A program made the translations under genes and the position numbers. Below, one piece after another: positions 1-64,000 of a stretch of DNA of 64,000 bases. The stretch is from Anaerolineae bacterium. GTDB taxonomy: Bacteria; Chloroflexota; Anaerolineae; B4-G1; DUEL01. Position 1 is the stretch's first letter. Each line of letters opens with the position of its first letter. The notes under the pieces were generated by a model. It was not told the origin of the DNA and made no database searches. It saw only the letters and a list, made by a program, of their open reading frames with translations. Where the stretch lies: assembly GCA_025060135.1 (NCBI GenBank), contig JANXCY010000001.1:77226-141225 (forward strand), written 5' to 3'.

Positions 1-96
1 CCACATCCCCTCGCCGTTGTCTTCTACCATTCCCATCCGCCGCTCCTGGCGCGGGTGGAGGCCATCCGCCGACGCGTAGCAACCCATCAGCGATAA
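1..96 (+). CDS. C-terminal end of an unidentified protein (partial)
   Basis: An open frame enters from the left edge and ends at a TAA at 94-96. It gives 31 residues that start PHPLAVVFYHSHPPLLARVE and finish RRRVATHQR. The coding status is supported by the uninterrupted frame and by a strong hairpin three bases after the stop. The family cannot be recognised from this fragment. Confidence 0.4.
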   Translation, partial: PHPLAVVFYHSHPPLLARVEAIRRRVATHQR

Positions 97-98
97 AT

Positions 99-127
99 CC
101 GGTGCGGCGGCACAGCCGCCGCACCGG
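99..127. terminator. Perfect 12-bp hairpin between convergent genes
   Basis: CCGGTGCGGCGG at 99-110 pairs fully with its complement at 116-127 around a five-base loop. It lies between the rightward gene ending at 96 and the leftward fragment ending at 179, so it could end transcription from both sides. There is no clear T-run, only a pyrimidine-rich stretch after it. Confidence 0.6.
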
Positions 128-178
128 GCTTCTCCCTTTCACTCTCACAGGCCGGAGACCGAGAACTCCAAAGGCCCA

Positions 179-630
179 TCATCCATCTACCCGGATGCGC
201 CCCAGCAGCAGGAAGTCCTGCCCATTCTCCAGTCGGAGGCGTTCCCCTGTCTCCGACCGATAGAGGCCGATTTCCACTTCATAGAACCCCGGCGGCGTCT
301 CCGGTTTCACCCGCAGCGTGTAGGTCTCCCGATAGACTTCTCCGGCCTGCCATCGGGAGGTAGGAGGGGTCGGCGGTCGGTCCTCCTGTCCCCAAATCGT
401 CTGCGGTGGCTCCAGGATGTGGGTGAAGACGGTGTAGTCGTGTTCGGTGGGGCCGAGGGCCCGCCAGTACAACGTCAGCATCATCGTATCGCCGGGGCGC
501 AATCGCCGGGGGACCATCTCATACCCCACCAGTTCTATCCGGTCGCCGAACCGGTAGGAGACGGGGTTGGGATAGGGGCCCGGTCGGGGCCGGAGGGCCA
601 GTTCCCCGAAAGAGACGGAGCGCGAGCCAA
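179..630 (-). pseudogene. C-terminal fragment of a glycosyltransferase-type membrane protein, 5' end cut by a transposase
   Basis: About 150 codons in the leftward frame encode a beta-rich domain with FGDRIELVGYEM, RPGDTMMLTLYWRAL, a YTVFTHILEP segment, and YRETYTLRVKP followed by PPGFYEVEIGLY. In Chloroflexota this domain is known at the C-terminus of large polytopic glycosyltransferase-39-like proteins. The membrane part is missing. Upstream of about 630 the sequence becomes a transposase on the other strand, so the frame past that point (to 673) is read through foreign DNA. I infer a remnant left after an insertion and deletion. The exact junction is uncertain by several bases. Confidence 0.6.
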
Positions 631-1172
631 AGGTGCGCCAGCACGGATCTTCTAAACGGCGCACCTGGCGCAAGATTCACCTGGCTATAGACAGCGAAAG
701 CGGCGAAATTCAGGCTGTGGAACGGACCGAAGCGGGCGTCCACGATGCGAAAGTCGTCCGGCCGATGCTGGAGGAGGTGGAACAACCCCTGGCCAGTGTA
801 GCGGGGGACGGGAGTTATGACCGTCGGGAGGTCTATCAGGCCCTGCAGGAGCACAGCCCAGGTATTCGGATGGCGATTCCTCCCCGGCGAGATGCTCGCC
901 TCGGGCGGCACGGCAATACGAAGGGGCCACCTCCTCCGCGGGATGAGCATTTGCGCTATATTCGTCGGCACGATCGCCGCGCGTGGAAGCGGCGTTCGGG
1001 CGATCATCGTCGTTCTCTGGCCGAAACGGCCATTTTGCGTTTGAAGACCATCTTTGGGTCCTCTCTGAGCGCCCGTTGGCTGGAAACCCAGCGGACTCAA
1101 GCTCGTGTTCGCTGTCGGGCGTTGAACGGGATGACCCATCTGGGGGTGCCCGCCAGTTACGCAGTGACTTGA
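630..1172 (+). pseudogene. 5'-truncated IS5-family DDE transposase
   Basis: The frame encodes about 180 residues of the C-terminal part of an IS5-type transposase. It has RQHGSSKRRTWRKIHLAID, then AGDGSYDRREVYQAL with the second catalytic Asp, and SLAETAILRLKTIFG with the catalytic Glu. The N-terminal half, including the first catalytic Asp (normally in a VDSTGLK-like motif), is absent. The frame instead runs into the antisense of the neighbouring gene fragment. It is therefore unlikely to be active. No convincing terminal inverted repeat was found at the right side, where the element should end shortly after 1172. Confidence 0.8.
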
Positions 1173-1334
1173 GCCATCTGCGAAGAAATTCCCATTCAGG
1201 GAGACCTCTCCCTTATCCCATCTTGGCAAGCGATTTATGCACCAAAGCCCTTCATCGCACCAAATTTGAACATGAGCCAACATACGCTCTCCTCCACCTG
1301 GGAGGAGGCGATACCGGAGAGATACGTCTCCATT

Positions 1335-2702
1335 TTACACTGGTGTTGCCGGCGGCTGCTCCAGCAGGGGCAGAAAACGGCCTGCTCCCGGTTCGGCCAC
1401 CACTACTCCTTCCCAGAGCACCCGATGCCCTCTCTGGAAAGACATGACAGGCCAGCCCAGAACAGGACGGCCTTCGTAGAGGGTGTATCCAGCCCCTGAG
1501 TGCATCTCTTCCGCCCGTATGATGACCTCCCGCCGAGGGTCAAAGACGACAATGTCCGCATCTGAGCCCACCGCAATGGTGCCTTTTCGGGGGTACAGGC
1601 CGAAAATACGAGCGGGATTCTCGCAGAGAACTTGGACCAGCCGCACCATGGAGATACGCCCCCGGTTAACACCTTCGTCGTGGGTGACGACCAGCAGCGT
1701 CTCGAGGCCTGGCGCGCCGTACGGCTGTTCCCGCAGGTCGCCAAAGGGAGCCTTGCGCTTGGGCGCGTGGTCGGAAGAGACGACGGAGAGCGTGCCGTCG
1801 GCCAGAGCCTGCCAGAGGGCCTCCCGGTCGGCGTTGGTGCGTAACGGCGGGCCGATTTTGGCCAGCGCGCCACACGTCCGTAACATCTCCTCTGTCAGCG
1901 TCAGGTACTGGACGCAGGTCTCGGCAAAAACCCGCCGTCCTTCTGCCCGGGCCTGCCGAAGAGGCCGCAGGGCCCGGGCGGAGGTTACATGGACAACGTA
2001 CAGCGGACAATCCGCCACTTCGGCCATGCAAATCGCCCGAAAAATGGCCTCTTCCTCCAGTGCCGGAGGGTGAGAGATGCTGAAGAAGTGCGCTGCGTTG
2101 GGCCCACCCAGTTCCTCCCAATAACGGTCCTCCAGATAATCAATCCCACCTCCGTTTTCGGCATGGACCATCGCCATGCCACCCCGTTCCGCCAGGAGGT
2201 GCATCGCCCAGAGCAGGTGGTAATCGTCGGTGTACCATTGCTGCTTGACGTAAGCCAAGAAGAATTTGAAGGTCCGGACGCCCAGTTCCATCACCCGAGG
2301 GATTTCGGGAACCTGGCGCGGGGCCTCAAATAGGCCGCCGTGAAGACCAAAATCCAGCCGGGAACGGGCCTGGCCGTCCTCCAGCATCCGTTGAACCTGC
2401 TCCAGGAGACTCTCGCCAGTTCGGGCGTAGACAAAGTGGAGAAGAGTGGTGATACCCCCGTAAGCCGCCACACGAGAGCAAGCCTCCACATCGTCCTCAT
2501 AGACTGGATGGACATGGACGTCTATGGCGCCGGGGAGAAGGTACAGACCAGTCACATCTATCACCTCGCGGGCCGGGTAGTCCCGCAGGTCCGGCGCAAT
2601 GGCCGCGACCGTTTCCCCGCGCACACCTACATCGGCCCGCCGGACTCCCTCGCCACTCACCAGCAGGCCGCCGGTGAGGATAAAGTCCAAAGGTTCAGAC
2701 AT
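1335..2702 (-). CDS. Dihydropyrimidinase / hydantoinase-like metal-dependent amidohydrolase
   Basis: This 455-residue cytosolic enzyme belongs to the cyclic-amidohydrolase family (dihydropyrimidinase, allantoinase, dihydroorotase), which opens cyclic amide rings using two metal ions. The metal ligands are visible: HVH at 63-65, the likely carboxylated Lys146 in TFKFFLAY, His180 in VHAEN, His238 in VVHVTS and Asp311 in SSDHAP. The length fits the family. The start codon follows a GGAG motif and lies 28 bases inside a good promoter. No other pyrimidine-catabolism gene is adjacent, so the exact substrate (hydantoin, dihydropyrimidine or allantoin) cannot be decided. The C-terminal 20 residues are proline-rich. 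Confidence 0.85.
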   Translation of the reverse strand: MSEPLDFILTGGLLVSGEGVRRADVGVRGETVAAIAPDLRDYPAREVIDVTGLYLLPGAIDVHVHPVYEDDVEACSRVAAYGGITTLLHFVYARTGESLLEQVQRMLEDGQARSRLDFGLHGGLFEAPRQVPEIPRVMELGVRTFKFFLAYVKQQWYTDDYHLLWAMHLLAERGGMAMVHAENGGGIDYLEDRYWEELGGPNAAHFFSISHPPALEEEAIFRAICMAEVADCPLYVVHVTSARALRPLRQARAEGRRVFAETCVQYLTLTEEMLRTCGALAKIGPPLRTNADREALWQALADGTLSVVSSDHAPKRKAPFGDLREQPYGAPGLETLLVVTHDEGVNRGRISMVRLVQVLCENPARIFGLYPRKGTIAVGSDADIVVFDPRREVIIRAEEMHSGAGYTLYEGRPVLGWPVMSFQRGHRVLWEGVVVAEPGAGRFLPLLEQPPATPV

Positions 2703-2729
2703 AGACGCGCTCCGTTGCTGAATACGTCA

Positions 2730-2758
2730 ATTATAGCATTGTTCCACCATTTGGACAA
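2730..2758 (-). promoter_or_regulatory. Sigma70-type promoter of the amidohydrolase gene
   Basis: Reading leftward, TTGTCC (complement of 2753-2758) is followed after 17 bases by TATAAT (complement of 2730-2735), preceded by a TGC extended -10 element. Transcription would start near 2723, about 20 bases before the ATG at 2702. Confidence 0.75.
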
Positions 2759-2881
2759 CCATTTGGATAAGGGGAACCGGAAGAGAGCTTGAGGCGTCTT
2801 AGGAGCAAAGAGAGTAAGAGGAGCAAATGCTGGGTATTCCTGGTGTCCATGCGAAAACCATCCATATATGGAGGGATAAGG

Positions 2882-3970
2882 ATGAAAACCGCCATACCGG
2901 TATTTGTGTTATTGATGATCCTGGTTGCTTGCACGCCGAAGCCGTTTGCCAGTCCTACGAGTTCTCCCTCCACACCGCCCTTTTCGCCGTTACCGCTGTC
3001 GGCCTCCTGGGAGGAGATCACTCCGATCGGCAACATCCTGGCTGATCCGATGAGATACCGGGGACAAGAGGTAACCATTGTGGCATACTACCGGGGGTGG
3101 GACTTACTGGGGGAAGCCGGTACCGGCCCGCCCCGCACCCGGAGCGACATTCTCGTCGCGGACCCCACTGGGGCCATCTACATCGCGCCAGCCGGGAGGG
3201 AGGCCATAAAGGGCCTGCCATTGCTCCTCCCCTTCCAGATAGAATCCACAGAAACCTTATTGCGGTTGCGAGGAACAGTGGAACTGACCGAGAGAGGTCA
3301 ACCCTACATTCTGGTTACGAAGATGGAGGAGATAAAGGGACTGCCTGCCCGGGTCCTCCTGCGGGTCCGCCGGACCGGGGGCTTCGCCGGGATGGACCAC
3401 GAACTGACGGCGACGGCAGACGGAGTGCTTTACTTTCTGGACCGTAAGAGTCGCACCCATGTCCGCTGGAAGGCCGCCCCGGCCCAGATCGCTCAGGCGG
3501 TAGAGAGGCTTCGTCCATTAATGGACGGCGAGGTCGGCACGCCGCTCCCGGACGGCTTCGCCTATACCATCACCCTTCAGGACGGGGAACAGGTGCGAAC
3601 AGCCACTTTCTACGAGGGACAGTTATCCGAAGAAGCAGCCCGGGCGCTGGCTCCGATCCAGGAATGGTTCGGAGAGGCCATGGAGAGATCCGTCCGTCCT
3701 ACTCCCACCCCGATGCAGGCATACCCGGAGGCCGTAATGGCGGCGGTCCGGAGGATGGCAGAGCAACGGGGCATCCCGCCCGAAGAGATCCGGGTGGTCT
3801 CATGGGAGCCGGTGGACTGGCCGGATACCAGTCTGGGATGTCCAGAGCCGGGGATGGTCTACGCACAGGTCATCGTCCCGGGCTATCAGGTTGTGCTGGA
3901 AGTTTGGGGGGAACTCCACCGGGTTCATACCGATCGGTCGGGACAGCAGATCGTGTTCTGTTTGCCTTAG
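2882..3970 (+). CDS. Lipoprotein of unknown function with an OB-like N-terminal region
   Basis: The 362-residue product starts MKTAIPVFVLLMILVAC, a type II signal peptide with the lipobox LVAC at residues 14-17. It is therefore probably anchored outside the cytoplasmic membrane. A Ser/Thr/Pro linker follows. Residues of about 35-140 (NILADPMRYRGQEVTIVAYY and on to RGQPYILVT) look like a beta-barrel of the kind seen in secreted OB-fold proteins. The C-terminal 60 residues carry VDWPDTSLGCPEPGMVYAQ and PGYQVVLEV, a Cys-containing motif known in small secreted proteins of cyanobacteria and Chloroflexota. The ATG at 2882 was chosen over an upstream in-frame ATG at 2789 because it gives the signal peptide and has GGAGGGAT just before it. 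Function unknown. Confidence 0.75.
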   Translation: MKTAIPVFVLLMILVACTPKPFASPTSSPSTPPFSPLPLSASWEEITPIGNILADPMRYRGQEVTIVAYYRGWDLLGEAGTGPPRTRSDILVADPTGAIYIAPAGREAIKGLPLLLPFQIESTETLLRLRGTVELTERGQPYILVTKMEEIKGLPARVLLRVRRTGGFAGMDHELTATADGVLYFLDRKSRTHVRWKAAPAQIAQAVERLRPLMDGEVGTPLPDGFAYTITLQDGEQVRTATFYEGQLSEEAARALAPIQEWFGEAMERSVRPTPTPMQAYPEAVMAAVRRMAEQRGIPPEEIRVVSWEPVDWPDTSLGCPEPGMVYAQVIVPGYQVVLEVWGELHRVHTDRSGQQIVFCLP

Positions 3971-4040
3971 CATCTTTCACCAACTTGGGTGGTTGAATGC
4001 AACGGGGATTCGCCAGGGGTGTCGCCAGCTCCCTGTTCTG

Positions 4041-4967
4041 CTACGGCCGTCTCCGAATCAACGAGATGAATGCCTGCTCCATGCGGGGACGGGTGGGCCG
4101 CAGGGACTCCACGCTGACCCCCGCGCGAGCCAGAGCCTCCCGAACGATGGCTTCGCCCTGCTGGGGGTCCTCCACGAAGACATGGAGCCGATCGCCGTAG
4201 ACCTGGACCTCCAGGATGCCAGGGACCCTTTCCAGCGCGCGGGCGGCCTCCCGCACCCGCGCCGGGCGCAGTTCCAGAAGGTACCCCGTAACCTGCTCCC
4301 GGATACGGTCAGGCGTGTCGCAGGCAATGATACGGCCGTCCAGCATTAGCGCCACCCGTGAGCACCGCTCTGCCTCGTCCATGTACGGCGTGGTTACAAA
4401 GAGCGTCACCCCCTCCAGGTGAAGTTCGGTCAGAATTTCCCAGAACTCTCGGCGGGAGACGGGGTCTACGCCGGTAGTCGGCTCGTCCAGGAAGAGAATC
4501 TCCGGACGGTGGATAAGGGTACAGGCCAGGGCCAGTTTCTTCTGCATACCGCCGGAAAGGTGGGCAGCGCGGCGATGGCGAAAGGGCTCCAGACGGGAGA
4601 AGGCCAAAAGGCGCGCGATGCGCTCCTCTCGTTCCCGCCGCCCCACCTCAAAGACGTCGGCAAAGAAGATGAGATTCTCCAGGACAGTCAGGTCGCCGTA
4701 GAGGGAGAACTGCTGGGGCATGTAGCCGATGCGGCGCTTGACGGCCTCTCCCTGCCGGACGGTGTCAAAGCCGGCTACCCGCGCGCGGCCCGACGTGGGC
4801 GCCAGCAGCCCGCAGAGGAGGCGGAGAGTGGTCGTTTTCCCGGCGCCGTCGGGCCCCAGCAGGCCGAAAATCTCCCCCCGCCGGACGACCAGATTCAGCC
4901 CGTCTACCGCCACCACCCGCCCGAAGCGGCGGGTAAGATTAATTGTCTCAATAACGCACTCGTGCAT
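4041..4967 (-). CDS. ABC transporter ATP-binding protein (ABC-2 export type)
   Basis: This 308-residue ATPase has a Walker A motif GPDGAGKTT (Asp in place of the usual Asn), the Q-loop in YMPQQFSLYGDLT, the signature LSGGMQ, Walker B EILFLDEPT and the switch His replaced by Thr in FVTTPYMDEAE. It matches the CcmA/YbhF family of export ATPases, including a C-terminal ferredoxin-like extension (residues about 225-308) typical of ABC-2 drug or lipid exporters. No permease gene lies next to it on either side, so its membrane partner must be encoded elsewhere or is lost. The ATG at 4967 follows GGGATGGA. Upstream in-frame codons are poorly conserved in character and lie in intergenic repeat sequence. 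Confidence 0.85.
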   Translation of the reverse strand: MHECVIETINLTRRFGRVVAVDGLNLVVRRGEIFGLLGPDGAGKTTTLRLLCGLLAPTSGRARVAGFDTVRQGEAVKRRIGYMPQQFSLYGDLTVLENLIFFADVFEVGRREREERIARLLAFSRLEPFRHRRAAHLSGGMQKKLALACTLIHRPEILFLDEPTTGVDPVSRREFWEILTELHLEGVTLFVTTPYMDEAERCSRVALMLDGRIIACDTPDRIREQVTGYLLELRPARVREAARALERVPGILEVQVYGDRLHVFVEDPQQGEAIVREALARAGVSVESLRPTRPRMEQAFISLIRRRP

Positions 4968-5426
4968 TTTCCATCCCAATGTAGGAAAAAACAGAAGCCG
5001 TGGCGCCTTCCCAATTAAAAAGACGACAAATAGGAATCTGCTGCAAAAACTTACCGCAGAGACGCCGAGGACGCAGAATGCAAATAAAGTCTCTCTGTGT
5101 GCTTGCTCCTCAGCGATGCAACGGGCTTTTGGCAATGGCCTCAAATATCGTCAGCGTCCGGAAGCACCGCGGCCGCGATCTAGGCCGGTTAAGGAATACG
5201 ATCCCCAAACCAAGGTCGGTTAATCCCGCTGCATCTTTCCCCTAAGCGTTCCATATTGGAAATAGGACGCGGATGAACATAGACGAGAGCGGATTTTCCT
5301 AAAAAAGAAATAAAGCAGGTCGCCTCACCGATGCTCTTTCCGACACAGTCTAATATCGGGCATAGCTCTGAAGGTGGGGAGGGTCTTTAAGAAAGAGCCT
5401 TCGCGGAAAAGGAGACAGAGAAGGGC
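4968..5426. other. Gene-free stretch with repeat fragments
   Basis: This 459-bp region is more AT-rich than its surroundings and I see no convincing gene. It holds two short dispersed repeats: CGCAGAGACGCCGAGGACGC (about 5055-5074) and a degenerate GGACGCGGATGAACATAGACG (about 5268-5288). The first is a word known between genes of many environmental bacteria. No clear promoter was found for the ABC gene that reads leftward out of it. Confidence 0.5.
5051..5079. repeat. Widespread intergenic repeat word (CGCAGAGACGC type)
   Basis: TTACCGCAGAGACGCCGAGG followed by ACGCAGAAT matches the short CGCAGAGACGC(A)GAGG repeat family known from intergenic DNA in many environmental genomes. Only one copy is seen in this window. 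Confidence 0.45.
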
Positions 5427-5708
5427 TCAGGGGGGAAAGAGGACAACCCGTCCGGTCATCACCAGGCACATACAGCCCAGCAAGGCAACGTTCAGAAACA
5501 GCAGCAATGCCAGCACAAACCGCTGCCAGGGAGAGAGCGCACCGATAAGGCCTCCCAGCCCCCCCAAGGATGGGCCAGAAGACCGTCTCCGGAGGCGCGT
5601 GTGTTGGTTTTTCTGCGCCTCCTCCAGTCCTTCGCTCAGATCCCGCTCCTCTGCTTCAAAGGGCGGTAGCCACTGTCCGCGCTCCAGCCAGTTGCTATCC
5701 TCCATCAT
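5427..5708 (-). CDS. Small single-pass membrane protein, unknown function
   Basis: The 93-residue product has an acidic, coiled N-terminal half (residues 1-45), a Gly/Ser-rich stretch and one membrane segment (WQRFVLALLLFLNVALLGCM, about 62-81) near the C-terminus. It starts three bases after the stop of the LysM protein gene, so the two are almost surely co-transcribed. A second ATG one codon downstream (5703-5705) is an alternative start. No family was recognised. The topology suggests a tail-anchored protein whose N-terminal part stays in the cytosol. Confidence 0.6.
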   Translation of the reverse strand: MMEDSNWLERGQWLPPFEAEERDLSEGLEEAQKNQHTRLRRRSSGPSLGGLGGLIGALSPWQRFVLALLLFLNVALLGCMCLVMTGRVVLFPP

Positions 5709-5711
5709 TTC

Positions 5712-6698
5712 TTACCCCACTCGCACACGCCAGCCTTCCTGCATATAGACCTCATCCCGGGGCAATCCCTGCTCGTCCCAGAGGTGGCCGTTCCACTCCC
5801 AGAACTGGGCCCGGGAGATATGGTACCGTTTGCAGATACTCCAGATGGTATCGTTTACCGTTACGATATGGAACTGGGCGGTAGCGGGTTTTTCCTCGGT
5901 GGGGACAGGAGGAGGTGGAGCAACCCGTCGCGGGGGAGGTGGGGCCGCCGATGGCCCCAGCGATGCCAGAATCGGCCACATTTTCGGGTCCAGAGCGCCG
6001 ATCCCGTAGAGGCTCAGGAACGGCGGATGATGAGCCGCCAGTTCTTGAACCCATTCCAGAAATGAGGTCACCCCGGGGAGCAAGGCTTCTTCACTGATCG
6101 CCAGGACAGGGTACAATGGTGGCATATTTCCCCATTCCCGTCCCCAGCGGGCATGTTCTCCGTATGCCCACTTATCAATCACGGTTCGGGGCGTCCGCCG
6201 GGTAGTCAGGACGCACCAGGGCATCCATCCGCCCTGGCAGAAACGGTTCATGTCCCGGTAGGGTATCTCCGGATGGCGCCAGATGTCGGGTGGAGCCGCA
6301 TAGTACAGGCGCTCCGGCTCCACCCCGGTCTCCAGAAGTTCCCGCCCCAGCGTGGCGGCGGCGACCGTTTTTCCTGCCGTCCTCTCGGTCAGGTCCAGCA
6401 CCACTCCCTCATAGCCAGCGCGCCAGGCTTTGATAACCAGCGCGGCCTCAGCGAAGGGATCATCCAGGGAGAGGGGAACCCAGGCCAGGGGCACCAGTCC
6501 GGCCTGACGGACGCGGCGCTCCACCCACCCGGCGGCCTCCACGAAGAACATCCCCCGCACCCCCACCCGGTAGATGAGGTGGGTCGCGCCGATAGCCACC
6601 GCCACCTCCAGCGTCCCGTTCAGATCGCCGGAGAAGGAGAGCCAGAGCCCTTTACCGACGAGACGGAATTCGTGATTGGTGATGCGTGATGCGTGCAT
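5712..6698 (-). CDS. LysM-domain protein with TIM-barrel-like N-terminal domain
   Basis: The product is up to 328 residues. Residues about 15-250 contain LIYRVGVRGMFFVEAAGWVE, VPLAWVPLSLDDPFAEA and AGYEGVVLDLTE, and resemble a glycoside-hydrolase-like barrel. A Pro-rich linker (about 250-275) leads to a C-terminal LysM motif (FHIVTVNDTIWSICKRYHIS) that usually binds peptidoglycan or chitin-type glycans. No signal peptide is visible. The first 12 codons (ASRITNHEFR) lie in an intergenic repeat, so the true start may be a non-ATG codon further down and the ATG at 6698 is not secure. The gene is followed directly by the small membrane protein at 5427-5708. Catalytic residues could not be assigned. 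Confidence 0.6.
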   Translation of the reverse strand: MHASRITNHEFRLVGKGLWLSFSGDLNGTLEVAVAIGATHLIYRVGVRGMFFVEAAGWVERRVRQAGLVPLAWVPLSLDDPFAEAALVIKAWRAGYEGVVLDLTERTAGKTVAAATLGRELLETGVEPERLYYAAPPDIWRHPEIPYRDMNRFCQGGWMPWCVLTTRRTPRTVIDKWAYGEHARWGREWGNMPPLYPVLAISEEALLPGVTSFLEWVQELAAHHPPFLSLYGIGALDPKMWPILASLGPSAAPPPPRRVAPPPPVPTEEKPATAQFHIVTVNDTIWSICKRYHISRAQFWEWNGHLWDEQGLPRDEVYMQEGWRVRVG

Positions 6699-6795
6699 TC
6701 GCGGATTCGGTGCCGAGTCGTGTTGCGTATTCCGTGTTGCGTTTTACAGTGTCATTCGTGCATTGGGTAGATTCGTGTCCTATTCGTGGTCGGCT
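6640..6795. repeat. Intergenic repeat patch of CGTGATT / ATTCGTG / TTCCGTGTTGCG words
   Basis: This patch is built from repeated short words: GTGATTGGTGATGCGTGATG, GTATTCCGTGTTGCG, and ATTCGTGCATTGGG followed by ATTCGTGTCCTATTCGTGG. Similar words recur near 22561 and 54852 in this window. It covers the beginning of the LysM gene and the end of the decayed gene upstream. Confidence 0.5.
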
Positions 6796-7322
6796 GAGGA
6801 AAGCATCCGCTTCCGGAATGGCCAGGGCCTCTCTCAGAAAGACCTCCCGGACCGACTCGGGGACGGTCATTTCAAACACGCCGCTGTTCCAGTCGTAGAA
6901 ATCGGGGGCCTCCCGGGCCAGCAGGTCCAGCGCGCTCGGGCAGTCAGAAAACCAGCGGGCGTGCCAGCCGCTGATAGGCTGCTCGCTGCCAGTTCAACCC
7001 CCGCAGGGTCTGTAGCGCCCGCTCCCGGTCGGCGGAGGGTAAATGGGCCTCCAGACCATATAAAAGGCACGGAGTCTTCGGAAGTAGATTCAGCGGCACA
7101 GACAACAGCAGAGTAAACCTCCGATTCATCGGTCAGGTCTACTTCTATAATTGGGCGCGCGAGGGTTCTTTTCAGAGGGGCCACCACCCCGGCCCGGTAG
7201 AGGGGGATGTTGCAGCGGACGAAACAGAGAGCAAATCCCCGCGCCAGCCGCAGGGCGTGGGCCAGACGGGCTTCGTCGTCCACGACAACCAGGGTCTTGG
7301 CCTGCTGAAGAACAACTTCCAT
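6795..7322 (-). pseudogene. Decayed gene broken by frameshifts and a nonsense codon
   Basis: Three leftward frames join to make one protein-like sequence. Segment one begins at the ATG at 7322 (MEVVLQQAKTLVVVDDEARL to IIEVDLTDESEVY, to about 7120). Segment two (about 7129-6944) carries PCLLYGLEAHLPSADRERAL and LNWQRAAYQRLARPLVF, then a TGA where homologous proteins would be expected to have Trp. Segment three (about 6940-6795) carries ALDLLAREAPDFYDWNSGVF. The wording resembles the N-terminal region of large Chloroflexota proteins with P-loop or TPR parts, at low confidence. The start overlaps the stop of the upstream gene (TAATG), so it was once translationally coupled. Sequencing error is an alternative explanation. 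Confidence 0.55.
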
Positions 7323-7660
7323 TAGCCAGTTTCCAGAGGGCTTCGCAACCGGGGGGTCCGCCGCACCGCCGGATGCAGGTCTGCCCAACGCTCGTCGTTC
7401 TGGTACCCCAGGGCCAGCCGCAGGTGCAACAACCGGGCAGAGGTTTCGTCGCCGGGTACCCGCCGTTCCCGCGCGATAAAGGCCAGCCGCTCCAGGTCGC
7501 TCTCCTGGCGGCGAATCTCCACCCGTCGGGAACTGCCGCTACGCACCTGGCCGGTGATGGCTATCCCCATCCGGGCCAGAATAGGCACCTGGGGCCCTAC
7601 ACCAAAATCGGCCTCATAGTAGGCTTCATCCACCGTTGGGACCGGATATACCTGCGCCAT
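7322..7660 (-). CDS. Conserved-looking small protein of unknown function
   Basis: This 112-residue cytosolic protein starts MAQVYPVPTVDEAYYEADFG and contains VPILARMGIAITGQVRSGSS, then a charged stretch (RRVEIRRQESDLERLAFIAR) and an alpha-helical C-terminus. It lies 19 bases downstream of dnaN on the same strand, so it may be in the dnaN operon. Its stop overlaps the start of the decayed downstream gene. The G-Q-V-R-S-G-S segment loosely recalls a phosphate-binding loop but lacks the Lys. Function not recognised. Confidence 0.5.
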   Translation of the reverse strand: MAQVYPVPTVDEAYYEADFGVGPQVPILARMGIAITGQVRSGSSRRVEIRRQESDLERLAFIARERRVPGDETSARLLHLRLALGYQNDERWADLHPAVRRTPRLRSPLETG

Positions 7661-7679
7661 CGCGCGTCTCCCGCGCTCC

Positions 7680-8879
7680 CTACCGCTCCAGCGTCATCGG
7701 CATCACCACGTAGGTGAAGTCGTCCCCGCCAACGGGTCGGATGACGCCCGGGCTGGAGGGGGAGATGATATCCATCATCACCTGGGGCGAATTAACCACC
7801 CCCAGCGCTTCTAGGATGAACTTCACGTTGAAGGCAATCTCCACCGCCGCGCCCTCTATCGCCGCATCCAGTTCGGTCACGTCGCTGCCGGTCTCGGCGG
7901 AGGTGGCGGAAACGACCAGCCGCCCCGGCTCTAGGTCGGAGCCGGGATGGATGTGGAGGAGCAGGGTGTTGGTGTTCTCGCGGGCAAAAATGTGGGCTGT
8001 CTGGCAGGCCTTCAGCAGTTCCGCTGTGCCGGTGATGAACCGGGTGTTCCGGTCGCGCGGGATGAGTTGCTGGTAATCCGGGAAGGTGCCGGGGATCAGT
8101 TGGGAGACCAGCACCACTTCCATTGGGACTGGAGCATCCGGGGGAGTCTGGCCCTGGAAGAGGATACGGTTTCCGTCCGGGGTGAAGGTGATGCGGACCG
8201 AGGGGCGCTCCTCGCGGCCCTTCGCCATTTCGCCGCAGATGCGGGCCCATTCGGTCATGGTGCGGGCTGGGACGATAACGCTGAACGGACGCAGGACCGG
8301 CTGGTCCGGCATGGGGACCCGCCGGACGGCCAGGCGGTAGCCGTCGGCGGCGGCCAGGGTGAGGGTGGGGCCAGCGGGGGTGGCCTCCCAGCGCAGGAGG
8401 ACACCGGTGAGCGTGGGACGCGCTTCATCGGTTGCCGCCGCGAAGGCCACCTGGTGGATAGCGGTCCGCAATATCTCCGGGTCTATGGCGATGCCATCTC
8501 CTGCGCTCTCTTCAGGGGTCGGGATGGGCGGAAAGTCCACTGCATCCAGTCCTTTGATGTTGGCCTCGCTCCGCCCGCAGCGGACGTTCAGGGTCATGGT
8601 GCGCACTTCCTGGCGTAGGTCCACACGGTCCGGAGGAAACGCGTTGATCAGATCAATGATGGTCCGGGCCGGTACCGCGATGGCCCCCTCTTCTTCCACC
8701 CGTCCACCGATCCAGCAATGGATACCCATCTCCAGGTTGGTGGAGGATAGACGGAGCCGTCCCGCATCGGTGGTGAAGAGGATATGGCTGAGGACAGGAA
8801 GGGCAGATCGGGCAGAGACCGCCCGTCCGGCCACGCTCAGACCGCGAGCCAGATTCTCCTGCAGGCACGAAACCTTCAT
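7680..8879 (-). CDS. dnaN: DNA polymerase III beta subunit (sliding clamp)
   Basis: This 399-residue protein matches the bacterial sliding clamp, which forms a dimeric ring on DNA and tethers the replicative polymerase. Diagnostic parts are the N-terminal KVSCLQENLARGLSVAGRAV with LPVLSHILF, the middle-domain DEARPTLTGVLL and AADGYRLAVR, and the C-terminal domain with AEIAFNVKFILEAL-like residues and a final YVVMPMTLER. It is a little longer than the usual 366-380 residues because of loop insertions. The ATG follows GGAGGAGCGCC. There is no dnaA or recF nearby, so this is not the classical origin arrangement. A membrane protein gene lies 65 bases upstream on the same strand. Confidence 0.95.
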   Translation of the reverse strand: MKVSCLQENLARGLSVAGRAVSARSALPVLSHILFTTDAGRLRLSSTNLEMGIHCWIGGRVEEEGAIAVPARTIIDLINAFPPDRVDLRQEVRTMTLNVRCGRSEANIKGLDAVDFPPIPTPEESAGDGIAIDPEILRTAIHQVAFAAATDEARPTLTGVLLRWEATPAGPTLTLAAADGYRLAVRRVPMPDQPVLRPFSVIVPARTMTEWARICGEMAKGREERPSVRITFTPDGNRILFQGQTPPDAPVPMEVVLVSQLIPGTFPDYQQLIPRDRNTRFITGTAELLKACQTAHIFARENTNTLLLHIHPGSDLEPGRLVVSATSAETGSDVTELDAAIEGAAVEIAFNVKFILEALGVVNSPQVMMDIISPSSPGVIRPVGGDDFTYVVMPMTLER

Positions 8880-8944
8880 CGGCGCTCCTCCTGAAAGAGT
8901 GGACGGTGATTCTTGTGGAAGTATACCGTATTGTTAGGGAGCCG

Positions 8945-10120
8945 TCAACCCTGATAGAGGGGAGAGCCAGAGACCGCTATGCCATCTGATCTGGCTGCTG
9001 GGGAAGCCGAGGGCCTGGCCCTTTCCCACCGAACCAGCCAGATTGCCAGACCCGTTAGCCAGAGGGCGGTGGCTTCCCGTTGATAGGGTATCGCTCCCAG
9101 GACTCCATAGCGTTCCAGGCTGTAACCCGCCAGGCCAGCAGCCAGCAAGGTCAGGACCGATAGCAGGAGGCCGAGAACCCGTTCCTTCCGCCCGCCTGGT
9201 CTCAGGGTGCCCACCAGTCCGATCGCCCCCAGGATCAGTCCTGCCCATTTCAGCCCCAGTCCGGGGTCATAAGCGAAGGCCAGAAGCGGGTAGGGCTGAC
9301 GAGACATCTCCAGGATAACCCCGTCTATCGGTAGAGCGAAAGAGTCTGATTCCATCGTGGCTTCCTGAACCCGCTCGCCTCCGGGGGCCCGGAAGACCTC
9401 CACCCGAATGGGGCTCCGGGCAAGGCGGTCCTTCTGGGTTTCCAGCCGAATAACCAGGCCGGGCTCCGGTACAGCGAACGAGGCCTCCGGTGCCCACGGG
9501 GTCAGATAGAGGACCAGTTCCCTTTGGGCCGCTTCGCGGGCCGTCGGCTGAAGCCCTATGGAGCGGCCTGCGGCATCCGTTGCCCGGATCACCAACGCGT
9601 CCGCGAAGCCGATCCGATACTGGCGGACCGGGCCACCCGGGCGGCTCGGAACCGGCGTCGCCGCCGGACCTCTCAGGGGCTCTTCTCGCCATCCCCATCG
9701 GAGGTTGACCAGCAATCCGGCCAGCAGGGTCAGGATGCCCAAACAGGCCATCAATGGGAAAAGGGCCTCTCTCCACCCGTTCGGCTGGATCCGGCTACCC
9801 GAACGTGCCATCGTCTCGGCCAGGTCAAGGCTCCGTAGAAGGAGCAGGAAAGCCAGCAGGGAAAGGAGGATAATAATCGTGGGAGAATGGCCGAGGGTAA
9901 ACAGGCCCAACCAGTACATGGTGCGGGTCCAGGAGCCGAAGCGGGTCTGTACCAGCCAGCGGTCGGTAGGAGCCGGCCCGGAAGGGAATTGGGGAATCCA
10001 AGCCATCAGGAGGAGATAACCGGCCAGAGCGAAAAGGCACACCGCCAGCGGGATGTTCCCTGTGGCAGTGCGCCAGGCCAGGCGCCAGGGGTCCGGTCGG
10101 TGTGGGTGCGCGATGCTCAT
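8945..10120 (-). CDS. Polytopic membrane protein, possibly ResB-like
   Basis: The 391-residue product begins MSIAHPHRPDPWRLAWRTAT and has about five membrane segments. These are LAVCLFALAGYLLLMAWIP (about 25-45), TIIILLSLLAFLLLLRSL, LMACLGILTLLAGLLVNL, LKWAGLILGAIGLVG and LLLSVLTLLAAGLAGYSL, with a last helix ALWLTGLAIWLVR. A soluble beta-rich domain (about 160-300) lies between helices three and four. This layout and the first helix recall ResB, the cytochrome c maturation protein, but the match is weak and no ResC/CcsA gene is present. The start at 10120 was chosen because upstream codons run into a terminator and tRNA-Thr. Confidence 0.6.
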   Translation of the reverse strand: MSIAHPHRPDPWRLAWRTATGNIPLAVCLFALAGYLLLMAWIPQFPSGPAPTDRWLVQTRFGSWTRTMYWLGLFTLGHSPTIIILLSLLAFLLLLRSLDLAETMARSGSRIQPNGWREALFPLMACLGILTLLAGLLVNLRWGWREEPLRGPAATPVPSRPGGPVRQYRIGFADALVIRATDAAGRSIGLQPTAREAAQRELVLYLTPWAPEASFAVPEPGLVIRLETQKDRLARSPIRVEVFRAPGGERVQEATMESDSFALPIDGVILEMSRQPYPLLAFAYDPGLGLKWAGLILGAIGLVGTLRPGGRKERVLGLLLSVLTLLAAGLAGYSLERYGVLGAIPYQREATALWLTGLAIWLVRWERARPSASPAARSDGIAVSGSPLYQG

Positions 10121-10130
10121 CTCCGTACAG

Positions 10131-10152
10131 AAAAAGCCCCGGAATCCGGGGC
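10131..10152 (-). terminator. Rho-independent terminator after tRNA-Thr
   Basis: A 7-bp stem (GCCCCGG, AAT loop, CCGGGGC at 10136-10152) is followed on the minus strand by five T residues (10131-10135). It lies about 70 bases after the 3' end of the leftward tRNA-Thr and just before the start of the membrane protein gene. Confidence 0.75.
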
Positions 10153-10219
10153 CTGAGGCAGGAATACGGAGGGTAGCCGCTGGAGCGTCGCTCCGATGTT
10201 CGGACACGCCCGGTTCAGG

Positions 10220-10292
10220 AGCCACCCGTCGGAGTTGAACCGACAACCGGCCGCTTACGAAGCGGCTGCTCTGCCGATTGAGCTAGGGTGGC
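10220..10292 (-). tRNA. tRNA-Thr (anticodon CGT)
   Basis: The minus strand folds into a normal cloverleaf of 73 bases. The acceptor stem GCCACCC pairs with GGGTGGC, the D stem is GCTC/GAGC, the anticodon stem is GCCGC/GCGGC with loop TTCGTAA, and the T arm contains GGTTCAACTCC. The anticodon CGT reads the threonine codon ACG. No CCA is encoded. Confidence 0.95.
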
Positions 10293-10306
10293 TTTCGGCA
10301 ATAAAA

Positions 10307-10334
10307 ATTATACCACATCCGGGCACGCTGACAA
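10307..10334 (-). promoter_or_regulatory. Promoter of tRNA-Thr
   Basis: Leftward TTGTCA (complement of 10329-10334), a 16-bp spacer, then TATAAT (complement of 10307-10312). Transcription would start near 10300, only a few bases before the tRNA 5' end. The -35 box lies one base from the hypE stop codon. Confidence 0.8.
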
Positions 10335-10335
10335 G

Positions 10336-11355
10336 TCAGCAGATGCGGGGGAGCAACTCTCCCAGCGGCATGTCTACCACCCGGCGTCCGCCGATCCCGG
10401 TACGGGCTAACACTCGTCCGGGGTGCTCATGGGTAACCACCCCAATGCGAGCCGCATGCTGGCCCAGCGGATGGGCCTGCAGGGCCGCCAGGGCCCCTTC
10501 CGCTTCTTCCGGCGGCACAAACGCGACCAGTTTCCCCTCGCTGGCAATCGTCAGAGGGTCCAGGCCCAGCATCTCACAGGCGGCAGCGACGGCCGGGTGG
10601 ATAGGGATAGCGGCTTCTTCGATTTCTACCCCCACCCCAGCCGCGGTGGCCAGTTCGTTCAGCGCGGCCGCGACCCCGCCCCGCGTGGGGTCCCGCAGGC
10701 AGTGGGTATGAGGAGCCGCTGTCAGGAGCGCTTCCACCAGACTGTTCAGCGGTGCGCTGTCGGAAACCAGTTCTGTCTCAAAACCCAGCCCTTCCCGCTC
10801 GCTGAGCACGGCGATACCGTGATCGCCCACGGTGCCGCTAATGAGAACTACATCGCCGGGGCGGAGGCGATGAGGCCCCATATCCACCCCTTCCGGCACC
10901 ACGCCGATGCCGGTAGTGTTAATGTAGACCCCATCGCCATGCCCCCGCTCCACCACCTTGGTATCCCCGGCGACAACGACAACGCCGGCTCTCCGGGCAG
11001 CGGCGGCCATCGACTGGACGATTCGTTGGAGATGCTCCAGCGGTAGTCCTTCTTCCAGGATAAAGGCGGCGGTGATCCAGAGAGGACGAGCGCCGCGCAT
11101 CGCCAGGTCATTCACCGTTCCGTGAACGGCCAGTGAGCCAATGTCCCCCCCGGGAAAAAAGAGCGGGCGCACAACGAAAGAATCGGTGGAGAGGGCGACC
11201 CGTTCGCTTCCAGAGAGCGCCAGAACCGTAGCATCGGCCATCTGGCGCAGGTGAGGGTTATCCAGGTGGCGCAGGAAAACCTCCTGAATCAGGTCGGCCA
11301 TCATTCGCCCCCCCGCACCATGCCCCATCCGGATTGTTGCTTCTATGCCGATCAT
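10336..11355 (-). CDS. hypE: Hydrogenase maturation protein HypE
   Basis: This 339-residue cytosolic protein matches HypE. HypE uses ATP to dehydrate the thiocarboxamide on its C-terminal cysteine and so makes the cyanide ligand for the NiFe-hydrogenase iron. The sequence shows MGHGAGGRMMADLI at the start, LSTDSFVVRPLFFPGGDIG, VVVAGDTKVVERG, the conserved LRDPTRGGVA and the diagnostic C-terminal PRIC ending in the reactive Cys. No other hyp gene or hydrogenase structural gene lies in the window, so its partners are elsewhere. A GGGAGCG motif precedes the ATG, and a promoter at 11505-11533 gives a leader of about 140 bases. Confidence 0.93.
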   Translation of the reverse strand: MIGIEATIRMGHGAGGRMMADLIQEVFLRHLDNPHLRQMADATVLALSGSERVALSTDSFVVRPLFFPGGDIGSLAVHGTVNDLAMRGARPLWITAAFILEEGLPLEHLQRIVQSMAAAARRAGVVVVAGDTKVVERGHGDGVYINTTGIGVVPEGVDMGPHRLRPGDVVLISGTVGDHGIAVLSEREGLGFETELVSDSAPLNSLVEALLTAAPHTHCLRDPTRGGVAAALNELATAAGVGVEIEEAAIPIHPAVAAACEMLGLDPLTIASEGKLVAFVPPEEAEGALAALQAHPLGQHAARIGVVTHEHPGRVLARTGIGGRRVVDMPLGELLPRIC

Positions 11356-11504
11356 TCGCTCCCTTCACGCCCTGCGCTCGAAGACCTTCCGGCTCATCGC
11401 GCTGATGTTGACATTGTCCAGCGGTAATCCTCTACCGGCAGGCTGGAGGCAGCCTGCGGATCCAGCGGGCAATCTGCCCCCTCGCATACGATGATCCGCA
11501 GGCA

Positions 11505-11533
11505 ATGGTAATCCAACCCGTGGGGTTTGTCAA
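11505..11533 (-). promoter_or_regulatory. Leftward promoter ahead of hypE
   Basis: TTGACA (complement of 11528-11533), a 17-bp spacer, then TACCAT (complement of 11505-11510). The -35 box is perfect and the -10 box is moderate. The transcript would start near 11498 and carry about 140 untranslated bases before hypE. Confidence 0.6.
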
Positions 11534-11591
11534 CTCTCGGGGGCACCCCGACTTGGAGGGAGTACCGGACACCCATTGCCCACCGTCGGGG

Positions 11592-11672
11592 TTACCGCTC
11601 CTCCTGCTTGCAATTTGGGCAAATCCGATTATCATAATAATTGCCGGATATGAGCCGCTGGAGAGCACTCAT
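11592..11672 (-). CDS. Possible 26-residue zinc-ribbon-like small protein
   Basis: A short leftward frame from an ATG at 11672 to a TAA at 11592 encodes MSALQRLISG then NYYDNRICPNCKQEER. The CPNC knuckle and charged tail look protein-like. No good ribosome binding site or promoter is seen, and a single CxxC pair cannot hold zinc alone. This may be chance or a remnant of a longer gene. Confidence 0.25.
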   Translation of the reverse strand: MSALQRLISGNYYDNRICPNCKQEER

Positions 11673-11686
11673 CTACATCTATATTA

Positions 11687-11740
11687 GCGGATTGTAGCGC
11701 GGCCTTTCAGGCCTGCGGGCTCTGCCGCGCTGCAATCCGC
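11687..11740. repeat. 17-bp inverted repeat upstream of tyrS
   Basis: GCGGATTGTAGCGCGGC (11687-11703) pairs with GCCGCGCTGCAATCCGC (11724-11740) with one G-T pair and a 20-base loop that contains a further GGCCTTTCAGGCC palindrome. It belongs by its GTAGCGC word to the dispersed hairpin family also seen near 13930, 27004 and 28812. Confidence 0.6.
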
Positions 11741-11814
11741 CCTCTACGCTCCCCGCTTGATTCTTCGGACTGGTATGTCTGTCTCCTGGCATCTTTACCG
11801 ATAAGGAGTCCACC

Positions 11815-13038
11815 ATGCAATCACTGCCCATAGACGAACAGGTTGCCCTGCTGATGCACGGGGCGGAATTTGGCGATGACCAGATCAAAGAACGGATGAC
11901 CCAGGAACTGCGGGAGCGCCTGAAAGAGGGCCGACCTCTGCGGGTGTACTGCGGCTACGACCCCACTGCGCCTGACCTTCACCTGGGCCACACGGTTACC
12001 ATGCGCAAACTGCGGCTGTTCCAGGACCTGGGGCATCAGGCCATTTTCGTCATTGGAGATTATACTGCCCTGATTGGCGACCCCTCAGGTCGGGACCGGG
12101 CTCGCCCCCGCCTGACCTACGACCAGATTCAGGCGAATGCCCAAACCTACGTCCAGCAGGCCTTCAAAATCCTGGACCCGGACCGGACGGAAGTGCGCTA
12201 TAACGGGGAATGGCTTTCCAAAATGACGTATGAGGATTTTGTCTTTATGGCTGCCCAGGTAACGGTCCAGCAGTTTCTGGCGCGGGAGAATTTCGCCCGG
12301 CGATACGAAGCGGGGGATGCGATCTGGCTGCATGAATTCCTTTATCCCTTGGCTCAGGGATACGATGCGGTGATGCTCCGGGCCGACGTTCAGATCGGCG
12401 GCACTGACCAGCTCTTCAACCTCCTGGTGGGCCGCAAAATTCAGGAGGCTTACGGTCTCCCCCCCCAGGTTTGCATCACCTACCCCATTCTGGTCGGCAC
12501 CGACGGCAAAACGCGCATGTCCAAAAGTATGGGCAACTACATCGGGGTGAATGAACCACCAGAGGTGATGTACGGCAAAGTGATGTCCATTCCGGACGAG
12601 GCGATGCCGAACTACTTTGATCTGGTTACCCGTTGGACGCCGGAAGAGATCGCCCGGATCCAGGCGGCCATCGCCGACGGCTCTCTGCATCCAATGGAGG
12701 CCAAAAAGCGGCTGGCCTGGGAAATCGTGGACATCTTTCACGGACGGGAGGCCGCCGATGCGGCCGCTGACTATTTCCGTCGGGTCTTCCAGGAACGGGG
12801 ACTCCCTCCGGAAATCCCGGTCTGGGAACTGCGGGAGCCGGTCAACATTGTGGACCTCATCCACGCGGCCGGGATGACCCGCTCCAAGAGCGACGCCCGC
12901 CGTCTGATCCAGCAAGGGAGTGTTCTGCTGGATGGAGTGAAGGTCACCAGCATAGAGACAGTAGTTGGGACGGAACGGGAAGCAGTGCTACGGGTGGGGA
13001 ATCGAGGCTTTTTGCGATTGGTGCCGGTCCGGGAGTAG
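11815..13038 (+). CDS. tyrS: Tyrosyl-tRNA synthetase
   Basis: This 407-residue class I synthetase charges tRNA-Tyr. The HIGH-type motif is HLGH at 56-59 (in PTAPDLHLGHT) and the KMSKS-type loop is KTRMSKS at 232-238. The tyrosine pocket region shows GTDQLFNLLVGR. A C-terminal S4 RNA-binding domain follows (about 340-405, with MTRSKSDARRLIQQGSV). The length and motif spacing fit the shorter TyrS2 (TyrZ-like) group. The ATG follows ATAAGGAG. The gene is followed after 27 bases by a hydrolase gene and may be co-transcribed with it. Confidence 0.95.
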   Translation: MQSLPIDEQVALLMHGAEFGDDQIKERMTQELRERLKEGRPLRVYCGYDPTAPDLHLGHTVTMRKLRLFQDLGHQAIFVIGDYTALIGDPSGRDRARPRLTYDQIQANAQTYVQQAFKILDPDRTEVRYNGEWLSKMTYEDFVFMAAQVTVQQFLARENFARRYEAGDAIWLHEFLYPLAQGYDAVMLRADVQIGGTDQLFNLLVGRKIQEAYGLPPQVCITYPILVGTDGKTRMSKSMGNYIGVNEPPEVMYGKVMSIPDEAMPNYFDLVTRWTPEEIARIQAAIADGSLHPMEAKKRLAWEIVDIFHGREAADAAADYFRRVFQERGLPPEIPVWELREPVNIVDLIHAAGMTRSKSDARRLIQQGSVLLDGVKVTSIETVVGTEREAVLRVGNRGFLRLVPVRE

Positions 13039-13065
13039 CCGTTCAGGAGCCATCGGGAGCCCTCC

Positions 13066-13854
13066 ATGCCCTATATCACCGTTAACGGCCTGCGCATGCA
13101 CTACCGGGCCCTTGGAGCCGGGCCGGCGGTGGTGCTGATTCATGGTCTGGGCTCCTGCGGAGAGGATTGGTCGCTCCTGCAGGCCCCGGCGCTGAGCCAG
13201 CGTTACCGGGTGCTGATGCCGGACCTGCGCGGCCACGGTCGGAGCGATAAGCCTCCCGGCCCCTATACTATTCCCCAGATGGCCGAAGATATAGCCGGAT
13301 TCCTGCCGGCGGTGGGCGCGGATGCGGCCCACGTGGTCGGGTTCTCTCTGGGTGGAGTGGTAGCCCAGGCGCTGGCGGCCCATCATCCGGAGCGGGTCCG
13401 CTCACTAATCCTGGTCAATACCTTCGCCTGCCTGCGGCCCAAGGGGTGGGAGGAGTGGCAGCGGACCTTGACCCGTCTGGGGGCGCTCCTGGTGAGTCTA
13501 ACGCTCCAGGCTCGGCTGGAAGCCCGGGAACTCTTTCCCCGACCCGACCAGACCAGCCTCCGATGCATCGCCTATCATCGTCTCTGCGCCAATGACCCCG
13601 CGGCCTATCGGGCCGCTATGATGGCCGCCGCCCGATACGATGGCCGACAAGACCTGAGGCGCATTCGGGCCCCCACACTGGTCGTGGCCGGTCTGGAGGA
13701 TACGGTGGTACCGCTACGGGCCAAAGAGGAACTGGCAGCAGGCATCCCCGGGGCTCGTCTGATCACCATCCCCCGTTCCGGCCACGCCACGCCGACCGAC
13801 CAGCCAGTAGCGTTCAACCGGATTCTGCTGGATTTCTTGCGCCAGCAGCCGTAA
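13066..13854 (+). CDS. Alpha/beta-hydrolase fold protein
   Basis: This 262-residue soluble enzyme carries the full catalytic triad. The nucleophile Ser94 is in GFSLGG, the acid Asp212 in GLEDTVVP, and His240 in SGHATPTDQP. The oxyanion-hole motif is HGLGSCGEDW near residue 26. It is close to 3-oxoadipate enol-lactonase, haloperoxidase and esterase-like members, but the substrate cannot be told from sequence. It has no signal peptide and follows tyrS by 27 bases. Confidence 0.85.
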   Translation: MPYITVNGLRMHYRALGAGPAVVLIHGLGSCGEDWSLLQAPALSQRYRVLMPDLRGHGRSDKPPGPYTIPQMAEDIAGFLPAVGADAAHVVGFSLGGVVAQALAAHHPERVRSLILVNTFACLRPKGWEEWQRTLTRLGALLVSLTLQARLEARELFPRPDQTSLRCIAYHRLCANDPAAYRAAMMAAARYDGRQDLRRIRAPTLVVAGLEDTVVPLRAKEELAAGIPGARLITIPRSGHATPTDQPVAFNRILLDFLRQQP

Positions 13855-13929
13855 GCATTGCCACCCTGCAGGATATGCTCATATAGCGGGCATTACGCGC
13901 TCACGCTTTAGGATACCGGTCTATGATGC

Positions 13930-14006
13930 GTAGCGCAGGTGGTGAGCCGGAAGAGACCTTCCGGGAGGTATTCGGCAATGGCTTACAGACCTGCGGCCTG
14001 CGCTAC
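13930..14006. repeat. GTAGCGCAGG / CCTGCGCTAC inverted repeat
   Basis: GTAGCGCAGG at 13930-13939 and its exact complement CCTGCGCTAC at 13997-14006 flank 57 bases. It lies between two convergent genes (the hydrolase ending at 13854 and the DUF456 gene ending at 14038). The same arm words recur at 27004-27053 and in part at 28812. Confidence 0.6.
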
Positions 14007-14037
14007 AGGGAACCGGGGAAGTTCTGCCCGACGGCTG

Positions 14038-14544
14038 TCATCGCCATACCTGCCATACAAACAGCAGGACCATGATCAATCCCACGGTCATCTGGATCAC
14101 ACCGGAGAGCAGGCACCCCAGCAGCCATCCGGCACCCGCACGGGCGATTTCCTTCCAGTCTTTCCGCCGACGGTATTCCACCAGCAGGACACCGGCCAGA
14201 GCCCCTGCCAGGCCAGCGGGCAACGCGCCGACCCCGCTCACCACCAGACCGACGAGGAACCCCAACGCGCCCAGGGCCAGGCCGGCCAGCAGCGCGTTCC
14301 AGGATGCCCCGCCCAGTTTCCCTCCCAGATGGCTGGCCCAGATTTGGGCTGTCATCCCGACGGCGGCCAGAAACGTTAGCCCTGCAAACGCCAGGGGGTC
14401 CACGGCGGTGAACCGATCAGCGACGGCATAGACCAGCGCGGCCAGCCAGATCAATTCCACACCGGGCACACCGGGGATCATCGTTCCGATCAGCCCCACT
14501 ATCATCACACTTAGCGTCAGCCAGAATGCCCACGGGGGAAGCAC
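14038..14544 (-). CDS. DUF456 family membrane protein
   Basis: The 168-residue protein has about five membrane helices and the family's hallmark N-terminal stretch VGLIGTMIPGVPGVELIWLA. A Gly/Ala-rich middle (LLAGLALGALGFLVGLVVSG) resembles a glycine-zipper region. A basic loop (VEYRRRKDWKEIARAG) precedes the last two helices. Function of the family is unknown. It is the only gene between a repeat and tRNA-Lys and seems to be monocistronic. Confidence 0.8.
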   Translation of the reverse strand: MLPPWAFWLTLSVMIVGLIGTMIPGVPGVELIWLAALVYAVADRFTAVDPLAFAGLTFLAAVGMTAQIWASHLGGKLGGASWNALLAGLALGALGFLVGLVVSGVGALPAGLAGALAGVLLVEYRRRKDWKEIARAGAGWLLGCLLSGVIQMTVGLIMVLLFVWQVWR

Positions 14545-14654
14545 TTCTCACCGCCTGCAGGACCCCCATCCCCAACTGGGGGCCATAGAGGATTGGGCAG
14601 CGGGCCTGCGTCGCACTCTCTCCACCGACCCCACCGGCGAAACCGTAGAAACGC

Positions 14655-14687
14655 ACGCGGGGATCCTGGTCTCCAGTATCCCCGCGT
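14655..14687 (-). terminator. Hairpin terminator after tRNA-Lys
   Basis: ACGCGGGGAT (14655-14664) pairs with ATCCCCGCGT (14678-14687), and an inner CTGG/CCAG stem gives about 14 bp in all. It begins five bases after the encoded CCA of the leftward tRNA-Lys and is followed on that strand by GCGTTTCTA, a weak T-run. Confidence 0.65.
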
Positions 14688-14691
14688 AGAT

Positions 14692-14768
14692 TGGTGAGCC
14701 GTGCAGGATTTGAACCTGCGGCCAAGGGCTTAAAAGGCCCCTGCTCTACCTGGCTGAGCTAACGGCCC
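14692..14768 (-). tRNA. tRNA-Lys (anticodon TTT) with encoded CCA
   Basis: The minus strand folds into a cloverleaf: acceptor GGGCCGT/ACGGCTC, D stem GCTC/GAGC, anticodon stem GGGGC/GCCCT with loop CTTTTAA, and T arm GCAGGTTCAAATCCTGC. The discriminator A is followed by an encoded CCA (14692-14694). Confidence 0.95.
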
Positions 14769-14923
14769 CTTGATCCCAGGCGTTACGCCGTTCGCACAGG
14801 AGAGAATGGATTTCTGACCGACAACGCTGCCTGTTGACGGAACCCGGGCTGTGTGCCTATCCGGATGGGGTTTCTCCCAGGCAGACAGCATGCGCTGGGC
14901 AAACGGTGTACGCCTGCTTTCAG

Positions 14924-14952
14924 AGTATAGCATAGCCCCAGAGGATTGTCAA
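14924..14952 (-). promoter_or_regulatory. Near-consensus promoter of tRNA-Lys
   Basis: Leftward TTGACA (complement of 14947-14952), a 17-bp spacer ending in TGC, then TATACT (complement of 14924-14929). The start would be near 14917, which gives an unusually long leader of about 150 bases before the mature tRNA. Confidence 0.8.
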
Positions 14953-14975
14953 ACAAGATCAGAACCCCAAAGGTT

Positions 14976-15851
14976 CTACGGTGGATATGGCCCCGCCACG
15001 ATAACCACCGGTACCGGAACACCGGAATCGATCTGCACCGTTGTGCCGTCATCGGCGTGCAGATAGAGGCCAGTGGACTGGCCTCCGTCCAGATTGAGCG
15101 CGGTGTCCAGTTCCAGGTCGGATTCCAAGAGCCAGCGGGCCAGGGCATGGAGAGAAAAGAAACCGTCTTGCGCGACCATGAACAGAATCCGCCCGCTCTG
15201 GTCCTGGGCTACCACCGTCCGGCGGGCTGTCTGACCTGCGTCGGCATCCGAAGGGAATCCCAGTATCCCGCCGGGGCGGATCAGTACCGGGAAGGACTGG
15301 ACGGCCTCCACCAGCACCTCCGTGGGGGTGTAGGGACGGGCCACCAGCCAGCGGACCTCTACGCGTCCACCGGGGAGGACCGCGAACATTCCCCCGAAGC
15401 CCGAGTAGGAAGTCCCGTAGACCCGCCCATTGCTGATCACCAGGCCGGTGGCCAGGTACTCCGAGGTAAAGTAGCCTCCATTGACCACCAGCAATGGCGA
15501 TGGTCCAGCGGCCTGCAGGGTGGACATCCACTCAGAGATCCGCTGTCCCTCGCCCGGTGTGTAGAGTACACGAAAATGGACCCGCGCTGGGTTCAGCCGC
15601 ACCAGCGTGGTCCGCTCGGCAATCCCTTCTCCCAGGGCCACCCGTATCTGGCGAAGTTCCACCCCGTCTTCCACTGCGCGCCAGCCGGTATCGGGGGGCT
15701 CCGGGGTCGGCGTGGGAGGCAGGGTGGGAGGAGCAGTCGGGGTTGGGGTGGGGGAGGGCGCGGGGAGCCACCTGCAGGCCAGGAAGAGGGCCACCAGGAG
15801 GAGCAGACCGCAAAGAGGAGCCGAACGGGTCATATGCCTGGGGTTTATCAA
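14976..15851 (-). CDS. Phosphodiester glycosidase family lipoprotein
   Basis: The 291-residue product begins with a signal peptide and lipobox (LLLLVALFLAC, Cys at about residue 26), then a low-complexity PSPTPTPTAPPTLPPTPTPE linker. It is therefore probably anchored on the outer face of the membrane. The remaining domain matches the NAGPA-like phosphodiester glycosidase family (PF09992). It has LLVVNGGYFTSEYLATGLVI, ISNGRVYG, then LNLDGGQSTGLYL near the C-terminus, which holds the conserved Asp-Gly-Gly. In known members this domain cleaves sugar phosphodiesters. The substrate here is unknown. An internal ATG (MTRSAPLC) six codons in could be the true start. Confidence 0.82.
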   Translation of the reverse strand: MINPRHMTRSAPLCGLLLLVALFLACRWLPAPSPTPTPTAPPTLPPTPTPEPPDTGWRAVEDGVELRQIRVALGEGIAERTTLVRLNPARVHFRVLYTPGEGQRISEWMSTLQAAGPSPLLVVNGGYFTSEYLATGLVISNGRVYGTSYSGFGGMFAVLPGGRVEVRWLVARPYTPTEVLVEAVQSFPVLIRPGGILGFPSDADAGQTARRTVVAQDQSGRILFMVAQDGFFSLHALARWLLESDLELDTALNLDGGQSTGLYLHADDGTTVQIDSGVPVPVVIVAGPYPP

Positions 15852-15959
15852 TGCTCTACCAGATATTTACGGGAAGTACCACCCGCTCTATTCCAGCATC
15901 GGTCTCCAGTCCGGTGCGGACCCATGTACCGGTTCTCAAGGAGCAGAGCGGAGTTCGTG

Positions 15960-17501
15960 TCAATGGGCCTGCCGGATGAGTTCCTGTTTCAGGTTCCACA
16001 GTTTTTCGGTCAGGGAGACATGATAGACATGGGGGTTGATGAGCCGTTTGACCCCAGCGTCCAGCCGCTCCATGTCCGCCTGACGGAGGCGACGGATTTC
16101 CTCTATAGGAGGGAATTCGTAGAGCAGGCGGCCTTCCTGGAGCACGTCCACCAGGAGCGGCTCCACTTCGGAGATGTCCTGCTGGGTCAGGACCCGGAAG
16201 GCAGTGTGGTCGGTAGGGTGGCGCAGGACGACACGCTCCATCTGCCGGGGGTCTTCATCTTGGAGGCTCAGCAGGTCGGCGGTGGCCTTCCCGCGCCGGT
16301 CGTAGAGCCGCCAGACCCGCTTGTCGCCGGGGTTGAGGGTCTTCTCGGGCGTCTCCGAGATTTTGATGGCGGGCACCCACTCTCCACCATCCCGCACGGC
16401 CACCAGTTTGTAGACACCATCCAAGGCCGGCGCGCCTTCAGAGGTGATGAGCCGGGTCCCCACGCCGTAGACCAGCCGGTTGATGAGCCGGTCCGGGTCC
16501 ACGCCGTAACGGGGCGCCTCTTTCTGAATCTGGGTAAGGATTTCCCAGATGACCAGTTCGTCCAGTTGGTTGGAGAGGACAATGACTGTATCTGGGAACC
16601 CGGCCTCGTCCAACATCCGGGCGGCCTGGATGCTCAGGTAGGCCAGGTCGCCGGAATCCAGCCGGATGCCGACAGGTTCATGCCCTTTGCGGCGCAGTTC
16701 CTCAAAGACGCGGATGGCGTTGGGAACGCCGCTCTCCAGAGTATTGATGGTATCCACCAAGAGCAGGCAGTCGTCCGGGTAGACTTCGGCGTAGGCCCGG
16801 AAGGCGCCCAATTCCCCCTCACCCAGAGCCATAAAAATCTGTACCATGCTGTGGGCATGGGTGCCTTTGGGAGGATAACCCAGGAGGTGGGAAAGGCCCA
16901 CGTTGGAGGAGAAATTGGCGCCGCCGATGAGGGCCGCCCGAGCGCCTGCGAGGGCGGCCCTCTCCTGAGCCCGCCGCAGGCCAAATTCCAGAAGGGTCCG
17001 CCCGCGCCCGATTTCGTGGATGCGCGCGGCTTTGGTAGCGATGAGCGTCGGGTAGTTCAGGTGGTTGAGGAGCGGCGTCTCCAGAATCTGGGCCATGGCC
17101 AGCGGTCCCCGCACCACCACCAGGGGGACGTTGGGGTGGACCACCCGTCCCTCCGGAATGGCCTGCATGGAGATGGCGCCGAAGTGCCCGTGCTCCCGCA
17201 GCCAGTCCAGAAAATCATCTCCGAAAAGACGGCGCCCCGTCCGCCCGACCTGGCTTCGCAGGTAGGCCAGGTCTTCCTCCCGAAACCGGGCCTCCTGCAT
17301 CCAGTCTACCAGCCACTCCAGACCGGCGTTGATGCAGTAGCCCGCCCGATGGGAGCCATAGTTAGGGTAACTGCGGAAGAAGTAGTCAAACTGTGCCCAC
17401 TTCTCGTGGAGACCCATCCGGTAATAGAGTTGGGCCATCGTCAGTTGATACTGGTCAGTGTAGAGGATGCCCTCGGCAATCGCTCGGTCGGACGGCTTCA
17501 T
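15960..17501 (-). CDS. pncB: Nicotinate phosphoribosyltransferase
   Basis: This 513-residue enzyme makes nicotinate mononucleotide from nicotinate and PRPP, the entry step of the NAD salvage pathway. Family marks are [18 protein letters not shown] at the start, [20 protein letters not shown], the active-site histidine region [22 protein letters not shown], and [13 protein letters not shown] for phosphate binding. The length fits the long bacterial NAPRT group. The ATG overlaps the kptA stop (ATGA at 17498-17501), so pncB is translated after kptA in one transcript. No other NAD gene is near. Confidence 0.92.
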
Positions 17502-18070
17502 TCCTCCTCCGGAAATTCCAGAAACTCCGGTGGTATGGCTTTCGCCAGGTAGGTAGACTCGTCGGCCCGATGGAAGAGGATACCCGCCTCAGCAGCCTCT
17601 CGGGCGCGGACGATGAGGACCACTGGGTGGGGAGCGTGGCGGGCGCCGACCCGTGCGGCCGCCTCCCGGTCGGTGGAGAGGTGAACGTACTGGCGGCGCA
17701 TAGGGCGGAGCCCCTCTTTCCGGATGCGGTTCAGGGCGTGGGGGGAGGTGCCGTGATACAGACGGGGTGGGGGCAGGCAAGGCGAAAAGGCGGCGCACAG
17801 GGGAATGGTGTGCCCGTAGCGGGCACGAATGCGCTCTCCGACCACCTCAAACCGCCGTTTCTCGTCCCCGCTCCCTTTCTCCACCAGTTCCATCACGTCG
17901 GCACGGGTGGCCCAGCGGAAGTTGGGCAATCCCTGGAGGATTTCCAGGACTTCCGGCAGCGATGCCCATCCCTCCTCGTCCAGCCTCAACCCGAAGCGCT
18001 CTGGCTGGTGCCGAAGGATGAGGGAAAGGAATTTGCTCAGTTTGACGATGCGGGCCGATGCTGGAGACAT
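17498..18070 (-). CDS. kptA: RNA 2'-phosphotransferase (Tpt1/KptA)
   Basis: The 190-residue enzyme removes an RNA 2'-phosphate by moving it to NAD+, releasing nicotinamide and ADP-ribose 1''-2''-cyclic phosphate. The conserved tetrad regions are present: [14 protein letters not shown] (Arg, His) in the N-terminal winged helix, [18 protein letters not shown] (His/Thr/Ser), then [10 protein letters not shown] with the final Arg. The start at 18070 follows GGAGGGG. Longer upstream frames cross the promoter. It overlaps pncB by four bases, a link between an NAD-consuming RNA enzyme and NAD salvage. The natural RNA substrate in bacteria is not known. Confidence 0.93.
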
Positions 18071-18091
18071 GGTATGCCCCTCCGGACCCGC

Positions 18092-18119
18092 ATGATAACA
18101 CGGAACGAGGGGAAGGCAA
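18092..18119 (-). promoter_or_regulatory. Promoter of kptA-pncB
   Basis: Leftward TTGCCT (complement of 18114-18119), a 16-bp spacer, then TATCAT (complement of 18092-18097). Transcription would begin near 18085, about 15 bases before the kptA ATG and just ahead of its GGAGG. Confidence 0.65.
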
Positions 18120-18272
18120 GAAGACGCCCTGCCCCGAGATGATGCCATCGCGCCTGGCAGGGGAGCGACCCAGTTGCCCATTGGGACACTTTCTGGTAAG
18201 ATACAAATATGATACCGCCTGGCCCATTTTCCATCGGGTATCTAACCCTTCCTCGGCGTAAGGAGCGCACCC

Positions 18273-18668
18273 ATGAAAGTCCTTTCCTTTTATTCTGATC
18301 TCTGCGTGGGCTGCCATATCTGCGAGGAGGTCTGCGCGGAGACCTGGTTCAAGACCCCGGACCCGGCCAAATCCAGCATGGTGATTCGGGATGAGGGCAC
18401 TGGTCCTCTTCAGGCCACGTTCTGTATCCAGTGCGGTGAGTGTATCGCTGTCTGTCCCACGCAGGCCCTGTATCGGGATAAACAGGGCATCGTCCGGCTG
18501 CGTAAACAATGGTGCGTGGGGTGTCTTTCGTGTGTGGGGTTCTGTCCCTACCTGGCGATGTTCTATCACCCCGACCTGTTGGAGCCGTTTAAGTGTGTGG
18601 CCTGTGGACAGTGTGTAAAGGCGTGCCCGGCCGACGCGCTGGCGCTGGCGGAGACGCCCACGCCGTAA
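18273..18668 (+). CDS. Polyferredoxin with four [4Fe-4S] binding motifs
   Basis: The 131-residue protein has four cysteine clusters in order: CVGCHICEEVC, CIQCGECIAVCP, CVGCLSCVGFCP and CVACGQCVKACP. Each is of the CxxCxxCxxxC type and they should pair to hold four [4Fe-4S] clusters. It resembles the electron-transfer subunits next to aldehyde:ferredoxin oxidoreductases or molybdoenzymes (HycB/CooF-like), but no catalytic subunit is adjacent. A TAAGGAGCG motif precedes the ATG. The soluble protein would pass electrons between unknown partners in the cytosol. Confidence 0.85.
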   Translation: MKVLSFYSDLCVGCHICEEVCAETWFKTPDPAKSSMVIRDEGTGPLQATFCIQCGECIAVCPTQALYRDKQGIVRLRKQWCVGCLSCVGFCPYLAMFYHPDLLEPFKCVACGQCVKACPADALALAETPTP

Positions 18669-18709
18669 GGGTGTGCCCCAATTTTGTCGGATGACGCTGT
18701 ACGGCCGGT

Positions 18710-18738
18710 TTGACGAAAAGGCGGTTTGCGATTATACT
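18710..18738 (+). promoter_or_regulatory. Promoter of tRNA-Leu
   Basis: TTGACG at 18710-18715, a 17-bp spacer, and TATACT at 18733-18738. The tRNA begins 11 bases after the -10 box. Confidence 0.85.
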
Positions 18739-18748
18739 ATTAAGAGGG

Positions 18749-18831
18749 GCCGGAGTGGCGGAACAGGCAGACGCGCGCGACTCAAAATCGTGTGGGCCTG
18801 GCCCATGTGGGTTCGACTCCCACCTCCGGCA
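18749..18831 (+). tRNA. tRNA-Leu (anticodon CAA)
   Basis: The sequence folds with acceptor GCCGGAG/CTCCGGC, anticodon stem CGCGA/TCGTG with loop CTCAAAA, a long class II variable arm (GGGCC TGGCCC region) and T arm with GGTTCGACTCC. Anticodon CAA reads the leucine codon TTG. No CCA is encoded. Confidence 0.95.
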
Positions 18832-19190
18832 CTGAAGGTGCATCTCCAGGTGGCGGCGGCGCCGACGGTGCCGTCGCCAAAAATTTCCCATCGGCAGAGC
18901 AGTCCAGCGAGATGGCCCGAGACCCGCTGCAGAAAGTCTGGAAACGCTCTCCATCCGGTATGGGGACCGCCCACCCGGCATGGGCCTGGCTGACGTCCGA
19001 CAGGGGGACGCGATCCGGACTCCGGGAAAGCCTCCCCGGGCTCTCCCCGGCCGCAGGGGTCCCTGTCCTCTCCGCCGATGGCCTCGCCAACATCTTGCTC
19101 TTGCTATGTTATCCGATTTCCCGCCTGGAAATCCGGCCGCCCGAGATCCCCTGATTCCTGAACCCGCCCCGGCGACTCCGCAGGAGGTAG
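18832..19190. other. Gene-free stretch between tRNA-Leu and the MFS gene
   Basis: This 359-bp stretch begins with a GC-rich hairpin (GGCGGCGG at 18852-18859 with CCGTCGCC at 18871-18878, followed by AAAAATTT) that probably ends tRNA-Leu transcription. The rest shows no convincing gene or promoter. A GGAGGTAG ribosome binding site sits at its right end for the MFS gene. Confidence 0.45.
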
Positions 19191-20519
19191 ATGCAGGCCC
19201 GGACCGATAAATCCACTATCCATTTGCTCCCGGCGCTGGAGCAGGAGATGGAACCGCACCCCATCGCGCTCCCCCCGGTCTCCCGGCGGGAGGCCATCCA
19301 CCTTCTGCTGGAGCAGCGGGATTTTGTGCTCCTCTGGGTGGGACAACTCCTTTCCCAGATCGGCGACCAGTGCCTCCTGATCGCCGCCGTTACGCTGATT
19401 ACGCACCTTTCTCCTTCGCCCTTGGCCCTGTTGATCCCGGCCATTTCTCTGGCCCTCCCGCAGGTTCTCTTTGGATTGGTGGGCGGAGTCATCGCCGACC
19501 GGATGGACCGCAAGTGGGTGATGATTGTCTCGGATCTCCTGCGGGCGCTCCTGGTCCTGGCGGCCCTGCTGGTGCGGACAGCGGGTGACCTCTGGATTCT
19601 CTACCTGGCGGCGGGAGGACTGGCGATGGTCGGGGCGTTCTTCTATCCGGCCCGGAATGCCAGTATCCCCAACATTGTCCCCGACCATCTCCTCCTGGCA
19701 GCCAATGGGATGATTCAGGGCAGTTACATCCTGGCTCTTGTCCTGGGCCCGACCCTGGCCGGGAGCATTGTGGAACTGTGGGGCTGGTCGGCGGCCATCA
19801 TCTTTGACAGTGCCACCTTCATCTTCTCGGCGATAACCATTTGGATCATCCGCATCCCGCCTATCCAGAACGGCGCGTCGGGCCTGGCACCGCAACGGAC
19901 CCTCTGGCAGGACATGCGGGTCGGCCTGGGCTTCATCCGTTGTTCCCCGCCCCTGCGCCGGGTCCTACCGGTTACCGGTGTGGCCACCCTGGGGATCGGC
20001 GCGGTGGTCCTCTTAGCGATTCCCCACCTCAAAATCCGGTTGGGCGCTGGCGGTTTGGAATACGGTGGCGTGATGAGTGCTCTGGGCATCGGCTCCATCC
20101 TGGGCGGCCTGGTCGCAGCCCGTCTGGCTCACCGGTTTTCCCTTCATAACCTTGTGGGCTGGATGCTGGTCCTGGCTGGAGGCGCCATCATCGGCTTCGC
20201 CTACGCACCCGATTATCTGATTGTCCTTCTCAGCGTGGTAACCCTGGGCATTTGCATCGTCATCGCCCGGGGAGCGCTGGACACCATGGTCCAGACCCTT
20301 TCCCCCGATGAGGTGCGGGGGCGGGTCCAATCCGCCGTAGCACTTATCGTGGCCGCCGGGACTGCGCTGGCAGAGGGGCTTTCGGCCTTTTTGGGCCACT
20401 TCCTGGGCGTGCAGACGGTCTTTGTGGCGGCAGGCCTGGTCACCATCGCGGCCGGTTTCATCACTATTTATACCCTCCGCGATGTTGCGCTGATGATCCG
20501 GGCGCGTACGGCTTTCTAA
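19191..20519 (+). CDS. MFS transporter, macrolide-efflux / enterobactin-exporter-like
   Basis: The 442-residue protein has about 12 membrane helices after a 40-residue hydrophilic N-terminus. It shows RDFVLLWVGQLLSQIGDQ, the MFS motif A in GGVIADRMDRKWVMIVSD, FYPARNASIPNIVPDHLL, and in the second half SPDEVRGRVQSAVALIVAAG. These mark the MFS_3 (EntS / MefA-like) group, which exports drugs or siderophores by proton antiport. The substrate is unknown and no regulator is adjacent. The ATG follows GGAGGTAG by a few bases. Confidence 0.85.
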   Translation: MQARTDKSTIHLLPALEQEMEPHPIALPPVSRREAIHLLLEQRDFVLLWVGQLLSQIGDQCLLIAAVTLITHLSPSPLALLIPAISLALPQVLFGLVGGVIADRMDRKWVMIVSDLLRALLVLAALLVRTAGDLWILYLAAGGLAMVGAFFYPARNASIPNIVPDHLLLAANGMIQGSYILALVLGPTLAGSIVELWGWSAAIIFDSATFIFSAITIWIIRIPPIQNGASGLAPQRTLWQDMRVGLGFIRCSPPLRRVLPVTGVATLGIGAVVLLAIPHLKIRLGAGGLEYGGVMSALGIGSILGGLVAARLAHRFSLHNLVGWMLVLAGGAIIGFAYAPDYLIVLLSVVTLGICIVIARGALDTMVQTLSPDEVRGRVQSAVALIVAAGTALAEGLSAFLGHFLGVQTVFVAAGLVTIAAGFITIYTLRDVALMIRARTAF

Positions 20520-20641
20520 CGTGTTTCTAATACATCTCTAACGGATTTCTCATACACCGGTGGCATACTGATACCACGATGGGGCCGAGAAGGCCTCGTC
20601 CGCATAACGAACGACCTATTCTATCATCTGGAGGTTCCGGT

Positions 20642-22549
20642 ATGGGCAAAATTGTGGGGATTGATCTGGGGACGACCAACTCCGTTGTGGCCGTACTGAT
20701 GGGCGGCGAACCCGTTGTCATCCCAACGGCTGAGGGAGGCAACCTCTGCCCGTCCGTTGTCGCGTTCACCAAGACTGGCGAACGGCTGGTGGGACAGGCG
20801 GCCCGTCGGCAGGCCATCGTCAATCCGGAGAACACCGTCTTCTCCATCAAGCGGCTGATGGGACGCCGCTACGATGACCCCGAAGTGGAAAAGGCCCGAC
20901 GCATCCTGCCGTATAAGATCATCGCCGGCCCCCAGGGGGACGCGCGCGTCTACATCCCTCAGACCGGGAAGGACTACACGCCGCAGGAAATTTCGGCGAT
21001 GATCCTGCGCAAACTGAAGCAGGACGCGGAGGCCTACCTGGGCGAGCCGGTTACTCAGGCTGTCATCACCGTCCCGGCCTACTTCAACGACAGCCAGCGC
21101 CAGGCGACGAAAGACGCCGGGAAGATTGCTGGTCTGGAAGTCCTGCGCATTATCAACGAGCCGACAGCGGCCTCCCTGGCCTACGGGCTGGATAAGAAGG
21201 GCGTGGAGACGATTCTGGTCTTTGATCTGGGTGGCGGTACGTTTGACGTCTCTATCCTGGAGGTCGGGGAAGGCGTCATTGAGGTCAAGGCGACCAGCGG
21301 CGACACCTTCCTGGGCGGCGACGACTGGGACCAGCGTATCGTCAACTATGTGGCGGACGAGTTCAAGAAGGAGTACGGGATTGACCTGCGGCAGGACCGG
21401 CAGGCGCTCCAGCGGCTGAAGGAGGCGGCGGAGAAGGCGAAGATTGAACTCTCCACGATGCTGGAGACGGAAATCAACCTGCCCTTCATCACCGCCGACG
21501 CTTCTGGCCCCAAGCACCTGCAGATGCGGCTGACCCGGGCCAAATTTGAGCAGTTGACAGCCGACCTAGTTCAGCGTTGTCGCGGCCCCTTTGAGCAGGC
21601 GCTGCGGGACGCCAAAATGAGCGCCCGAGACCTGGACGCGGTGGTCCTGGTCGGTGGCGCCACCCGTATGCCGATGATCCAGGACCTGGTGCGGGAACTG
21701 ACCGGCGGCAAGGAGCCCCACAAGGGCGTCAACCCGGACGAGGTGGTGGCTGTGGGCGCGGCGATTCAGGCCGGTGTGCTGGGTGGAGAGGTGCGGGACG
21801 TGGTCCTGCTGGATGTTACTCCGCTGACGCTGGGAGTGGAGACGCTGGGCGGTGTGATGACCCCGCTCATCCCGCGCAACACCACCATCCCGGTCCGCAA
21901 GAGCGAAATCTTCACCACCGCCGAGGACGGGCAGACAGTCGTTACTATTCACGTCCTGCAGGGGGAGCGTCCCATGGCAGCGGATAACATCAGCCTGGGC
22001 CGCTTCAACCTGGAGGGCATCCCGCCTGCCCCGCGTGGCATCCCGCAGATCGAAGTTACCTTTGACATTGACGCCAATGGCATCCTGAACGTCTCGGCGC
22101 GGGATAAAGCGACGGGCCGGGAGCAGCGCATCACCATTACCGCCACCACCAATCTGAGCAAAGAAGAGGTGGAACGGCTGCTGAACGAGGCGAAGCGGCA
22201 CGAGGCGGAGGATAAACGGCGACGGGAACTGGCGGAGGCTCGCAACGCGGCCGATAGCGTCATCTACCAGACGGAGAAGTTCCTGCGGGAACTGGGCGAC
22301 CAGGTGCCCGGCTCCGACCGGTCCCGGATTGAAGACCTGATCCGCGACCTGCGGGAGGCGATGAAGGGCGAGGACGTGGCCCGTATCCGGCGGCTGATTG
22401 AGCAACTTCAGCAGGCCAGTATGGCACTGGGCCAGCAGATGTACGCCCGGCAGCAGGCAGCGGCTGGTCCGGGCGGTCCTCCCCCGGGCGGTGCTGGCCC
22501 CTCCGGCGGCGAAGGGGAGGTGATTGAGGGCGAATTCCGGGAGGCGTAA
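20642..22549 (+). CDS. dnaK: Chaperone DnaK (Hsp70)
   Basis: The 635-residue product is a full-length Hsp70. The nucleotide-binding domain has [34 protein letters not shown] and [19 protein letters not shown], and the substrate-binding domain has [12 protein letters not shown] and [19 protein letters not shown]. The C-terminal lid ends in a Gly/Pro-rich tail and [10 protein letters not shown]. The ATG at 20642 follows CTGGAGG. grpE lies 87 bases downstream with a hairpin between, and no dnaJ is present. No CIRCE operator (TTAGCACTC type) is visible upstream, so heat control cannot be shown from the sequence. Confidence 0.97.
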
Positions 22550-22556
22550 GGCGCCC

Positions 22557-22605
22557 GGAGTACGGAATACGGATTACGGAACACCTATTCCGTATCGCGT
22601 ACTCC
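22557..22605. repeat. Imperfect inverted repeat of CGGAATACGG words between dnaK and grpE
   Basis: GGAGTACG (22557-22564) and ATACGG (22567-22572) pair with CCGTAT (22590-22595) and CGTACTCC (22598-22605). The words resemble the repeat patches near 6725 and 54852. It may reduce read-through into grpE or protect the dnaK mRNA end. Confidence 0.55.
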
Positions 22606-22636
22606 ATTTGCGCGGGTAAAGCAGGGAGGACGAGCC

Positions 22637-23281
22637 GTGACGACCCGAAAGAAAATCCCCATCCGTGTCGTCCAGCCGGAACTGGAGGAGGCACCGCCCT
22701 CCCCGGTCTTGCCAGTGGAGGAGGCGCCGCCACTAGTGGCGGAGGCGCCACCGCCCACGCCGCCGACAACTGCCGCGCCGTCAGCCCGGAGTGCAGGCTC
22801 TCAGCCTACGCTATCGTCGGAAGAAGAACTGGCATTGCGAGAAGAACTAGAGCAGTGGAAAGACCGGGCATTGCGCCTGGAAGCGGAGATGGATAACTTC
22901 CGCAAGCGGCTGCAGCGCCTGGCGGACGAACGCATCGCGGCCGACCGGGAACGGCTACTGCGGGCGTTCCTGGAAGTGGCCGACGACCTGGCCCGGGCCC
23001 TTTCTGTAGATGGCGCCGACGCCGAATCCATCCGTCAGGGAGTGGAACTGACTCACCGCAGCCTGATGAATCTGATGAGCCGGGAAGGGGTAACCCCGAT
23101 AGAGGCCAACGGTCAGCCCTTTGACCCGGCCTGGCATGAGGCAGTGGGCACGGTCCCCGCGCAGCAGGTGGGCCAGGAGCCGGATACCGTTGTCCATGTC
23201 GTCCGGCCGGGCTATCGCATCGGCGACCGGCTGCTGCGCCCGGCACGAGTCATCGTCGCCACAGCCAATTCATCTTCGTAA
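22637..23281 (+). CDS. grpE: Nucleotide exchange factor GrpE
   Basis: The 214-residue protein promotes ADP release from DnaK. The N-terminal 55 residues are Pro/Glu-rich and disordered. A long dimerising helix follows (SEEELALREELEQWKDRALR to RKRLQRLADERIAAD), then the beta-wing domain with GQPFDPAWHEAVGTVPA and the C-terminal GYRIGDRLLRPARVIVA. The gene starts with GTG at 22637, eight bases after AGGGAGGA. It follows dnaK and is followed by a terminator hairpin. Confidence 0.93.
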   Translation: MTTRKKIPIRVVQPELEEAPPSPVLPVEEAPPLVAEAPPPTPPTTAAPSARSAGSQPTLSSEEELALREELEQWKDRALRLEAEMDNFRKRLQRLADERIAADRERLLRAFLEVADDLARALSVDGADAESIRQGVELTHRSLMNLMSREGVTPIEANGQPFDPAWHEAVGTVPAQQVGQEPDTVVHVVRPGYRIGDRLLRPARVIVATANSSS

Positions 23282-23289
23282 CTGGTCTT

Positions 23290-23315
23290 CGGGGCGGCGG
23301 AGGACCGCCGCCCCG
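23290..23315 (+). terminator. 11-bp GC-rich hairpin after grpE
   Basis: CGGGGCGGCGG (23290-23300) pairs fully with CCGCCGCCCCG (23305-23315) around a four-base loop. No long T-run follows. It lies between grpE and the YbhN-like gene. Confidence 0.65.
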
Positions 23316-23330
23316 AATGCTTCTACCAAA

Positions 23331-24344
23331 ATGAAACGACGCTGGCCCCTCCTGCTCCTTGGCCTGGCTCTCAGCCTCTGTTTCCTCTGGTTCGCCTTCC
23401 GGGACCTCCATCTGATCGAGGTCTGGGACGCGCTGAAAACAGCCCGGTACGTTTGGCTGATCCCCGGCGTAATGGTCTATTTCATCTCCGTCTGGTTTCG
23501 CGCGTGGCGATGGGGGTTCCTGCTGAGCGGCAGCCGATGGGTCTCCACTGCTCGCCTCTTCTCCATCGTTGTCATTGGCTATATGGGCAACAATATTCTG
23601 CCCTTCCGGCTGGGGGAGGTACTGCGAGCCTATATCCTCTGGCGAAAGGAAGGCATCCACATCGGCACCACTCTGACCACGGTCGTCCTGGAACGGCTAT
23701 TGGATGGCCTGACCCTGGTCTGCTTCGTCCTCTTCGGCCTCCTGTTTTTGCCCCTTTCGGAGTTTCTGGGGCGGCTGGTGATGGTCGCCAGCGGGGTCTT
23801 CTTCGGCGCGCTGGCGGTTTTCCTCTACCTGGCAGCCCATCCCGATCGCCTGCGGCGGCTGGCCCGCCGGGCCCTGGACGCGCGGATACCTCCCCGTCTC
23901 CGCCTCCCACTGCTAGGTTTCTTGGAGGGAGTCATCGCTGGCCTGGAGGGACTGCGCCGCGCGCGGGACGTCCTGGTCCTCTTCGGGATTACGGTCTGGG
24001 TCTGGTTGCTGGAAGCCCTCAAGTATTGGCTGGTCAGTTTTGCCTTTGATCTCCACCTGGGATACGTGAGTGTGATGGTGATGGGCGGAGCCGTCAATCT
24101 GCTGACCGCGCTTCCTTCTCTGCCCGGCTACATCGGAACATTTGAAATGGGCATCAAGATTCTGGAGGGGATGGGAGCCCCGTCGGCGGCCGCTGCCAGT
24201 TACATTCTGGTCCTTCACGCCGTCCTGCTGGTTCCGGTAACCCTGTTGGGGATGGTATTGATGGGGGTGGAGGGAGTCCGCTGGGCAGAGATTGAGGAGG
24301 CCGCCCGGATGAGGCGGGAAAGAGACGCGCTCCAGGAACTTTAA
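23331..24344 (+). CDS. YbhN-family (lysylphosphatidylglycerol synthase TM region) membrane protein
   Basis: The 337-residue protein has about eight membrane helices and matches the UPF0104/YbhN family, related to the flippase half of MprF. Family marks are LLLLGLALSLCFLWFAFRDL, VWFRAWRWGFLL, GYMGNNILPFRLGEVLRAY with its conserved Asn-Pro-Arg-Gly-Glu region, VVLERLLDGLTL and LPSLPGYIGTFEMG. Members move or handle lipid intermediates, and the exact lipid is unknown here. The ATG at 23331 was chosen because it begins the first helix with KRR. The stop is 20 bases before the thiolase gene, so the two may be coexpressed. Confidence 0.85.
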   Translation: MKRRWPLLLLGLALSLCFLWFAFRDLHLIEVWDALKTARYVWLIPGVMVYFISVWFRAWRWGFLLSGSRWVSTARLFSIVVIGYMGNNILPFRLGEVLRAYILWRKEGIHIGTTLTTVVLERLLDGLTLVCFVLFGLLFLPLSEFLGRLVMVASGVFFGALAVFLYLAAHPDRLRRLARRALDARIPPRLRLPLLGFLEGVIAGLEGLRRARDVLVLFGITVWVWLLEALKYWLVSFAFDLHLGYVSVMVMGGAVNLLTALPSLPGYIGTFEMGIKILEGMGAPSAAAASYILVLHAVLLVPVTLLGMVLMGVEGVRWAEIEEAARMRRERDALQEL

Positions 24345-24364
24345 TGCTCCTCCGGAGGAACGAG

Positions 24365-25561
24365 ATGTCCGTGGATGCTCGTGCACCTGTGATCGTCTCT
24401 GCGGCCCGAACGCCCATCGGGCGGTTTCAGGGCACATTGGCTCCCCTTTCTGCTCCCGAACTGGGCGCGATCGCCATCCGCGCAGCGGTGGAACGGGCCG
24501 GTATAGACCCGCTCCTCGTGGAGGAAGTGTGGATGGGGAACGTTATCCAGGCCGGGGAGGGACAGGCCCCGGCCCGCCAGGCGGCCATCCGGGCTGGTCT
24601 TCCACCGACTGTTGGCGCGACCACGGTTAACAAAGTGTGTGGTTCCGGCCTGAAGGCTGTTATGCTGGCTGCGGCGATGATTGCCGCTGAAGATGGGGAC
24701 GTCTTCGTGGCCGGGGGGATGGAGAGTATGAACAACGGGCCCTTCCTGCTGAAGCAGGCCCGGTTCGGCTACCGCTTGGGCGACGGCCGACTGGTGGACG
24801 CGACGGTCCACGATGGCCTGTGGTGTCCCTTTCAGGACTGGCACATGGGCAACGCCGCCGAGTGGATTGCCCGGGAGTACGGCCTGACCCGCCAGGAACT
24901 GGATGCGTACGCCTATCAGAGCCATATGAAAGCCATCGCCGCTATGGACGAGGGACGTTTCAGAGAGGAAATTGTCCCGGTCCTGGTGCCGCAACCGAAG
25001 GGTGCTCCGCTTCTCCTGGATACCGACGAATGCCCCCGGCGGGATACCTCACTGGAAGCGCTGGCCCGTCTGAAACCGGCCTTCCAACCCGATGGTCGGG
25101 TAACGGCAGGCAATGCGCCGGGCATCACCGACGGCGCGGCGGCGCTGGTGGTGATGAGTCGGGCGAAGGCGGAGGAACTGGGCCTACGGCCACTGGCCCA
25201 CATCGTTGCTTGGGCTCAGGCGGCGGTGGAGCCGCTGCGCATCTTCACCGCGCCCATCCTGGCCGTTCGCAAACTCTGGGCAAAGACGGGCACTTCGGTC
25301 AACGACTACGATCTCTACGAGATCAACGAGGCCTTCGCAGCCCAGGTCCTGGCCAACGGTCGGGAACTGAACCTTCCCTGGGAGCGGGTGAACGTCAACG
25401 GAGGCGCTATTGCCCTGGGACACCCCATCGGGTGCTCCGGCGCGCGCATCCTAGTAACCCTCATCTATGCCCTTCGGCAGCGCGGACTCCGGCGAGGTCT
25501 GGCCGCCCTCTGCCTGGGCGGCGGCGAGGCCGTAGCGATGACGGTGGAGGTGGAGGAATAA
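24365..25561 (+). CDS. Thiolase (acetyl-CoA C-acyltransferase)
   Basis: The 398-residue enzyme condenses or cleaves acyl-CoA with acetyl-CoA. All catalytic residues are visible: nucleophile Cys92 in [11 protein letters not shown], His353 in [11 protein letters not shown] and Cys357 in the same motif, with [11 protein letters not shown] and the glycine-rich end [14 protein letters not shown]. The start at 24365 follows GGAGGAACGAG. An upstream in-frame ATG at 24344 lies on the previous stop and has no site. No other beta-oxidation gene is near, so degradative and biosynthetic roles (acetoacetyl-CoA) remain open. Confidence 0.92.
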
Positions 25562-25610
25562 CGGGATGGTCGTTCTCCTGACTCCTGTAGAGAAAAACAT
25601 CTATAGTCGG

Positions 25611-25639
25611 TTGCCAAATCGCCAGAGTTGTGCTATAAC
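25611..25639 (+). promoter_or_regulatory. Promoter of the BMP lipoprotein gene
   Basis: TTGCCA at 25611-25616, a 17-bp spacer ending in TGC, and TATAAC at 25634-25639. Transcription from near 25646 would leave about 110 untranslated bases before the ATG at 25757. No known riboswitch consensus was recognised in this leader. Confidence 0.7.
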
Positions 25640-25756
25640 AAAAACCGTAACCCATTTCCGATGCAGGAGGTGCTCCCCGCGATAGAAACTGCTGCTGATG
25701 CTCTTCATGATGTTGGTTCACCCACTTGCTGAATTCTCCCAGAGGAGGAAAGCCCC

Positions 25757-26956
25757 ATGTCCAGGCGCGTATGGACCCTGATGGTACTGATGACAATTTC
25801 TGCCCTGGTGCTGGCTGCCTGCCGGCCTGCAGCGACTCCCACCCCCGAGGGCCCGAGATTGGGGAAATTGAAGGCCTGTTTCATCTACGTTGGTCCGATT
25901 GGCGACATTGGCTGGACCCATGCCCATGACCAGGGCCGCCAGATCGTGGAACGACAGTTCCCCTGGCTGGAGACCGCCTATGCTGAGTCCGTACCGGAGG
26001 CCGACGTGGAGCGGTTCCTGGACCGCTTCATCGTGGACGAGAAATGCGATGTGGTCTTCACCACCAGTTTTGGCTTCATGGACGGCACCCTGGCGGCGGC
26101 CCAGAAGTACCCCGACAAAATCTTCTTCCACTGTTCCGGCTACAAGCGGGCCCCTAACATGGGGACCTACATGGCCGACTTCTATCAGGTTTACTACCTG
26201 AACGGCCTGATGGCTGGCGCGTTGACCAAGAGCGGCAAGATCGGCTATGTGGCTGCTCACCCGATCCCCGAGGTCGTCCGCCATATTAACGCCTTCACCC
26301 TGGGTATCCGGGAAGTGAACCCCAAAGCGACGGTGGACGTTCGGTGGATTTTTGCCTGGTATGACCCGGCCAAGGCCCGGCAGGCCGCCGAGGCATTGAT
26401 TGCCGAGGGCGCGGATGTCCTGGCCTTCACCGAGGACTCGCCCACTGTTGTCCAGGTAGGGGAGGAGTACACCAATAAGGGCCAGCCGATCTACACCTTC
26501 GGCCACTACAGCCCGATGGCCCAGTTCGGCCCCAACTCTATGGTCAGCGGCCAGTTGGTCCACTGGGAGCGGATCTACGAAGACATTCTGATGAAAGTCT
26601 ATCTGGGCATCTACACCAACAAGAACCTGGAGAATGTGGACTACTGGTACATCCTGGGGCAGAAGGGCGTGGAACTGGGTGGCGACTTCGGCGTTCCCAT
26701 CAATCCCAAGTTTGAGGAGCCGCTCAAGGCCGTGAAGGTCAGCGACCCGCTCCTGGGTGAGATCAGCGTCTACGACCTGGTCTTCAAGCGGCTGGAACAG
26801 ATGACCGACCCGGCGGTTCTCTTTGACCCCTTCACTGGCCCGATCAAGGATCAGGCGGGTCAATTGCGGGTGAAGCCAGGCCAGCGGCTCAGCCTCTACG
26901 AACTGACTACGATGGACTGGTTTGTGGAAGGCAACATTGGCGAGTTGCCGCGCTGA
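25757..26956 (+). CDS. BMP-family (PnrA-like) substrate-binding lipoprotein
   Basis: The 399-residue product begins with a type II signal peptide and lipobox (ALVLAAC, Cys near residue 22), then a TPTPEG linker. The mature part matches the basic membrane protein family: KACFIYVGPIGDIGWTHAHD, CDVVFTTSFGFMDGTLAAAQ, GKIGYVAAHPIPEVVRHINA, ADVLAFTEDSPTVVQVGEEY. In studied members these proteins capture nucleosides for an ABC importer, and the family is also linked to purines and other ligands. No permease or ATPase genes follow, which is unusual. GGAGG lies ahead of the ATG. Confidence 0.88.
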   Translation: MSRRVWTLMVLMTISALVLAACRPAATPTPEGPRLGKLKACFIYVGPIGDIGWTHAHDQGRQIVERQFPWLETAYAESVPEADVERFLDRFIVDEKCDVVFTTSFGFMDGTLAAAQKYPDKIFFHCSGYKRAPNMGTYMADFYQVYYLNGLMAGALTKSGKIGYVAAHPIPEVVRHINAFTLGIREVNPKATVDVRWIFAWYDPAKARQAAEALIAEGADVLAFTEDSPTVVQVGEEYTNKGQPIYTFGHYSPMAQFGPNSMVSGQLVHWERIYEDILMKVYLGIYTNKNLENVDYWYILGQKGVELGGDFGVPINPKFEEPLKAVKVSDPLLGEISVYDLVFKRLEQMTDPAVLFDPFTGPIKDQAGQLRVKPGQRLSLYELTTMDWFVEGNIGELPR

Positions 26957-27003
26957 ACCTGGGAACCTTCCGTGGGCTCCGGCCCGACATGTTCCGTTTT
27001 CCC

Positions 27004-27053
27004 GTAGCGCAGGCTGTTCGCCTGCACCGGGCAGGCCTGGCGGCCTGCGCTAC
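27004..27053. repeat. GTAGCGCAGGC hairpin repeat
   Basis: GTAGCGCAGGC (27004-27014) pairs exactly with GCCTGCGCTAC (27043-27053), and the loop carries GCTGTTCGCCTGCACC, a 16-base word repeated exactly near 28854. It is the best copy in this window of a dispersed hairpin family. Confidence 0.7.
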
Positions 27054-27142
27054 GTTCTCCTCGGCCTTGCAGTAGGGGCGGGGTTTGTTGGACTGTGCTG
27101 GCCGGTGGCCCGCGGGCAGACTCGGGATATGAGGAGGGCATT

Positions 27143-27805
27143 GTGGCGTTGCTCTTTCTGGATACAGCGGACATCCACGAGGTGCGTCAGGCGGCAGCCT
27201 GGGGGATTCTGGACGGTGTTACCACCAACCCGACACTGATGATGCGGGCTGGTACTGCCGACCTCAAAGCCACCACGCTGGAAATCGTGAACATTGTCCA
27301 GGGACCGGTGAGCGCCGAGGTGATCTCCACAGATGCCCCGGGGATGATCGCCGAAGCGCGGGAAATCCTGAACTGGTCCGAGCACGTCTTCGTCAAAATC
27401 CCCTGCACTGTGGAGGGGTTAAAAGCGATGCGGGAAATTGCCCGCTGGCCCAACGGGCGGATCAACGCGACGCTGATTTTCTCCCCCATTCAGGCCTACC
27501 TGGTGGCCAAAGCCGGGGCGACGTACGCTTCCATCTTTGTCGGGCGGATGGACGACGCCGGCCTGGATGGGATGGAAGTAGTCCGCCAGACCCGGGTCAT
27601 TTTTGACCGCTACGGATTCTCCTGCCAAGTGCTGGCGGCCAGTATCCGCCATCCGGCCCATGTGGTGGAAGCCCTGTTGGCAGGGGCTGATATCATCACG
27701 GTCCCCTTTGGCGTCCTCCAGCAGATGGTGCGCAGTCCGTTCACCGACGTCGGCCTGGAGCGCTTCCTGGCCGACTGGCAGAAGGTGGCCGGGGCCACAA
27801 AGTAG
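27143..27805 (+). CDS. Transaldolase / fructose-6-phosphate aldolase family protein
   Basis: The 220-residue TIM-barrel enzyme has the Schiff-base Lys85 in VFVKIPCT, the same position as in FSA-type enzymes. It also shows LFLDTADIHEVRQA at the start, GVTTNPTL, INATLIFSPIQAYLVAKAGA, FVGRMDDAG and VLAASIRHPAHVVEALLAG. The short length puts it in the TalC/FSA subfamily, which either moves a dihydroxyacetone unit in the pentose phosphate pathway or splits fructose 6-phosphate. The GTG at 27143 follows GAGGAGGG and was preferred over an upstream in-frame start at 27095. Confidence 0.88.
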   Translation: MALLFLDTADIHEVRQAAAWGILDGVTTNPTLMMRAGTADLKATTLEIVNIVQGPVSAEVISTDAPGMIAEAREILNWSEHVFVKIPCTVEGLKAMREIARWPNGRINATLIFSPIQAYLVAKAGATYASIFVGRMDDAGLDGMEVVRQTRVIFDRYGFSCQVLAASIRHPAHVVEALLAGADIITVPFGVLQQMVRSPFTDVGLERFLADWQKVAGATK

Positions 27806-27933
27806 CCTCCCTGAACCCGGGCCCACCGGGCGGGACAGGGGTCGGCGCCTAATGGCGGGATGATCCCGCCGCAATGGACGGCGACCCTCCGGCGAAACGG
27901 CCCGACTTTCGGGAGAGAGTGTGGAGGTCACGG

Positions 27934-28716
27934 GTGCCCCTGCCCCAGATCGTCCCTATCCGAGAGATTTACGTAGAAAACCGCCGGGTGCGTACCTTCG
28001 TCCTGGATACGGCGCTCCCGGAGGCCCAGCCCGGGCAGTTCGTAATGCTCTGGCTCCCCGGAGTGGACGAAAAGCCCATATCCATTGCTTATCCCTCTCC
28101 ATTGACGCTCACGGTAGCCCGCGTGGGCCCGTTCAGCACTGCGCTCCACCGGGTACGGGAAGGGGAACGGGTGGGAGTGCGCGGGCCCTTCGGCCGGGGA
28201 TTTCACCTCCAACCCGACCGTCCCGCGCTCCTGATCGGCGGCGGTTACGGCGTGGCTCCTCTGTACTTCCTGGCCTGGCATGCTGTCCGGCAGGAGATTC
28301 CCACCACGGTGGTGATGGGAGCCCGGAGGGCCAATGACCTTATTTACGTGGACCGCTTCCAGGCTCTGGGGGTCGAACTGGTGATTGCCACCGATGACGG
28401 CTCCGCCGGGCGGCAGGGGACAGCCGTAGAGGCAGCGCTGGAAATCGCCAGGCGAGACCCGCCGCCTGTCGTCTACGCCTGTGGGCCGGAACCGATGCTG
28501 GTGGCCGTCCTCCATCTCTGCCAGAAGCACGGCCTGCCCGGTCAGTTGAGCGTAGAGCGGTACATGAAGTGCGGTTTCGGCATCTGTGGACAGTGCTCCT
28601 TGGATGGGATGCTGGTCTGCCTGGATGGGCCGGTCTTCTCCGTGGAGCAACTGGCCAGCCTGACGGAGTTTGGCCGGTTCCGTCGCAACCCTACCGGTCG
28701 CCGGATGCCGGTGTAG
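27934..28716 (+). CDS. PyrK-like FAD/[2Fe-2S] electron-transfer protein
   Basis: The 260-residue protein matches the electron-transfer subunit of class 1B dihydroorotate dehydrogenase. An FAD-binding barrel shows AQPGQFVMLWLPGVDEKPIS, and the NAD domain shows LLIGGGYGVAPLYFLA and VYACGPEPMLVAV. The [2Fe-2S] ligands are Cys213, Cys218, Cys221 and Cys229. It would carry electrons from dihydroorotate oxidation to NAD+. No pyrD gene is next to it, so a role with another dehydrogenase is possible. The GTG at 27934 follows GGAGGT with a 5-base spacing. An ATG at 27874 lacks a site. Confidence 0.82.
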   Translation: MPLPQIVPIREIYVENRRVRTFVLDTALPEAQPGQFVMLWLPGVDEKPISIAYPSPLTLTVARVGPFSTALHRVREGERVGVRGPFGRGFHLQPDRPALLIGGGYGVAPLYFLAWHAVRQEIPTTVVMGARRANDLIYVDRFQALGVELVIATDDGSAGRQGTAVEAALEIARRDPPPVVYACGPEPMLVAVLHLCQKHGLPGQLSVERYMKCGFGICGQCSLDGMLVCLDGPVFSVEQLASLTEFGRFRRNPTGRRMPV

Positions 28717-28811
28717 GATGAGCGCCGTTTCCCCTGGGGGGTTGCAGTGGCTCTGCTGCTGCAATCAAAATATTTATTTTTAAGGGTTGCGTCCGACCTT
28801 TCGGACGACTT

Positions 28812-28896
28812 GTAGCGCAGGCGGTTTGCGGAGGCCAGAGCGGCATGGATGGGGCTGTTCGCCTGCACCTGGCGAGTTCGGGTGGCCTGTGCTCTG
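28812..28896. repeat. Degenerate copy of the GTAGCGCAGG repeat
   Basis: GTAGCGCAGG (28812-28821) and a decayed partner GGCCTGTGCTC (about 28884-28894) flank a segment containing GCTGTTCGCCTGCACC, identical to the loop of the repeat at 27004-27053. Confidence 0.5.
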
Positions 28897-28946
28897 GGTA
28901 AACGGTGTAACTCCCGGTATTTGCACAAAGTTTCGCTCCAATAGAG

Positions 28947-28975
28947 TTGACGGCCCATCCGGGGTATGTTACAAT
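28947..28975 (+). promoter_or_regulatory. Promoter of the 70-residue membrane protein gene
   Basis: TTGACG at 28947-28952, a 17-bp spacer, TACAAT at 28970-28975. The transcript would begin near 28982, with GGGAGGG only a few bases on. Confidence 0.8.
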
Positions 28976-28994
28976 CGGACGATGGGAGGGAAAC

Positions 28995-29207
28995 ATGCTG
29001 GCGAAACTGGTGAAGCGCACCAGCGACTTTCTGGCCCGAACGCCAGGTTTAGTGGTGGTCATTGGGATGGGGCTCATCCTGCTGAACTTCGTCTTGCAAT
29101 TGCTTCCCCCATGGCCGGTGGTCGGCTGGATGGCTCAAAAGCACTTCTGGCTCCACCTGGGGGTGCTGATCAGCCTGTTCGGCCTGCTGGTTGCCCGGGT
29201 GTTATAG
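28995..29207 (+). CDS. Small two-helix membrane protein, unknown function
   Basis: The 70-residue protein starts MLAKLVKRTSDFLARTPGLV and has two hydrophobic segments, LVVVIGMGLILLNFVLQLL (about 19-38) and WLHLGVLISLFGLLVARVL (about 52-70), with a PPWPVVGWMAQKH loop between. A GGGAGGG motif and a near-consensus promoter support it. No family was recognised. The basic N-terminus suggests both ends lie in the cytosol. It is the only gene between PyrK and glycyl-tRNA synthetase. Confidence 0.7.
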   Translation: MLAKLVKRTSDFLARTPGLVVVIGMGLILLNFVLQLLPPWPVVGWMAQKHFWLHLGVLISLFGLLVARVL

Positions 29208-29421
29208 GCGGTGTTCGGCGGTGGTTGGGCCGCCCGTTGTACCCCCCTTTCTGCTATAAATTTCTCTCCCAGAAGTTCCGCCGTTCACGCCGGGGGAAAC
29301 TCTCTCCAGCCCAATCCACTTCATCGGAAATGGGACGCGGAAGAACACGGGCGTTGGTGGAGACACCAGTTCCTGCAACGCATTTCAGAGAGACCCTCAT
29401 TCTTGCGGAGGCCGCAATGAT

Positions 29422-32400
29422 ATGGAACGTCCGCTGACCTTCCAGGAAGTCATCCTGCGCCTGCAACAATTCTGGGCCGAGAGGGGATGTCTCCTCTGGC
29501 AGCCGTATAGCGAAAAAGTCGGCGCCGGGACGATGAATCCCGCCACTGTCCTGCGCGTCTTGGGGCCAGAGCCCTGGAACGTCGCCTATGTGGAACCCTC
29601 CTACCGCCCCGACGACGGCCGCTACGGCGAAAACCCCAACCGGATGCAGATGCACATCCAGTTCCAGGTCATCCTCAAGCCCGACCCGGGCAACCCCCAG
29701 GAAATCTACCTCCAGAGCCTGGAGGCCCTGGGCATCCGCCGGGAGGAGCACGACATCCGCTTTGTGGAGGATAACTGGGAGAGCCCTGCCCTGGGTGCCT
29801 GGGGCCTGGGCTGGGAAGTGTGGCTGGATGGCCTGGAAATCACCCAGTTCACCTACTTCCAGCAGTCCGGCGGCCTGACGCTGGACCCACCCGCTGTGGA
29901 AATCACCTACGGCCTGGAGCGCATCACCATGTTCCTCCAGCGGGTCCGCTCCGTCTGGGAGATAGATTGGGACGGCGTCCACACCTACGGCGATGTCTTC
30001 CTGACCCCGGAAATCGAACACTGCCGCTATAATTTTGAACTGGCCGATATAGACGCTCTGCGCCGGATGTACGACCTCTATGAAAATGAGGCCCGCCGCT
30101 GTCTGGAGGCCGGGCTGGTGATTCCGGCTCACGACTACATCCTTCGCTGCTCCCACACCTTCAACCTGCTGGATTCTCGCGGCGCCGTCGGCGTTACGGA
30201 GCGGGCGGTCTTTTTCCGCCGGATGCGAGACCTGGCCCGCCAGGTCGCCCAGGCGTACGTGGCTCAGCGGGAAGGGGCGGGATTTCCCTGGCGGGCCCGC
30301 GCCCCCCGACAGGAAGCGCAGCCCGAGGGGACTCCACCGCCTCCCGCGCCTCACGGCCCGGCGACACTCCTTCTGGAAATCGGTACCGAGGAACTCCCGG
30401 CAGGCGACCTCTCCCTGGCCCTGAGCCAACTCCGGGAGCAGGCCCCGGCACTCCTGACGGAGGCCCGCCTGGAGTACGAAAACCTGCGCGTCCTGGGAAC
30501 ACCCCGAAGGCTGGCCCTGCTGGTGGACGGTCTGGCCCCCCGCCAGCGTCCGCTGGAAGAAGTGGTCAAAGGACCGCCGGTCCGTGCTGCCTTTGACGCT
30601 GAAGGCCGCCCCACGCCCGCCGCCGAGGGCTTCGCTCGCCGACAAGGCGTGGCCGTCTCCGACCTCCAGGTCCGGGAACTGGACGGTGGCCAGTACGTCG
30701 TCGCCCTTCGGCAGGTGGAAGGCCGTCCGACGCCGGAAGTGCTGATGGACCTCCTCCCCCGCCTGATTGCCAACCTGCGGTTCCCGTTGAGCATGCGCTG
30801 GAACGAGACCGGCGTCGCCTTCTCCCGTCCGATCCGCTGGCTGGTGGCCCTCCTGGGCGACCAGGTCATCCCCTTTGACTACGCCGGCCTCTCCAGTGGC
30901 CGCACTACCCGGGGCTCCCGGCCCGAGGGTTCCCCGGACATCTCCCTGGCGCGCGCGGAGGAATACCTGGAGCAGATGCGGGCACACGGCATTCTGGTGG
31001 ACCCCGAGGAGCGCCGCGCCGTCGTGGCCGCGCAGGCCGCTGCCCGGGCCGCCGAGGTGGGCGGGAAGGTGCCGGAAGACCCAGACCTCCTGGAAGAAGT
31101 AACCCATCTGGTGGAGCAACCCACTGCCTTCCTGGGGCGGTTTGAGGAAGAGTACCTGCGCCTCCCCACCCAGGTCCTGGTTGCCGTGATGAAGAAACAT
31201 CAGCGCTACTTCCCGGTCCTGGACAGAGATGGGCGGCTCCTGCCGTACTTCGTCGCCGTCCGCAACGGCGGGGAGGAGTATCTGGATGTCGTCCGGCGGG
31301 GCAACGAGGAAGTCCTGCGGGCCCGCTTCGCCGATGCCGACTACTTCTACCGGGAAGATACCGCCCGACCGCTGGAATCCTTCCTACCCCGGCTGGGGAC
31401 CCTCACCTTCCAGGAGCAACTGGGCTCCATGCTGGATAAGGCCCGCCGTCTGGAGGCGCTGGTGCCGGAAGTGGCCCGCATGCTGGGCCTGTCGGAGGCG
31501 GAGACGGCGGTGGCCCAACGCGCCGCGCATCTCTGCAAGGCTGACCTGGCGACCCAGATGGTGGTGGAGTTCACCAGCCTGCAGGGGGTGATGGGGCAGG
31601 AGTACGCACTCAAATCCGGGGAGCCACCGGAGGTGGCCCAGGCCATCTGGGAGCACTACCTGCCCCGCTTCGCCGGGGACGCACTTCCCCAGACCCTTCC
31701 GGGTCTTGCCCTGGGCCTGGCGGACCGGCTGGACAGCCTGGCAGGCCTGTTTGCCGTGGGGCTGGTGCCCACCGGCTCCGCTGATCCCTATGGCCTGCGG
31801 CGGGACGCGCTGGGGATGGTGCTGGCCCTGGTCGGCGCGCGACGGCCCTTCTCCATCCGCGCGGGGCTTTCGGCGGCGGCCCGTCTCCTGCCTGTAGAAG
31901 CCGACCCGGCCGCGCTGGAGGCCGCGCTGGACTTCGTCGTCGGACGGCTGCGGGTCTACCTGCGGGAGCAGGGATTCCGCCACGACGTTGTGGAGGCCGT
32001 CCTGGCTGTCCGGGGCGACGACCCCTATCGGGCCCTCCTGGCAGTGGAGGCACTGAGCCGCTGGGTCGCGCGCACAGACTGGCCGCGCCTCCTGGATAAC
32101 TACGCCCGCTGCGTCCGCATCACCCGCGACTTCACCCAACAGTTCACTCTGGACCCTGGCCGCTTTGTCCACCCGATAGAATGGGAATTGTACCATGCCT
32201 GGCGGGAAGCCCGCGAGCGGGTCCAGCCTGAGGGTTCAGTGGACGATTTCTTCGCTGCCTTCCTCCCGCTGGTGGATGGGATTGACCGCTTCTTTGCCCG
32301 GGAGACGGGGGTGATGGTGATGGCGGAAGACCCGGCTCTCCGGGAGAACCGCCTGGCCCTTCTGCAGCACATCGTCGCCCTGGCCGATGGTATCGTGGAC

Positions 32401-32424
32401 CTGAGCCGGATGGAGGGGTTCTGA
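29422..32424 (+). CDS. glyQS: Glycyl-tRNA synthetase, alpha and beta chains fused
   Basis: The 1000-residue protein joins the two chains of the bacterial alpha2-beta2 enzyme that charges tRNA-Gly. Residues 1 to about 295 are the catalytic alpha part ([51 protein letters not shown]). A Pro/Ala linker (about 295-312) leads to the beta part, which begins [14 protein letters not shown] and includes [32 protein letters not shown] and a C-terminal DALR-like anticodon domain. Fusions like this are known in several phyla. The ATG at 29422 is weakly supported by GGAGG further upstream. A T-box leader was looked for and not seen. Confidence 0.94.
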
Positions 32425-32583
32425 AAGCCCGGAGAGCGCCACTTTTATGGCCGATGCCTCGATGCCGGGACTGGCCCTTCCGGGATTGCCAACCTACTGG
32501 AAGGACACATGTGCCAAAGGGTATGGTAACGGTTTGCTTACCCTTTTGTAACGGTGGAAGAGAGATGCCAACTTCGGGAAATG

Positions 32584-32592
32584 TGCTATAAT
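32584..32592 (+). promoter_or_regulatory. Extended -10 promoter ahead of the response-regulator operon
   Basis: TGCTATAAT (32584-32592) is a perfect extended -10 element, with only a weak -35 region (GATGCC about 17 bases before the hexamer). It lies 80 bases ahead of the first response regulator. Confidence 0.6.
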
Positions 32593-32671
32593 TAGAGGTA
32601 AGTGGGAGCCTTCCGTCTGGAGGAGAACCTGCTGAGGTGTGCGGCTCATCTGGGGGGAGAAGGACGGAGAT

Positions 32672-33058
32672 ATGACGAGCCCGAAAATTCTGTATATAGA
32701 AGATAACCCTGAAAACCGCCTGCTGGTACGGCGCATTCTGGAAGCTGAAGGGTATACCGTGGTGGAAGCCGTAGATGGTCCTTCTGGTCTGGAGGCGGCC
32801 CGGGCTCTTCCGCCTGACCTGATTCTCTTGGATATTAATCTGCCGGAAATGGATGGGTACGAACTGGTGGGGCGGTTGCGCCGTCTCCCGGGTCTGGCGA
32901 CCACCCCCATCATCGCGCTGACGGCGTATGCTCTAAAGGGGGACCGGGAGCGCATTCTTGCGGCAGGTTGCGATGGGTATATTCAAAAGCCCATAGATGT
33001 GGATAGCTTACCGATGCAGGTTGCTGCTTTTCTCAAAAAACGAACCGGTTCCGATTGA
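32672..33058 (+). CDS. Single-domain response regulator (first of pair)
   Basis: The 128-residue protein is a lone receiver domain like DivK or CheY. The acidic pocket is LYIEDNPENR, the phospho-acceptor Asp is in LILLDINLPEMDGYELV (about residue 53), the switch Thr in IIALTAYALKG and the Lys in YIQKPID. No DNA-binding or enzymatic output follows, so it must act through protein contacts. The ATG follows GGACGGAGAT. It is separated by 9 bases from a second lone receiver and by a further 140 bases from a histidine kinase, the likely phosphodonor. Confidence 0.9.
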   Translation: MTSPKILYIEDNPENRLLVRRILEAEGYTVVEAVDGPSGLEAARALPPDLILLDINLPEMDGYELVGRLRRLPGLATTPIIALTAYALKGDRERILAAGCDGYIQKPIDVDSLPMQVAAFLKKRTGSD

Positions 33059-33067
33059 GGGAGCCCT

Positions 33068-33484
33068 ATGCCGCCGGTCAACCCACAGGATGCCACGGTT
33101 CTGGTGATTGAAGACAATCTGAATAACTTCCTGCTAATTGCCCGCCTGCTGGCCTTTGTAGGGGTGGGGCGCTGCGAATGGAAGGCTTCCGGATGGCAAG
33201 TGCTGGAATATGCGGAGACACTTCCGCATATAGACCTGATTTTGATGGACATTTTCCTTCCTGAACGGGATGGCTATGAAGCGTTGAGCCTGCTGCGGGC
33301 CGACCCACGGTTCAAAGATGTTCCCGTCATTGCGATTACCGCCGACGCCAGCCTGGAGAGTATGGAGCGGGCCCGCCAGGCTGGGTTTAACGGCTTCATT
33401 GGCAAGCCGATAGACCCCGACCGGTTCCCCGAACAAATCCGGCGTATTTTGCGGGGAGAGCCGGTCTGGGACCCGGGGATATAA
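33068..33484 (+). CDS. Single-domain response regulator (second of pair)
   Basis: The 138-residue receiver domain has VLVIEDNLNNFLLIARLLAF, an Asp in LILMDIFLPERDGYEAL, IAITADASLES with the switch Thr, and FIGKPIDPDRFPEQI. It is only distantly like its neighbour, so the pair may divide roles (for example signal and phosphate sink). It starts nine bases after the first regulator with GAGGGAG ahead, so the two are co-translated. Confidence 0.9.
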   Translation: MPPVNPQDATVLVIEDNLNNFLLIARLLAFVGVGRCEWKASGWQVLEYAETLPHIDLILMDIFLPERDGYEALSLLRADPRFKDVPVIAITADASLESMERARQAGFNGFIGKPIDPDRFPEQIRRILRGEPVWDPGI

Positions 33485-33624
33485 GGCCGGAGACCATCGT
33501 ATTGCACCCATCGCGTGGAGCGACGGATTCCCACGATAGAAACCTTCGCGTTCGTCCGTGAATCCGCGTCCCATTTTCCAGAAGTTCGGGAAGCCGGCCG
33601 GGCAGTTGTGAGGGATTAACGGGT

Positions 33625-35949
33625 ATGGAAGCCTTTCAAGGGGCCGCCGGCCTGGAAGTACCCGGTGTGGGAATGCGCGGTGGCCTGGGACGGACCATCC
33701 TGACCGCCTTCCTAATCCTGGCCATTGTGCCACTCAGTCTCGTCAGCTGGTATGCCTCTACCCGCCACCGTCAGAACATCCAGGAGGAAGTCAGCGGCAA
33801 ACTGGTAACCATTGCCGCTCTCAAAGAAGCCCAGATCACCCGCTGGCTGGAGGAGCAGGCCACGGCTCTGGCTGACCCTGACCTGCAGGCCGCTATCCGA
33901 CAGGCCGCTGCGACCTCTCCCGGAGAGTTCCGTTCCCACCTGATTGCTCTGGCTTCCCAGAACGGCTTTGTTGACCTGGCCCTGGTGGGGCCTCAGGGGC
34001 GGGTGGAACAGGCTGGCGACCCTTCCTGGGAGGGGGACGTGGTCCCCTTCCCTTCTAACCCCGAAACCTTCGCGGTGCAGACCTCTTTGAACCCGGTGGG
34101 TCGAGGGCAGATTATTCTGACGGGGCCCCTAGGCTTCGCCCGCTGGCCCTATGTGGCGGCCCGGCTCTCTATGGAAGGACTGGACCGGATCCTGGAAGAG
34201 CGCACCGGGCTGGGACATACGGGGGAGGCGTACCTGGTAGACCGTTCCGGGTTCGCGGTTCCTCAGAACCGTCGGCTTTCGGGGCCGGCGATTCAGGCAG
34301 TGCTGGCAGGTCAGAATGGGCAGGGCCTGTACCCGAACTACGCGGGTCGGCCAGTGATCGGTGTCTACCGGTGGCTTCCGGCTCTGGGTGTAGCCCTGAT
34401 CGTAGAACAGACCCAGGAAGAGGCTTTCGCGAGCAACGAGAGCGTCACCGCAGCCGTCATCGCGGCTACCCTGGGAGTGGCTATCGCGACGGCAGCGATT
34501 GCGGCGGTCGTTACCCGCCAAATTACCCGCCCCGTGGTCCGGCTCACCGAATCCGCCCTCCACATCGCCGCCGGTGACCTTTCTCAGCGAGTGGACATCA
34601 CCTCGCGGGATGAAATCGGTATCCTGGCGGATGTCTTTAACCGGATGGCAGCGGAACTGGAGATATTGTATAATGACCTGGAGGCAAAAGTTGCCGAGCG
34701 GACCCGTCTGCTCCAGCAGGCCAACTACCAGATTCAGCGGCGTGCCCTCCAGTTGCAGGCCAGCCTGGAAGTCGGGCAGGCGGTTACTTCAATTTTGGAT
34801 CCTGACACGCTTCTGGACCGGGTGGTGCGGGTGGTGCGGGACTGCTTTTACTACTCATATGTGGCCGTCTACACCACCGACGACTCGGGCAATGGCCTGG
34901 CCCTGCGGGCATCCGTAGGAGAAGCCGACCCGTTCCACGGGGAGCAGGTGCCCAGAGATTCGGCCGGTGCCGTAGGACAGGCGTTTCGAGATGGGCGTGC
35001 GGTGGTGGAAAGCCGCTCCGTTCCTCTCAAGGTCGGCCCCCCCCTTTCCTACGCCCGATCCGAAGTCGCCTTGCCCCTCCGCCTGGGCGATCGGGTGCTG
35101 GGTGTGCTGGACGTCCAGAGCACCCAGCCAGAGGCGTTTGATCAGGACGACGTGTCGGTCCTGCAGAACGTGGCCAACCAGGTGGCTATCGCGCTAGAAA
35201 ACGCCCGGGCCTACGCACTGGAACGGGAAGCCGCCGAGCGGCTGCGGGAACTGGACCGTTCCAAGCGCCGCTTTCTGGCGAACATGTCCCATGAACTGCG
35301 GACACCCTTGACCAACATCATCGGCTTTGCCCGCCTGATGCTGAAAGGCGTGGATGGTCCGCTTACCGACCAGCAACGATATGACCTGGAAATTATCTAT
35401 CATAATGGAGAGCATCTTCTGGGGCTGATTAACGATCTCTTGGATATTTCCCAGATTGAAGCGGGCCTGATGGAACTGGAGTTTCGGGAAGTGGACCTGA
35501 GTGAACTGATTCGCAGCGTTATGGCGACAGCCAGCGCACTGGTGCGGGGGAAGCCGGTGGTGCTGAAAGAAGTGGTATCTCCCGACCTGCCCAGAGTGAA
35601 GGCCGACCCGGCGCGCATTCGTCAGGTGCTATTGCGGCTCCTGACCAATGCTGCCAAATTCACTGACCAGGGCACCATCACGATCCAGGCGTGGCCTGCC
35701 GATGGAGAGGTCCGGATCAGCGTCAGCGATACCGGGATCGGTATCCCCCCGGAGTTCCGCGAGCGTATCTTTGAGCGTTTTGAGCAGGGCTTAATGGAAA
35801 ACGGCCGTCGTCCCGATGGGGCTGGTCTGGGACTGGCGCTGAGCAAAGAATTCGTGGAGATGCACGGCGGACGCATCTGGGTGGAAAGTGAGGTGGGGAA
35901 GGGCTCTACCTTTACCTTCACCCTTCCTCAGGCCCCGCCCTCCGGATAA
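33625..35949 (+). CDS. Membrane histidine kinase with dCache, HAMP and GAF domains
   Basis: The 774-residue protein has one helix at 22-42, an extracellular dCache-like sensor (about 45-268), a second helix (about 273-297), HAMP (298-350), a coiled coil, GAF (about 385-527), HisKA with phospho-acceptor His556 in MSHELRTPL, and HATPase_c with LTNAAKF, DTGIGIPPEF and GLGLALS (about 640-770). It senses an outside ligand and phosphorylates response regulators, most likely the two lone receivers just upstream. The start at 33625 precedes a short cytosolic tail. A GTG or the internal ATG at residue 17 are alternatives. The HisKA-HATPase part closely resembles that of the giant kinase at 56475. Confidence 0.92.
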   Translation: MEAFQGAAGLEVPGVGMRGGLGRTILTAFLILAIVPLSLVSWYASTRHRQNIQEEVSGKLVTIAALKEAQITRWLEEQATALADPDLQAAIRQAAATSPGEFRSHLIALASQNGFVDLALVGPQGRVEQAGDPSWEGDVVPFPSNPETFAVQTSLNPVGRGQIILTGPLGFARWPYVAARLSMEGLDRILEERTGLGHTGEAYLVDRSGFAVPQNRRLSGPAIQAVLAGQNGQGLYPNYAGRPVIGVYRWLPALGVALIVEQTQEEAFASNESVTAAVIAATLGVAIATAAIAAVVTRQITRPVVRLTESALHIAAGDLSQRVDITSRDEIGILADVFNRMAAELEILYNDLEAKVAERTRLLQQANYQIQRRALQLQASLEVGQAVTSILDPDTLLDRVVRVVRDCFYYSYVAVYTTDDSGNGLALRASVGEADPFHGEQVPRDSAGAVGQAFRDGRAVVESRSVPLKVGPPLSYARSEVALPLRLGDRVLGVLDVQSTQPEAFDQDDVSVLQNVANQVAIALENARAYALEREAAERLRELDRSKRRFLANMSHELRTPLTNIIGFARLMLKGVDGPLTDQQRYDLEIIYHNGEHLLGLINDLLDISQIEAGLMELEFREVDLSELIRSVMATASALVRGKPVVLKEVVSPDLPRVKADPARIRQVLLRLLTNAAKFTDQGTITIQAWPADGEVRISVSDTGIGIPPEFRERIFERFEQGLMENGRRPDGAGLGLALSKEFVEMHGGRIWVESEVGKGSTFTFTLPQAPPSG

Positions 35950-35974
35950 CTGCGAACCCGAGGAGGAACAGGGA

Positions 35975-36898
35975 ATGGCTTTGACGTTTACCCGGGCGGA
36001 AATCTCCCAGATCGTGCTGGAAGAGGTCCAGAAGGCCATTACGGAAGACAAAAACTTCCGGTACTGGCTGATTGGTCTCCTGAACGAGGCCTTTCCCTCC
36101 CGGATGGAACTTCAGCAGGTCATCCAGCAAATCCACGAGGAGACCGATCGGAAGATCGCGGCCTATCGGGAAGAGACCCGGCAGGAGATTGCGGCCTATC
36201 GGGAAGAGAGCGAACGGCGGCTGGAAGCATTCCGCCAGGAGATGGCGGCTCATCGGGAAGAGGTCCAGCGGCAACTGGAGGCTTTCCGCCAGGAGATGGC
36301 CGCCCTGCGGAGCGAATTCCAGCAGGAGATGGCCGCCCTGCGGAGCGAATTCCAGCAGGAGATGGCTAACCTACGGAGTGAATTCCAGCAGGAGATGGCC
36401 GCCCTGCGGAGCGAATTCCAGCAGGAGATGGCCGCCCTGCGGGAAGACTTTAACCGGCAGATGGCCACTCAGCGAAGCGAGTTTCAGCAGGCCATTGGTC
36501 GCCTGGAGGCGACCCTGGGTGCGCTGGGCGCCCGCTGGGGGATGATGGCGGAAGAAGCATTCCGGTCCGGCATGGCGGGCATCCTGAAAGACCGCCTCGG
36601 CTGGGAAGTGGAACGGTTCCTGGCCCCGGACCCGGAAGGGTTTGTCTTTGGCCATTCGGATCAGGTGGAAATTGACGTTGTGATCCACAATAGCGTCCAC
36701 TGGCTGGTGGAAATTCGCTCCTCAATGAGCAAACCGGATATGTACACCTTTGTTCGGAAAGTCGCTTTCTATGAGCGGCTGCGGCAGGTCCGGGTGGACC
36801 GTCGCATCGTGATTTCGCCGATGATCCACCCTCAGGCGATGGCGGTGGCGCGGGAGATGGGGATAGAAGTCTACACGTCGGTGTACGACGTCTCGTGA
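35975..36898 (+). CDS. Coiled-coil protein with PD-(D/E)XK nuclease-like C-terminal domain
   Basis: The 307-residue protein has a helical N-terminus (FTRAEISQIVLEEVQKAITE), a long coiled coil (about 45-175) with tandem 11-residue repeats of the form EMAALRSEFQQ, a connector GALGARWGMMAEEAFRSGM, and a C-terminal alpha/beta domain. That domain shows GHSDQVEIDVVIHN, then WLVEIRSSMSKPDM, which fits a restriction-endonuclease-like core (DUF3782-type families). The usual Glu-x-Lys is Glu-x-Arg here. ATG at 35975 follows AGGAGGAAC. It begins 25 bases after the kinase and is 18 bases before the ParA gene. A paralogue lies at 42263. Confidence 0.75.
   Translation: MALTFTRAEISQIVLEEVQKAITEDKNFRYWLIGLLNEAFPSRMELQQVIQQIHEETDRKIAAYREETRQEIAAYREESERRLEAFRQEMAAHREEVQRQLEAFRQEMAALRSEFQQEMAALRSEFQQEMANLRSEFQQEMAALRSEFQQEMAALREDFNRQMATQRSEFQQAIGRLEATLGALGARWGMMAEEAFRSGMAGILKDRLGWEVERFLAPDPEGFVFGHSDQVEIDVVIHNSVHWLVEIRSSMSKPDMYTFVRKVAFYERLRQVRVDRRIVISPMIHPQAMAVAREMGIEVYTSVYDVS
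36290..36451. repeat. 33-bp tandem repeats inside the coiled-coil gene
   Basis: Four to five copies of a 33-bp unit (GAGATGGCCGCCCTGCGGAG then CGAATTCCAGCAG) run head to tail, nearly identical in DNA. Each encodes one 11-residue hendecad. Copy number could change by slippage. Confidence 0.8.
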
Positions 36899-36916
36899 CG
36901 GGTTGGGTGGCCGGTG

Positions 36917-37741
36917 ATGACCGCAGTGATTGCGATTGCCAACCACAAAGGTGGCGTGGCCAAGACGACGACCTGCCTGTCCCTTGGGGGGGCTCTGACT
37001 GAGCAGGGGTTCCAGGTCCTGGTGGTGGACCTGGACCCTCAGGCCCATCTGACCCTCTCCCTGGGTTTTCGCCCCGAGGAAATGCGGCATACGGTGGCTG
37101 AGGTGTTGCTGGAACAGCAATCCATCGTGGCCGTGAGCCGGGAAACCCAGGTGGCCGGGCTGGACCTGGTTCCTGCCAGCGGAGAACTGGTCATCTTGGA
37201 TAAGGCCCTCTATGGACGCCCAGGCTACGAGTTTCGGCTGCGGGAAGCGCTGGCGCGTATGTCTCCGCTTTACGACTTTATCCTGATGGATTGCCCCCCT
37301 TCTTTCGGCACCATCACCCTCAACGCCCTGACCGCGGCCCACCTGCTGGTCATCCCCGTCCAGTGCGAGTATTATGCATGGCATTCCCTGCGCTCCATGC
37401 TGGAATTGGTGACCCTGATCCGGGAGAAAACCAACCCCATACTCCGTTACCGACTTCTGGTAACGATGTTTGATGTGCGGAGCCGGGTCCACCGTTTGGT
37501 CTTGGAGCAGGTCCATCGGGTGTTCTCCAGTGCTGTCTTCCGAACCATCATTCAGGTGGACGCGCGCATCCGGGAAAGCCCTGCGCACGGTCTGCCCGTT
37601 GTCTATTATGCTCCCAAGACCCGTGCCGCGATGCAGTATCGGGCTCTGGCAGAGGAGGTGGTGGCCACCCTGAGTTCTGCCAGGCCCCCGGTTGCTTCCC
37701 CTCCACAGGTGCACCCAGTGGAGCAACCGGTGGAAGCGTGA
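36917..37741 (+). CDS. ParA/Soj-type ATPase without ParB
   Basis: The 274-residue P-loop protein has the deviant Walker A motif KGGVAKTTT (about residues 11-19), Walker A' / B regions VLVVDLDPQAHLTLSLG and FILMDCPPSFGTITLNAL, and VIPVQCEYYAWHSLRSML. It is most like chromosomal Soj and the orphan ParA proteins that place receptor arrays, carboxysomes or other cargo by cycling on the nucleoid. The C-terminus is extended and proline-rich. There is no parB or parS nearby. It lies between a coiled-coil protein and a receptor. An in-frame GTG one codon before the chosen ATG is an alternative start. Confidence 0.9.
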   Translation: MTAVIAIANHKGGVAKTTTCLSLGGALTEQGFQVLVVDLDPQAHLTLSLGFRPEEMRHTVAEVLLEQQSIVAVSRETQVAGLDLVPASGELVILDKALYGRPGYEFRLREALARMSPLYDFILMDCPPSFGTITLNALTAAHLLVIPVQCEYYAWHSLRSMLELVTLIREKTNPILRYRLLVTMFDVRSRVHRLVLEQVHRVFSSAVFRTIIQVDARIRESPAHGLPVVYYAPKTRAAMQYRALAEEVVATLSSARPPVASPPQVHPVEQPVEA

Positions 37742-37786
37742 TAGCACTGCCCGCAGGTGCAGGGAAGGGATGAAGGAGTGAACCGT

Positions 37787-40054
37787 ATGGAACAGATCAG
37801 ACGGTCTCTGGAAGAGTTGTTTTCCGGTTTTGCGCCCCCTCCGCCGGAAGGGGTTGCACCCGCCCCGCCTCCGGAGGAGGCCCCTCCTCCACCGGCCCCT
37901 CCTGTGGCGGCCCCGGTGTCTCCTGTACCTCCGGTTGCCCCTCCGCCTCGTCCGCCGGAGCGACCCATACCGCGGCGGGAGGAGGAGATTGCTTCTATCG
38001 TGGGGGCGCATATTAGTAACATCCGCTCCCAACTTCTGGGCAATGCATTGATTATTCTGATGGTGATTGTCTGGATTGCCTTTCTCCTGGGCGGCGCGAT
38101 TGTCCGTTTGAGTCGAGCGATGGCTGATGCCGAATTGGAGACCCGGCGATGGAGCGTGGCTCTGGAGGCTGGAAGAACCGTTTCCGAACTCTCCACCGTT
38201 GTGGGACAGGGTATTCTGCTTCAGGACGAAAATCTCCTTATCACAGGGGTGGAAGGAGTTCGACATGGGGTCCAGTCCGCCCGAAACCGGCTGCGGGAAA
38301 GCGCAGCCGATCTGCCCATAACGGACCCGCTGTGGGCCGACCTGATGTCGCTGGAGGCCAGTGTCGCTGAGGTAGATGGGTGGATGGATTTTGTCCTTAA
38401 CGAGGCCAGCAAGGGGGATTGGAGAGGGGTGGGTGTCCTCCATGCTCAACTGATCTCCAGTTACTTTCGGGAGATCAGCAACGGAATCAACCGCATCCGG
38501 GAACGGACGTTGGAGCGCCGCGACATCGCTATGGCACGGGTGGCGGAGTCCCAGCGACTGCTGCGGGACATCTCCCTTGCCTGGGGAGCTGTTCTAGTCC
38601 TGGTGATCCTGGGAGTCAATTTGGGACTTCTGCGGAGCATAGCAGCCCCCCTGGAGCAGTTGACCGAAGCTGCTGCCCTGCTGGCCTCTGGTCGTCTGGA
38701 TACCCGGGTGGGTGTAGACCGGGCGGATGAATTCGGTCGCCTGGCTCAGGCCTTCAACGAGATGGCTGACCGCCTGCAGACCCTGTACAATGAACTGGAA
38801 GACCGGGTGCGGGAACGGACCCGGGCGCTCCAGGAGGCCAACTATGCTCTTCAACGGCGGGCCATTCAACTGGAGGCCAGTGCGGAGGTAAGCCGGGCCA
38901 TCACCTCCATTTTCAACGTAGATGAATTGTTGCGCCAGGCGGTTGACCTGATTCGGGACCGCTTCGGTTTCTATCACGCTGGGATTTTCCTGCTGGACGA
39001 GACCGGAGAGTGGGCGGTTCTGCAGGAGGCGACGGGCGAAGCCGGTGCTCTGATGAAAGCGCGGGGCCATCGCCTGCAGGTGGCAGAGACCAGCATGGTC
39101 GGCTGGACCGCGCTCCATCGCAAGCCTCGTATCGCGTTGGATGTGGGAGAGGATGCAGTCCACTTTGCTAACCCTCTCCTCCCGTACACCCGCTCGGAGA
39201 TGACCCTCCCGCTGATGGTCGGTGGACGGCTCCTGGGGGTACTGGACGTTCAGTCCACAGAGGAAGCCGCTTTTGATGAAGACGACGTCCGCACGCTCCA
39301 GAGCATGGCCGACCAGTTGGCGATCGCTATAGAGAATGCCCGACGGCTTTCGGAAACGGCCGCATTTCTGGAAGCGACCAGTCCCATCTATCGCTTCAGC
39401 CGTCGGCTGAGCACGGCGGCCACCGTGGAAGACGTCGCCAATGTGATTATTGCCACCGTTTCCGAGACCGAGGCGGATGGGTGTGTGGTGGTGGAATTTG
39501 AATCTATGAACGGCACCCCGAAGACCCTGATCTACCGGGGGGTCTGGCGGCGAGACCGGGAGCCTACATTCCGACCCGGAATGCGTATCGCGGTGGAAGA
39601 GGCCCCGCTACCGGTTCCGCTGCTGAGCCGCATCTGGGTCAGTGAGGATGTCCAGCAAGATTCCCAGTTGCCCGATCGGGCCCGGGACCTCTTCCAGACC
39701 ACGGGCGTCGGTGCTGTGGTGAACATCCCCCTGCGGGTGGGCAACCAGCCAATGGGGCAGGTCGTGATCCTCCGCTCTACGCCGGGCCCCTTCTCCCTCA
39801 CATCGCTGCGTCTGTATGAGGTCATTGGTGATCAGGCCGCCCTGGCGCTGGAGCGGGCCCGTCTACTGGAAGAGGCTCAGCGGCGGGCTGCCCGGGAGCG
39901 GCTGGTGGCTCAAATCTCCACCCGGCTCCGGGCTTCCCTGGACCCGGATACCATTCTGAAGACAATGGTTCGGGAGTTGGGGCGGGAGTTGGGAGCCCGC
40001 TGGACGGCTGTAGAGATCACTGGACCGGCGAGGTCTCCAGATTCCGGCTTCTGA
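37787..40054 (+). CDS. Membrane receptor with HAMP and two GAF domains, no output domain (receptor 1)
   Basis: The 755-residue protein opens with a short helix (MEQIRRSLEELFSGF), then about 50 Pro/Ala-rich cytosolic residues. Next come a membrane helix (about 84-108), an extracellular helical sensor (about 110-260), a second helix (264-286), HAMP (283-336), a GAF domain of the shared type (368-518, RDRFGFYHAGIFLLDETGEW), a second divergent GAF (528-692) and the shared C-terminal tail (705-755). No kinase, cyclase or methylation region follows. It must pass its signal by contact. It starts 45 bases after the ParA gene. GTG at 37778 is an alternative start. Confidence 0.85.
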   Translation: MEQIRRSLEELFSGFAPPPPEGVAPAPPPEEAPPPPAPPVAAPVSPVPPVAPPPRPPERPIPRREEEIASIVGAHISNIRSQLLGNALIILMVIVWIAFLLGGAIVRLSRAMADAELETRRWSVALEAGRTVSELSTVVGQGILLQDENLLITGVEGVRHGVQSARNRLRESAADLPITDPLWADLMSLEASVAEVDGWMDFVLNEASKGDWRGVGVLHAQLISSYFREISNGINRIRERTLERRDIAMARVAESQRLLRDISLAWGAVLVLVILGVNLGLLRSIAAPLEQLTEAAALLASGRLDTRVGVDRADEFGRLAQAFNEMADRLQTLYNELEDRVRERTRALQEANYALQRRAIQLEASAEVSRAITSIFNVDELLRQAVDLIRDRFGFYHAGIFLLDETGEWAVLQEATGEAGALMKARGHRLQVAETSMVGWTALHRKPRIALDVGEDAVHFANPLLPYTRSEMTLPLMVGGRLLGVLDVQSTEEAAFDEDDVRTLQSMADQLAIAIENARRLSETAAFLEATSPIYRFSRRLSTAATVEDVANVIIATVSETEADGCVVVEFESMNGTPKTLIYRGVWRRDREPTFRPGMRIAVEEAPLPVPLLSRIWVSEDVQQDSQLPDRARDLFQTTGVGAVVNIPLRVGNQPMGQVVILRSTPGPFSLTSLRLYEVIGDQAALALERARLLEEAQRRAARERLVAQISTRLRASLDPDTILKTMVRELGRELGARWTAVEITGPARSPDSGF

Positions 40055-40092
40055 GGCTGAAAGCCAGAATCGGTTCTGAAGAAAGGGTGGGT

Positions 40093-42273
40093 ATGATGTT
40101 CCAGTGGCTGAGACGATGGCTGGCTCCGCCTATCTTTGAGGACGAGGCGAAGACCCGCTCAGCGGGCCTGCTCTATACGATTCTTCTCTTGCTCTTTACT
40201 TTCACTGTACTGACAGTACCGTACATGGCGATGACGGCCTCCAGCCGGGATATCGCCATCGCGGACCTGGTCATCGGTATCCTGGTTGGGTTGATGACAT
40301 GGGGTGGGATCGTCCTCACCCGCCGGGGGTATGTGCAGGCTGCCGGAGTGTTGCTTTCGTTGTTCCTGCTGGCTCTCATTACCGGGATGCTCGTTTATTT
40401 TCGAGGAATCCGGGATCCATCCAGCACTATGTACTTTGTCGTGATTGCTGTAGCGGCGTTACTGCTGGGTGCGCGTACCGCGCTGCTCTTTGGCCTGCTC
40501 AGTATCCTCTGTGCACTGGGAGTATACTACGCTGAGGTGCGCGGATGGGTCGTCTATCCGATGGCGCTCTCGGTGGACTGGTTTGACTGGTTCCTGCTCT
40601 CTATCTCTTTGGCGATGGGGGCTCTGCTCCTGTGGTACGCTGTGCGGAGTATTGAACAGGGGTTTGCCAGCGCGACCCGCCATGCCCGGGAACTGGAAAG
40701 AGTGAACCGCGAATTGATCGCCAGCCAGAACATGCTCCAGGCCCAGGCCCGAGACCTGGCCCGGCGGGCTCGATACCTGGAAGCCACGGCCATTGTCACC
40801 AAAGAAGCTACTTCGGCGTTGAACGTGGAGATGCTGCTTTCGCGAGTGGCGGCGTTGATTTCCGAGTGCTTCGGCTTCTATCACACGGGTATCTTTCTGA
40901 TAGATGAGGCTGGGGAGTACGCCATTCTGCGGGCGGCCTCTTCAGAAGGCGGACAGCGGATGCTGGCCCAGGGCTACCGGCTGGCAGTAGGAAGGGAAGG
41001 GGTCATTCCTGATGTGGTCAGGACGGGACAGCCCCGTATCGCACTGAATGTAGGGGAAAACGCGACCGTTGGGGATAACCCTGATCTGCCACTGACCCGT
41101 TCGGAACTGGCATTGCCGCTGAGGGTGGGTGAGCGAGTGATCGGGGTGCTGGATGTTCATTCCGCGGAGCCAGAGGCATTTTCAAAGGAAGATGTGGCGG
41201 TCTTGCAGACGCTGGCGGACCAGGTTGCGCTGGCCATTCAGAACGCCCGCCTGCTGGAGGAGACCCAGGACCGCCTGCGGGAGGTCGCTGCCCTGACCCG
41301 GGAATACGCCGTCCGAGAATGGGAGCGGTTGGTCTCCACCCGCCCAGGTTGGGGGTATGTGTACGATGGAGTGGAGGCGATGCCCAGCGAAGTGGCACCG
41401 GTGGATCGTTCGGGCGCCGCGCTCACCCTGCCACTCCAGATACCGGGAGGTGAGCCTATCGGACGGTTGCTGGTGGCGCTCCCGGACCGCCCTCCGGATC
41501 CGGAGGAGATCGCGCTGGCCCGGACGGTCGTTGAACAGGCCACGCAGGCGCTGGAGAGCGCCCGTCTTTTCCAGGAGACCCGACGGACCCTCTCAGAGAT
41601 GGAAGTTCTCTATCGGGCTAGTCAGGCGATCAGTACCGCGGGGAATCCCGACGAGGTTTTGCACGCCTTTGTGGACCACATTGTCCCGACGCAGATTGAT
41701 CGCTGTATCCTGGCGCTCCTGGACCCGGCGAGCCCGGAGGAACCGACAATAGAACTGATCGCCGCGTGGGATCGCGGGAAAGAGAAGTCACCCGTCTTGG
41801 GCCGCCGTTGGAGTGTGGCTCAGATCCCGTTCCTCGGTCGCCTGACGACCGAACCCGTGGTGGTGTCCGATGTGGCTAATGCCGTCGATGTAGATGAGAC
41901 ATCCCGGCATATCGCGCTGAACGTGTTGGGTATTCGGGCGTTCCTGGCGATTCCTCTGGTGACGAGACAGCGGCTGCTGGGCTGGCTGCTGGTGGAATCC
42001 CTCACCGGGCCTTACGAATTCACTGAACGGGAAATCCGCCTCTACCGGACACTGGCCGACCAGGCGGCAGTGGCGCTGGAGCGGATGCGTCTCTTTGAGG
42101 AGACCCGGCGCCGGGCTGAATGGGAACGTATCCGCGCTGAGGTCTCTGCCCGGGTGCGCGCGTCCACTGATATGGAAACCATTCTACGCACCGCTGTCCG
42201 GGAACTGGGGCGGGCCTTCCGGGCCGCCGAGGGCGTTATCCAACTGCATAGAGGCGATGGCTATGGCAGTTGA
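40093..42273 (+). CDS. Six-helix membrane receptor with GAF domains, no output domain (receptor 2)
   Basis: The 726-residue protein has about six membrane helices in residues 23-190 with short loops, so the sensor is inside the membrane instead of outside (MASE/7TM-like). A coiled coil (190-235) joins to the shared GAF block (236-386, FGFYHTGIFLIDEAGEYAIL and RAASSEGGQRMLAQGYRLAV), a shortened GAF (396-490), a third GAF (500-670) and the shared tail (673-726). There is no catalytic domain. The end overlaps the next gene by 11 bases. The ATG at 40093 follows AAAGGGTGGG. Confidence 0.85.
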   Translation: MMFQWLRRWLAPPIFEDEAKTRSAGLLYTILLLLFTFTVLTVPYMAMTASSRDIAIADLVIGILVGLMTWGGIVLTRRGYVQAAGVLLSLFLLALITGMLVYFRGIRDPSSTMYFVVIAVAALLLGARTALLFGLLSILCALGVYYAEVRGWVVYPMALSVDWFDWFLLSISLAMGALLLWYAVRSIEQGFASATRHARELERVNRELIASQNMLQAQARDLARRARYLEATAIVTKEATSALNVEMLLSRVAALISECFGFYHTGIFLIDEAGEYAILRAASSEGGQRMLAQGYRLAVGREGVIPDVVRTGQPRIALNVGENATVGDNPDLPLTRSELALPLRVGERVIGVLDVHSAEPEAFSKEDVAVLQTLADQVALAIQNARLLEETQDRLREVAALTREYAVREWERLVSTRPGWGYVYDGVEAMPSEVAPVDRSGAALTLPLQIPGGEPIGRLLVALPDRPPDPEEIALARTVVEQATQALESARLFQETRRTLSEMEVLYRASQAISTAGNPDEVLHAFVDHIVPTQIDRCILALLDPASPEEPTIELIAAWDRGKEKSPVLGRRWSVAQIPFLGRLTTEPVVVSDVANAVDVDETSRHIALNVLGIRAFLAIPLVTRQRLLGWLLVESLTGPYEFTEREIRLYRTLADQAAVALERMRLFEETRRRAEWERIRAEVSARVRASTDMETILRTAVRELGRAFRAAEGVIQLHRGDGYGS

Positions 42274-43045
42274 GAAAGACCAAAACATCATTCCCCTGAT
42301 CCGCCAGCAACTGCCGGAATTGATCCGCCGCGACCCGGAAATTCGGGCCTGGGTCCTGCAGATGGCAGAGGAACGCTTCGCGGATCGGGTCCAGACGGAC
42401 CGACGTTTTGCGCAGATGCTGGCCGAAGGGCGCCAGGAACGGGAGGAGTGGAACCGTCGCTGGGAGGAACAGCGCGCCGAGTGGGAGCGCCGCTGGGAAG
42501 AATCGGAGCGGCGCTGGGCCGACTGGGAACAGCGCTGGGAGGAACAACGGGCGGATTGGGAGCGCCGCTGGCAGGAAATGCGCGAGGACTGGGAACGTCG
42601 CTGGCGGGATCATCAGGATATCCTCAGGACACTGACCCAGCGGATAGATACCGGTATCAGCGCCATCGGTGCTCGCTGGGGTATCTTTGCGGAGTCCGCC
42701 TTCCGCAGCGGCATCCAGGCCATCCTGGAGGAGAGTTTCGGTGTCCAGGTCCTTCGGTATCAGGCCTACGACGAGGCTGGCGAGGTGTTTGGGCGCCCCG
42801 ACCAGGTGGAACTGGACCGCCTCATTCGGAATCACACGCTGATCGTTTGCGAGATCAAGTCCTCCATAAGCCGCTCGGATATGCACGCCTTTGACCGGAA
42901 GGTTCGCTTCTACGAGCGGCGGGAAGGTCGGCAAGCCGACTGCAAGATCGTCATCTCCCCGATGGTGGAAGAACAGGCGATGCGGCTTGCCCAGCAGGAA
43001 CTGGGCATTGAGGTGGATACTTACGCCGATGAGGTTCCGCTATAG
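42263..43045 (+). CDS. Second coiled-coil, PD-(D/E)XK-like protein
   Basis: The 260-residue protein is a paralogue of the one at 35975. A helical start (NIIPLIRQQLPELIRRDPEI) leads into a Trp/Arg/Glu-rich coiled coil (about 60-125) with repeated WERRWEE and WADWEQRW units, then ISAIGARWGIFAESAFRSGI. The nuclease-like core follows with FGRPDQVELDRLIRN and CEIKSSISRSDM, in which the Glu-x-Lys is intact. The ATG at 42263 lies 8 bases after GAGG and inside the end of receptor 2, so translation is coupled. Nuclease activity is a structural inference only, and such folds can also serve purely for binding. Confidence 0.75.
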   Translation: MAVEKDQNIIPLIRQQLPELIRRDPEIRAWVLQMAEERFADRVQTDRRFAQMLAEGRQEREEWNRRWEEQRAEWERRWEESERRWADWEQRWEEQRADWERRWQEMREDWERRWRDHQDILRTLTQRIDTGISAIGARWGIFAESAFRSGIQAILEESFGVQVLRYQAYDEAGEVFGRPDQVELDRLIRNHTLIVCEIKSSISRSDMHAFDRKVRFYERREGRQADCKIVISPMVEEQAMRLAQQELGIEVDTYADEVPL

Positions 43046-43061
43046 CGGTGAGGTGAACCCT

Positions 43062-44900
43062 ATGGAGCGCTTTTCTTTCCGACAGTTTTTGAACACCCTG
43101 GGTGGCCGGTTGATTGGCCTGGTTCTCTTCCTCATCGTCATCGCCATCGCTGGTGGCATTATCATCGGCGTCCAATTGCTCCGCATTCGCGCGGCGGTGA
43201 ATGTGATGGAGGAAACGACCCGATCGCTGGAAGTGGCCATGCTGGTCGCCCGGGAGACGACGAGCCTGGTCCTGCGCGTCTGGGAAGACATGGAAGGCGG
43301 GGTTTCTCTGGAGGAGTTAAAACGGGATATTTCCCCCTCCGTGATCGCTATAGAGACCTATCAGCAGGCCCTTCGGGACCAGGCCCGGTCTCTGCCGGTG
43401 GGGGATAGGCTCCGGGTCAGTATGGAGATTGTGGCGGATCGTTCGGTCAGCGTGTCCAGAGTGGCATACCCCGTGATCCAGGCAATAGAGGCCGGTCGGT
43501 GGGTGTCCGCCCGGTACTTGTTGCAAGCGATGGCGACCCATAACCGGCTGATGGAAGAGGAGGTAACGAGGATGGTCGCTCTGGCCCGGGAGCGCCACGG
43601 GCAGGCCATGGTGGAAGCCCGACGGGCGGCCCGGGGAGTGCTTATTGTTGTCCCGGTAGCGGCGGTAACGGTCATCCTGGCAGCGATCGTGGCTGGAACA
43701 GTGGCTCTGCGCGGCGTGGTGACCGGGATGCGCACGCTCTCCGTCTCTGCCCGCCGATTGGCAGAGGGCCATCTGGAAGAACGGGTCCCCGTTCGGGGGT
43801 TGGAGGAATTCCGCTTCCTGGCCCGCACGCTCAACGAGATGGCTGCTGAAATCCAGGGCCTCTACACCGGACTGGAGCATCTGGTGGCCCAACGCACTGC
43901 TGAATTGGCCCGCCGAACCGCGCAACTGGAAGCCGCGGCTACAGTGGCCCGTCGCGCTGCCGAAATCCGGGATGTGGATACGCTCCTGAATGAGACGGTG
44001 CGCCTGATCTCCGACCGTTTCGGCTTTTACCACGCGGGCATCTTTCTGGTGGACGAAGCCGGAGAGTATGCGGTTCTGCGGGCGGCCTCTTCGGAAGGCG
44101 GGCAGCGGATGCTGGCCCGGGGTCACCGATTGGCCGTGGGCCGGGTCGGTATTGTGGGATACGTGGCGGGGACGGGAAAGCCGCGCATCGCGCTGGACGT
44201 GGGCGCCGATGCTGTCTTCTTTGATAACCCCGACCTGCCGTTGACCCGTTCCGAGATGGCGGTGCCGTTGAAGGTGGGAGAGCGAGTCATCGGTGTGCTG
44301 GATGTCCAATCTGAAAAACCGGCGGCTTTCGCGGAAGAGGATGTGGCGATCCTGCAAACCCTGGCGGATCAGATTGCTCTGGCGATAGAGAATACCCGTC
44401 TGCTGGAGGAAAGCCGTCGGACGCTGGAGGAACTGGAGCGGCTATATGGGGAGCGGGTGCGCGAGGCCTGGCGTAGGTGGGCTGTGGCTCGTCCGACCGC
44501 TTACCGCTATACGGGCATAGATGTGGAGCCCCTGCCAGCACCGATCCCGCTGACCGACGAAGAGGACGGTCGGCGGCTGGCCGTACCCATCCGTCTCTGG
44601 GGACAGACCATCGGGTCGATTCTGCTTCACCGTACAAAGGAGCAACCCCTGTGGTCGCCGGAGGAGCGGCGGCTGGCGGAGGAGATCGGTGATCAGATTG
44701 CCCTGGCGCTGGAGAATGCCCGGCTGATCGCAGAGACTGAGAGTCGGGCTGCCCGCGAACACATGCTCAGCGAGATCACCTCCCGTCTGACACGTTCGCT
44801 GGATATAGATGCCCTGCTGGAAACAGCGGTGAGAGAGTTGGCCCAATTGCCGCAGGTGGCAGAGGTAGCGGTGTACGTGGGAGGCCCGGAAGAGCAGTAA
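43062..44900 (+). CDS. Membrane receptor with helical sensor, HAMP and GAF (receptor 3)
   Basis: The 612-residue protein has helix one at 12-36, an all-helical extracellular part (about 37-188, four-helix-bundle type), helix two (190-215), HAMP (217-268, RLAEGHLEERVPVRGLEEFR), a coiled coil, the shared GAF (300-447), the shortened GAF (460-560) and the shared tail (563-612). It has no catalytic or methyl-accepting region. Its membrane part is very similar to that of receptor 6 at 51456, so the two come from a recent duplication. A GAGGTG ribosome site precedes the ATG, which lies 16 bases after the previous stop. Confidence 0.88.
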   Translation: MERFSFRQFLNTLGGRLIGLVLFLIVIAIAGGIIIGVQLLRIRAAVNVMEETTRSLEVAMLVARETTSLVLRVWEDMEGGVSLEELKRDISPSVIAIETYQQALRDQARSLPVGDRLRVSMEIVADRSVSVSRVAYPVIQAIEAGRWVSARYLLQAMATHNRLMEEEVTRMVALARERHGQAMVEARRAARGVLIVVPVAAVTVILAAIVAGTVALRGVVTGMRTLSVSARRLAEGHLEERVPVRGLEEFRFLARTLNEMAAEIQGLYTGLEHLVAQRTAELARRTAQLEAAATVARRAAEIRDVDTLLNETVRLISDRFGFYHAGIFLVDEAGEYAVLRAASSEGGQRMLARGHRLAVGRVGIVGYVAGTGKPRIALDVGADAVFFDNPDLPLTRSEMAVPLKVGERVIGVLDVQSEKPAAFAEEDVAILQTLADQIALAIENTRLLEESRRTLEELERLYGERVREAWRRWAVARPTAYRYTGIDVEPLPAPIPLTDEEDGRRLAVPIRLWGQTIGSILLHRTKEQPLWSPEERRLAEEIGDQIALALENARLIAETESRAAREHMLSEITSRLTRSLDIDALLETAVRELAQLPQVAEVAVYVGGPEEQ

Positions 44901-44958
44901 TCGGGCCGGACCTGCCCTTACCTTGCGAGGGTCCGTATCTGGTGGACAAAGGAGACCC

Positions 44959-46107
44959 ATGGAGCGCTACGACATCCTCATCGTCGGTGCCGGGCCTGCT
45001 GGAATCTCTACCGCTCTGTACCTGCAACAAATCGCACCGGAACGGGTATCCCGTACGTTGGTGTTGGAGAAGGCGCGGCATCCCCGCCCGAAAATCTGCG
45101 CCGGTGGCGTGATGCCCGATGGAGTCCGACTGCTGCGCGGGTTGGGGTTGGACATCCGGGACATCCCAGCCACACCGGTGAACCTGGTCCAATTCGGCTA
45201 CAACGACCAGGGAGTGGTGTTTGAGGAGGAAGGGGAGAACACACCGTTCCACTTCTATATCGTTCTGCGGGAGGAGTTGGACGCCTGGCTGGTGGCCAGG
45301 GCCCGGGAGCGAGGCATTGGGATCCTGGAAGAAAGTCCGGTTAGAAAAGTATCGCGGAGCGGGGATTGGATAGAAGTAGCCACAGAGCATCAGACCTATC
45401 AAGCCCGGGTGGTGGTAGGCGCCGACGGGGCCCAAAGCGTGGTTCGCCGGGCCATTGGGGGTGGGAAAGCCCGATATGCTCGCGCGCTTCAGGTCTGGGC
45501 ACCGCCCCCTCCGGGCCACCCACTCCATCGGGAGCGGGGGGTCTACTTTGACTTTCAGTATGTCCCCCAGGGTATTCCGGGATACATCTGGGATTTCCCC
45601 GTCCAGATCCGGGGGCAGGCCATGCGGTGTTGGGGCATCTACGATAGCCATGTGCTCTCCGGGAAAGCCGAACGACGGATTCGGGAGGCATTTTATGAAC
45701 GCCTGGCTCATTATGGCTATCGTCCCGAGGAGCATCGGCTATACGGAGGCGTGATCCATCATTTTTATCCGGACAACGTCTTCTCTGTGCCAGGGGTTCT
45801 ACTGGTGGGGGATGCGGCCGGTGTGGACGCGCTTTTTGGTGAGGGGATCAGCCCGGCGCTGGGCTATGGGAAAATCGCAGCCCAGACTATTGCCGATGCC
45901 TTTGCCCGAGAGGATTTCTCCTTCCGGGACTACCGGGAGCGGGTGATGAAGAGCGGCCTGGGGACACTGCTGATGCAACGCCTGCGGATTGCTTCCATCC
46001 TGTATCGCCTGCGATCTCCAGTACTCCAGCGCTTCATCTGGTTACGTTGTGCCGGGGCAGTACGCTGGTCCATCCGGCGGATGATGGACTGGGCGGCTCG
46101 CGGATAG
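44959..46107 (+). CDS. Geranylgeranyl-reductase-family FAD-dependent oxidoreductase
   Basis: The 382-residue flavoprotein has the FAD-binding Rossmann motif DILIVGAGPAGISTALYL at the start, KICAGGVMPDG, VVVGADGAQSVVRRA and the second FAD motif VLLVGDAAGVDALFGEGISP. These mark the ChlP/GGR group of the PHBH fold, which reduces isoprenoid double bonds or hydroxylates lipids and quinones. A Trp/Tyr-rich middle (YFDFQYVPQGIPGYIWDFP) fits the family's active-site lid. AAAGGAGA precedes the ATG. It lies among receptor genes on the same strand, an unusual place for a lipid-modifying enzyme. The substrate is unknown. Confidence 0.85.
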   Translation: MERYDILIVGAGPAGISTALYLQQIAPERVSRTLVLEKARHPRPKICAGGVMPDGVRLLRGLGLDIRDIPATPVNLVQFGYNDQGVVFEEEGENTPFHFYIVLREELDAWLVARARERGIGILEESPVRKVSRSGDWIEVATEHQTYQARVVVGADGAQSVVRRAIGGGKARYARALQVWAPPPPGHPLHRERGVYFDFQYVPQGIPGYIWDFPVQIRGQAMRCWGIYDSHVLSGKAERRIREAFYERLAHYGYRPEEHRLYGGVIHHFYPDNVFSVPGVLLVGDAAGVDALFGEGISPALGYGKIAAQTIADAFAREDFSFRDYRERVMKSGLGTLLMQRLRIASILYRLRSPVLQRFIWLRCAGAVRWSIRRMMDWAARG

Positions 46108-46131
46108 TCCGTTTCATCTGGGGAGGCGGTG

Positions 46132-47871
46132 ATGAATTCAATGGGCTGGCGGGACAGACTCCGGGAGGCATTGGAGCGATGGGTTGCCGTGCGCGCTATG
46201 GATGAGGAGGAAGCCCGGTTGGGCCGCCTCTTCAACATCCTGATGCTGATCAGCACCGGGATCGTGAGCGCGATTTCCGTGGTGTTCATTGGGATATGGG
46301 TTGCGGGACTCAGCCAACTGACCACTGTGGCCGTTGGGCTGTTGTTTCCGGGCTTCTTTATCCCATTTTCTCTGATCTGTCTGGCGCTGGCCAAGCGGGG
46401 ACGGGTCCGGCCCATCGCGGTGGTTTACGTTGGGGTTAACTTGGTCAGTATTGCGCTAGCGGCGCTCCTGTTCGGAGGATTCCGGTCTCCAGCGTTTGTG
46501 CTCTTTATCTGGACGATTAGCGTCGCGGGCATCGTTCTGAGCCCGGTATCCGCGCTCCTGATGACCGGCACTGTGGTTGTGTTTTTCTTCCTGCTTTTGG
46601 GGCTGGAGGTGTTGGGGATATATGCTCCCCCTGTTCCGATTCCTTTCCAGGTAGAGGAAATCGGTTTCATCTCCTTTACATTGATTGTTCTGGTTTCTAC
46701 AGTGGGCCTGCTGACCTATCTCAACATGCGCAGCCTGCGGGACACATTGGAGCGTCTGCGGATGACCACTCGGGAACTGGAGGAGCAGCGGCGCTCGCTG
46801 GAAGACCAGGTGGCCGCTCGTACCGCTGATCTGGTCCGTCGCTCGGCCCAACTGGAAGCCGCGGCTCAGGTGGCCCGCGAGGCAACCGCTCTGCGCGACC
46901 CCCAGGCCCTGCTGGAGACAGTGGTTCGTCTCATTGCCGACCGGTTCGGCTTTTACCATGTGGGCATTTTCCTGATGGATGAACGGGGAGCATACGCCGT
47001 TCTCCAGGCGGCCTCATCGGAAGGTGGTCAGCGGATGCTGGCCCGGGGTTATCGGCTGGAAGTGGGCCAGGTCAGTATCGTCGGCTCCGTGGCGAAGACC
47101 GGTCAACCCCGGATTGTCCGGGATGTAGGAGCCGATGCCGTCTTCTTGGATAACCCCGATTTACCACTGACCCGTTCAGAGATGGCGCTGCCGCTGCGGG
47201 TGGGAGGACGGACCATTGGCGTGCTGGACGTGCAGTCGGAGGAGCCCGAAGCCTTTACTCAGGAAGACGTGGCGGTTTTGCAGACTATGGCTGACCAGAT
47301 TGCGCTGGCGATAGAGAACGCCCGCGCCCTGGAGCAGATGCAGCGGACCCTGCAGGAACTGGAGCGGGTGTACGGCGAGTATACCCGGGAGGCCTGGCGA
47401 GCCGTGCGGCGGTTCCGTCGGTGGGTGGGCCGCCGCTATCGCCGCCTGCTCCCCGAGCCAGCCGAGGAATTGCCGGAAGAGGCCCAGCAGGCCCTCGCCG
47501 AGGGACGCCCGGTCCTCCAGCCGATTCACGAAGCGGGCGATGGCCGGGTGGTTGGTACCCTCCTGGCCGTTCCCATGAAACTGCGGGGTCAGGTGATTGG
47601 CGCGTTGAATCTCCGCTTCGCGACGCCGGAAGTGATGCCTGAAACCGTACGGATTGTTGAGGAGATTGCCGACCGGCTGGCCCTGGCGCTGGAGAACGCC
47701 CGTCTCCTGGAGGAGACCCGTCGCCGCGCGGAGCAGGAACGTCGGATCGGCGAGATTTCCCAGAAGTTGACCACCTCCGTCTACATGGAACGGATTCTCC
47801 AGATTGCGGCTGAGGAACTCAATCAGGCTCTCGGAGGGGCGGAGGTTACTATCCAGATCCTCCCAGGGTGA
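46132..47871 (+). CDS. Six-helix membrane receptor with GAF domains (receptor 4)
   Basis: The 579-residue protein carries about six membrane helices in residues 27-195 (LFNILMLISTGIVSAISVVF, LTTVAVGLLFPGFFIPFSLI, LLMTGTVVVFFFLLLGLEVL), a coiled coil (200-245), the shared GAF block (250-400, FGFYHVGIFLMDERGAYAVL), the shortened GAF (404-523) and the shared tail (527-579). It resembles receptor 2 in plan but is shorter. No catalytic domain is present. The ATG at 46132 follows GGGGAGG, and a GTG one codon earlier is possible. It starts 24 bases after the flavoprotein gene. Confidence 0.85.
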   Translation: MNSMGWRDRLREALERWVAVRAMDEEEARLGRLFNILMLISTGIVSAISVVFIGIWVAGLSQLTTVAVGLLFPGFFIPFSLICLALAKRGRVRPIAVVYVGVNLVSIALAALLFGGFRSPAFVLFIWTISVAGIVLSPVSALLMTGTVVVFFFLLLGLEVLGIYAPPVPIPFQVEEIGFISFTLIVLVSTVGLLTYLNMRSLRDTLERLRMTTRELEEQRRSLEDQVAARTADLVRRSAQLEAAAQVAREATALRDPQALLETVVRLIADRFGFYHVGIFLMDERGAYAVLQAASSEGGQRMLARGYRLEVGQVSIVGSVAKTGQPRIVRDVGADAVFLDNPDLPLTRSEMALPLRVGGRTIGVLDVQSEEPEAFTQEDVAVLQTMADQIALAIENARALEQMQRTLQELERVYGEYTREAWRAVRRFRRWVGRRYRRLLPEPAEELPEEAQQALAEGRPVLQPIHEAGDGRVVGTLLAVPMKLRGQVIGALNLRFATPEVMPETVRIVEEIADRLALALENARLLEETRRRAEQERRIGEISQKLTTSVYMERILQIAAEELNQALGGAEVTIQILPG

Positions 47872-47889
47872 TCCAGACAAAGGAGACGT

Positions 47890-48903
47890 ATGGCACAGTA
47901 CCCAGTGGTTCGCAAAGCATGTCGGTATCTTGGGATAGCGCTCATGCTGGTGTTGGTCGGCAGCGGGGTGAGTTGCCGTCCCAGCCCCAAGGTCTACCGG
48001 GTAGGTGTCCTCTCCGGGCTGGCATTTATCGCGCCGGCTGTGGACGGGTTCAAAACCCGGATGACCGAGTTGGGCTACGTGGAGGGGCAGAACATCTTGT
48101 ATGATGTGCAGAGTGCCACAGTCGATGTCGCGGCCTACCGGCGTATTCTGCAGCAGTTTGTGGAAAACCAGGTCGACCTGATTTTCGTGTTCCCCACTGA
48201 AGCAACGCTGGAGGCGAAAGCGGCCACTCAAGGCACCGACATCCCTGTGGTGTTCTGCTACGTGGTGGTAGAGGATACCGGTGTCGTGAACAGCGTCCGG
48301 GAACCGGGAGGCAATATCACCGGTGTCCGGTATCCTGGCCCGGAGATTATGCTGAAACGGTTTGAGGTCATGCAGAGGATCGCGCCCCATGCCCGGCGTA
48401 TCCTGCTCCCATACTGGCGCAACTACCCTACCATCCCCAGTCAGTTAAAGGTACTGCGCCCGGCAGCAGAAGCTGTCGGCGTCTCCCTGATCGAAGCCCC
48501 CATAGAGAGCGCAGCGGAACTGGAACAGGTGTTGCAGTCGCATCGGTTAGCCGATGGAAGCCTGGACATAGATGCGATCCTCTTTATGAACGACCCCGTC
48601 GCTATTATGCCGGAAACGTTCCTGGTTGCGGCCCGATTTGCGGATCAGCATCGGATTCCCATCGGCGGGGCTCCGATGGAAGTGGAGAATTACCGGCCTC
48701 TTTACGACCTGTTGGTGGATCCGTATACATCCGGGAGATTGGCTGCCTTCCTGGCGGATAAGATTCTCCGTGGCACTCCGGCGGGTACTCTGCCGGTGGT
48801 TTCGCCGGAACCCTACCTGCGGATTAACTACCGGCGCGCGCTGGAGTTGGGACTGCTGGTACCGGAAAGTCTGCTGGCGGAGGCTGATGAAGTCCTCCGA
48901 TGA
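47890..48903 (+). CDS. Orphan ABC-type substrate-binding protein (PF04392-like)
   Basis: The 337-residue protein starts with a signal peptide (YLGIALMLVLVGSGVSC) whose Cys at about residue 29 suggests a lipoprotein, though the lipobox is imperfect. The mature part has two alpha/beta lobes: VYRVGVLSGLAFIAPAVDGF, ELGYVEGQNILYD, VDLIFVFPTEATLEAKAA, IPVVFCYVVVEDTG and LRINYRRALELGLLVPE. This matches the TrpX-like ABC_sub_bind family. No permease or ATPase is nearby. It lies between two receptors and just ahead of a dCache receptor, so it may present a ligand to a receptor instead of an importer. Confidence 0.85.
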   Translation: MAQYPVVRKACRYLGIALMLVLVGSGVSCRPSPKVYRVGVLSGLAFIAPAVDGFKTRMTELGYVEGQNILYDVQSATVDVAAYRRILQQFVENQVDLIFVFPTEATLEAKAATQGTDIPVVFCYVVVEDTGVVNSVREPGGNITGVRYPGPEIMLKRFEVMQRIAPHARRILLPYWRNYPTIPSQLKVLRPAAEAVGVSLIEAPIESAAELEQVLQSHRLADGSLDIDAILFMNDPVAIMPETFLVAARFADQHRIPIGGAPMEVENYRPLYDLLVDPYTSGRLAAFLADKILRGTPAGTLPVVSPEPYLRINYRRALELGLLVPESLLAEADEVLR

Positions 48904-49040
48904 GCGGAGAGCAATTCTGGTCCCACGGCATTCCGTTGCTCGTGCTTCGGTGTGTGCGCCTGTTCCAGCATGCTCTGATACATCTGGGCGGAGCAAGGTT
49001 TTATCTTCCGCCTGCCGGATGAAGGGAATGGGGAGGAAAT

Positions 49041-51335
49041 ATGCCGGAAGAACGAGAACGACCGCGTCCCCGGACTCGCAGTCTGGTTGCTGTATTGACC
49101 ACTGCGCTGCTGGCGTTGAGCGTATCCACGTTGCTGGTCGTCAGCGGATTCCAGGTTTTTACCTTCGTGCGGGCCTATCAGGAATTTGTGATCCGTCAGC
49201 AGCAGTTGATCACTCAGGATGTAGCGCGAACGGTTACCGATTTCATCCAGGACCATTTCCGGGTTCTGGAAGCGACTACCCGGGTCACCAAAGTGCTCTG
49301 GTCCGCCCCTCAGGCCCAACAGGATTTTCTGATTTATCTCATGAGTCTCCAGCCGTCCATTCGCCATCTGGTGCTCCTGAATTACCGGGGATGGAAACTG
49401 GCCGAATATGCCCGGGCATCCATGCCGTCGGCGAAAAGCCCTCTGGAGCGCCTCAGTGCAGACTGGTTAGACCAGGTTAACAGGGGGCAGAGGTACATCA
49501 GTCCGGTGTACGTGGACGAGCGAACCAGCGAGCCGATGGTCGTCATCGCAGTGCCGGTTACCAACATCCTTGGAGACATCCAGGGTGCTTTGGTGGCTGA
49601 GGTCAATCTGAAATTCATGTGGGACCTGGTAGACCGGCTGAGGGTGGGGGATACGGGGTTTGCGTACGTGGTGGACCGGGATGGCAACCTTCTGGCGTTC
49701 AGAGATATTGCCCGGGTTCTTCAAGGTGAGAATGTCGCGTATCTGAAAGAGGTCGGCGAGTTCGTCGGCAGTCTGGCGCCGGTGGATGAGACAGGTGCGA
49801 GCATCTCTCGGGGGATTGAGGGCACCCTGGTAGTAGCTACCTATGCTCCCCTGGGGACACCGGACTGGGCAGTGGTGACGGAAATCCCTGTGGCAGAGGC
49901 GTATCGCCCGATCATTAACTCGTTGATTCTCGTGGGGGCTGTGCTGGTGACCGTGATCGTGATTGTGGGAGGGTTCAGCAACCAGATTGCCCGCCGGTTG
50001 AGTGCTCCGCTGCGTCAACTGGCCTCTATTTCCAGCCGGATTGCGGGGGGTGAACTGAGCCTGGAGGCGCGCGTGGAACGGGGGCCAGCTGAGGTTGTCT
50101 CGCTGGCCCAGGCGTTCAATCAGATGACAGCCCGATTGCGCGAGCTGATCAGCGGCCTGGAGCAGCAGGTGGCGGCCCGCACGGCTGCCCTGACCCGCCG
50201 CACGACGGAACTGGAGGCTGCCGCCTACGTAGCCCGCCGGGCCGCCGAAATCCGCCGAATGGATATGCTCTTGAACGAGACGGTGCGGGTAATTTCTGAT
50301 CGTTTTGGTTTTTACCATGCGGGGATCTTCCTGATAGATGAAGGGGGAGAATATGCCGTTCTCCACGCGGCTTCTTCGGAGGGCGGGCAACGGATGCTGG
50401 CCCGGGGCCACCGGCTGGAAGTGGGCCGGGTTGGTATTGTCGGCTATGTGGCGGGAACGGGTCAGCCCCGCATCGCGCTGGATGTGGGGGCAGATGCCGT
50501 CTTCTTTGATAACCCGGACCTCCCGGAGACCCGTTCGGAAATGGCGTTGCCGCTGAAAATCGGCGACCGGGTCATCGGTGTGCTGGATGTCCAGTCTCGA
50601 GAGCCGGCCGCGTTTACCGATGAGGATGTGGCGATTCTCCAGGTGATGGCCGACCAGATCGCCCTGGCCATTGAGAATGCCCGCCTGCTGGAGGAAGCCG
50701 AACGGGCCCTGGCGGAAGTTCGGGCTCTCTACGGCGAATATCTTCGGGGTGCCTGGCGACAACTGGCCCGTCGCCAGAGGACGCTGGGATACCGTCGTAC
50801 CATCCAGGGTGGCCGGTTCCTGACCCCCGAGGAAGTCCAATCGCTGCAAGAGGACCCGACGGTCTGGCCTGTCCTGGCGCGGGGAGAAATTCACGTGCAA
50901 GCGGCTTCGGACGATGGGGGCGAGGCCCGACTTCTGGCTCCCGTACGGTTGCAGGAGCAGGTCATCGGGGTGCTGCAGATCAGGCCACCCGTCCGGAATT
51001 ATCGCTGGTCGCCCGAAGAAATCGCGCTGGTCCGCTCTATTGCCGACCGGCTGGCCCTGGCGCTGGAGAACGCCCGCCTCTTGGAGGAGACCCGTCGTCG
51101 CGCCGAGCGAGACCGGCTGATTGCCGAAATTACTGCCCGAGTGCGCGCGTCCCTGGACCCGAAAATCGTCTTGCAGACCGCAGTGAAGGAACTGGGACAG
51201 GCCCTGGGCGTGAGCCGAGTACTCTTGCAAATGGGTACGGAACTCTCCCTTCAGGGTGATGGTGCTCAACCCGATGTGGAGGGCAATGGACGGAGTGAAG
51301 CCCAGCCGGAGGAATCTCCTCGGAAACCTGACTGA
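49041..51335 (+). CDS. Membrane receptor with dCache, HAMP and GAF domains (receptor 5)
   Basis: The 764-residue protein has helix one at 16-38, an extracellular dCache sensor (about 45-290, with LVLLNYRGWKLAEYAR, YISPVYVDERTSEPMVVIAV and DTGFAYVVDRDGNLLAF), helix two (292-312), HAMP (313-370), a coiled coil, the shared GAF (400-550), the shortened GAF (555-680) and the shared tail (685-735). It ends in a hydrophilic 28-residue extension. dCache domains bind small molecules such as amino acids or carboxylates. It has no kinase. GGGGAGGAA precedes the ATG, 137 bases after the binding-protein gene. Confidence 0.88.
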   Translation: MPEERERPRPRTRSLVAVLTTALLALSVSTLLVVSGFQVFTFVRAYQEFVIRQQQLITQDVARTVTDFIQDHFRVLEATTRVTKVLWSAPQAQQDFLIYLMSLQPSIRHLVLLNYRGWKLAEYARASMPSAKSPLERLSADWLDQVNRGQRYISPVYVDERTSEPMVVIAVPVTNILGDIQGALVAEVNLKFMWDLVDRLRVGDTGFAYVVDRDGNLLAFRDIARVLQGENVAYLKEVGEFVGSLAPVDETGASISRGIEGTLVVATYAPLGTPDWAVVTEIPVAEAYRPIINSLILVGAVLVTVIVIVGGFSNQIARRLSAPLRQLASISSRIAGGELSLEARVERGPAEVVSLAQAFNQMTARLRELISGLEQQVAARTAALTRRTTELEAAAYVARRAAEIRRMDMLLNETVRVISDRFGFYHAGIFLIDEGGEYAVLHAASSEGGQRMLARGHRLEVGRVGIVGYVAGTGQPRIALDVGADAVFFDNPDLPETRSEMALPLKIGDRVIGVLDVQSREPAAFTDEDVAILQVMADQIALAIENARLLEEAERALAEVRALYGEYLRGAWRQLARRQRTLGYRRTIQGGRFLTPEEVQSLQEDPTVWPVLARGEIHVQAASDDGGEARLLAPVRLQEQVIGVLQIRPPVRNYRWSPEEIALVRSIADRLALALENARLLEETRRRAERDRLIAEITARVRASLDPKIVLQTAVKELGQALGVSRVLLQMGTELSLQGDGAQPDVEGNGRSEAQPEESPRKPD

Positions 51336-51455
51336 CAGGAAAAACGTCGTTTCGTGGCCCATGATGGCCCTGAATTTCGGGTAGGTGGGTCCCCGAGGGG
51401 TTGGGTTCTCCCCTGTACCGCCGATGGGTATGGCTGGAGGGAAGTGGAGGGATTC

Positions 51456-54400
51456 ATGAAGCGATTTTCGTTCCGAAGGTTCCGGAGTACGATAAGAGGC
51501 CAGGCGGCGGGGCTGGTGCTGTTCGTGTTTGTCGTCGCGCTGATCGGTGGGGTTATCAGCATTCGGGAGTTGACCCGAGTGCGCAATGCGATCATCACCA
51601 TGCAGGAATCGTCCACCCACGTGGAGATGGCCTGGGCAGCCGCCTATCAGACAGCCGAACTGGTGACGTATATTCGGGAAGGAGTTACCCAGGGGCTGAG
51701 CGGTCCGGAATTGAATCGGCTGGTTGCTCCTTCCCTGATCACCTTGGAAGTTCAGCGGCAGGCCCTGCGGGTCGAAGCCGCGCGCTTGCCCACCGGCAGC
51801 GACATTCAGGCTCGCATGGGGACCGTCGGGACCGTGCTGGGGAACGTCAGTGGCGTCTCCTGGCAGATTCTTCAGGCAGTAGAACGGGGAGATCCGGCAT
51901 GGGCCCGCTACCAGCTGGCCCAGTTGGAGGTGAACCATCGGCTGGTTCGGCAGGAGTCGGAAACGCTGGTCTCGCTGGCCCGGAAGCGTCATGCGCAGGC
52001 CCTGGCGGATGCCCGTCAGGCGGCCCGGCGGGTCTTTGCTGTGATTACGATGGCCGTGCTGGCGGTAACTTTGGCAGCAGCGGGCGCCGCTTCCCTGGCC
52101 CTGCGGGGAGTGATGACGGGCCTCTCCCTCCTCTCTACATCCGCCGAGCGACTGGCTGCGGGCCACCTGGAGGAACGGATACCGATACGGGGAGTGGAGG
52201 AGTTCCGCTCCCTGGCCCGGGCTTTCAATAATATGGCCTCTGAACTCCAGGGGCTGTACACCGGCTTGGAGCGGCTGGTAGCACAGCGGACGGAGGAACT
52301 GGCCCGCCGAACTGCTCAACTGGAGGCCGCGGCTACTGTGGCCCGCCGGGCGGCCGAAATTCGGGATATGAACGCCCTGCTGAACGAGATGGTGGCCCTG
52401 ATCGCTGAGCGCTTCGGGTTTTACCATGTGGGCATCTTCCTGGTGGACGAGGCTGGAGAGTATGCGGTTCTGCGAGCGGCCTCTTCGGAGGGCGGGCAAC
52501 GGATGCTGGCCCGGGGCCACCGCTTGGCCGTGGGCCGGGTTGGTATTGTGGGATACGTGGCGGGAACCGGTCAGCCCCGGATTGCGCTGGATGTGGGAAC
52601 GGATGCCGTCTTCTTTGACAACCCGGACCTGCCCCTCACCCGTTCGGAAATAGCCCTGCCGTTGAAAGTGGGAGAGCAGGTCCTCGGTGTACTGGATATT
52701 CAGTCCGAGAAGCCAGCGGCCTTCACCCGCGAGGATGTAGCGGTCCTGCAGACTATGGCCGACCAGATTGCGCTGGCGATGGAGAATGCTCGTCTGCTGG
52801 AGGAAAGCCGCCGGACGCTGGAGGAACTCCGTAGCCTTTATGGGGAGCGGGTCCGAGAGACCTGGGAACGGCTGGAGGACCTTCCGCCTGCCCTGGTCTA
52901 CGACCGCGTGGCGGTGATGCCAGCGGAGACCCTCCCTTCAACGCCCGTGTTGGAGGAGGCCCTGCGGCGGGGTCAGGTGGTCGCCCTCAGCGAACCGGAT
53001 AACGGTCGGGCGGTGATTGCCGCTCCCCTCCGTCTGCACGATGAGGTCATCGGCGCTATCGCTCTGGAAGAGGCCGGCGAGGCCCGCATCTGGACGGAGG
53101 ACGAAATTGCCCTGGTCCAGGCGGTCAGCGAACAGGTCGCGCTGGCGTTGGAAAGTGCCCGCCTCTATCAGATGGAGCAGCGCCGTCGTTTTATCGCCGA
53201 CACCCTTCAAGAAATCGCCCGTGTTGTCGGTTCCACCCTGGACCCAGAAGAAGTTACCGAGCGGTTGCTGGATCGGTTAGGGCGACTCATCCCTTATGAT
53301 GTGGCGGTCATTCACCTCCTGGTGGGAGAGCAGCGAGAGATTATCGGCGGGCGAGGAATGGATCTGGAGGTCATGCGGCGATGGCTGGAGAAGCAACCAC
53401 CGGTCTCCCAGGATCCGCTGTTGGCAGAGGTCCTGAACACCGGTATCCCGGCCCTGATCGCCGATACCCGGATGGACCCCCGCTGGAAGCGGAGCGGTGC
53501 CCGCTCCGCGATGGCCATCCCGATGGTTCTGGGCGAGGAAGTGATTGGTTTCCTGCTGATGGATCACCACCAGCCGAACATGTACGACGACGAGACGGTG
53601 GCGCTGGCGACCGCTGTGGCGTCCCAGGCAGCGGTGGCCATCCAGAATGCCCGTCTCTACTCCGAAGCGCAGGAGCGGGCCATGGAACAGGAGGGTCTGG
53701 CCCGCATCGCTGCCTTGGCCGTCTCCACCCTGGAACTGGAGCCGCTGCTGGAGGGGGTGTTGCAGGAGGCCCTCCCTCTGCTGGAATCGGAGAGCGCCGT
53801 GCTGTTTATGTATGATGAGGATACTCGGACTCTGCAGGCCCGGCTGGTGCTCCATCGGGGCGAATTTCTCCGGGAGACCCGGGGGTGGGAAGTTCCCATA
53901 GATGCTCCCGGAATGGAGCAGAGCATCTTTGTCCGGGGTGGGGCTTATTATTCCAATCTGGGCCCGGCAGACCCCAACCTGATCCCGGTTTATCTCCCGT
54001 ATCTGGAGCGGCTGGACGTCCGCAACTTCTGTGGTGTGGCCCTGCGGGTGCGAGATCAGAGCATTGGCGAACTGTATTTTGTCAATCGCCGGCGTGGTTT
54101 CGGGCACAACGAGATCCGCCTGGCAAGGGCGGTTGCTGGTTACATCGCCAACGCACTGGCCAACGCTCGCCTCTTTGCCGAGGCCCGTCTGCGGGCAGAA
54201 GAACTGGCTATTCTGAACGAACTGGGGCAGGCTCTGACTGCTCGCCTGGAGGTGGAGCAGGTCCTGGAAGAGGCCTATCGGGGAGCCAGCCGCCTGCTGG
54301 ATGCCACCAACTTCTACATCGCCCTGTGGGACCCCCAGCAGGAGGTGGTAAGTTTCCCGCTGGTGGTGGAGGAGAACCAGCGGCATCCTCCGAGAACTCG

Positions 54401-54842
54401 CCCCTTTGCCCGGGGGATGACCGAATACATTATCCAAAACCGGAAGCCGGTTCTGATAGAAGAAGACGTACCGGCCCGTCTGCAGGAGATGGGAGTGGAA
54501 CCCATTGGCCGGATGGCTCAATCCTGGCTGGGCGTGCCGCTGATCGTGGGCGAGCAGGTTCTGGGCGTGATGGCGGTGCAGAGTTACACCACCCCGCGTG
54601 CCTACGACCGCCACGACCTGGACCTGCTCACCGCGGTGGCCAGCCAGGTGGCCATTGCTCTGCAAAACGCCCGGTCCTATGAGGAGGCGCAACGCCGGGC
54701 CGAGCGGGAACGCATTATCCGCGAGGTAACCGCCCGAATCTGGGCCTCCCCCGACCTGGATACGGTCCTCCAGACTACGGCCCGGGAACTGGGCAAAGTT
54801 CTGGGTACTTCCCATACAGTGGTCCGGCTGGGAGGGGGGTAG
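51456..54842 (+). CDS. Large membrane receptor with HAMP and four or five GAF domains (receptor 6)
   Basis: The 1128-residue protein begins like receptor 3 (MKRFSFRRF against MERFSFRQF) with helices at 14-36 and 192-217 around a helical sensor, then HAMP (218-272) and the shared GAF (300-448). A shortened GAF (452-572) and three more GAF modules follow (580-735, 745-905, 915-1075), then the shared tail (1078-1128, RARRELG-type). It has no catalytic domain. The extra GAFs resemble those of the giant kinase downstream, which suggests module exchange. The ATG at 51456 follows GGAGG, and an upstream in-frame start at 51354 lacks membrane logic. Confidence 0.87.
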   Translation: MKRFSFRRFRSTIRGQAAGLVLFVFVVALIGGVISIRELTRVRNAIITMQESSTHVEMAWAAAYQTAELVTYIREGVTQGLSGPELNRLVAPSLITLEVQRQALRVEAARLPTGSDIQARMGTVGTVLGNVSGVSWQILQAVERGDPAWARYQLAQLEVNHRLVRQESETLVSLARKRHAQALADARQAARRVFAVITMAVLAVTLAAAGAASLALRGVMTGLSLLSTSAERLAAGHLEERIPIRGVEEFRSLARAFNNMASELQGLYTGLERLVAQRTEELARRTAQLEAAATVARRAAEIRDMNALLNEMVALIAERFGFYHVGIFLVDEAGEYAVLRAASSEGGQRMLARGHRLAVGRVGIVGYVAGTGQPRIALDVGTDAVFFDNPDLPLTRSEIALPLKVGEQVLGVLDIQSEKPAAFTREDVAVLQTMADQIALAMENARLLEESRRTLEELRSLYGERVRETWERLEDLPPALVYDRVAVMPAETLPSTPVLEEALRRGQVVALSEPDNGRAVIAAPLRLHDEVIGAIALEEAGEARIWTEDEIALVQAVSEQVALALESARLYQMEQRRRFIADTLQEIARVVGSTLDPEEVTERLLDRLGRLIPYDVAVIHLLVGEQREIIGGRGMDLEVMRRWLEKQPPVSQDPLLAEVLNTGIPALIADTRMDPRWKRSGARSAMAIPMVLGEEVIGFLLMDHHQPNMYDDETVALATAVASQAAVAIQNARLYSEAQERAMEQEGLARIAALAVSTLELEPLLEGVLQEALPLLESESAVLFMYDEDTRTLQARLVLHRGEFLRETRGWEVPIDAPGMEQSIFVRGGAYYSNLGPADPNLIPVYLPYLERLDVRNFCGVALRVRDQSIGELYFVNRRRGFGHNEIRLARAVAGYIANALANARLFAEARLRAEELAILNELGQALTARLEVEQVLEEAYRGASRLLDATNFYIALWDPQQEVVSFPLVVEENQRHPPRTRPFARGMTEYIIQNRKPVLIEEDVPARLQEMGVEPIGRMAQSWLGVPLIVGEQVLGVMAVQSYTTPRAYDRHDLDLLTAVASQVAIALQNARSYEEAQRRAERERIIREVTARIWASPDLDTVLQTTARELGKVLGTSHTVVRLGGG

Positions 54843-54851
54843 GCGTACTTC

Positions 54852-54945
54852 GTGTTCCGTGCTCCGTATCGGATAACAGGAGGTGAACCGGGGGAAAGCA
54901 CCACTGCAGCACTTCACCAACGACGCCACACGCAATACGCAGCAC
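54852..54945. repeat. Repeat patch with TTCCGTGCTCCGTAT and its inverted relic
   Basis: GTGTTCCGTGCTCCGTATC (about 54852-54870) is partly matched in reverse by ACACGCAATACGCAGCACGG (about 54928-54947). The words are those of the patches at 6640 and 22557. It lies between receptor 6 and the methyltransferase gene. Confidence 0.45.
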
Positions 54946-54962
54946 GGAAGGAGGGAGGATTC

Positions 54963-55757
54963 ATGCCCGAACAGAGCCTTCTGGATACCACCCGACCTAA
55001 CCCTGGCCGTATCTACGATTATCTTTTAGGCGGCCACCATAACTTTGAAATCGACCGGATGGTCGCAGAGCAAGTCCGGGTTTTGATTCCCTTCCTGCCC
55101 AAAGCAATGCGCATGATGCGCTGGTGTCTGCAGGACATCGCCCGGACGCTGACCTACGAGCGAGGGTACCGGTACATTATAGATTTTGCCTCGGGTCTTC
55201 CGACGATGGGGCACCTCCACACGGCGGTGGCTCCGGGCACTGTGGTCATCTATTCCGACCGGGACCCAATCTGTGTGGAGTACTCCAAGGAGATTCTGGG
55301 CGATACTCCCAACGTCTACTACTTCCAGGCCGACTGTCGCCGCCCGGAGGAACTCCTGAACCGCCCCGAGGTGCAGGAGATCCTGGGAGATAACCGGCGC
55401 GTGGCCTTTGTCTACTGGGGGATCACCATGTATATGACCGATGAGGACATTGCTCGTGTGGCCCGAGCTCTTTACGACTGGTCCGACAAGGAGAGTTGCT
55501 GGGCTGTGTTTGTGGCGGAGGGAGATCCAGATCATCCCAATGCACGGAAGTTTCTAGAGATATATCAGCAAATAGGCGAGTCGATTTATATGCGTCCCCT
55601 TTCCGTTTTTCGGGAGTTGGTCCAGCCCTGGCGCCCGGATGCGCTGGGATTTCGAACAATGGAGGAATGGCATGGCCTGCAAGATACAATGACCGAGGAA
55701 GATAAGCAGATTTTCGCTGCTGGCGGTGGCGGCTATGGAGTCTATCTAATCAAATAG
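54963..55757 (+). CDS. SAM-dependent methyltransferase of the PF04672 (DUF574) type
   Basis: The 264-residue protein has the family's N-terminal signature (RPNPGRIYDYLLGGHHNFEI, about 10-30), then YRYIIDFASGLPTMGHLHTA as the SAM-binding loop, VVIYSDRDPICVEYSKEIL with the acidic residue, VAFVYWGITMYMTDEDI and a final GGGGYGVYLIK. This family is common in actinomycetes and has few tested members, and its substrates are unknown. GGAGGGAGGA precedes the ATG. Its place between receptors and the giant kinase is suggestive, but no chemoreceptor-type methylation helices are seen here. Confidence 0.85.
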   Translation: MPEQSLLDTTRPNPGRIYDYLLGGHHNFEIDRMVAEQVRVLIPFLPKAMRMMRWCLQDIARTLTYERGYRYIIDFASGLPTMGHLHTAVAPGTVVIYSDRDPICVEYSKEILGDTPNVYYFQADCRRPEELLNRPEVQEILGDNRRVAFVYWGITMYMTDEDIARVARALYDWSDKESCWAVFVAEGDPDHPNARKFLEIYQQIGESIYMRPLSVFRELVQPWRPDALGFRTMEEWHGLQDTMTEEDKQIFAAGGGGYGVYLIK

Positions 55758-55768
55758 GGAGGGGTGCC

Positions 55769-56230
55769 ATGGGCGGTGGAGTTGGCATAGAGGAACTGCT
55801 GCAGCGCATGGAATCTGGTCGGGAAGCCCTCACCGCCCGGATGCGCGCGGCGCTGGAGGAACACGCCTTCACTAACCGCGCGCTCTTCCCGCCCCGGCAA
55901 CTGGCGGAATTCGCGCGGCAGGAGGCGGAATCCTTTCTGTCCTTCCTGCGCGACCCGGATGAAGCGATGGCCCGGGAGCGGGGCCGGAGCCTGGCCCGGC
56001 AGGGGCTGAGCCATCGGTCAGTCCTGGCTCTGACCCAGGCCCTGCAGGAAGTGGGCTGGGAAAGCGCCAACCCCGAGGTGGAACTCTGGCCCCCTTTCCA
56101 GCAGACCATTGGCCATTACGTCCGCGCACTCTTGGAAGGGTATATGGCCGCCCGGGAGGAAAGCATCCTGGAGCAGCAGGAAAAGACCCGCCAGGCGCTT
56201 CTGCGGGCCCTCCAGCAGCGGAGCGAATAA
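55769..56230 (+). CDS. Stand-alone RsbRD-N-like helical domain
   Basis: The 153-residue all-helical protein matches the N-terminal 150 residues of the giant kinase downstream in order: HAFTNRALFPPRQLAEFARQ aligns with ATLFTNRVTIRPAHLGQMAR, and LLEGYMAAREESILEQQEKT with FLEGYLEAREAMILEEQEGL. The pattern fits the RsbRD N-terminal (globin-like) sensor family known from stressosome proteins and kinases. It has no output domain. It starts 11 bases after the methyltransferase gene and is followed by a strong hairpin. It may form mixed dimers with the kinase. Confidence 0.7.
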   Translation: MGGGVGIEELLQRMESGREALTARMRAALEEHAFTNRALFPPRQLAEFARQEAESFLSFLRDPDEAMARERGRSLARQGLSHRSVLALTQALQEVGWESANPEVELWPPFQQTIGHYVRALLEGYMAAREESILEQQEKTRQALLRALQQRSE

Positions 56231-56235
56231 CGGCC

Positions 56236-56267
56236 TTTGCTGCGGCGGCCTGGCCCGCCGCAGCAAA
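56236..56267 (+). terminator. 13-bp hairpin after the RsbRD-N-like gene
   Basis: TTTGCTGCGGCGG (56236-56248) pairs fully with CCGCCGCAGCAAA (56255-56267). No T-run follows, so it may act with Rho or as a repeat element. It would separate the giant kinase into its own unit. Confidence 0.55.
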
Positions 56268-56474
56268 AGCCATCCTTCCGAAATCACTGGTGGGGTAGCC
56301 TGTACTGTAGCACAGGCCGTCAGGCCGATCCGATGGGGCAAATGGCTTTTGCAACATCCATTCGCCGGCACCCAGGGGAAGGATGTAATTCCTGGTAGGT
56401 CAGCAGTTCGTTATGGAACAGGGGGGCTCAGAAATCCAGAAACACGGATCGGGACCGGCGCGAGGAGATGAGGG

Positions 56475-59400
56475 ATGAGCCAATCCGGAATGATGGTCTC
56501 AAAAGAACTGATGGAATTCCTGGTTGCTGGTCGTGAGGAACTGGAACGGCGGTTGTGGGAATCGCTGCAGGCTACGCTGTTCACCAACCGCGTGACCATC
56601 CGCCCGGCGCACCTGGGGCAGATGGCCCGGGAGGAAACGGAGGCCTTTCTGGCCTTCCTGCAGGACGGCAACCTGACCCCGATTCGGGAGCGGGGCGCGC
56701 AGCGTCTCCGGGATGGGCTGGGAGAGAAGGCCGTCCTGGACCTGGCGACCGCTCTCCGGCTCTTCTGCGCGGCCCACCTGACGGGAGACCGGCTCGTGGA
56801 GGGCCTGCGGGTCGCCGATGCATACATGGGCGCTTTCCTGGAAGGCTATCTGGAGGCCCGTGAGGCGATGATCCTGGAGGAGCAGGAAGGCCTTCGGGCC
56901 GCTTTTGAGCGGGCGCTGGCTGATGCTGCCCGCCGGCTGGAGGTGGCAGTCGAGGTCGGGCGGAGTTTCTCCGCCATCCTGGACCTGGAGGAACTGCTCC
57001 GGACGGCTGTCCAGATGATCCGGGAACGGTTCAGCCTCTACTATGTGGGCATTTTCCTGACCGATGAGTATGGCCGGTGGGCAGTGCTCCGGGCCGGTGC
57101 CGGAGAGGAGGGAGCCGAAGGCCCGGCCCCGGGCTTCAAACTGGAGGTCGGAGGCGATTCGGCCATTGGCCAGTGCATGGCTCGTGGCGAGCCCCTGGTC
57201 TTCTATGAGGTCGGAGAGAGTTCGGCTCAATGGACCCCGTTACTTCCCGAGACCCGGGCGGAGGTGGTCCTGCCCCTGGTCGCGCGGGGCCGGATTGTGG
57301 GCGCTTTAACCCTGCAGAGCCGCCGGACTCCGGGTTTCACTCCCGAGGACGTAACGGCGTTCCAGATCCTTGCTCTGGAGGTCGCCGCGGCGTTGGAGAA
57401 TGCGCGGCTGCTTGCCGAAGCGCAGGCTCGGGCCCAAGAAGTGGAAAAAATCCACCGCCGCTACCTGCGGGAGGAATGGGACCGTTTCGTCTCGGAGGTC
57501 GCCGAGCATCGGCCGATCAGTTATGCCTACGACCAGGCCACCGGCTCGGTATCCCCCCTGCGGGATGGCCGTTGGCCCGGGCTGGAAGAAGTAACGCAGG
57601 AGCGGCGGACGGTGGCTCTCAGCGATGCGGCTTCCCTTCTTCCCTCACCCGATATGCCAGCCCTTCCGAAGGCCGCGCTGGCCGTCCCGCTCACCCTGCG
57701 GGAGGAAGTCATTGGTGCGGTGGGTTTCTATGAAATGGAGAGCCCGCGCGCCTGGTCTCCGGAGGAGATCGCACTGGTGGAGGCCATTTCGGCTCAGGTG
57801 GCGATGGCGATTGAGAATGCCCGCCTCTTTGAGCAGACCCAGCGGGCCCTGGCCGAGACCGAATTGCTGTATCAGGCCGGTGCGGAACTGAACGCGGCCC
57901 AATCCTATGATGAGGTTCTGGCCGTCCTGCAGAAATACACGCTTGTCGGCGAGGCGGACCGCAATGTGAGCCTGAACCTCTACGACCGGCCATGGGTCGG
58001 CGAAGATGTCCCGGAGTGGAGTATCCCTGTTGCCCGGTGGACACGACTATCCCCCGAGGCGTTAAGCGACCGCTATCCTCTGCGCGCTTTCCCTTCTGCT
58101 GCCCGTTTGCTCCGGCCTGACGCGCCGACCATCATCTCCGATGTCGCCACCGATGCCCAGATGGACGAACGAGCGCGGGCTCTTTATCGGGACCGCTTCC
58201 AGGCTGGAAGCACCATCTTTATCCCTCTGGTGGTGGCCGGGCAGTGGATCGGGTACATCAATGCCATTTACAGCCAGCCGCGCGAATTTCCCGAAGCGGG
58301 TGTACGCCGTTTAATGGCCCTGGCCGGTCAGGCCGCGATCGCGGTCCAGTCCATCCGCCGCCTGGAGCAGACCCAGCAGGCCCTGGCGGAGACGGAGGCC
58401 CTTTACCGGGCCGCTCGGGCCATCAGCGAGGCGACATCGGTGGAAGAGATCGCCCGGGGGGCAGCGCTGGTAGCCCCGCTCCTGGGTTGTACGGCCTGTG
58501 CTCTTACCGTTGCCACTCTGACCGACCCGGATGGGATCCCCACCCACGGCGACATCTATCCGGTGATGGCGGCCGGTGAGCAGTGGCTGACTTTCCCACC
58601 CATGCAGGCGTTTCCTATCGCAGACCCTCAGGCTGCCCGTCGGGTACTGGATGAGCCGGACTTTGTCCTGGTCTACGCCGACGTGGAGGACCCTGGATTG
58701 GACATTCCCAGCGTAGTTCGGGAGAACACCCGCAATATGGGTATGCGCGGGATGGTAACCGCCGGATTGAGCATGTTCGGACGGGCCCTGGGATTCCTGA
58801 GTTTCCTCAGCCCGAATCCAATCGCCGGTCTTTCCGAAGAGCAGAAGCACCGCATTCGCACCATTGCCGACCAGGTAGCGATAGCGCTGGAAAACCGCCG
58901 CCTGCTGGAGGAAACCACCCGCCGGGCGGCGCAATTGGCTACGGCTGCCGAAGTCTCCAGTGCGGCTTCGTCCATCCTCAGCCTGGAGGAACTCCTCCCC
59001 CAGACTGCTGAACTGATCCGCCAGCGGTTTAACCTCTATTATGTTGGTATCTTTCTGCTGGATGAGACGGGTCGCTGGGCCGTCCTGCGGGCCGGCACCG
59101 GTGAGGCCGGCCGCCAGATGCTGGAAATGGGCCACAAACTGGAGGTCGGCGGGAAGTCCATGATTGGCTGGTGTACGGCCAACGCCAAGGCCCGGATCGC
59201 GCTGGACGTGGGCGTGGAGGCCATCCGGTTTGATAACCCCCTCCTGCCCCATACCCGCTCCGAGATGGCCCTGCCGCTGGTTTCCCGGGGTCGGGTCATC
59301 GGCGCGATGACCATCCAGTCCGACCGTCCTGCTGCCTTCACCGAAGAAGACATCACGGTTCTGCAGACGATGGCGGATCAACTGGCGACAGCCATTGAGA

Positions 59401-62400
59401 ATGCCCGGCTCTTCGCCGAGACCGGTCAGGCCCTGATAGAGACTCGTGAACTCTTTGAGGCGGGGCGGGCCATCAGTGCCGCGACCACTCCGGCCGAAGT
59501 GGCACAGGCATTGGTCCGCTACGTTGCCCGCGCGGGCCTGGACCTGGCCCGGGTCCTGGTGCTGGAGCCGGTGGGCGATCGGCCAGCCTACGTCATCATG
59601 GGCGAGCACTGGGCCGTGGATGGGCGTCCGGTCCATCCATACGGCACCCGCCTTCCCATTGCCGACTTCGGCCTGCGTCAGTTCATCCAGCCCACAGAAG
59701 CCATCGTTGTGGAAGACATTCACAACGACCCCCGCGTGGATGCACAGGTTCGGATGGTCCTGGAAGTCCTGCGGCTGGGCTCCTTCGCTCTGGTCCCTAT
59801 CTCCATCGGTTCGCGGATGTTGGGTATGCTCCTGGTGGGGCGGGATGCTCCTGCCGTCTACCCGGAGAAACTGGTCCGCAACCTATGGACGCTCTGTGGT
59901 CAGGCTGCCATCGCCATGGAAAACCTGCGCCTGCTGGAGGAGACTCGCCGCCGGGCCCAGGAACTGGAGACTATCAACGAGATTGGACGCACCATCAGTT
60001 CGGTGCTGGACCCCCAGGCGGTGATGCGACAGATTGTAGACATCACCAAGTCCCGGTTCGGCTACCACTTTGTGGGCATCCTGCTGACGGAAGACCGCCA
60101 TCTGGTATTTGAGGACGGGAGCACCATCGGGAATTCGGCGCTGCGGCTTCCGCCGCGCACCATTATCCTGGATATTGAGCGCCCCGGGATCGCTACCGAT
60201 GCGGCGCGCGTCGGACAGCCGGTACTGGTCAACGATGTCCTGAGCGACCCCCGGTTTATCACGGTGCCGCAACTTTCGGCCACCCGCGCGGAACTGGCCG
60301 TTCCCATAGAGGTGAAAGGGAGAATCATCGGCGTGCTGGATGTTCACAGCGATCGGACCCATGCCTTTGGCCAGGCGGATGTGCTCCTGCTGACCTCGCT
60401 GGCGAGCGCGGCCGGGGTCGCGCTGGAGAATGCCCGTCTGTTCGCTGAGACGGAGGCGGAGGCTCACCGCCGGGCTCTCATCAGTGAGGTGCTCCAGGTG
60501 GCCGCCACCACAATGGACCCCTATGAATTGCTGCGCCGGGCAGCCGGAGCCATCGCGCGCCGGCTGGAGATGCCCACCCTGGTGATGGAGTGGGAGCCGG
60601 AGACCGAGGCCCTGCGACTGGTAACTGTTCACGGCGCCGATGGCGCAGAGATTCCGATGCCGTCAGACGGCCGGGTGAGTCGCCAGCAGGCCCCGTTGCT
60701 GGTCGATGCCCTGTTCCGATCCGAAACCACTGTCCTGCGGGATATTCCCCACACCACCACCGGACGGTTGGTGGGGCTGGCCCGTCAATGGGGACTGATG
60801 GACGCAGCGCTGGCGCCCATGCTGATTCGCGGTCAGCCGGTGGGACTGCTGGCCCTGGGCCGGCCACCCGGACATCCTCCCATTGATGAGGGAGAGATGG
60901 AGTTTCTGAACATCGTGGCGGGCAACCTGAGCGTGGCCTGGGAGAACGCCCGCCTCTACCAGGAGGCTGTGGAAACGGCGGAACGGCTCAAGGAAGTGGA
61001 CCGCCTCAAATCCCAGTTCCTGGCGAACATGTCCCACGAACTCCGGACGCCGCTGAACTCCATTATCGGCTTCTCTCGCGTTATCCTCAAGGGCATTGAC
61101 GGCCCCATCACCGAACAACAGCGGCAGGACCTGGAAGCCATCTTCAACAGCGGTCAGCATCTGCTGGGCCTCATCAACGACATTCTGGACATCTCCAAGA
61201 TCGAGGCCGGCAAGATGGAACTCTCCTTTGAGCCGACAGACCTGGGCGAGATTATCCGTGGCGTGATGTCCACCGCTATCGCGCTGGTGAAAGATAAGCC
61301 GATAGAACTCCAGCAATCCATTCCCCCCGAACTGCCCACCATTATTGCGGATAGCCGTCGTATCCGTCAGGTCCTCCTGAACCTGGTCTCCAACGCGGCC
61401 AAGTTCACCGATCAGGGTTTCATTCGGGTGGAAGCGCATGCGGATGAGGAGTTCGTAACCATCTCGGTCTCGGATAGCGGTATCGGAATCCCGCCGGAGA
61501 AACTGCCGCATATTTTTGAAGCCTTCACCCAGGTGGATGCTTCTCCCTCCCGCAAGTACGGCGGTACCGGGCTGGGATTGACTATCAGCAAGTCCTTTGT
61601 AGAACTCCACGGTGGGAAAATCTGGGTGGAGAGCGAACTGGGGAAGGGCTCTACCTTCACATTTATGCTTCCCATCCAGGGGCCTCCTCATCTCCGGATG
61701 GAGGTCCAGCCTGAGTTGGTGGAAGAAGCCCCGTCGCTGGAAGAGGCTCCCGCTCCTGAGGGGAAGGGAAGGCTGGTCCTCTGTGTGGACGATGACGAGG
61801 GCGTCATCACCCTGTTCCGCCGGTATCTGGACCGGCAGGGCTACCAAGTGGTCGGCCTGACCGACCCCTTCCAGGTCGTGGACATGGTCAAACAGGTCCG
61901 GCCCTTTGCCATCACCCTGGATGTGATGATGCCGGGCAAGGACGGGTGGCAGGTCATTCAGGAACTGAAGGCGGACCCCGAAACCCGGGACATCCCGGTC
62001 ATTATGTGCACCATCGTGGCGGAAAAAGGGAAGGGATTAAGCCTGGGAGCCGCAGACTACCTGGTTAAACCGATCCTGGAGCAGGATCTCCTGGCCGCGT
62101 TGGAGCGTCTGGACCGGGAAGAAGGCCGCCACCGGGTCTTGATCGTGGACGACCAGCCGGAAGACCGTCATCTTCTGCGGCGGATTATTGAGAGCCAGGA
62201 AGGGTACGAGGTAACGGAAGCCGCCAGCGGTCAGGAGGCCATCCTCCTGGTCCGTCAGCGACGTCCGCACATTATCATCTTGGACCTCTTGATGCCGGAG
62301 ATGGACGGGTTCGCTGTATTGGAGGCACTGAAGGCGGACGAACTCACCCGTTCCATCCCCATCATCGTTGTTACCGCCAAAGAATTAACGGAACGGGATA

Positions 62401-62516
62401 AGCAATTGCTGAATAGCCGGATTGAGGCCCTCCTTCAGAAAGGTGTGCTGGACCGGGAGGAGTTGCTGGAGGACGTCGCTGCCGCGCTGCGCAAGTTGGA
62501 GCGGGTTGCTCGGTAG
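56475..62516 (+). CDS. Giant hybrid histidine kinase with about eight GAF modules and two receivers
   Basis: The 2013-residue protein has no membrane segment. In order it shows an RsbRD-N-like domain (1-150), GAF modules at about 150-312, 322-449 (shortened type), 459-632, 636-809, 819-982, 986-1152, 1159-1325 and 1332-1495, then HisKA with His1521 in MSHELRTPLNS. HATPase_c follows (about 1575-1735; LVSNAAKF, DSGIGIPPEK, GTGLGLTISK), then a receiver with Asp1816 in TLDVMMPGKDGW and a second receiver with Asp1937 in ILDLLMPEMDGF. It could collect signals from the kinase-less receptors and pass phosphate inside itself. GAGGAGATGAGGG precedes the ATG. Confidence 0.93.
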   Translation: MSQSGMMVSKELMEFLVAGREELERRLWESLQATLFTNRVTIRPAHLGQMAREETEAFLAFLQDGNLTPIRERGAQRLRDGLGEKAVLDLATALRLFCAAHLTGDRLVEGLRVADAYMGAFLEGYLEAREAMILEEQEGLRAAFERALADAARRLEVAVEVGRSFSAILDLEELLRTAVQMIRERFSLYYVGIFLTDEYGRWAVLRAGAGEEGAEGPAPGFKLEVGGDSAIGQCMARGEPLVFYEVGESSAQWTPLLPETRAEVVLPLVARGRIVGALTLQSRRTPGFTPEDVTAFQILALEVAAALENARLLAEAQARAQEVEKIHRRYLREEWDRFVSEVAEHRPISYAYDQATGSVSPLRDGRWPGLEEVTQERRTVALSDAASLLPSPDMPALPKAALAVPLTLREEVIGAVGFYEMESPRAWSPEEIALVEAISAQVAMAIENARLFEQTQRALAETELLYQAGAELNAAQSYDEVLAVLQKYTLVGEADRNVSLNLYDRPWVGEDVPEWSIPVARWTRLSPEALSDRYPLRAFPSAARLLRPDAPTIISDVATDAQMDERARALYRDRFQAGSTIFIPLVVAGQWIGYINAIYSQPREFPEAGVRRLMALAGQAAIAVQSIRRLEQTQQALAETEALYRAARAISEATSVEEIARGAALVAPLLGCTACALTVATLTDPDGIPTHGDIYPVMAAGEQWLTFPPMQAFPIADPQAARRVLDEPDFVLVYADVEDPGLDIPSVVRENTRNMGMRGMVTAGLSMFGRALGFLSFLSPNPIAGLSEEQKHRIRTIADQVAIALENRRLLEETTRRAAQLATAAEVSSAASSILSLEELLPQTAELIRQRFNLYYVGIFLLDETGRWAVLRAGTGEAGRQMLEMGHKLEVGGKSMIGWCTANAKARIALDVGVEAIRFDNPLLPHTRSEMALPLVSRGRVIGAMTIQSDRPAAFTEEDITVLQTMADQLATAIENARLFAETGQALIETRELFEAGRAISAATTPAEVAQALVRYVARAGLDLARVLVLEPVGDRPAYVIMGEHWAVDGRPVHPYGTRLPIADFGLRQFIQPTEAIVVEDIHNDPRVDAQVRMVLEVLRLGSFALVPISIGSRMLGMLLVGRDAPAVYPEKLVRNLWTLCGQAAIAMENLRLLEETRRRAQELETINEIGRTISSVLDPQAVMRQIVDITKSRFGYHFVGILLTEDRHLVFEDGSTIGNSALRLPPRTIILDIERPGIATDAARVGQPVLVNDVLSDPRFITVPQLSATRAELAVPIEVKGRIIGVLDVHSDRTHAFGQADVLLLTSLASAAGVALENARLFAETEAEAHRRALISEVLQVAATTMDPYELLRRAAGAIARRLEMPTLVMEWEPETEALRLVTVHGADGAEIPMPSDGRVSRQQAPLLVDALFRSETTVLRDIPHTTTGRLVGLARQWGLMDAALAPMLIRGQPVGLLALGRPPGHPPIDEGEMEFLNIVAGNLSVAWENARLYQEAVETAERLKEVDRLKSQFLANMSHELRTPLNSIIGFSRVILKGIDGPITEQQRQDLEAIFNSGQHLLGLINDILDISKIEAGKMELSFEPTDLGEIIRGVMSTAIALVKDKPIELQQSIPPELPTIIADSRRIRQVLLNLVSNAAKFTDQGFIRVEAHADEEFVTISVSDSGIGIPPEKLPHIFEAFTQVDASPSRKYGGTGLGLTISKSFVELHGGKIWVESELGKGSTFTFMLPIQGPPHLRMEVQPELVEEAPSLEEAPAPEGKGRLVLCVDDDEGVITLFRRYLDRQGYQVVGLTDPFQVVDMVKQVRPFAITLDVMMPGKDGWQVIQELKADPETRDIPVIMCTIVAEKGKGLSLGAADYLVKPILEQDLLAALERLDREEGRHRVLIVDDQPEDRHLLRRIIESQEGYEVTEAASGQEAILLVRQRRPHIIILDLLMPEMDGFAVLEALKADELTRSIPIIVVTAKELTERDKQLLNSRIEALLQKGVLDREELLEDVAAALRKLERVAR

Positions 62517-62591
62517 CCGGGGGGAGGCGGAGTTGGGGGCAACCCCCAGGTAGGGCGTTCGGATTCCCGCGCAACGACCGATGGACTGAAT

Positions 62592-62633
62592 GGGTGGCGG
62601 CGGCAAAGCCGTCGCCATCCCTTTTCTTCTCTT
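62592..62633 (+). terminator. Rho-independent terminator after the giant kinase
   Basis: GGGTGGCGGCGGC (62592-62604), an AAA loop and GCCGTCGCCATCCC (62608-62621) form a long stem with one bulge, followed by the T-rich CTTTTCTTCTCTT. Confidence 0.75.
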
Positions 62634-62770
62634 GGGGGTGGACGGCCGGGTAACGTTCTGACGTTGGCCCTGGAGCGCAGGCCGCCTGGGATGGAGATGC
62701 CAGCGGATAGCCTGTGGGACGGATCTCTCAAAGAAGGCGTGCGTAACTCCTGTGGGGCGTGGAGGGCCTG

Positions 62771-63139
62771 GTGAGTTCCGGTCGCCAGCGAGTCGGTTTG
62801 GGCCGCCAGGGGGAAGAACTGGCTGTTCAGGAACTACAGCGCCGGGGGTATGAGATCGTGGCGCGCAATTGGCGCTGCGCGCTCGGAGAAGCCGACATCA
62901 TTGCCCGGCGCGGGCCGGTGTGGGCCTTCGTGGAGGTCCGTACCCGTCGGGGAGCGACCTTTGGTCTACCGGAGGAGTCCATCACTCCCCGAAAACGGGC
63001 CCGGATGATGGCGGTCGCCGAACGGTATATCGCTGAGCATGGCCTCTGGGAGGCCGAGGGGCGACTGATGGTGGTGGCGGTGGTGATGGATCGGGCCGGG
63101 CATCTGCAGCGGTTGGAGGTGCTGGAAGTGGAGGGGTGA
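62771..63139 (+). CDS. yraN: YraN / UPF0102 family endonuclease-fold protein
   Basis: The 122-residue protein matches YraN: GRQGEELAVQELQRRGYEIV, ARNWRCALGEADIIARRG with the acidic residues, and WAFVEVRTRRGATFG. The fold is of the restriction-endonuclease type, and the Glu-x-Lys motif appears as Glu-x-Arg, which is common in this family. The biological role is unclear, though it is often found near rnhB and DNA-processing genes. Here it is alone. The GTG at 62771 follows GGAGG with a 5-base spacing, and another GTG at 62759 is possible. Confidence 0.85.
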   Translation: MSSGRQRVGLGRQGEELAVQELQRRGYEIVARNWRCALGEADIIARRGPVWAFVEVRTRRGATFGLPEESITPRKRARMMAVAERYIAEHGLWEAEGRLMVVAVVMDRAGHLQRLEVLEVEG

Positions 63140-63150
63140 AAACGGGCAGA

Positions 63151-63185
63151 GGGTGCGGCGGGCGGCCTGGCCGCCCGCCGCACCC
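63151..63185. terminator. 15-bp perfect hairpin between convergent genes
   Basis: GGGTGCGGCGGGCGG (63151-63165) pairs fully with CCGCCCGCCGCACCC (63171-63185) around CCTGG. It lies between yraN and the leftward gene ending at 63194, so it probably serves both. Confidence 0.75.
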
Positions 63186-63193
63186 GTCTCCTT

Positions 63194-63832
63194 CTACCGG
63201 GAGGATCGGAAGCGAATCCCGTCCGGCAGGCTTTCTATCAGCGTCCGCGCAGGCACAAAGACCGCCCGAAGCCGCTGAACTGCCGGATCTAGCCCGGAGG
63301 GCCCCAGCGGGATCGCCACCGGGATCGCCATACGGATGGGTACTGTCTGACTCACCGGAACCGTCATCTGGACAGGGATAGTCGTCTCCACCGGAACTGC
63401 CATATTCAGTCGGACCGGGAGGCGCAACCCGGCGGGCAGGGCCAGAGAGACAGAGCCGTTGATGACTCCGCCGCCCCCCGGAAGGATGAATCGGGCCGGT
63501 AGTTCCAGAGGGACCGGTTGGGTCAGCACCACCACGGTCTCCTGGTGGATAGGCAGGTCAAAATCCAGGCCCAGGGGCTGATCCAGCGGCAGGTTAAACT
63601 GGATGTGGACCGGCTGGTCCACCGGCACCGTTGTCTGAATGACCGTCTCCCCCAGGCCTAGAAATGCCTGGTCCAGATTGATCAGGAGCGGTTCCAGCAG
63701 ATGGGTCTTCAGATGAAGAAGAGGACCGATCGCCAGGATCAGAACCAGAATCAGGATCAGATTAACGGTGAAAGAGAACAGAATGGCAAAGGTGGTGAAG
63801 GCCCGCCAGATACGTTGGAAGCGCGTGTTCAT
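63194..63832 (-). CDS. Membrane-anchored low-complexity beta-repeat protein, unknown function
   Basis: The 212-residue protein has one N-terminal membrane helix (FAILFSFTVNLILILVLILA, about 15-35) and then an outside or inside domain made of short alternating strands rich in Val, Pro and Thr: TTVPVDQPVHIQFNLPLDQP, VETTIPVQMTVPVSQTVPI, RMAIPVAIPLG. The repeats have a period of about 8-10 residues and suggest a fibre or beta-solenoid. No enzyme motif is seen. The ATG at 63832 begins 11 bases after the stop of the upstream gene, so they form an operon. Confidence 0.6.
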   Translation of the reverse strand: MNTRFQRIWRAFTTFAILFSFTVNLILILVLILAIGPLLHLKTHLLEPLLINLDQAFLGLGETVIQTTVPVDQPVHIQFNLPLDQPLGLDFDLPIHQETVVVLTQPVPLELPARFILPGGGGVINGSVSLALPAGLRLPVRLNMAVPVETTIPVQMTVPVSQTVPIRMAIPVAIPLGPSGLDPAVQRLRAVFVPARTLIESLPDGIRFRSSR

Positions 63833-63843
63833 GGTGGCTCCCC

Positions 63844-64000
63844 TTATCTGAGAATGTAGTACGTCCCCTTCTTATCTCCTACCTTGATGAGCACCCCTTT
63901 CTCCACCAGGTCGGCCAGGTCCAACCGCAAAGTCTCCGGGCTGACATGCGGGCAGATGGCCTGATACTCCCGATTGGTGATACGGCCGTACCGTCCGATG
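63844..64000 (-). CDS. C-terminal end of a winged-helix protein (partial)
   Basis: The leftward frame ends at a TAA at 63844-63846 and gives 51 residues: GRYGRITNREYQAICPHVSP, then LRLDLADLVEKGVLIKVGDK and a final KGTYYILR. This is a classical winged-helix pattern, in which an NREYQ helix is followed by a recognition helix and a GTYY wing, as at the C-terminus of AlbA-2/RecG-like or Fic-associated transcription proteins. The rest lies beyond the window. Confidence 0.55.
   Translation of the reverse strand, partial: IGRYGRITNREYQAICPHVSPETLRLDLADLVEKGVLIKVGDKKGTYYILR

Follow-up and report, generated by a model that had tools for sequence, protein, structure and literature searches.

RNA 2'-phosphotransferases of the Tpt1/KptA family are widespread in bacteria, where the reason for having KptA has been called a longstanding conundrum, and the growth of E. 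coli is unaffected by the loss of KptA (both in the accessible part of PMC6333775). One described setting for the enzyme is the reversible phosphorylation of tRNA by ArkI and KptA in thermophiles (PMC9095486, accessible part). A KptA with an intact active site is common to this system and to the relatives of Thermoflexus considered here. However, no convincing ArkI writer was seen in the genome analysed in this study, G000, where a scan with PF01163, the reach of which to ArkI-type kinases is assumed, gave a weak match inside a 769-aa frame. In addition, the accessible part of that paper does not mention an NAD-operon context.

NAD genes can be grouped under the control of NrtR, as in the mycobacterial nrtR-nadABC operon, and in M. 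smegmatis ADP-ribose at 50 mM frees NrtR from DNA (PMC6800001, accessible part). The clusters described below for two families of one bacterial order, f1 (the family of the genome analysed) and f3, resemble such operons, with nrtR beside pncA, nadE, nadCA and nadB and with putative palindromic operators at NAD genes. They differ from what the accessible part of that paper describes in the addition of kptA and in the palindrome itself, and in the genus of G000 the pair kptA-pncB was seen without an operator. Phage systems for NAD+ salvage (NadV-NadM) and for ADP-ribose (PMC9503650, accessible part) likewise place NAD supply beside ADP-ribose-type genes, whereas the clade studied here has PncA-PncB-NadE or the de novo pathway, and KptA instead of NADAR. 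Among the matches listed in our literature search, this was the only paper that joined KptA with NAD terms, and its accessible part describes no kptA in NAD-synthesis operons. The search returned no paper joining KptA with pncB and, among the matches listed, no published description of kptA in NAD-synthesis operons; the novelty is provisional, with one NrtR paper and one survey of RNA repair lying outside the coverage of the search.

The window, that is, the whole stretch of 64,000 nucleotides analysed here, comes from G000 (2.29 Mb in 144 contigs, 94.9% complete) and contains a kptA gene that overlaps pncB. The encoded KptA has the full-length domain (PF01885) and the intact catalytic tetrad in common with the Tpt1/KptA family, but it differs from the family in its gene context, namely clusters for NAD biosynthesis and salvage. 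As far as gene order tells, the NAD clusters of f1 and f3 include kptA as a regular member, and the window holds a two-gene piece of such a cluster.

The kptA-pncB pair of the window

Both genes lie on the minus strand. The kptA gene (RNA 2'-phosphotransferase, 190 aa) occupies positions 17498-18070 with its ATG at 18070, and pncB (nicotinate phosphoribosyltransferase, 513 aa) occupies positions 15960-17501. The four-base ATGA overlap that a preliminary description of this DNA had noted was confirmed: the kptA stop and the pncB start share the bases 17498-17501 of the minus strand. A likely ribosome-binding site of pncB, GGAGGAGG (17503-17510, minus strand), is located within the end of kptA, and GGAGGAG occurs in five congeners, too. 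The likely ribosome-binding site of kptA is GGAGGGG (18077-18083, minus strand). One promoter had also been claimed, and a sigma-70-like element, TTGCCT-16-TATCAT (18092-18119, minus strand), is indeed found 5' of kptA; it is a weak match with 9 of 12 positions, and the kptA region holds three sigma-70-like matches where shuffling predicts 1.2. Four congeners (G101, G045, G265, G266) have an element that looks similar by eye 5' of kptA, and the congener G077 has none there. This part of the claim stands as a candidate promoter, whereas the common transcript of kptA and pncB in the window is a prediction. Upstream, the pair is flanked by a divergent gene for a 4Fe-4S protein, and pncB is followed on the same strand by a gene of the phosphodiester-glycosidase family.

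Both proteins were assigned by family models and by comparison with solved structures. PncB reaches 469.8 bits with TIGR01513 (cut-off 297.4) and 620.8 bits with NF006695 (cut-off 469), and its closest solved structure is a nicotinate phosphoribosyltransferase (E 2.4e-100). KptA reaches 124.6 bits with Pfam PF01885 (cut-off 26), covering positions 2-176 of the 177 positions of the profile, and its closest solved structures are Tpt1/KptA enzymes (phmmer, E 2.6e-37). The cut-offs of the NCBIfam KptA equivalogs NF002012-NF002015 were missed (best 177.1 bits versus 231); these models seem to cover subtypes within the KptA family rather than all of it.

The catalytic tetrad Arg-His-Arg-Arg was located from the residues given in the accessible part of PMC6333775 and from alignments to solved structures and relatives. 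It is intact, R20, H21, R73 and R126 of the window's KptA being equivalent to R18, H19, R68 and R121 of CthTpt1. In an alignment of 16 full-length rows (15 f1/f3 genomes and the chromosome CP070630, with the distant KptA of G198 left out), the tetrad is kept throughout. The RNA-contacting residues of CthTpt1 named in the same source are also kept, S12 and K71 in 15/16 rows each, K13 and Y85 in 16/16. H21 corresponds to a histidine of CthTpt1 whose sole contact is with the 3'-phosphate adjoining the 2'-phosphate (PMC6333775, accessible part), which favours an RNA-like substrate rather than NADP. In the reading preferred below, the KptA of the window would be an active enzyme on RNA 2'-phosphate.

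NAD clusters with kptA in related genomes

We searched 48 genomes of the order, mostly fragmented assemblies, of which 13 belong to f1, 11 to f3 and 24 to f2. Thermoflexus, with whose relatives we deal here, is a thermophile, and the order Thermoflexales belongs to the Chloroflexota. We found kptA in 35 of the 48 genomes and pncB in 24 (matches to TIGR01513 at E up to 0.001), 22 of which exceed the cut-off. The two genes are adjacent in 10 of the 13 f1 genomes (G000, G101, G045, G264, G265, G266, G009, G259, G262 and G263). The adjacency is thus conserved in relatives, and an accident of a single genome, the outcome that the preliminary description had set against its own proposal, is rejected. 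The overlap measures four bases in eight of these ten genomes, while the genes are separated by 68 bases in G009 and by 66 in G259. In G264 the end of kptA alone remains, at a contig edge beside pncB, and G262 encodes within its cluster the first half of KptA alone (the N-terminal lobe). As for the other f1 genomes, kptA and pncB are on separate contigs in G077, G261 has no match to TIGR01513, and neither gene was found in G260. Outside f1, the two genes lie on separate contigs in G251, G252, G198, G268, G278 and G279, and in G249 each of them lies at a contig edge, which makes adjacency undecidable there. The chromosome CP070630 (L042), which was not recognised among the 48 genomes, has kptA and pncB overlapping by 14 bases, preceded by a remnant of nadB that covers residues 256-528 only.

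The pair is also kept when its surroundings change. At E up to 1e-10 and over 40% identity, the 13 other genes called around it in G000 had no counterpart in the flanks of five congeners. These five have 3' flank genes in common, and the flanks of the window alone differ; kptA and pncB nevertheless stand together in all six genomes.

In many relatives, kptA belongs to a longer NAD cluster. G009, G259 and G263 have the order pncA-like-nadE-kptA-pncB on one strand, and G249 has nrtR-pncA-nadE-kptA up to the end of the contig. The cluster of G262 reads nrtR-pncA-nadE-SPFH-NAD-kinase-like gene-half kptA-pncB. Within f3, the order is nrtR-nadE-nadCA-nadB-kptA in G250 and G251, nrtR-pncA-nadCA-nadB-kptA in G252, where nadB and kptA overlap by four bases, and nadE-x-nadC-nadA-nadB-SPFH-NADK-x-kptA in G254. 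Altogether, kptA is found inside an NAD cluster in 15 of the 18 kptA-bearing genomes of f1 and f3, a count that takes in the contig-edge fragment of G264. One exception is G077, whose kptA has no visible NAD neighbour and a contig edge on its upstream side. In G261, nrtR-nadE-nadCA-nadB runs up to a contig edge and kptA lies elsewhere, with no NAD gene seen beside it. The third, G198, has a distant KptA that comes from another lineage in the tree and is encoded outside an NAD cluster. There are also NAD clusters in genomes in which no kptA was found: nadE-nadCA-nadB-SPFH-NADK in G260, nrtR-pncA-nadE in G255, and nrtR-nadE-x-nadCA-nadB, with nadB at a contig edge, in G256. In the genus of the window the cluster is split, pncA-nadE being located at G000:C59 and kptA-pncB elsewhere.

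One or two members of each NAD gene family were assigned by profile or structure searches, and the rest by BLAST likeness. The NAD-kinase-like protein gave weak NCBIfam matches, a phmmer E of 1.5e-10 to NAD kinase 2 and no Pfam match, and hence it is named NADK-like only. Across f1 and f3 the NAD partner of kptA switches between pncB, nadE, nadB and pncA while kptA stays. These gene orders support a link of KptA to NAD metabolism, one that extends beyond what the preliminary description had proposed, while the flow of nicotinamide from KptA to PncA and PncB and the RNA substrate are hypothetical.

A tree of 51 KptA rows (midpoint root, quick search, SH-aLRT support only), which includes 22 of the 29 full-length rows of the order, agrees with this distribution. 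Apart from the KptA of G198, the 21 other rows of the order group with CP070630 (22 rows, SH-aLRT 98). Within the tree, the rows of the f1/f3 type form one group (16 rows with CP070630, SH-aLRT 90), 14 of which are in NAD context, and the f2 rows form another (6 rows, SH-aLRT 100). The NAD context needs three changes on this tree, versus a mean of 12.5 with shuffled labels.

The picture outside the clade is different. As a control, we searched 80 kptA loci for neighbouring NAD genes by tblastn with Chloroflexota queries, eight of the loci being from f1/f3 and the other 72 not de-duplicated. No NAD gene was detected beside kptA in these 72, apart from two cases: L052 gave a hit of the Nudix/NrtR type (34%), and L076 has an NrtR-like gene at a distance of 5.5 kb; 24 of the 72 come with a flank of about 1.5 kb only, and such short flanks or divergent NAD genes could hide some NAD neighbours. 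No NAD gene was named in six stretches of 16 kb from other families of the class either, in two of which the gene caller missed kptA. Since these two cases were the only ones in the 72 outside loci, the link looks limited to this clade rather than being a feature of bacteria generally, and a general bacterial link is unsupported by this set.

NrtR, its putative operator and a nicotinamidase candidate

NrtR (NrtR_WHD) was detected in 20 of the 48 genomes, 12/13 in f1, 8/11 in f3 and 0/24 in f2. A palindromic pattern, TTNGTGT-N7-ACACNAA, was first noticed 5' of nrtR, pncA and nadE, and occurs genome-wide at 20 sites in 11 of the 48 genomes. There are 19 sites in f1 and f3 versus two for the reversed control pattern, and one site in f2 versus five for the control. 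With two exceptions (L203 and L176), the 19 f1/f3 sites precede pncA, nadE, nrtR or a nucleotidyltransferase-like gene by no more than 100 bases. Based on these positions, we regard the pattern as a putative NrtR operator. Exact boxes stand 18-64 nt before pncA or nadE of the kptA-bearing units of G009, G249, G254 and G262, and a box with one mismatch is present at the kptA clusters of G259 and G251. In the stretches scanned, G250, G252 and G263 showed no exact box at their kptA clusters. Upstream of kptA in the window (positions 17900-18400) there is no operator at up to two mismatches, and an exact operator is missing from all seven genomes of the window's genus. A control of the window's own pair by NrtR is therefore unsupported.

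The preliminary description had seen no nicotinamidase, which would be needed to close the loop from KptA back to NAD. This gap is likely filled by a PncA-like gene that lies together with nadE at G000:C59, on another contig than the pair. Moreover, a pncA-like gene was found near kptA in relatives, two genes upstream in the three sister genomes G009, G259 and G263. Genes of this isochorismatase family are present in 11 of the 13 f1 genomes. The G000 protein reaches 61.2 bits with Pfam PF00857 (cut-off 27); its best match among solved structures is an isochorismatase hydrolase, and the nicotinamidase 1ilw comes third (E 2.4e-5). Two relatives missed the NCBIfam nicotinamidase cut-off (L100 with 23.4 bits versus 174, L097 with no family), but several solved nicotinamidases are among the matches of the relative encoded in G009. 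In L097, the D, K, C and D-x-H...H positions align with those of the P. horikoshii nicotinamidase 1ilw/1im5. We take these conserved positions to be the Asp-Lys-Cys triad and the Asp/His/His metal site of nicotinamidase. The triad and metal-site columns are invariant among 35 called proteins, the G000 copy included, in an alignment that holds repeats of the same genomes. Judged from these residues and the weak matches, the protein at G000:C59 is a good candidate for a nicotinamidase. NadA was found in 7 of the 13 f1 genomes and is absent in G000 (94.9% complete), so that this genome may depend on NAD salvage.

Possible explanations for the coupling

The reading that we prefer, and to which we give an even chance of being correct, is that KptA is an active, NAD-consuming eraser of RNA 2'-phosphates that is co-expressed with the enzymes which rebuild NAD from its by-product. 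KptA would spend NAD to take 2'-phosphates off RNA and release nicotinamide, the PncA-like protein would deamidate the latter, PncB would make nicotinate mononucleotide, and after adenylylation the amidation by NadE would restore NAD+. The joint expression suggested by the overlap in the window and by the operon-like clusters in relatives would tie the spender of NAD to its supply, in some relatives behind a putative NrtR operator. If this coupling is functional, the turnover of NAD by RNA 2'-phosphate removal would be large enough to merit regulation. Several observations speak against it. It is not obviously good homeostasis to place a consumer of NAD under the control of NAD synthesis, and no operator was seen at the window's kptA, so that joint regulation with the other pathway genes is unsupported there. 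Further points against it are the kptA genes seen outside NAD clusters (G077, G261, G198), the NAD clusters without kptA (G260, G255, G256), the halved KptA of G262, the apparent limitation of the link to this clade, the missed nicotinamidase cut-off and the two f2 neighbourhoods (G276, G278) that lack the tRNA-thiolase-like gene described below. In favour of it, G000 encodes macro-domain and 2H-family proteins by which the ADP-ribose product of KptA might be processed, yet their distribution is uneven. Of the 48 genomes, 24 including G000 have macro domains, with none in G263 and a weak one in G009, and 36 including G000 have 2H-family proteins, with none matched in G009.

It is also conceivable, although somewhat unlikely, that co-regulation exists without recycling. 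In that case, kptA would sit in the NAD regulon as a user of NAD+, or as an inherited neighbour kept by the structure of the operon, and its output of nicotinamide would be negligible. A single gain at the base of f1 and f3 with later losses fits the tree, the half kptA of G262 still has the ATGA overlap, as though pncB depended on it, and the unaffected growth of E. coli without KptA (PMC6333775, accessible part) points in the same direction. However, kptA keeps an NAD partner although this partner switches among nadB, nadE and pncB, and in G000 the pair persists in surroundings that differ from those of the five congeners. A linkage kept only passively should break under such changes. Be it for recycling or not, the home of kptA in NAD clusters names pathway partners and narrows the search for the role of bacterial KptA, and the f1 and f3 relatives offer a set of genomes in which the gene is kept, lost or halved.

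A more far-reaching idea gives KptA a dedicated role in NAD homeostasis in the relatives of Thermoflexus and their sister family, in which ADP-ribose derivatives from 2'-phosphorylated RNA (or NADP) act on NrtR and the load of RNA repair sets NAD synthesis. We consider this quite unlikely; if true, it would provide a physiological role for bacterial KptA and connect damage to RNA with the supply of a cofactor. That the processed ADP-ribose derivatives of KptA free the NrtR repressor, raising NAD synthesis when RNA needs repair, is very unlikely as an explanation of the present clusters. It would suit the restriction of all 20 NrtR genomes to f1 and f3, the home of the NAD-linked kptA, the exact putative operators upstream of the kptA-bearing units of G009, G249, G254 and G262 (half kptA), the macro-domain and 2H-family genes of G000, and the response of the M. 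smegmatis NrtR to ADP-ribose at 50 mM (PMC6800001, accessible part). Yet the product of KptA is a cyclic phosphate of ADP-ribose and not ADP-ribose itself, NrtR is present without kptA in G255, G256 and G260, and no box lies near the window's pair.

Equally improbable is a 2'-phosphorylated NAD metabolite as the substrate, above all NADP, the adenosine of which carries the same 2'-phosphate, with KptA adjusting the NADP pool. The half kptA of G262 adjoins the NAD-kinase-like gene, and the full kptA of G254 is the second gene after such a gene. Moreover, the pAp part of coenzyme A occupied the RNA site in the CthTpt1 crystal, and the authors, while preferring RNA, allow for a substrate of another kind (PMC6333775, accessible part). 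Against NADP, the histidine conserved in 16/16 rows contacts a 3'-phosphate that NADP does not have, the reaction would spend one NAD per NAD made, and kptA of f2 stands beside a tRNA-thiolase-like gene. The latter is a PP-loop gene found beside full-length kptA in three of the five f2 neighbourhoods viewed (the g6 genomes G267, G209 and G268) and absent from those of G276 and G278; one of the encoded proteins was compared with solved structures and matched the tRNA thiolase TtuA best. These neighbours weakly suggest tRNA as a substrate of KptA.

An RNA ligase near kptA, a partner considered in the preliminary description, did not turn up beside kptA, RtcB being the only ligase family searched. 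RtcB is encoded in 41 of the 48 genomes of the order, in G000 at G000:C73, away from kptA and on another contig than pncA-nadE. In two congeners, RtcB lies upstream of pncA-nadE on the same strand: G045 has genes for archease, RtcB and a UPF0047 protein there with one lipoprotein-like gene in between, and G265 has RtcB and a UPF0047-like gene with two genes in between.

KptA reduced to its N-terminal lobe

A shortened KptA was found in g9, a genus of the sister family f2. In five genomes of this genus (loci L110, L111, L131, L132 and L133) the protein is reduced to its N-terminal RNA lobe of about 100 amino acids, and the first catalytic arginine is replaced by tyrosine or valine. Judged from the coding sequences, this lobe-only protein looks to be under selection, since dN/dS amounts to 0.12-0.21 in pairs with differing protein sequence. 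In four of the five genomes the shortened kptA is overlapped by a PP-loop-like gene, whose identity was confirmed by Pfam for L110 only.

A PP-loop gene of the tRNA thiolase type also adjoins full-length kptA in three f2 genomes (L136, 7214-8517; L134, 7740-9038; L112, 4707-5994), with overlapping genes in two of the three, and is absent near kptA in the f2 neighbourhoods L135 and L137. A kptA truncated to the N-terminal lobe occurs inside the NAD cluster of genome G262 (locus L099, 7028-7324) as well, where it retains the four-base overlap with pncB.

Further genes of the NAD clusters

The NAD clusters of the genomes G262, G254 and G260 each contain an SPFH (band 7) gene with an NAD-kinase-like gene after it (L099, 5065-7031; L109, 5131-7103; L207, 6702-8702). 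According to Pfam, a single gene of 629 amino acids in locus L108 (10109-11998) is a nadC-nadA fusion, and long genes resembling such a fusion were detected by BLAST in other genomes of f1, the window's own family, and of its sister family f3.

RtcB and side observations

Upstream of pncA-nadE and on the same strand, genome G045 carries genes for archease, RtcB and UPF0047, with one lipoprotein-like gene intervening, and G265 carries RtcB and a UPF0047-like gene, with two genes intervening (L126, 5172-10818; L129, 2485-8999). A long in-frame insertion splits RtcB at G101:C210, G264:C432, G265:C389, G266:C209 and G267:C61 (genome:contig); the frame extends over about 1000 amino acids and the match is interrupted near model position 50. 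The insertion is probably an intein.

Strong matches to RIO1-kinase were obtained in two bacterial genomes (G254:C115:2833-3297, E = 2e-37; G275:C91:4596-5021, E = 5e-35). In the window, ARAGORN reported a tRNA-Ala with the anticodon AGC at 55960-56047, which is unusual in bacteria and possibly a false call.

Follow-up and report, generated by a model that had tools for sequence, protein, structure and literature searches.

A predicted ParA-binding N-terminal tag in a membrane GAF receptor recurs on unrelated proteins encoded behind one clade of ParA ATPases

The window analysed here, a stretch of 64,000 nucleotides from a metagenome-derived Anaerolineae genome of 2.29 Mb, carries an operon in which a histidine kinase, a DUF3782 protein, a ParA-type ATPase and a receptor, here called receptor 1, are followed by more GAF receptors. 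The kinase upstream of ParA has a HAMP-GAF-HisKA-HATPase architecture (33625..35949; Pfam and synteny), and the ATPase taken as the partner of receptor 1 (36917..37741) is recognized by Pfam AAA_31 (6e-50) and by its Walker A motif, KGGVAKT. Receptor 1 is a 755-residue open reading frame (37787..40054; Pfam and hydropathy), preceded by a ribosome-binding site, AAGGAG (37773..37778, from sequence reading), that lies 8 nt before its ATG at 37787. Further downstream, Pfam identifies receptor 2, a GAF protein (40093..42273), receptor 3, a HAMP-GAF protein (43056..44900), and receptor 5, a Cache-HAMP-GAF protein (49041..51335); none of receptors 2 to 5 bears the N-terminal tag described below. All of these features are on the forward strand, and the kinase, optional DUF3782 gene, ParA and receptor 1 keep this order throughout the orthologue family.

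The operon contains two coiled-coil DUF3782/PDDEXK_10 proteins (window positions 35969-36898 and 42209-43045); the gene of this kind between kinase and ParA is present in two related genomes (G001, G003) and missing from two others (G002, G004). No gene in the receptor array is larger than the 2013-residue open frame at 56475-62516, which has several GAF-like stretches resembling receptor 1.

From its N-terminus, receptor 1 consists of tag, linker, first transmembrane helix, sensor region, second transmembrane helix, HAMP and two GAF stretches (Pfam, hydropathy). HAMP and GAF are its only Pfam matches: the search revealed no kinase domain, no ParB_N CTPase domain and no C-terminal CheW-like AIF domain, the hallmark of ParP; nor was there an MCPsignal match, and receptor 1 does not qualify as an MCP receptor of the TlpT kind. 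The window also lacks any parS-like site, even when as many as 2 mismatches are allowed. Elsewhere in the genome, ParB_N has a single match, on another contig, and this search gave no second ParB. That match belongs to a true ParA-ParB pair, whose ParB has the N-terminal peptide GKFGLGRGLEALIP, reading LGRGLEALI. The proposal, made in a preliminary description of this DNA, that receptor 1 replaces ParB can therefore be kept for the adjacent ParA but not for the genome as a whole, which retains its separate pair.

The predicted ParA-binding tag of receptor 1, MEQIRRSLEELFSGF (37787..37831, forward strand), is assigned from orthologue conservation and from its ParB register; the peptide is also given as MEQIRRSLEELFSGFAPP. 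Within MEQIRRSLEELFSGF, the core reads I4-R-R6-S-L8-E-E-L11-F12, and I4-R6-L8-L11-F12 match the ParA-contact residues L11-R13-L15-L18-I19 of Myxococcus ParB. The likeness to the ParA-activating peptide of ParB, already noticed in the preliminary description, thus holds in exact register at all five contact positions, with the four hydrophobics and one basic residue of a ParB-type activating motif and without its usual glycines. Other details needed correction. The peptide starts where it had been placed, but its 15 codons end one base beyond the 37830 first given; and what had been called a short basic helix is amphipathic but not basic, as the first 15 residues hold two Arg and three Glu (net charge about -1). 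The Pro/Ala-rich character of the flexible segment leading up to the first membrane helix (37832..38029, forward strand; from composition) was borne out, Pro and Ala making up 58% of residues 16-75. Its length, however, is nearer 60-65 residues than the 50 or so proposed, because the first membrane helix starts at about residue 82 (approximately residues 82-106 by hydropathy).

In shuffles of the first 40 residues of receptor 1, the ParB-register pattern arises in 0.13% of cases. Among 104 other N-termini at the surveyed loci, 7 show it too, which makes the receptor 1 sequence on its own no more than suggestive evidence. The tag goes beyond chance because orthologues conserve it: 12 of the 23 residues of the tag region do not vary in a set of eight orthologues whose most distant members have only 46-49% overall identity. 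Seven full-sequence relatives begin with 3-5 variable residues and continue with [FL]-[KRN]-[RH]-S-L-E-[ED]-L-F-S-[DN]-F-x-P-P-x-P-E. In tag codons 5-13, five close orthologues show 30 silent vs 6 amino-acid-changing differences. The central Arg, whose counterpart in ParB activates ParA, is kept in most of the receptor 1 group, but many relatives have K, N, S or H in its place, which counts against the account preferred below. The linker behind the tag diverges freely, and ParA lies directly upstream of receptor 1 in every orthologue. A condition that the preliminary description named as refuting, an N-terminal helix not conserved in orthologues beside ParA, clearly does not apply: conservation covers the tag and leaves out the linker, and the tag goes with ParA and not with the receptor. 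A chance likeness to ParB was also considered, and is ruled out by this conservation together with the survey of loci.

A profile of the 23-residue tag alone uncovered new tagged genes in four genomes (G051, G021, G008 and G006), all directly behind ParA, and a match in G010 whose locus is cut by the contig start; its chance matches fell inside a RecG-like helicase (G014) and, for G044 and G035, in unrelated proteins. The proteins so tagged are not all alike: those of loci L096, L098 and L055 have a different, multi-helix membrane part, and a tagged gene behind ParA in G027 (MSDNDLRDHLSGLFSDL) has yet another. The genome of the window itself holds a second ParA of the same clade, 53% identical to the first (G000:C133:22540-23352; L062 4880-7356, - strand), next to a LytR-CpsA-Psr protein that begins MSTRNSAHQLRRRLEDLFLN and has the tag LRRRLEDLF. 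A ParA paired with a tagged LytR-CpsA-Psr protein is also seen at L107.

We then surveyed eighty ParA loci picked from the genome collection by ParA similarity. In the first Chloroflexota set, 30 of the 36 non-ParB downstream genes contain the strict tag core within their first 75 residues, vs 1.06 expected from shuffling and a maximum of 6 in 1000 shuffles; three more genes (L103, L111, L126), outside the strict pattern, were counted as tagged by eye. The consensus is [LIF]-x-[KRN]-[RS]-L-[ED]-x-L-F, its Phe being partly imposed by the search pattern. After the tag and a loose linker come cargo domains of several kinds, namely GAF receptors, PAS proteins, GAF/PAS hybrid histidine kinases, CheW and LytR-CpsA-Psr proteins, and soluble proteins such as CheW are thus included. 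Tagged CheW genes stand directly behind ParA at L116, L127, L140, L142 and L211, and at L140 (1025-5395) an MCP gene precedes the ParA-CheW pair. The possibility that the peptide is part of the receptor's membrane module is ruled out by its occurrence on unrelated and soluble proteins. Since it appears on unrelated domains and always beside the same kind of ParA, the tag has the look of a "carry me" label that can be moved from protein to protein and serves their positioning.

Three further observations were made at ParA loci. At L192, the first gene after ParA starts with a tag, MADKELDRRLDELFGEL, and its product, judged by eye, is similar to formylglycine-generating-enzyme domains, which adds a further type of cargo. 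At L132, around 4680-4800, ParA is followed by what appears to be a decayed start of a tagged gene (MPRKKN-stop-KIYNRINGL). Additionally, an ftsZ gene with an N-terminal extension lies directly behind ParA in Thermoleophilia (PLAQLF in the extension) and Atribacteria (L167 4465-5709, L177 and L181), and ParA-based positioning of FtsZ is a possible meaning of these pairs.

A second sample was chosen by ParA alone: a ParA profile, and nothing else, was run against 296 genomes of the class, and 90 ParA loci were read. Fifty of these ParAs have Tyr81 and Glu117. ParB is encoded next to 44 of them; at three, the next gene encodes a non-ParB, Pro-rich protein with a ParB-like GxG stretch, IGQGIDALF at L262 and weaker forms at L259 and L241 (KGKGIDVLF and GGQGADILF); and at the remaining three, neither ParB nor such a stretch is next. 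The other 40 ParAs lack Tyr81/Glu117 and have a rewritten pocket. Two of them run off the contig, and a tagged gene is next in 37/38 of the rest, 32 by pattern and five by eye (L202, L203, L214, L216, L219), with ParB next in 0/38. Fisher's P for pocket type against partner type is far below 1e-15 when shared ancestry is ignored; because the loci do share ancestry, however, the count amounts to two clades and not to 88 independent trials. The Walker A motif splits the same way in this sample, as KGGVAKT in 38/40 rewritten ParAs and KGGVGKT in 50/50 of the ParB type.

In the ParA tree, all 46 tagged-partner ParAs fall in one clade (support 1.0), inside which those with LytR-CpsA-Psr, CheW, PAS and GAF partners occupy separate branches; counts made over this one clade are not phylogenetically independent. 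The window ParA has the deviant Walker A motif KGGxxK[T/S], as KGGVAKT, and qualifies for the ParA branch. The equivalents of catalytic D58 and D60 are kept in 46/46 tagged-partner ParAs; that of the DNA-binding R238 of M. xanthus is Arg in the window ParA and R or K in all 46. The pocket residues, on the other hand, differ in step with the type of partner. Y81 is found in 0/46 tagged-partner ParAs vs 31/31 ParB-partner ones, and V, I or L at 116 likewise (0/46, where K, Q or R stands instead, vs 31/31). Among the 46, the usual replacements are F, V or A for E117, A or T for L152, and T, D, S or G for L192. With a docking pocket so unlike the ParB type, the mechanism would be at best a remodelled version of that of ParB.

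AlphaFold was run, as a monomer only, on the natural in-frame read-through of ParA, the TGA and TAG stops and the receptor 1 N-terminus, with 38 sequences. ParA takes its expected fold in the model (pTM 0.82), for which 9a6n and 8ray are the best matches among solved structures, and the window ParA gives a TM-score of 0.95 by target length against the 8ray ParA-ATP structure. In this fused chain the tag is modelled as a helix after a disordered linker, with a pLDDT of about 75, vs 84-91 in a control without ParA. The models thus support the idea that the tag forms a helix; the higher score of the tag alone means that the fused monomer gives no sign of docking.

In the reading we prefer, the amphipathic N-terminal peptide would dock on the ATP-bound ParA dimer, in a remodelled ParB pocket, where we infer that a smaller residue at 152 would face the tag Phe that stands in place of Leu/Ile, and that Lys at 116 would face the Glu pair of the receptor 1 tag. 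The residues proven important for ParB binding mostly differ in the tagged-partner clade (Y81, V116, E117, L152 and L192 are all replaced), and therefore the tag may bind and activate ParA elsewhere, for instance at a site such as the T site of TP228 ParB or the H site of Helicobacter, its likeness to ParB being convergent. Known ParA-partner peptides do use differing sites near the dimer interface (PMC11229316). This alternative, which would swap a single step and is compatible with the remainder of the proposal, seems to us unlikely though worth keeping in mind: the hydrophobic spacing of the tag (0, 4, 7, 8) is that of ParB, and the non-ParB partners of canonical-pocket ParAs have the ParB-like GxG tags mentioned above (clear at L262, weaker at L241 and L259), as would be expected if changes in the tag and in this pocket went together.

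Taken together, these results support the earlier suggestion that receptor 1 is a ParA cargo adaptor, since its tag is conserved, keeps the ParB register and tracks one ParA clade. We give a probability of roughly 0.78 to the whole account of adaptor, tag docking, ATPase promotion and cluster positioning. In the absence of any binding or ATPase data, the likeliest role of the peptide is that of a ParA tag, and receptor 1 is most likely the cargo adaptor of its adjacent ParA and a functional analogue of ParP and TlpT, not of ParB; a position beside the ATPase, an N-terminal peptide, a linker and a cargo domain, the features of such adaptors, are all in place as judged from sequence and synteny alone. 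In the mechanism that we infer, the docked tag would promote ATP hydrolysis by ParA, and the Pro/Ala linker would give the membrane-anchored receptor enough reach to meet ParA on the nucleoid. In this way a membrane signalling cluster would be spaced and partitioned, made up of receptor 1, the upstream GAF histidine kinase, a probable co-cargo, and the remaining GAF receptors in the operon, of which receptors 2, 3 and 5 are candidate members.

Binding to ParA could also serve signalling instead of positioning, with the sensor controlling a ParA switch or ParA controlling receptor output. FleN and BcsQ are ParA-family regulatory switches for other processes, and most of the cargo domains belong to signalling proteins (GAF, PAS, histidine kinase, CheW). 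The ParA family is also known to include orphan members whose role is not one of positioning (PMC9178275). We nevertheless regard this explanation as quite unlikely, and more so than binding at another site: the LytR-CpsA-Psr cargo is no signalling protein, the DNA-binding R/K238 kept in all 46 ParAs is expected for nucleoid-based positioning, and the pairing of CheW with ParA fits the positioning systems ParP/ParC and TlpT/PpfA. Very improbable, finally, is a peptide unrelated to ParA, namely a membrane-targeting or translation-start element kept by receptor kinship: short amphipathic N-termini can help membrane insertion, and in Anaerolineales a partial overlap between the tag codons and the end of parA could place a constraint on the tag, but the tag also occurs on soluble CheW proteins, is present both with and without the gene overlap, and is lacking in receptors R2-R5 of the same operon.

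Beyond receptor 1 as a cargo adaptor, we lean towards an insulated ParA-tag system in Anaerolineae-kind Chloroflexota, in which a rewritten-pocket clade and a nine-residue tag moved among cargos would avoid cross-talk with the chromosomal ParA-ParB pair. If this is true, any tagged complex, be it a sensor, a histidine kinase, CheW or a cell-wall enzyme, could be spaced or partitioned on the nucleoid. The partners of orphan ParAs often stay unidentified because no domain is common to them; in the tagged clade, a single short tag would give the partner away at once for at least five types of cargo, and it predicts membrane sensor kinases as positioned cargo. The paired differences in tag and pocket are natural variants for studying ParA-partner specificity, and the tags are candidates for moving chosen proteins about a cell. 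In the open-licence literature, to which our search was limited, no report was found of the tagged-partner ParA clade of Chloroflexota, or of a Chloroflexota ParA with GAF, CheW or LytR-CpsA-Psr proteins.

Comparison with known systems starts with ParB. In M. xanthus ParB, each of L11, R13, L15, L18 and I19 is needed for binding or activation; losing the hydrophobics weakens ParA binding, and losing R13 mainly stops activation (PMC12462528). Like this motif (residues 11-19), the receptor 1 tag is a short amphipathic helix at the extreme N-terminus, in which position 2 is basic and positions 0, 4, 7 and 8 are hydrophobic; a flexible segment connects it to its protein, whose gene lies directly behind parA. 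Unlike it, the tag has charged or polar residues for Gly 1, Gly 3 and Ala 6 and Phe at 8, its protein is a membrane GAF receptor without CTPase or DNA-binding domain, and the cognate ParA has a rewritten pocket. Partner proteins of ParA/MinD ATPases (McdB, PomX and others) likewise use an N-terminal stretch for ATPase binding and the remainder for cargo (PMC10241942); those of the McdB/PomX type are extremely diverse and identified case by case, whereas in the tagged clade a single tag is shared by at least five domain types.

In function, the closest known pairs are TlpT/PpfA and ParP/ParC. TlpT of Rhodobacter sphaeroides binds the orphan ParA-like PpfA on the nucleoid and seeds a signalling cluster (PMC10924463); receptor 1 is also a receptor paired with an orphan ParA-like ATPase, its binding being inferred, but TlpT is a cytoplasmic MCP, and receptor 1 sits in the membrane and has no MCP signalling domain. 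ParP of Vibrio couples the orphan ParA-like ATPase ParC to chemosensory arrays by means of an N-terminal ParC-binding part, a long Pro-rich linker and an array-integrating domain (PMC5706961). Receptor 1 shares the N-terminal ATPase-binding part, as predicted, and the long Pro-rich linker; unlike ParP, it is a transmembrane protein with HAMP and GAF and no CheW-like domain. Its tagged CheW relatives (L116, L127, L140, L142 and L211) are very close to ParP and look like its Chloroflexota counterparts, and the MCP gene upstream of the ParA-CheW pair at L140 fits the ParC-ParP logic (PMC5706961).
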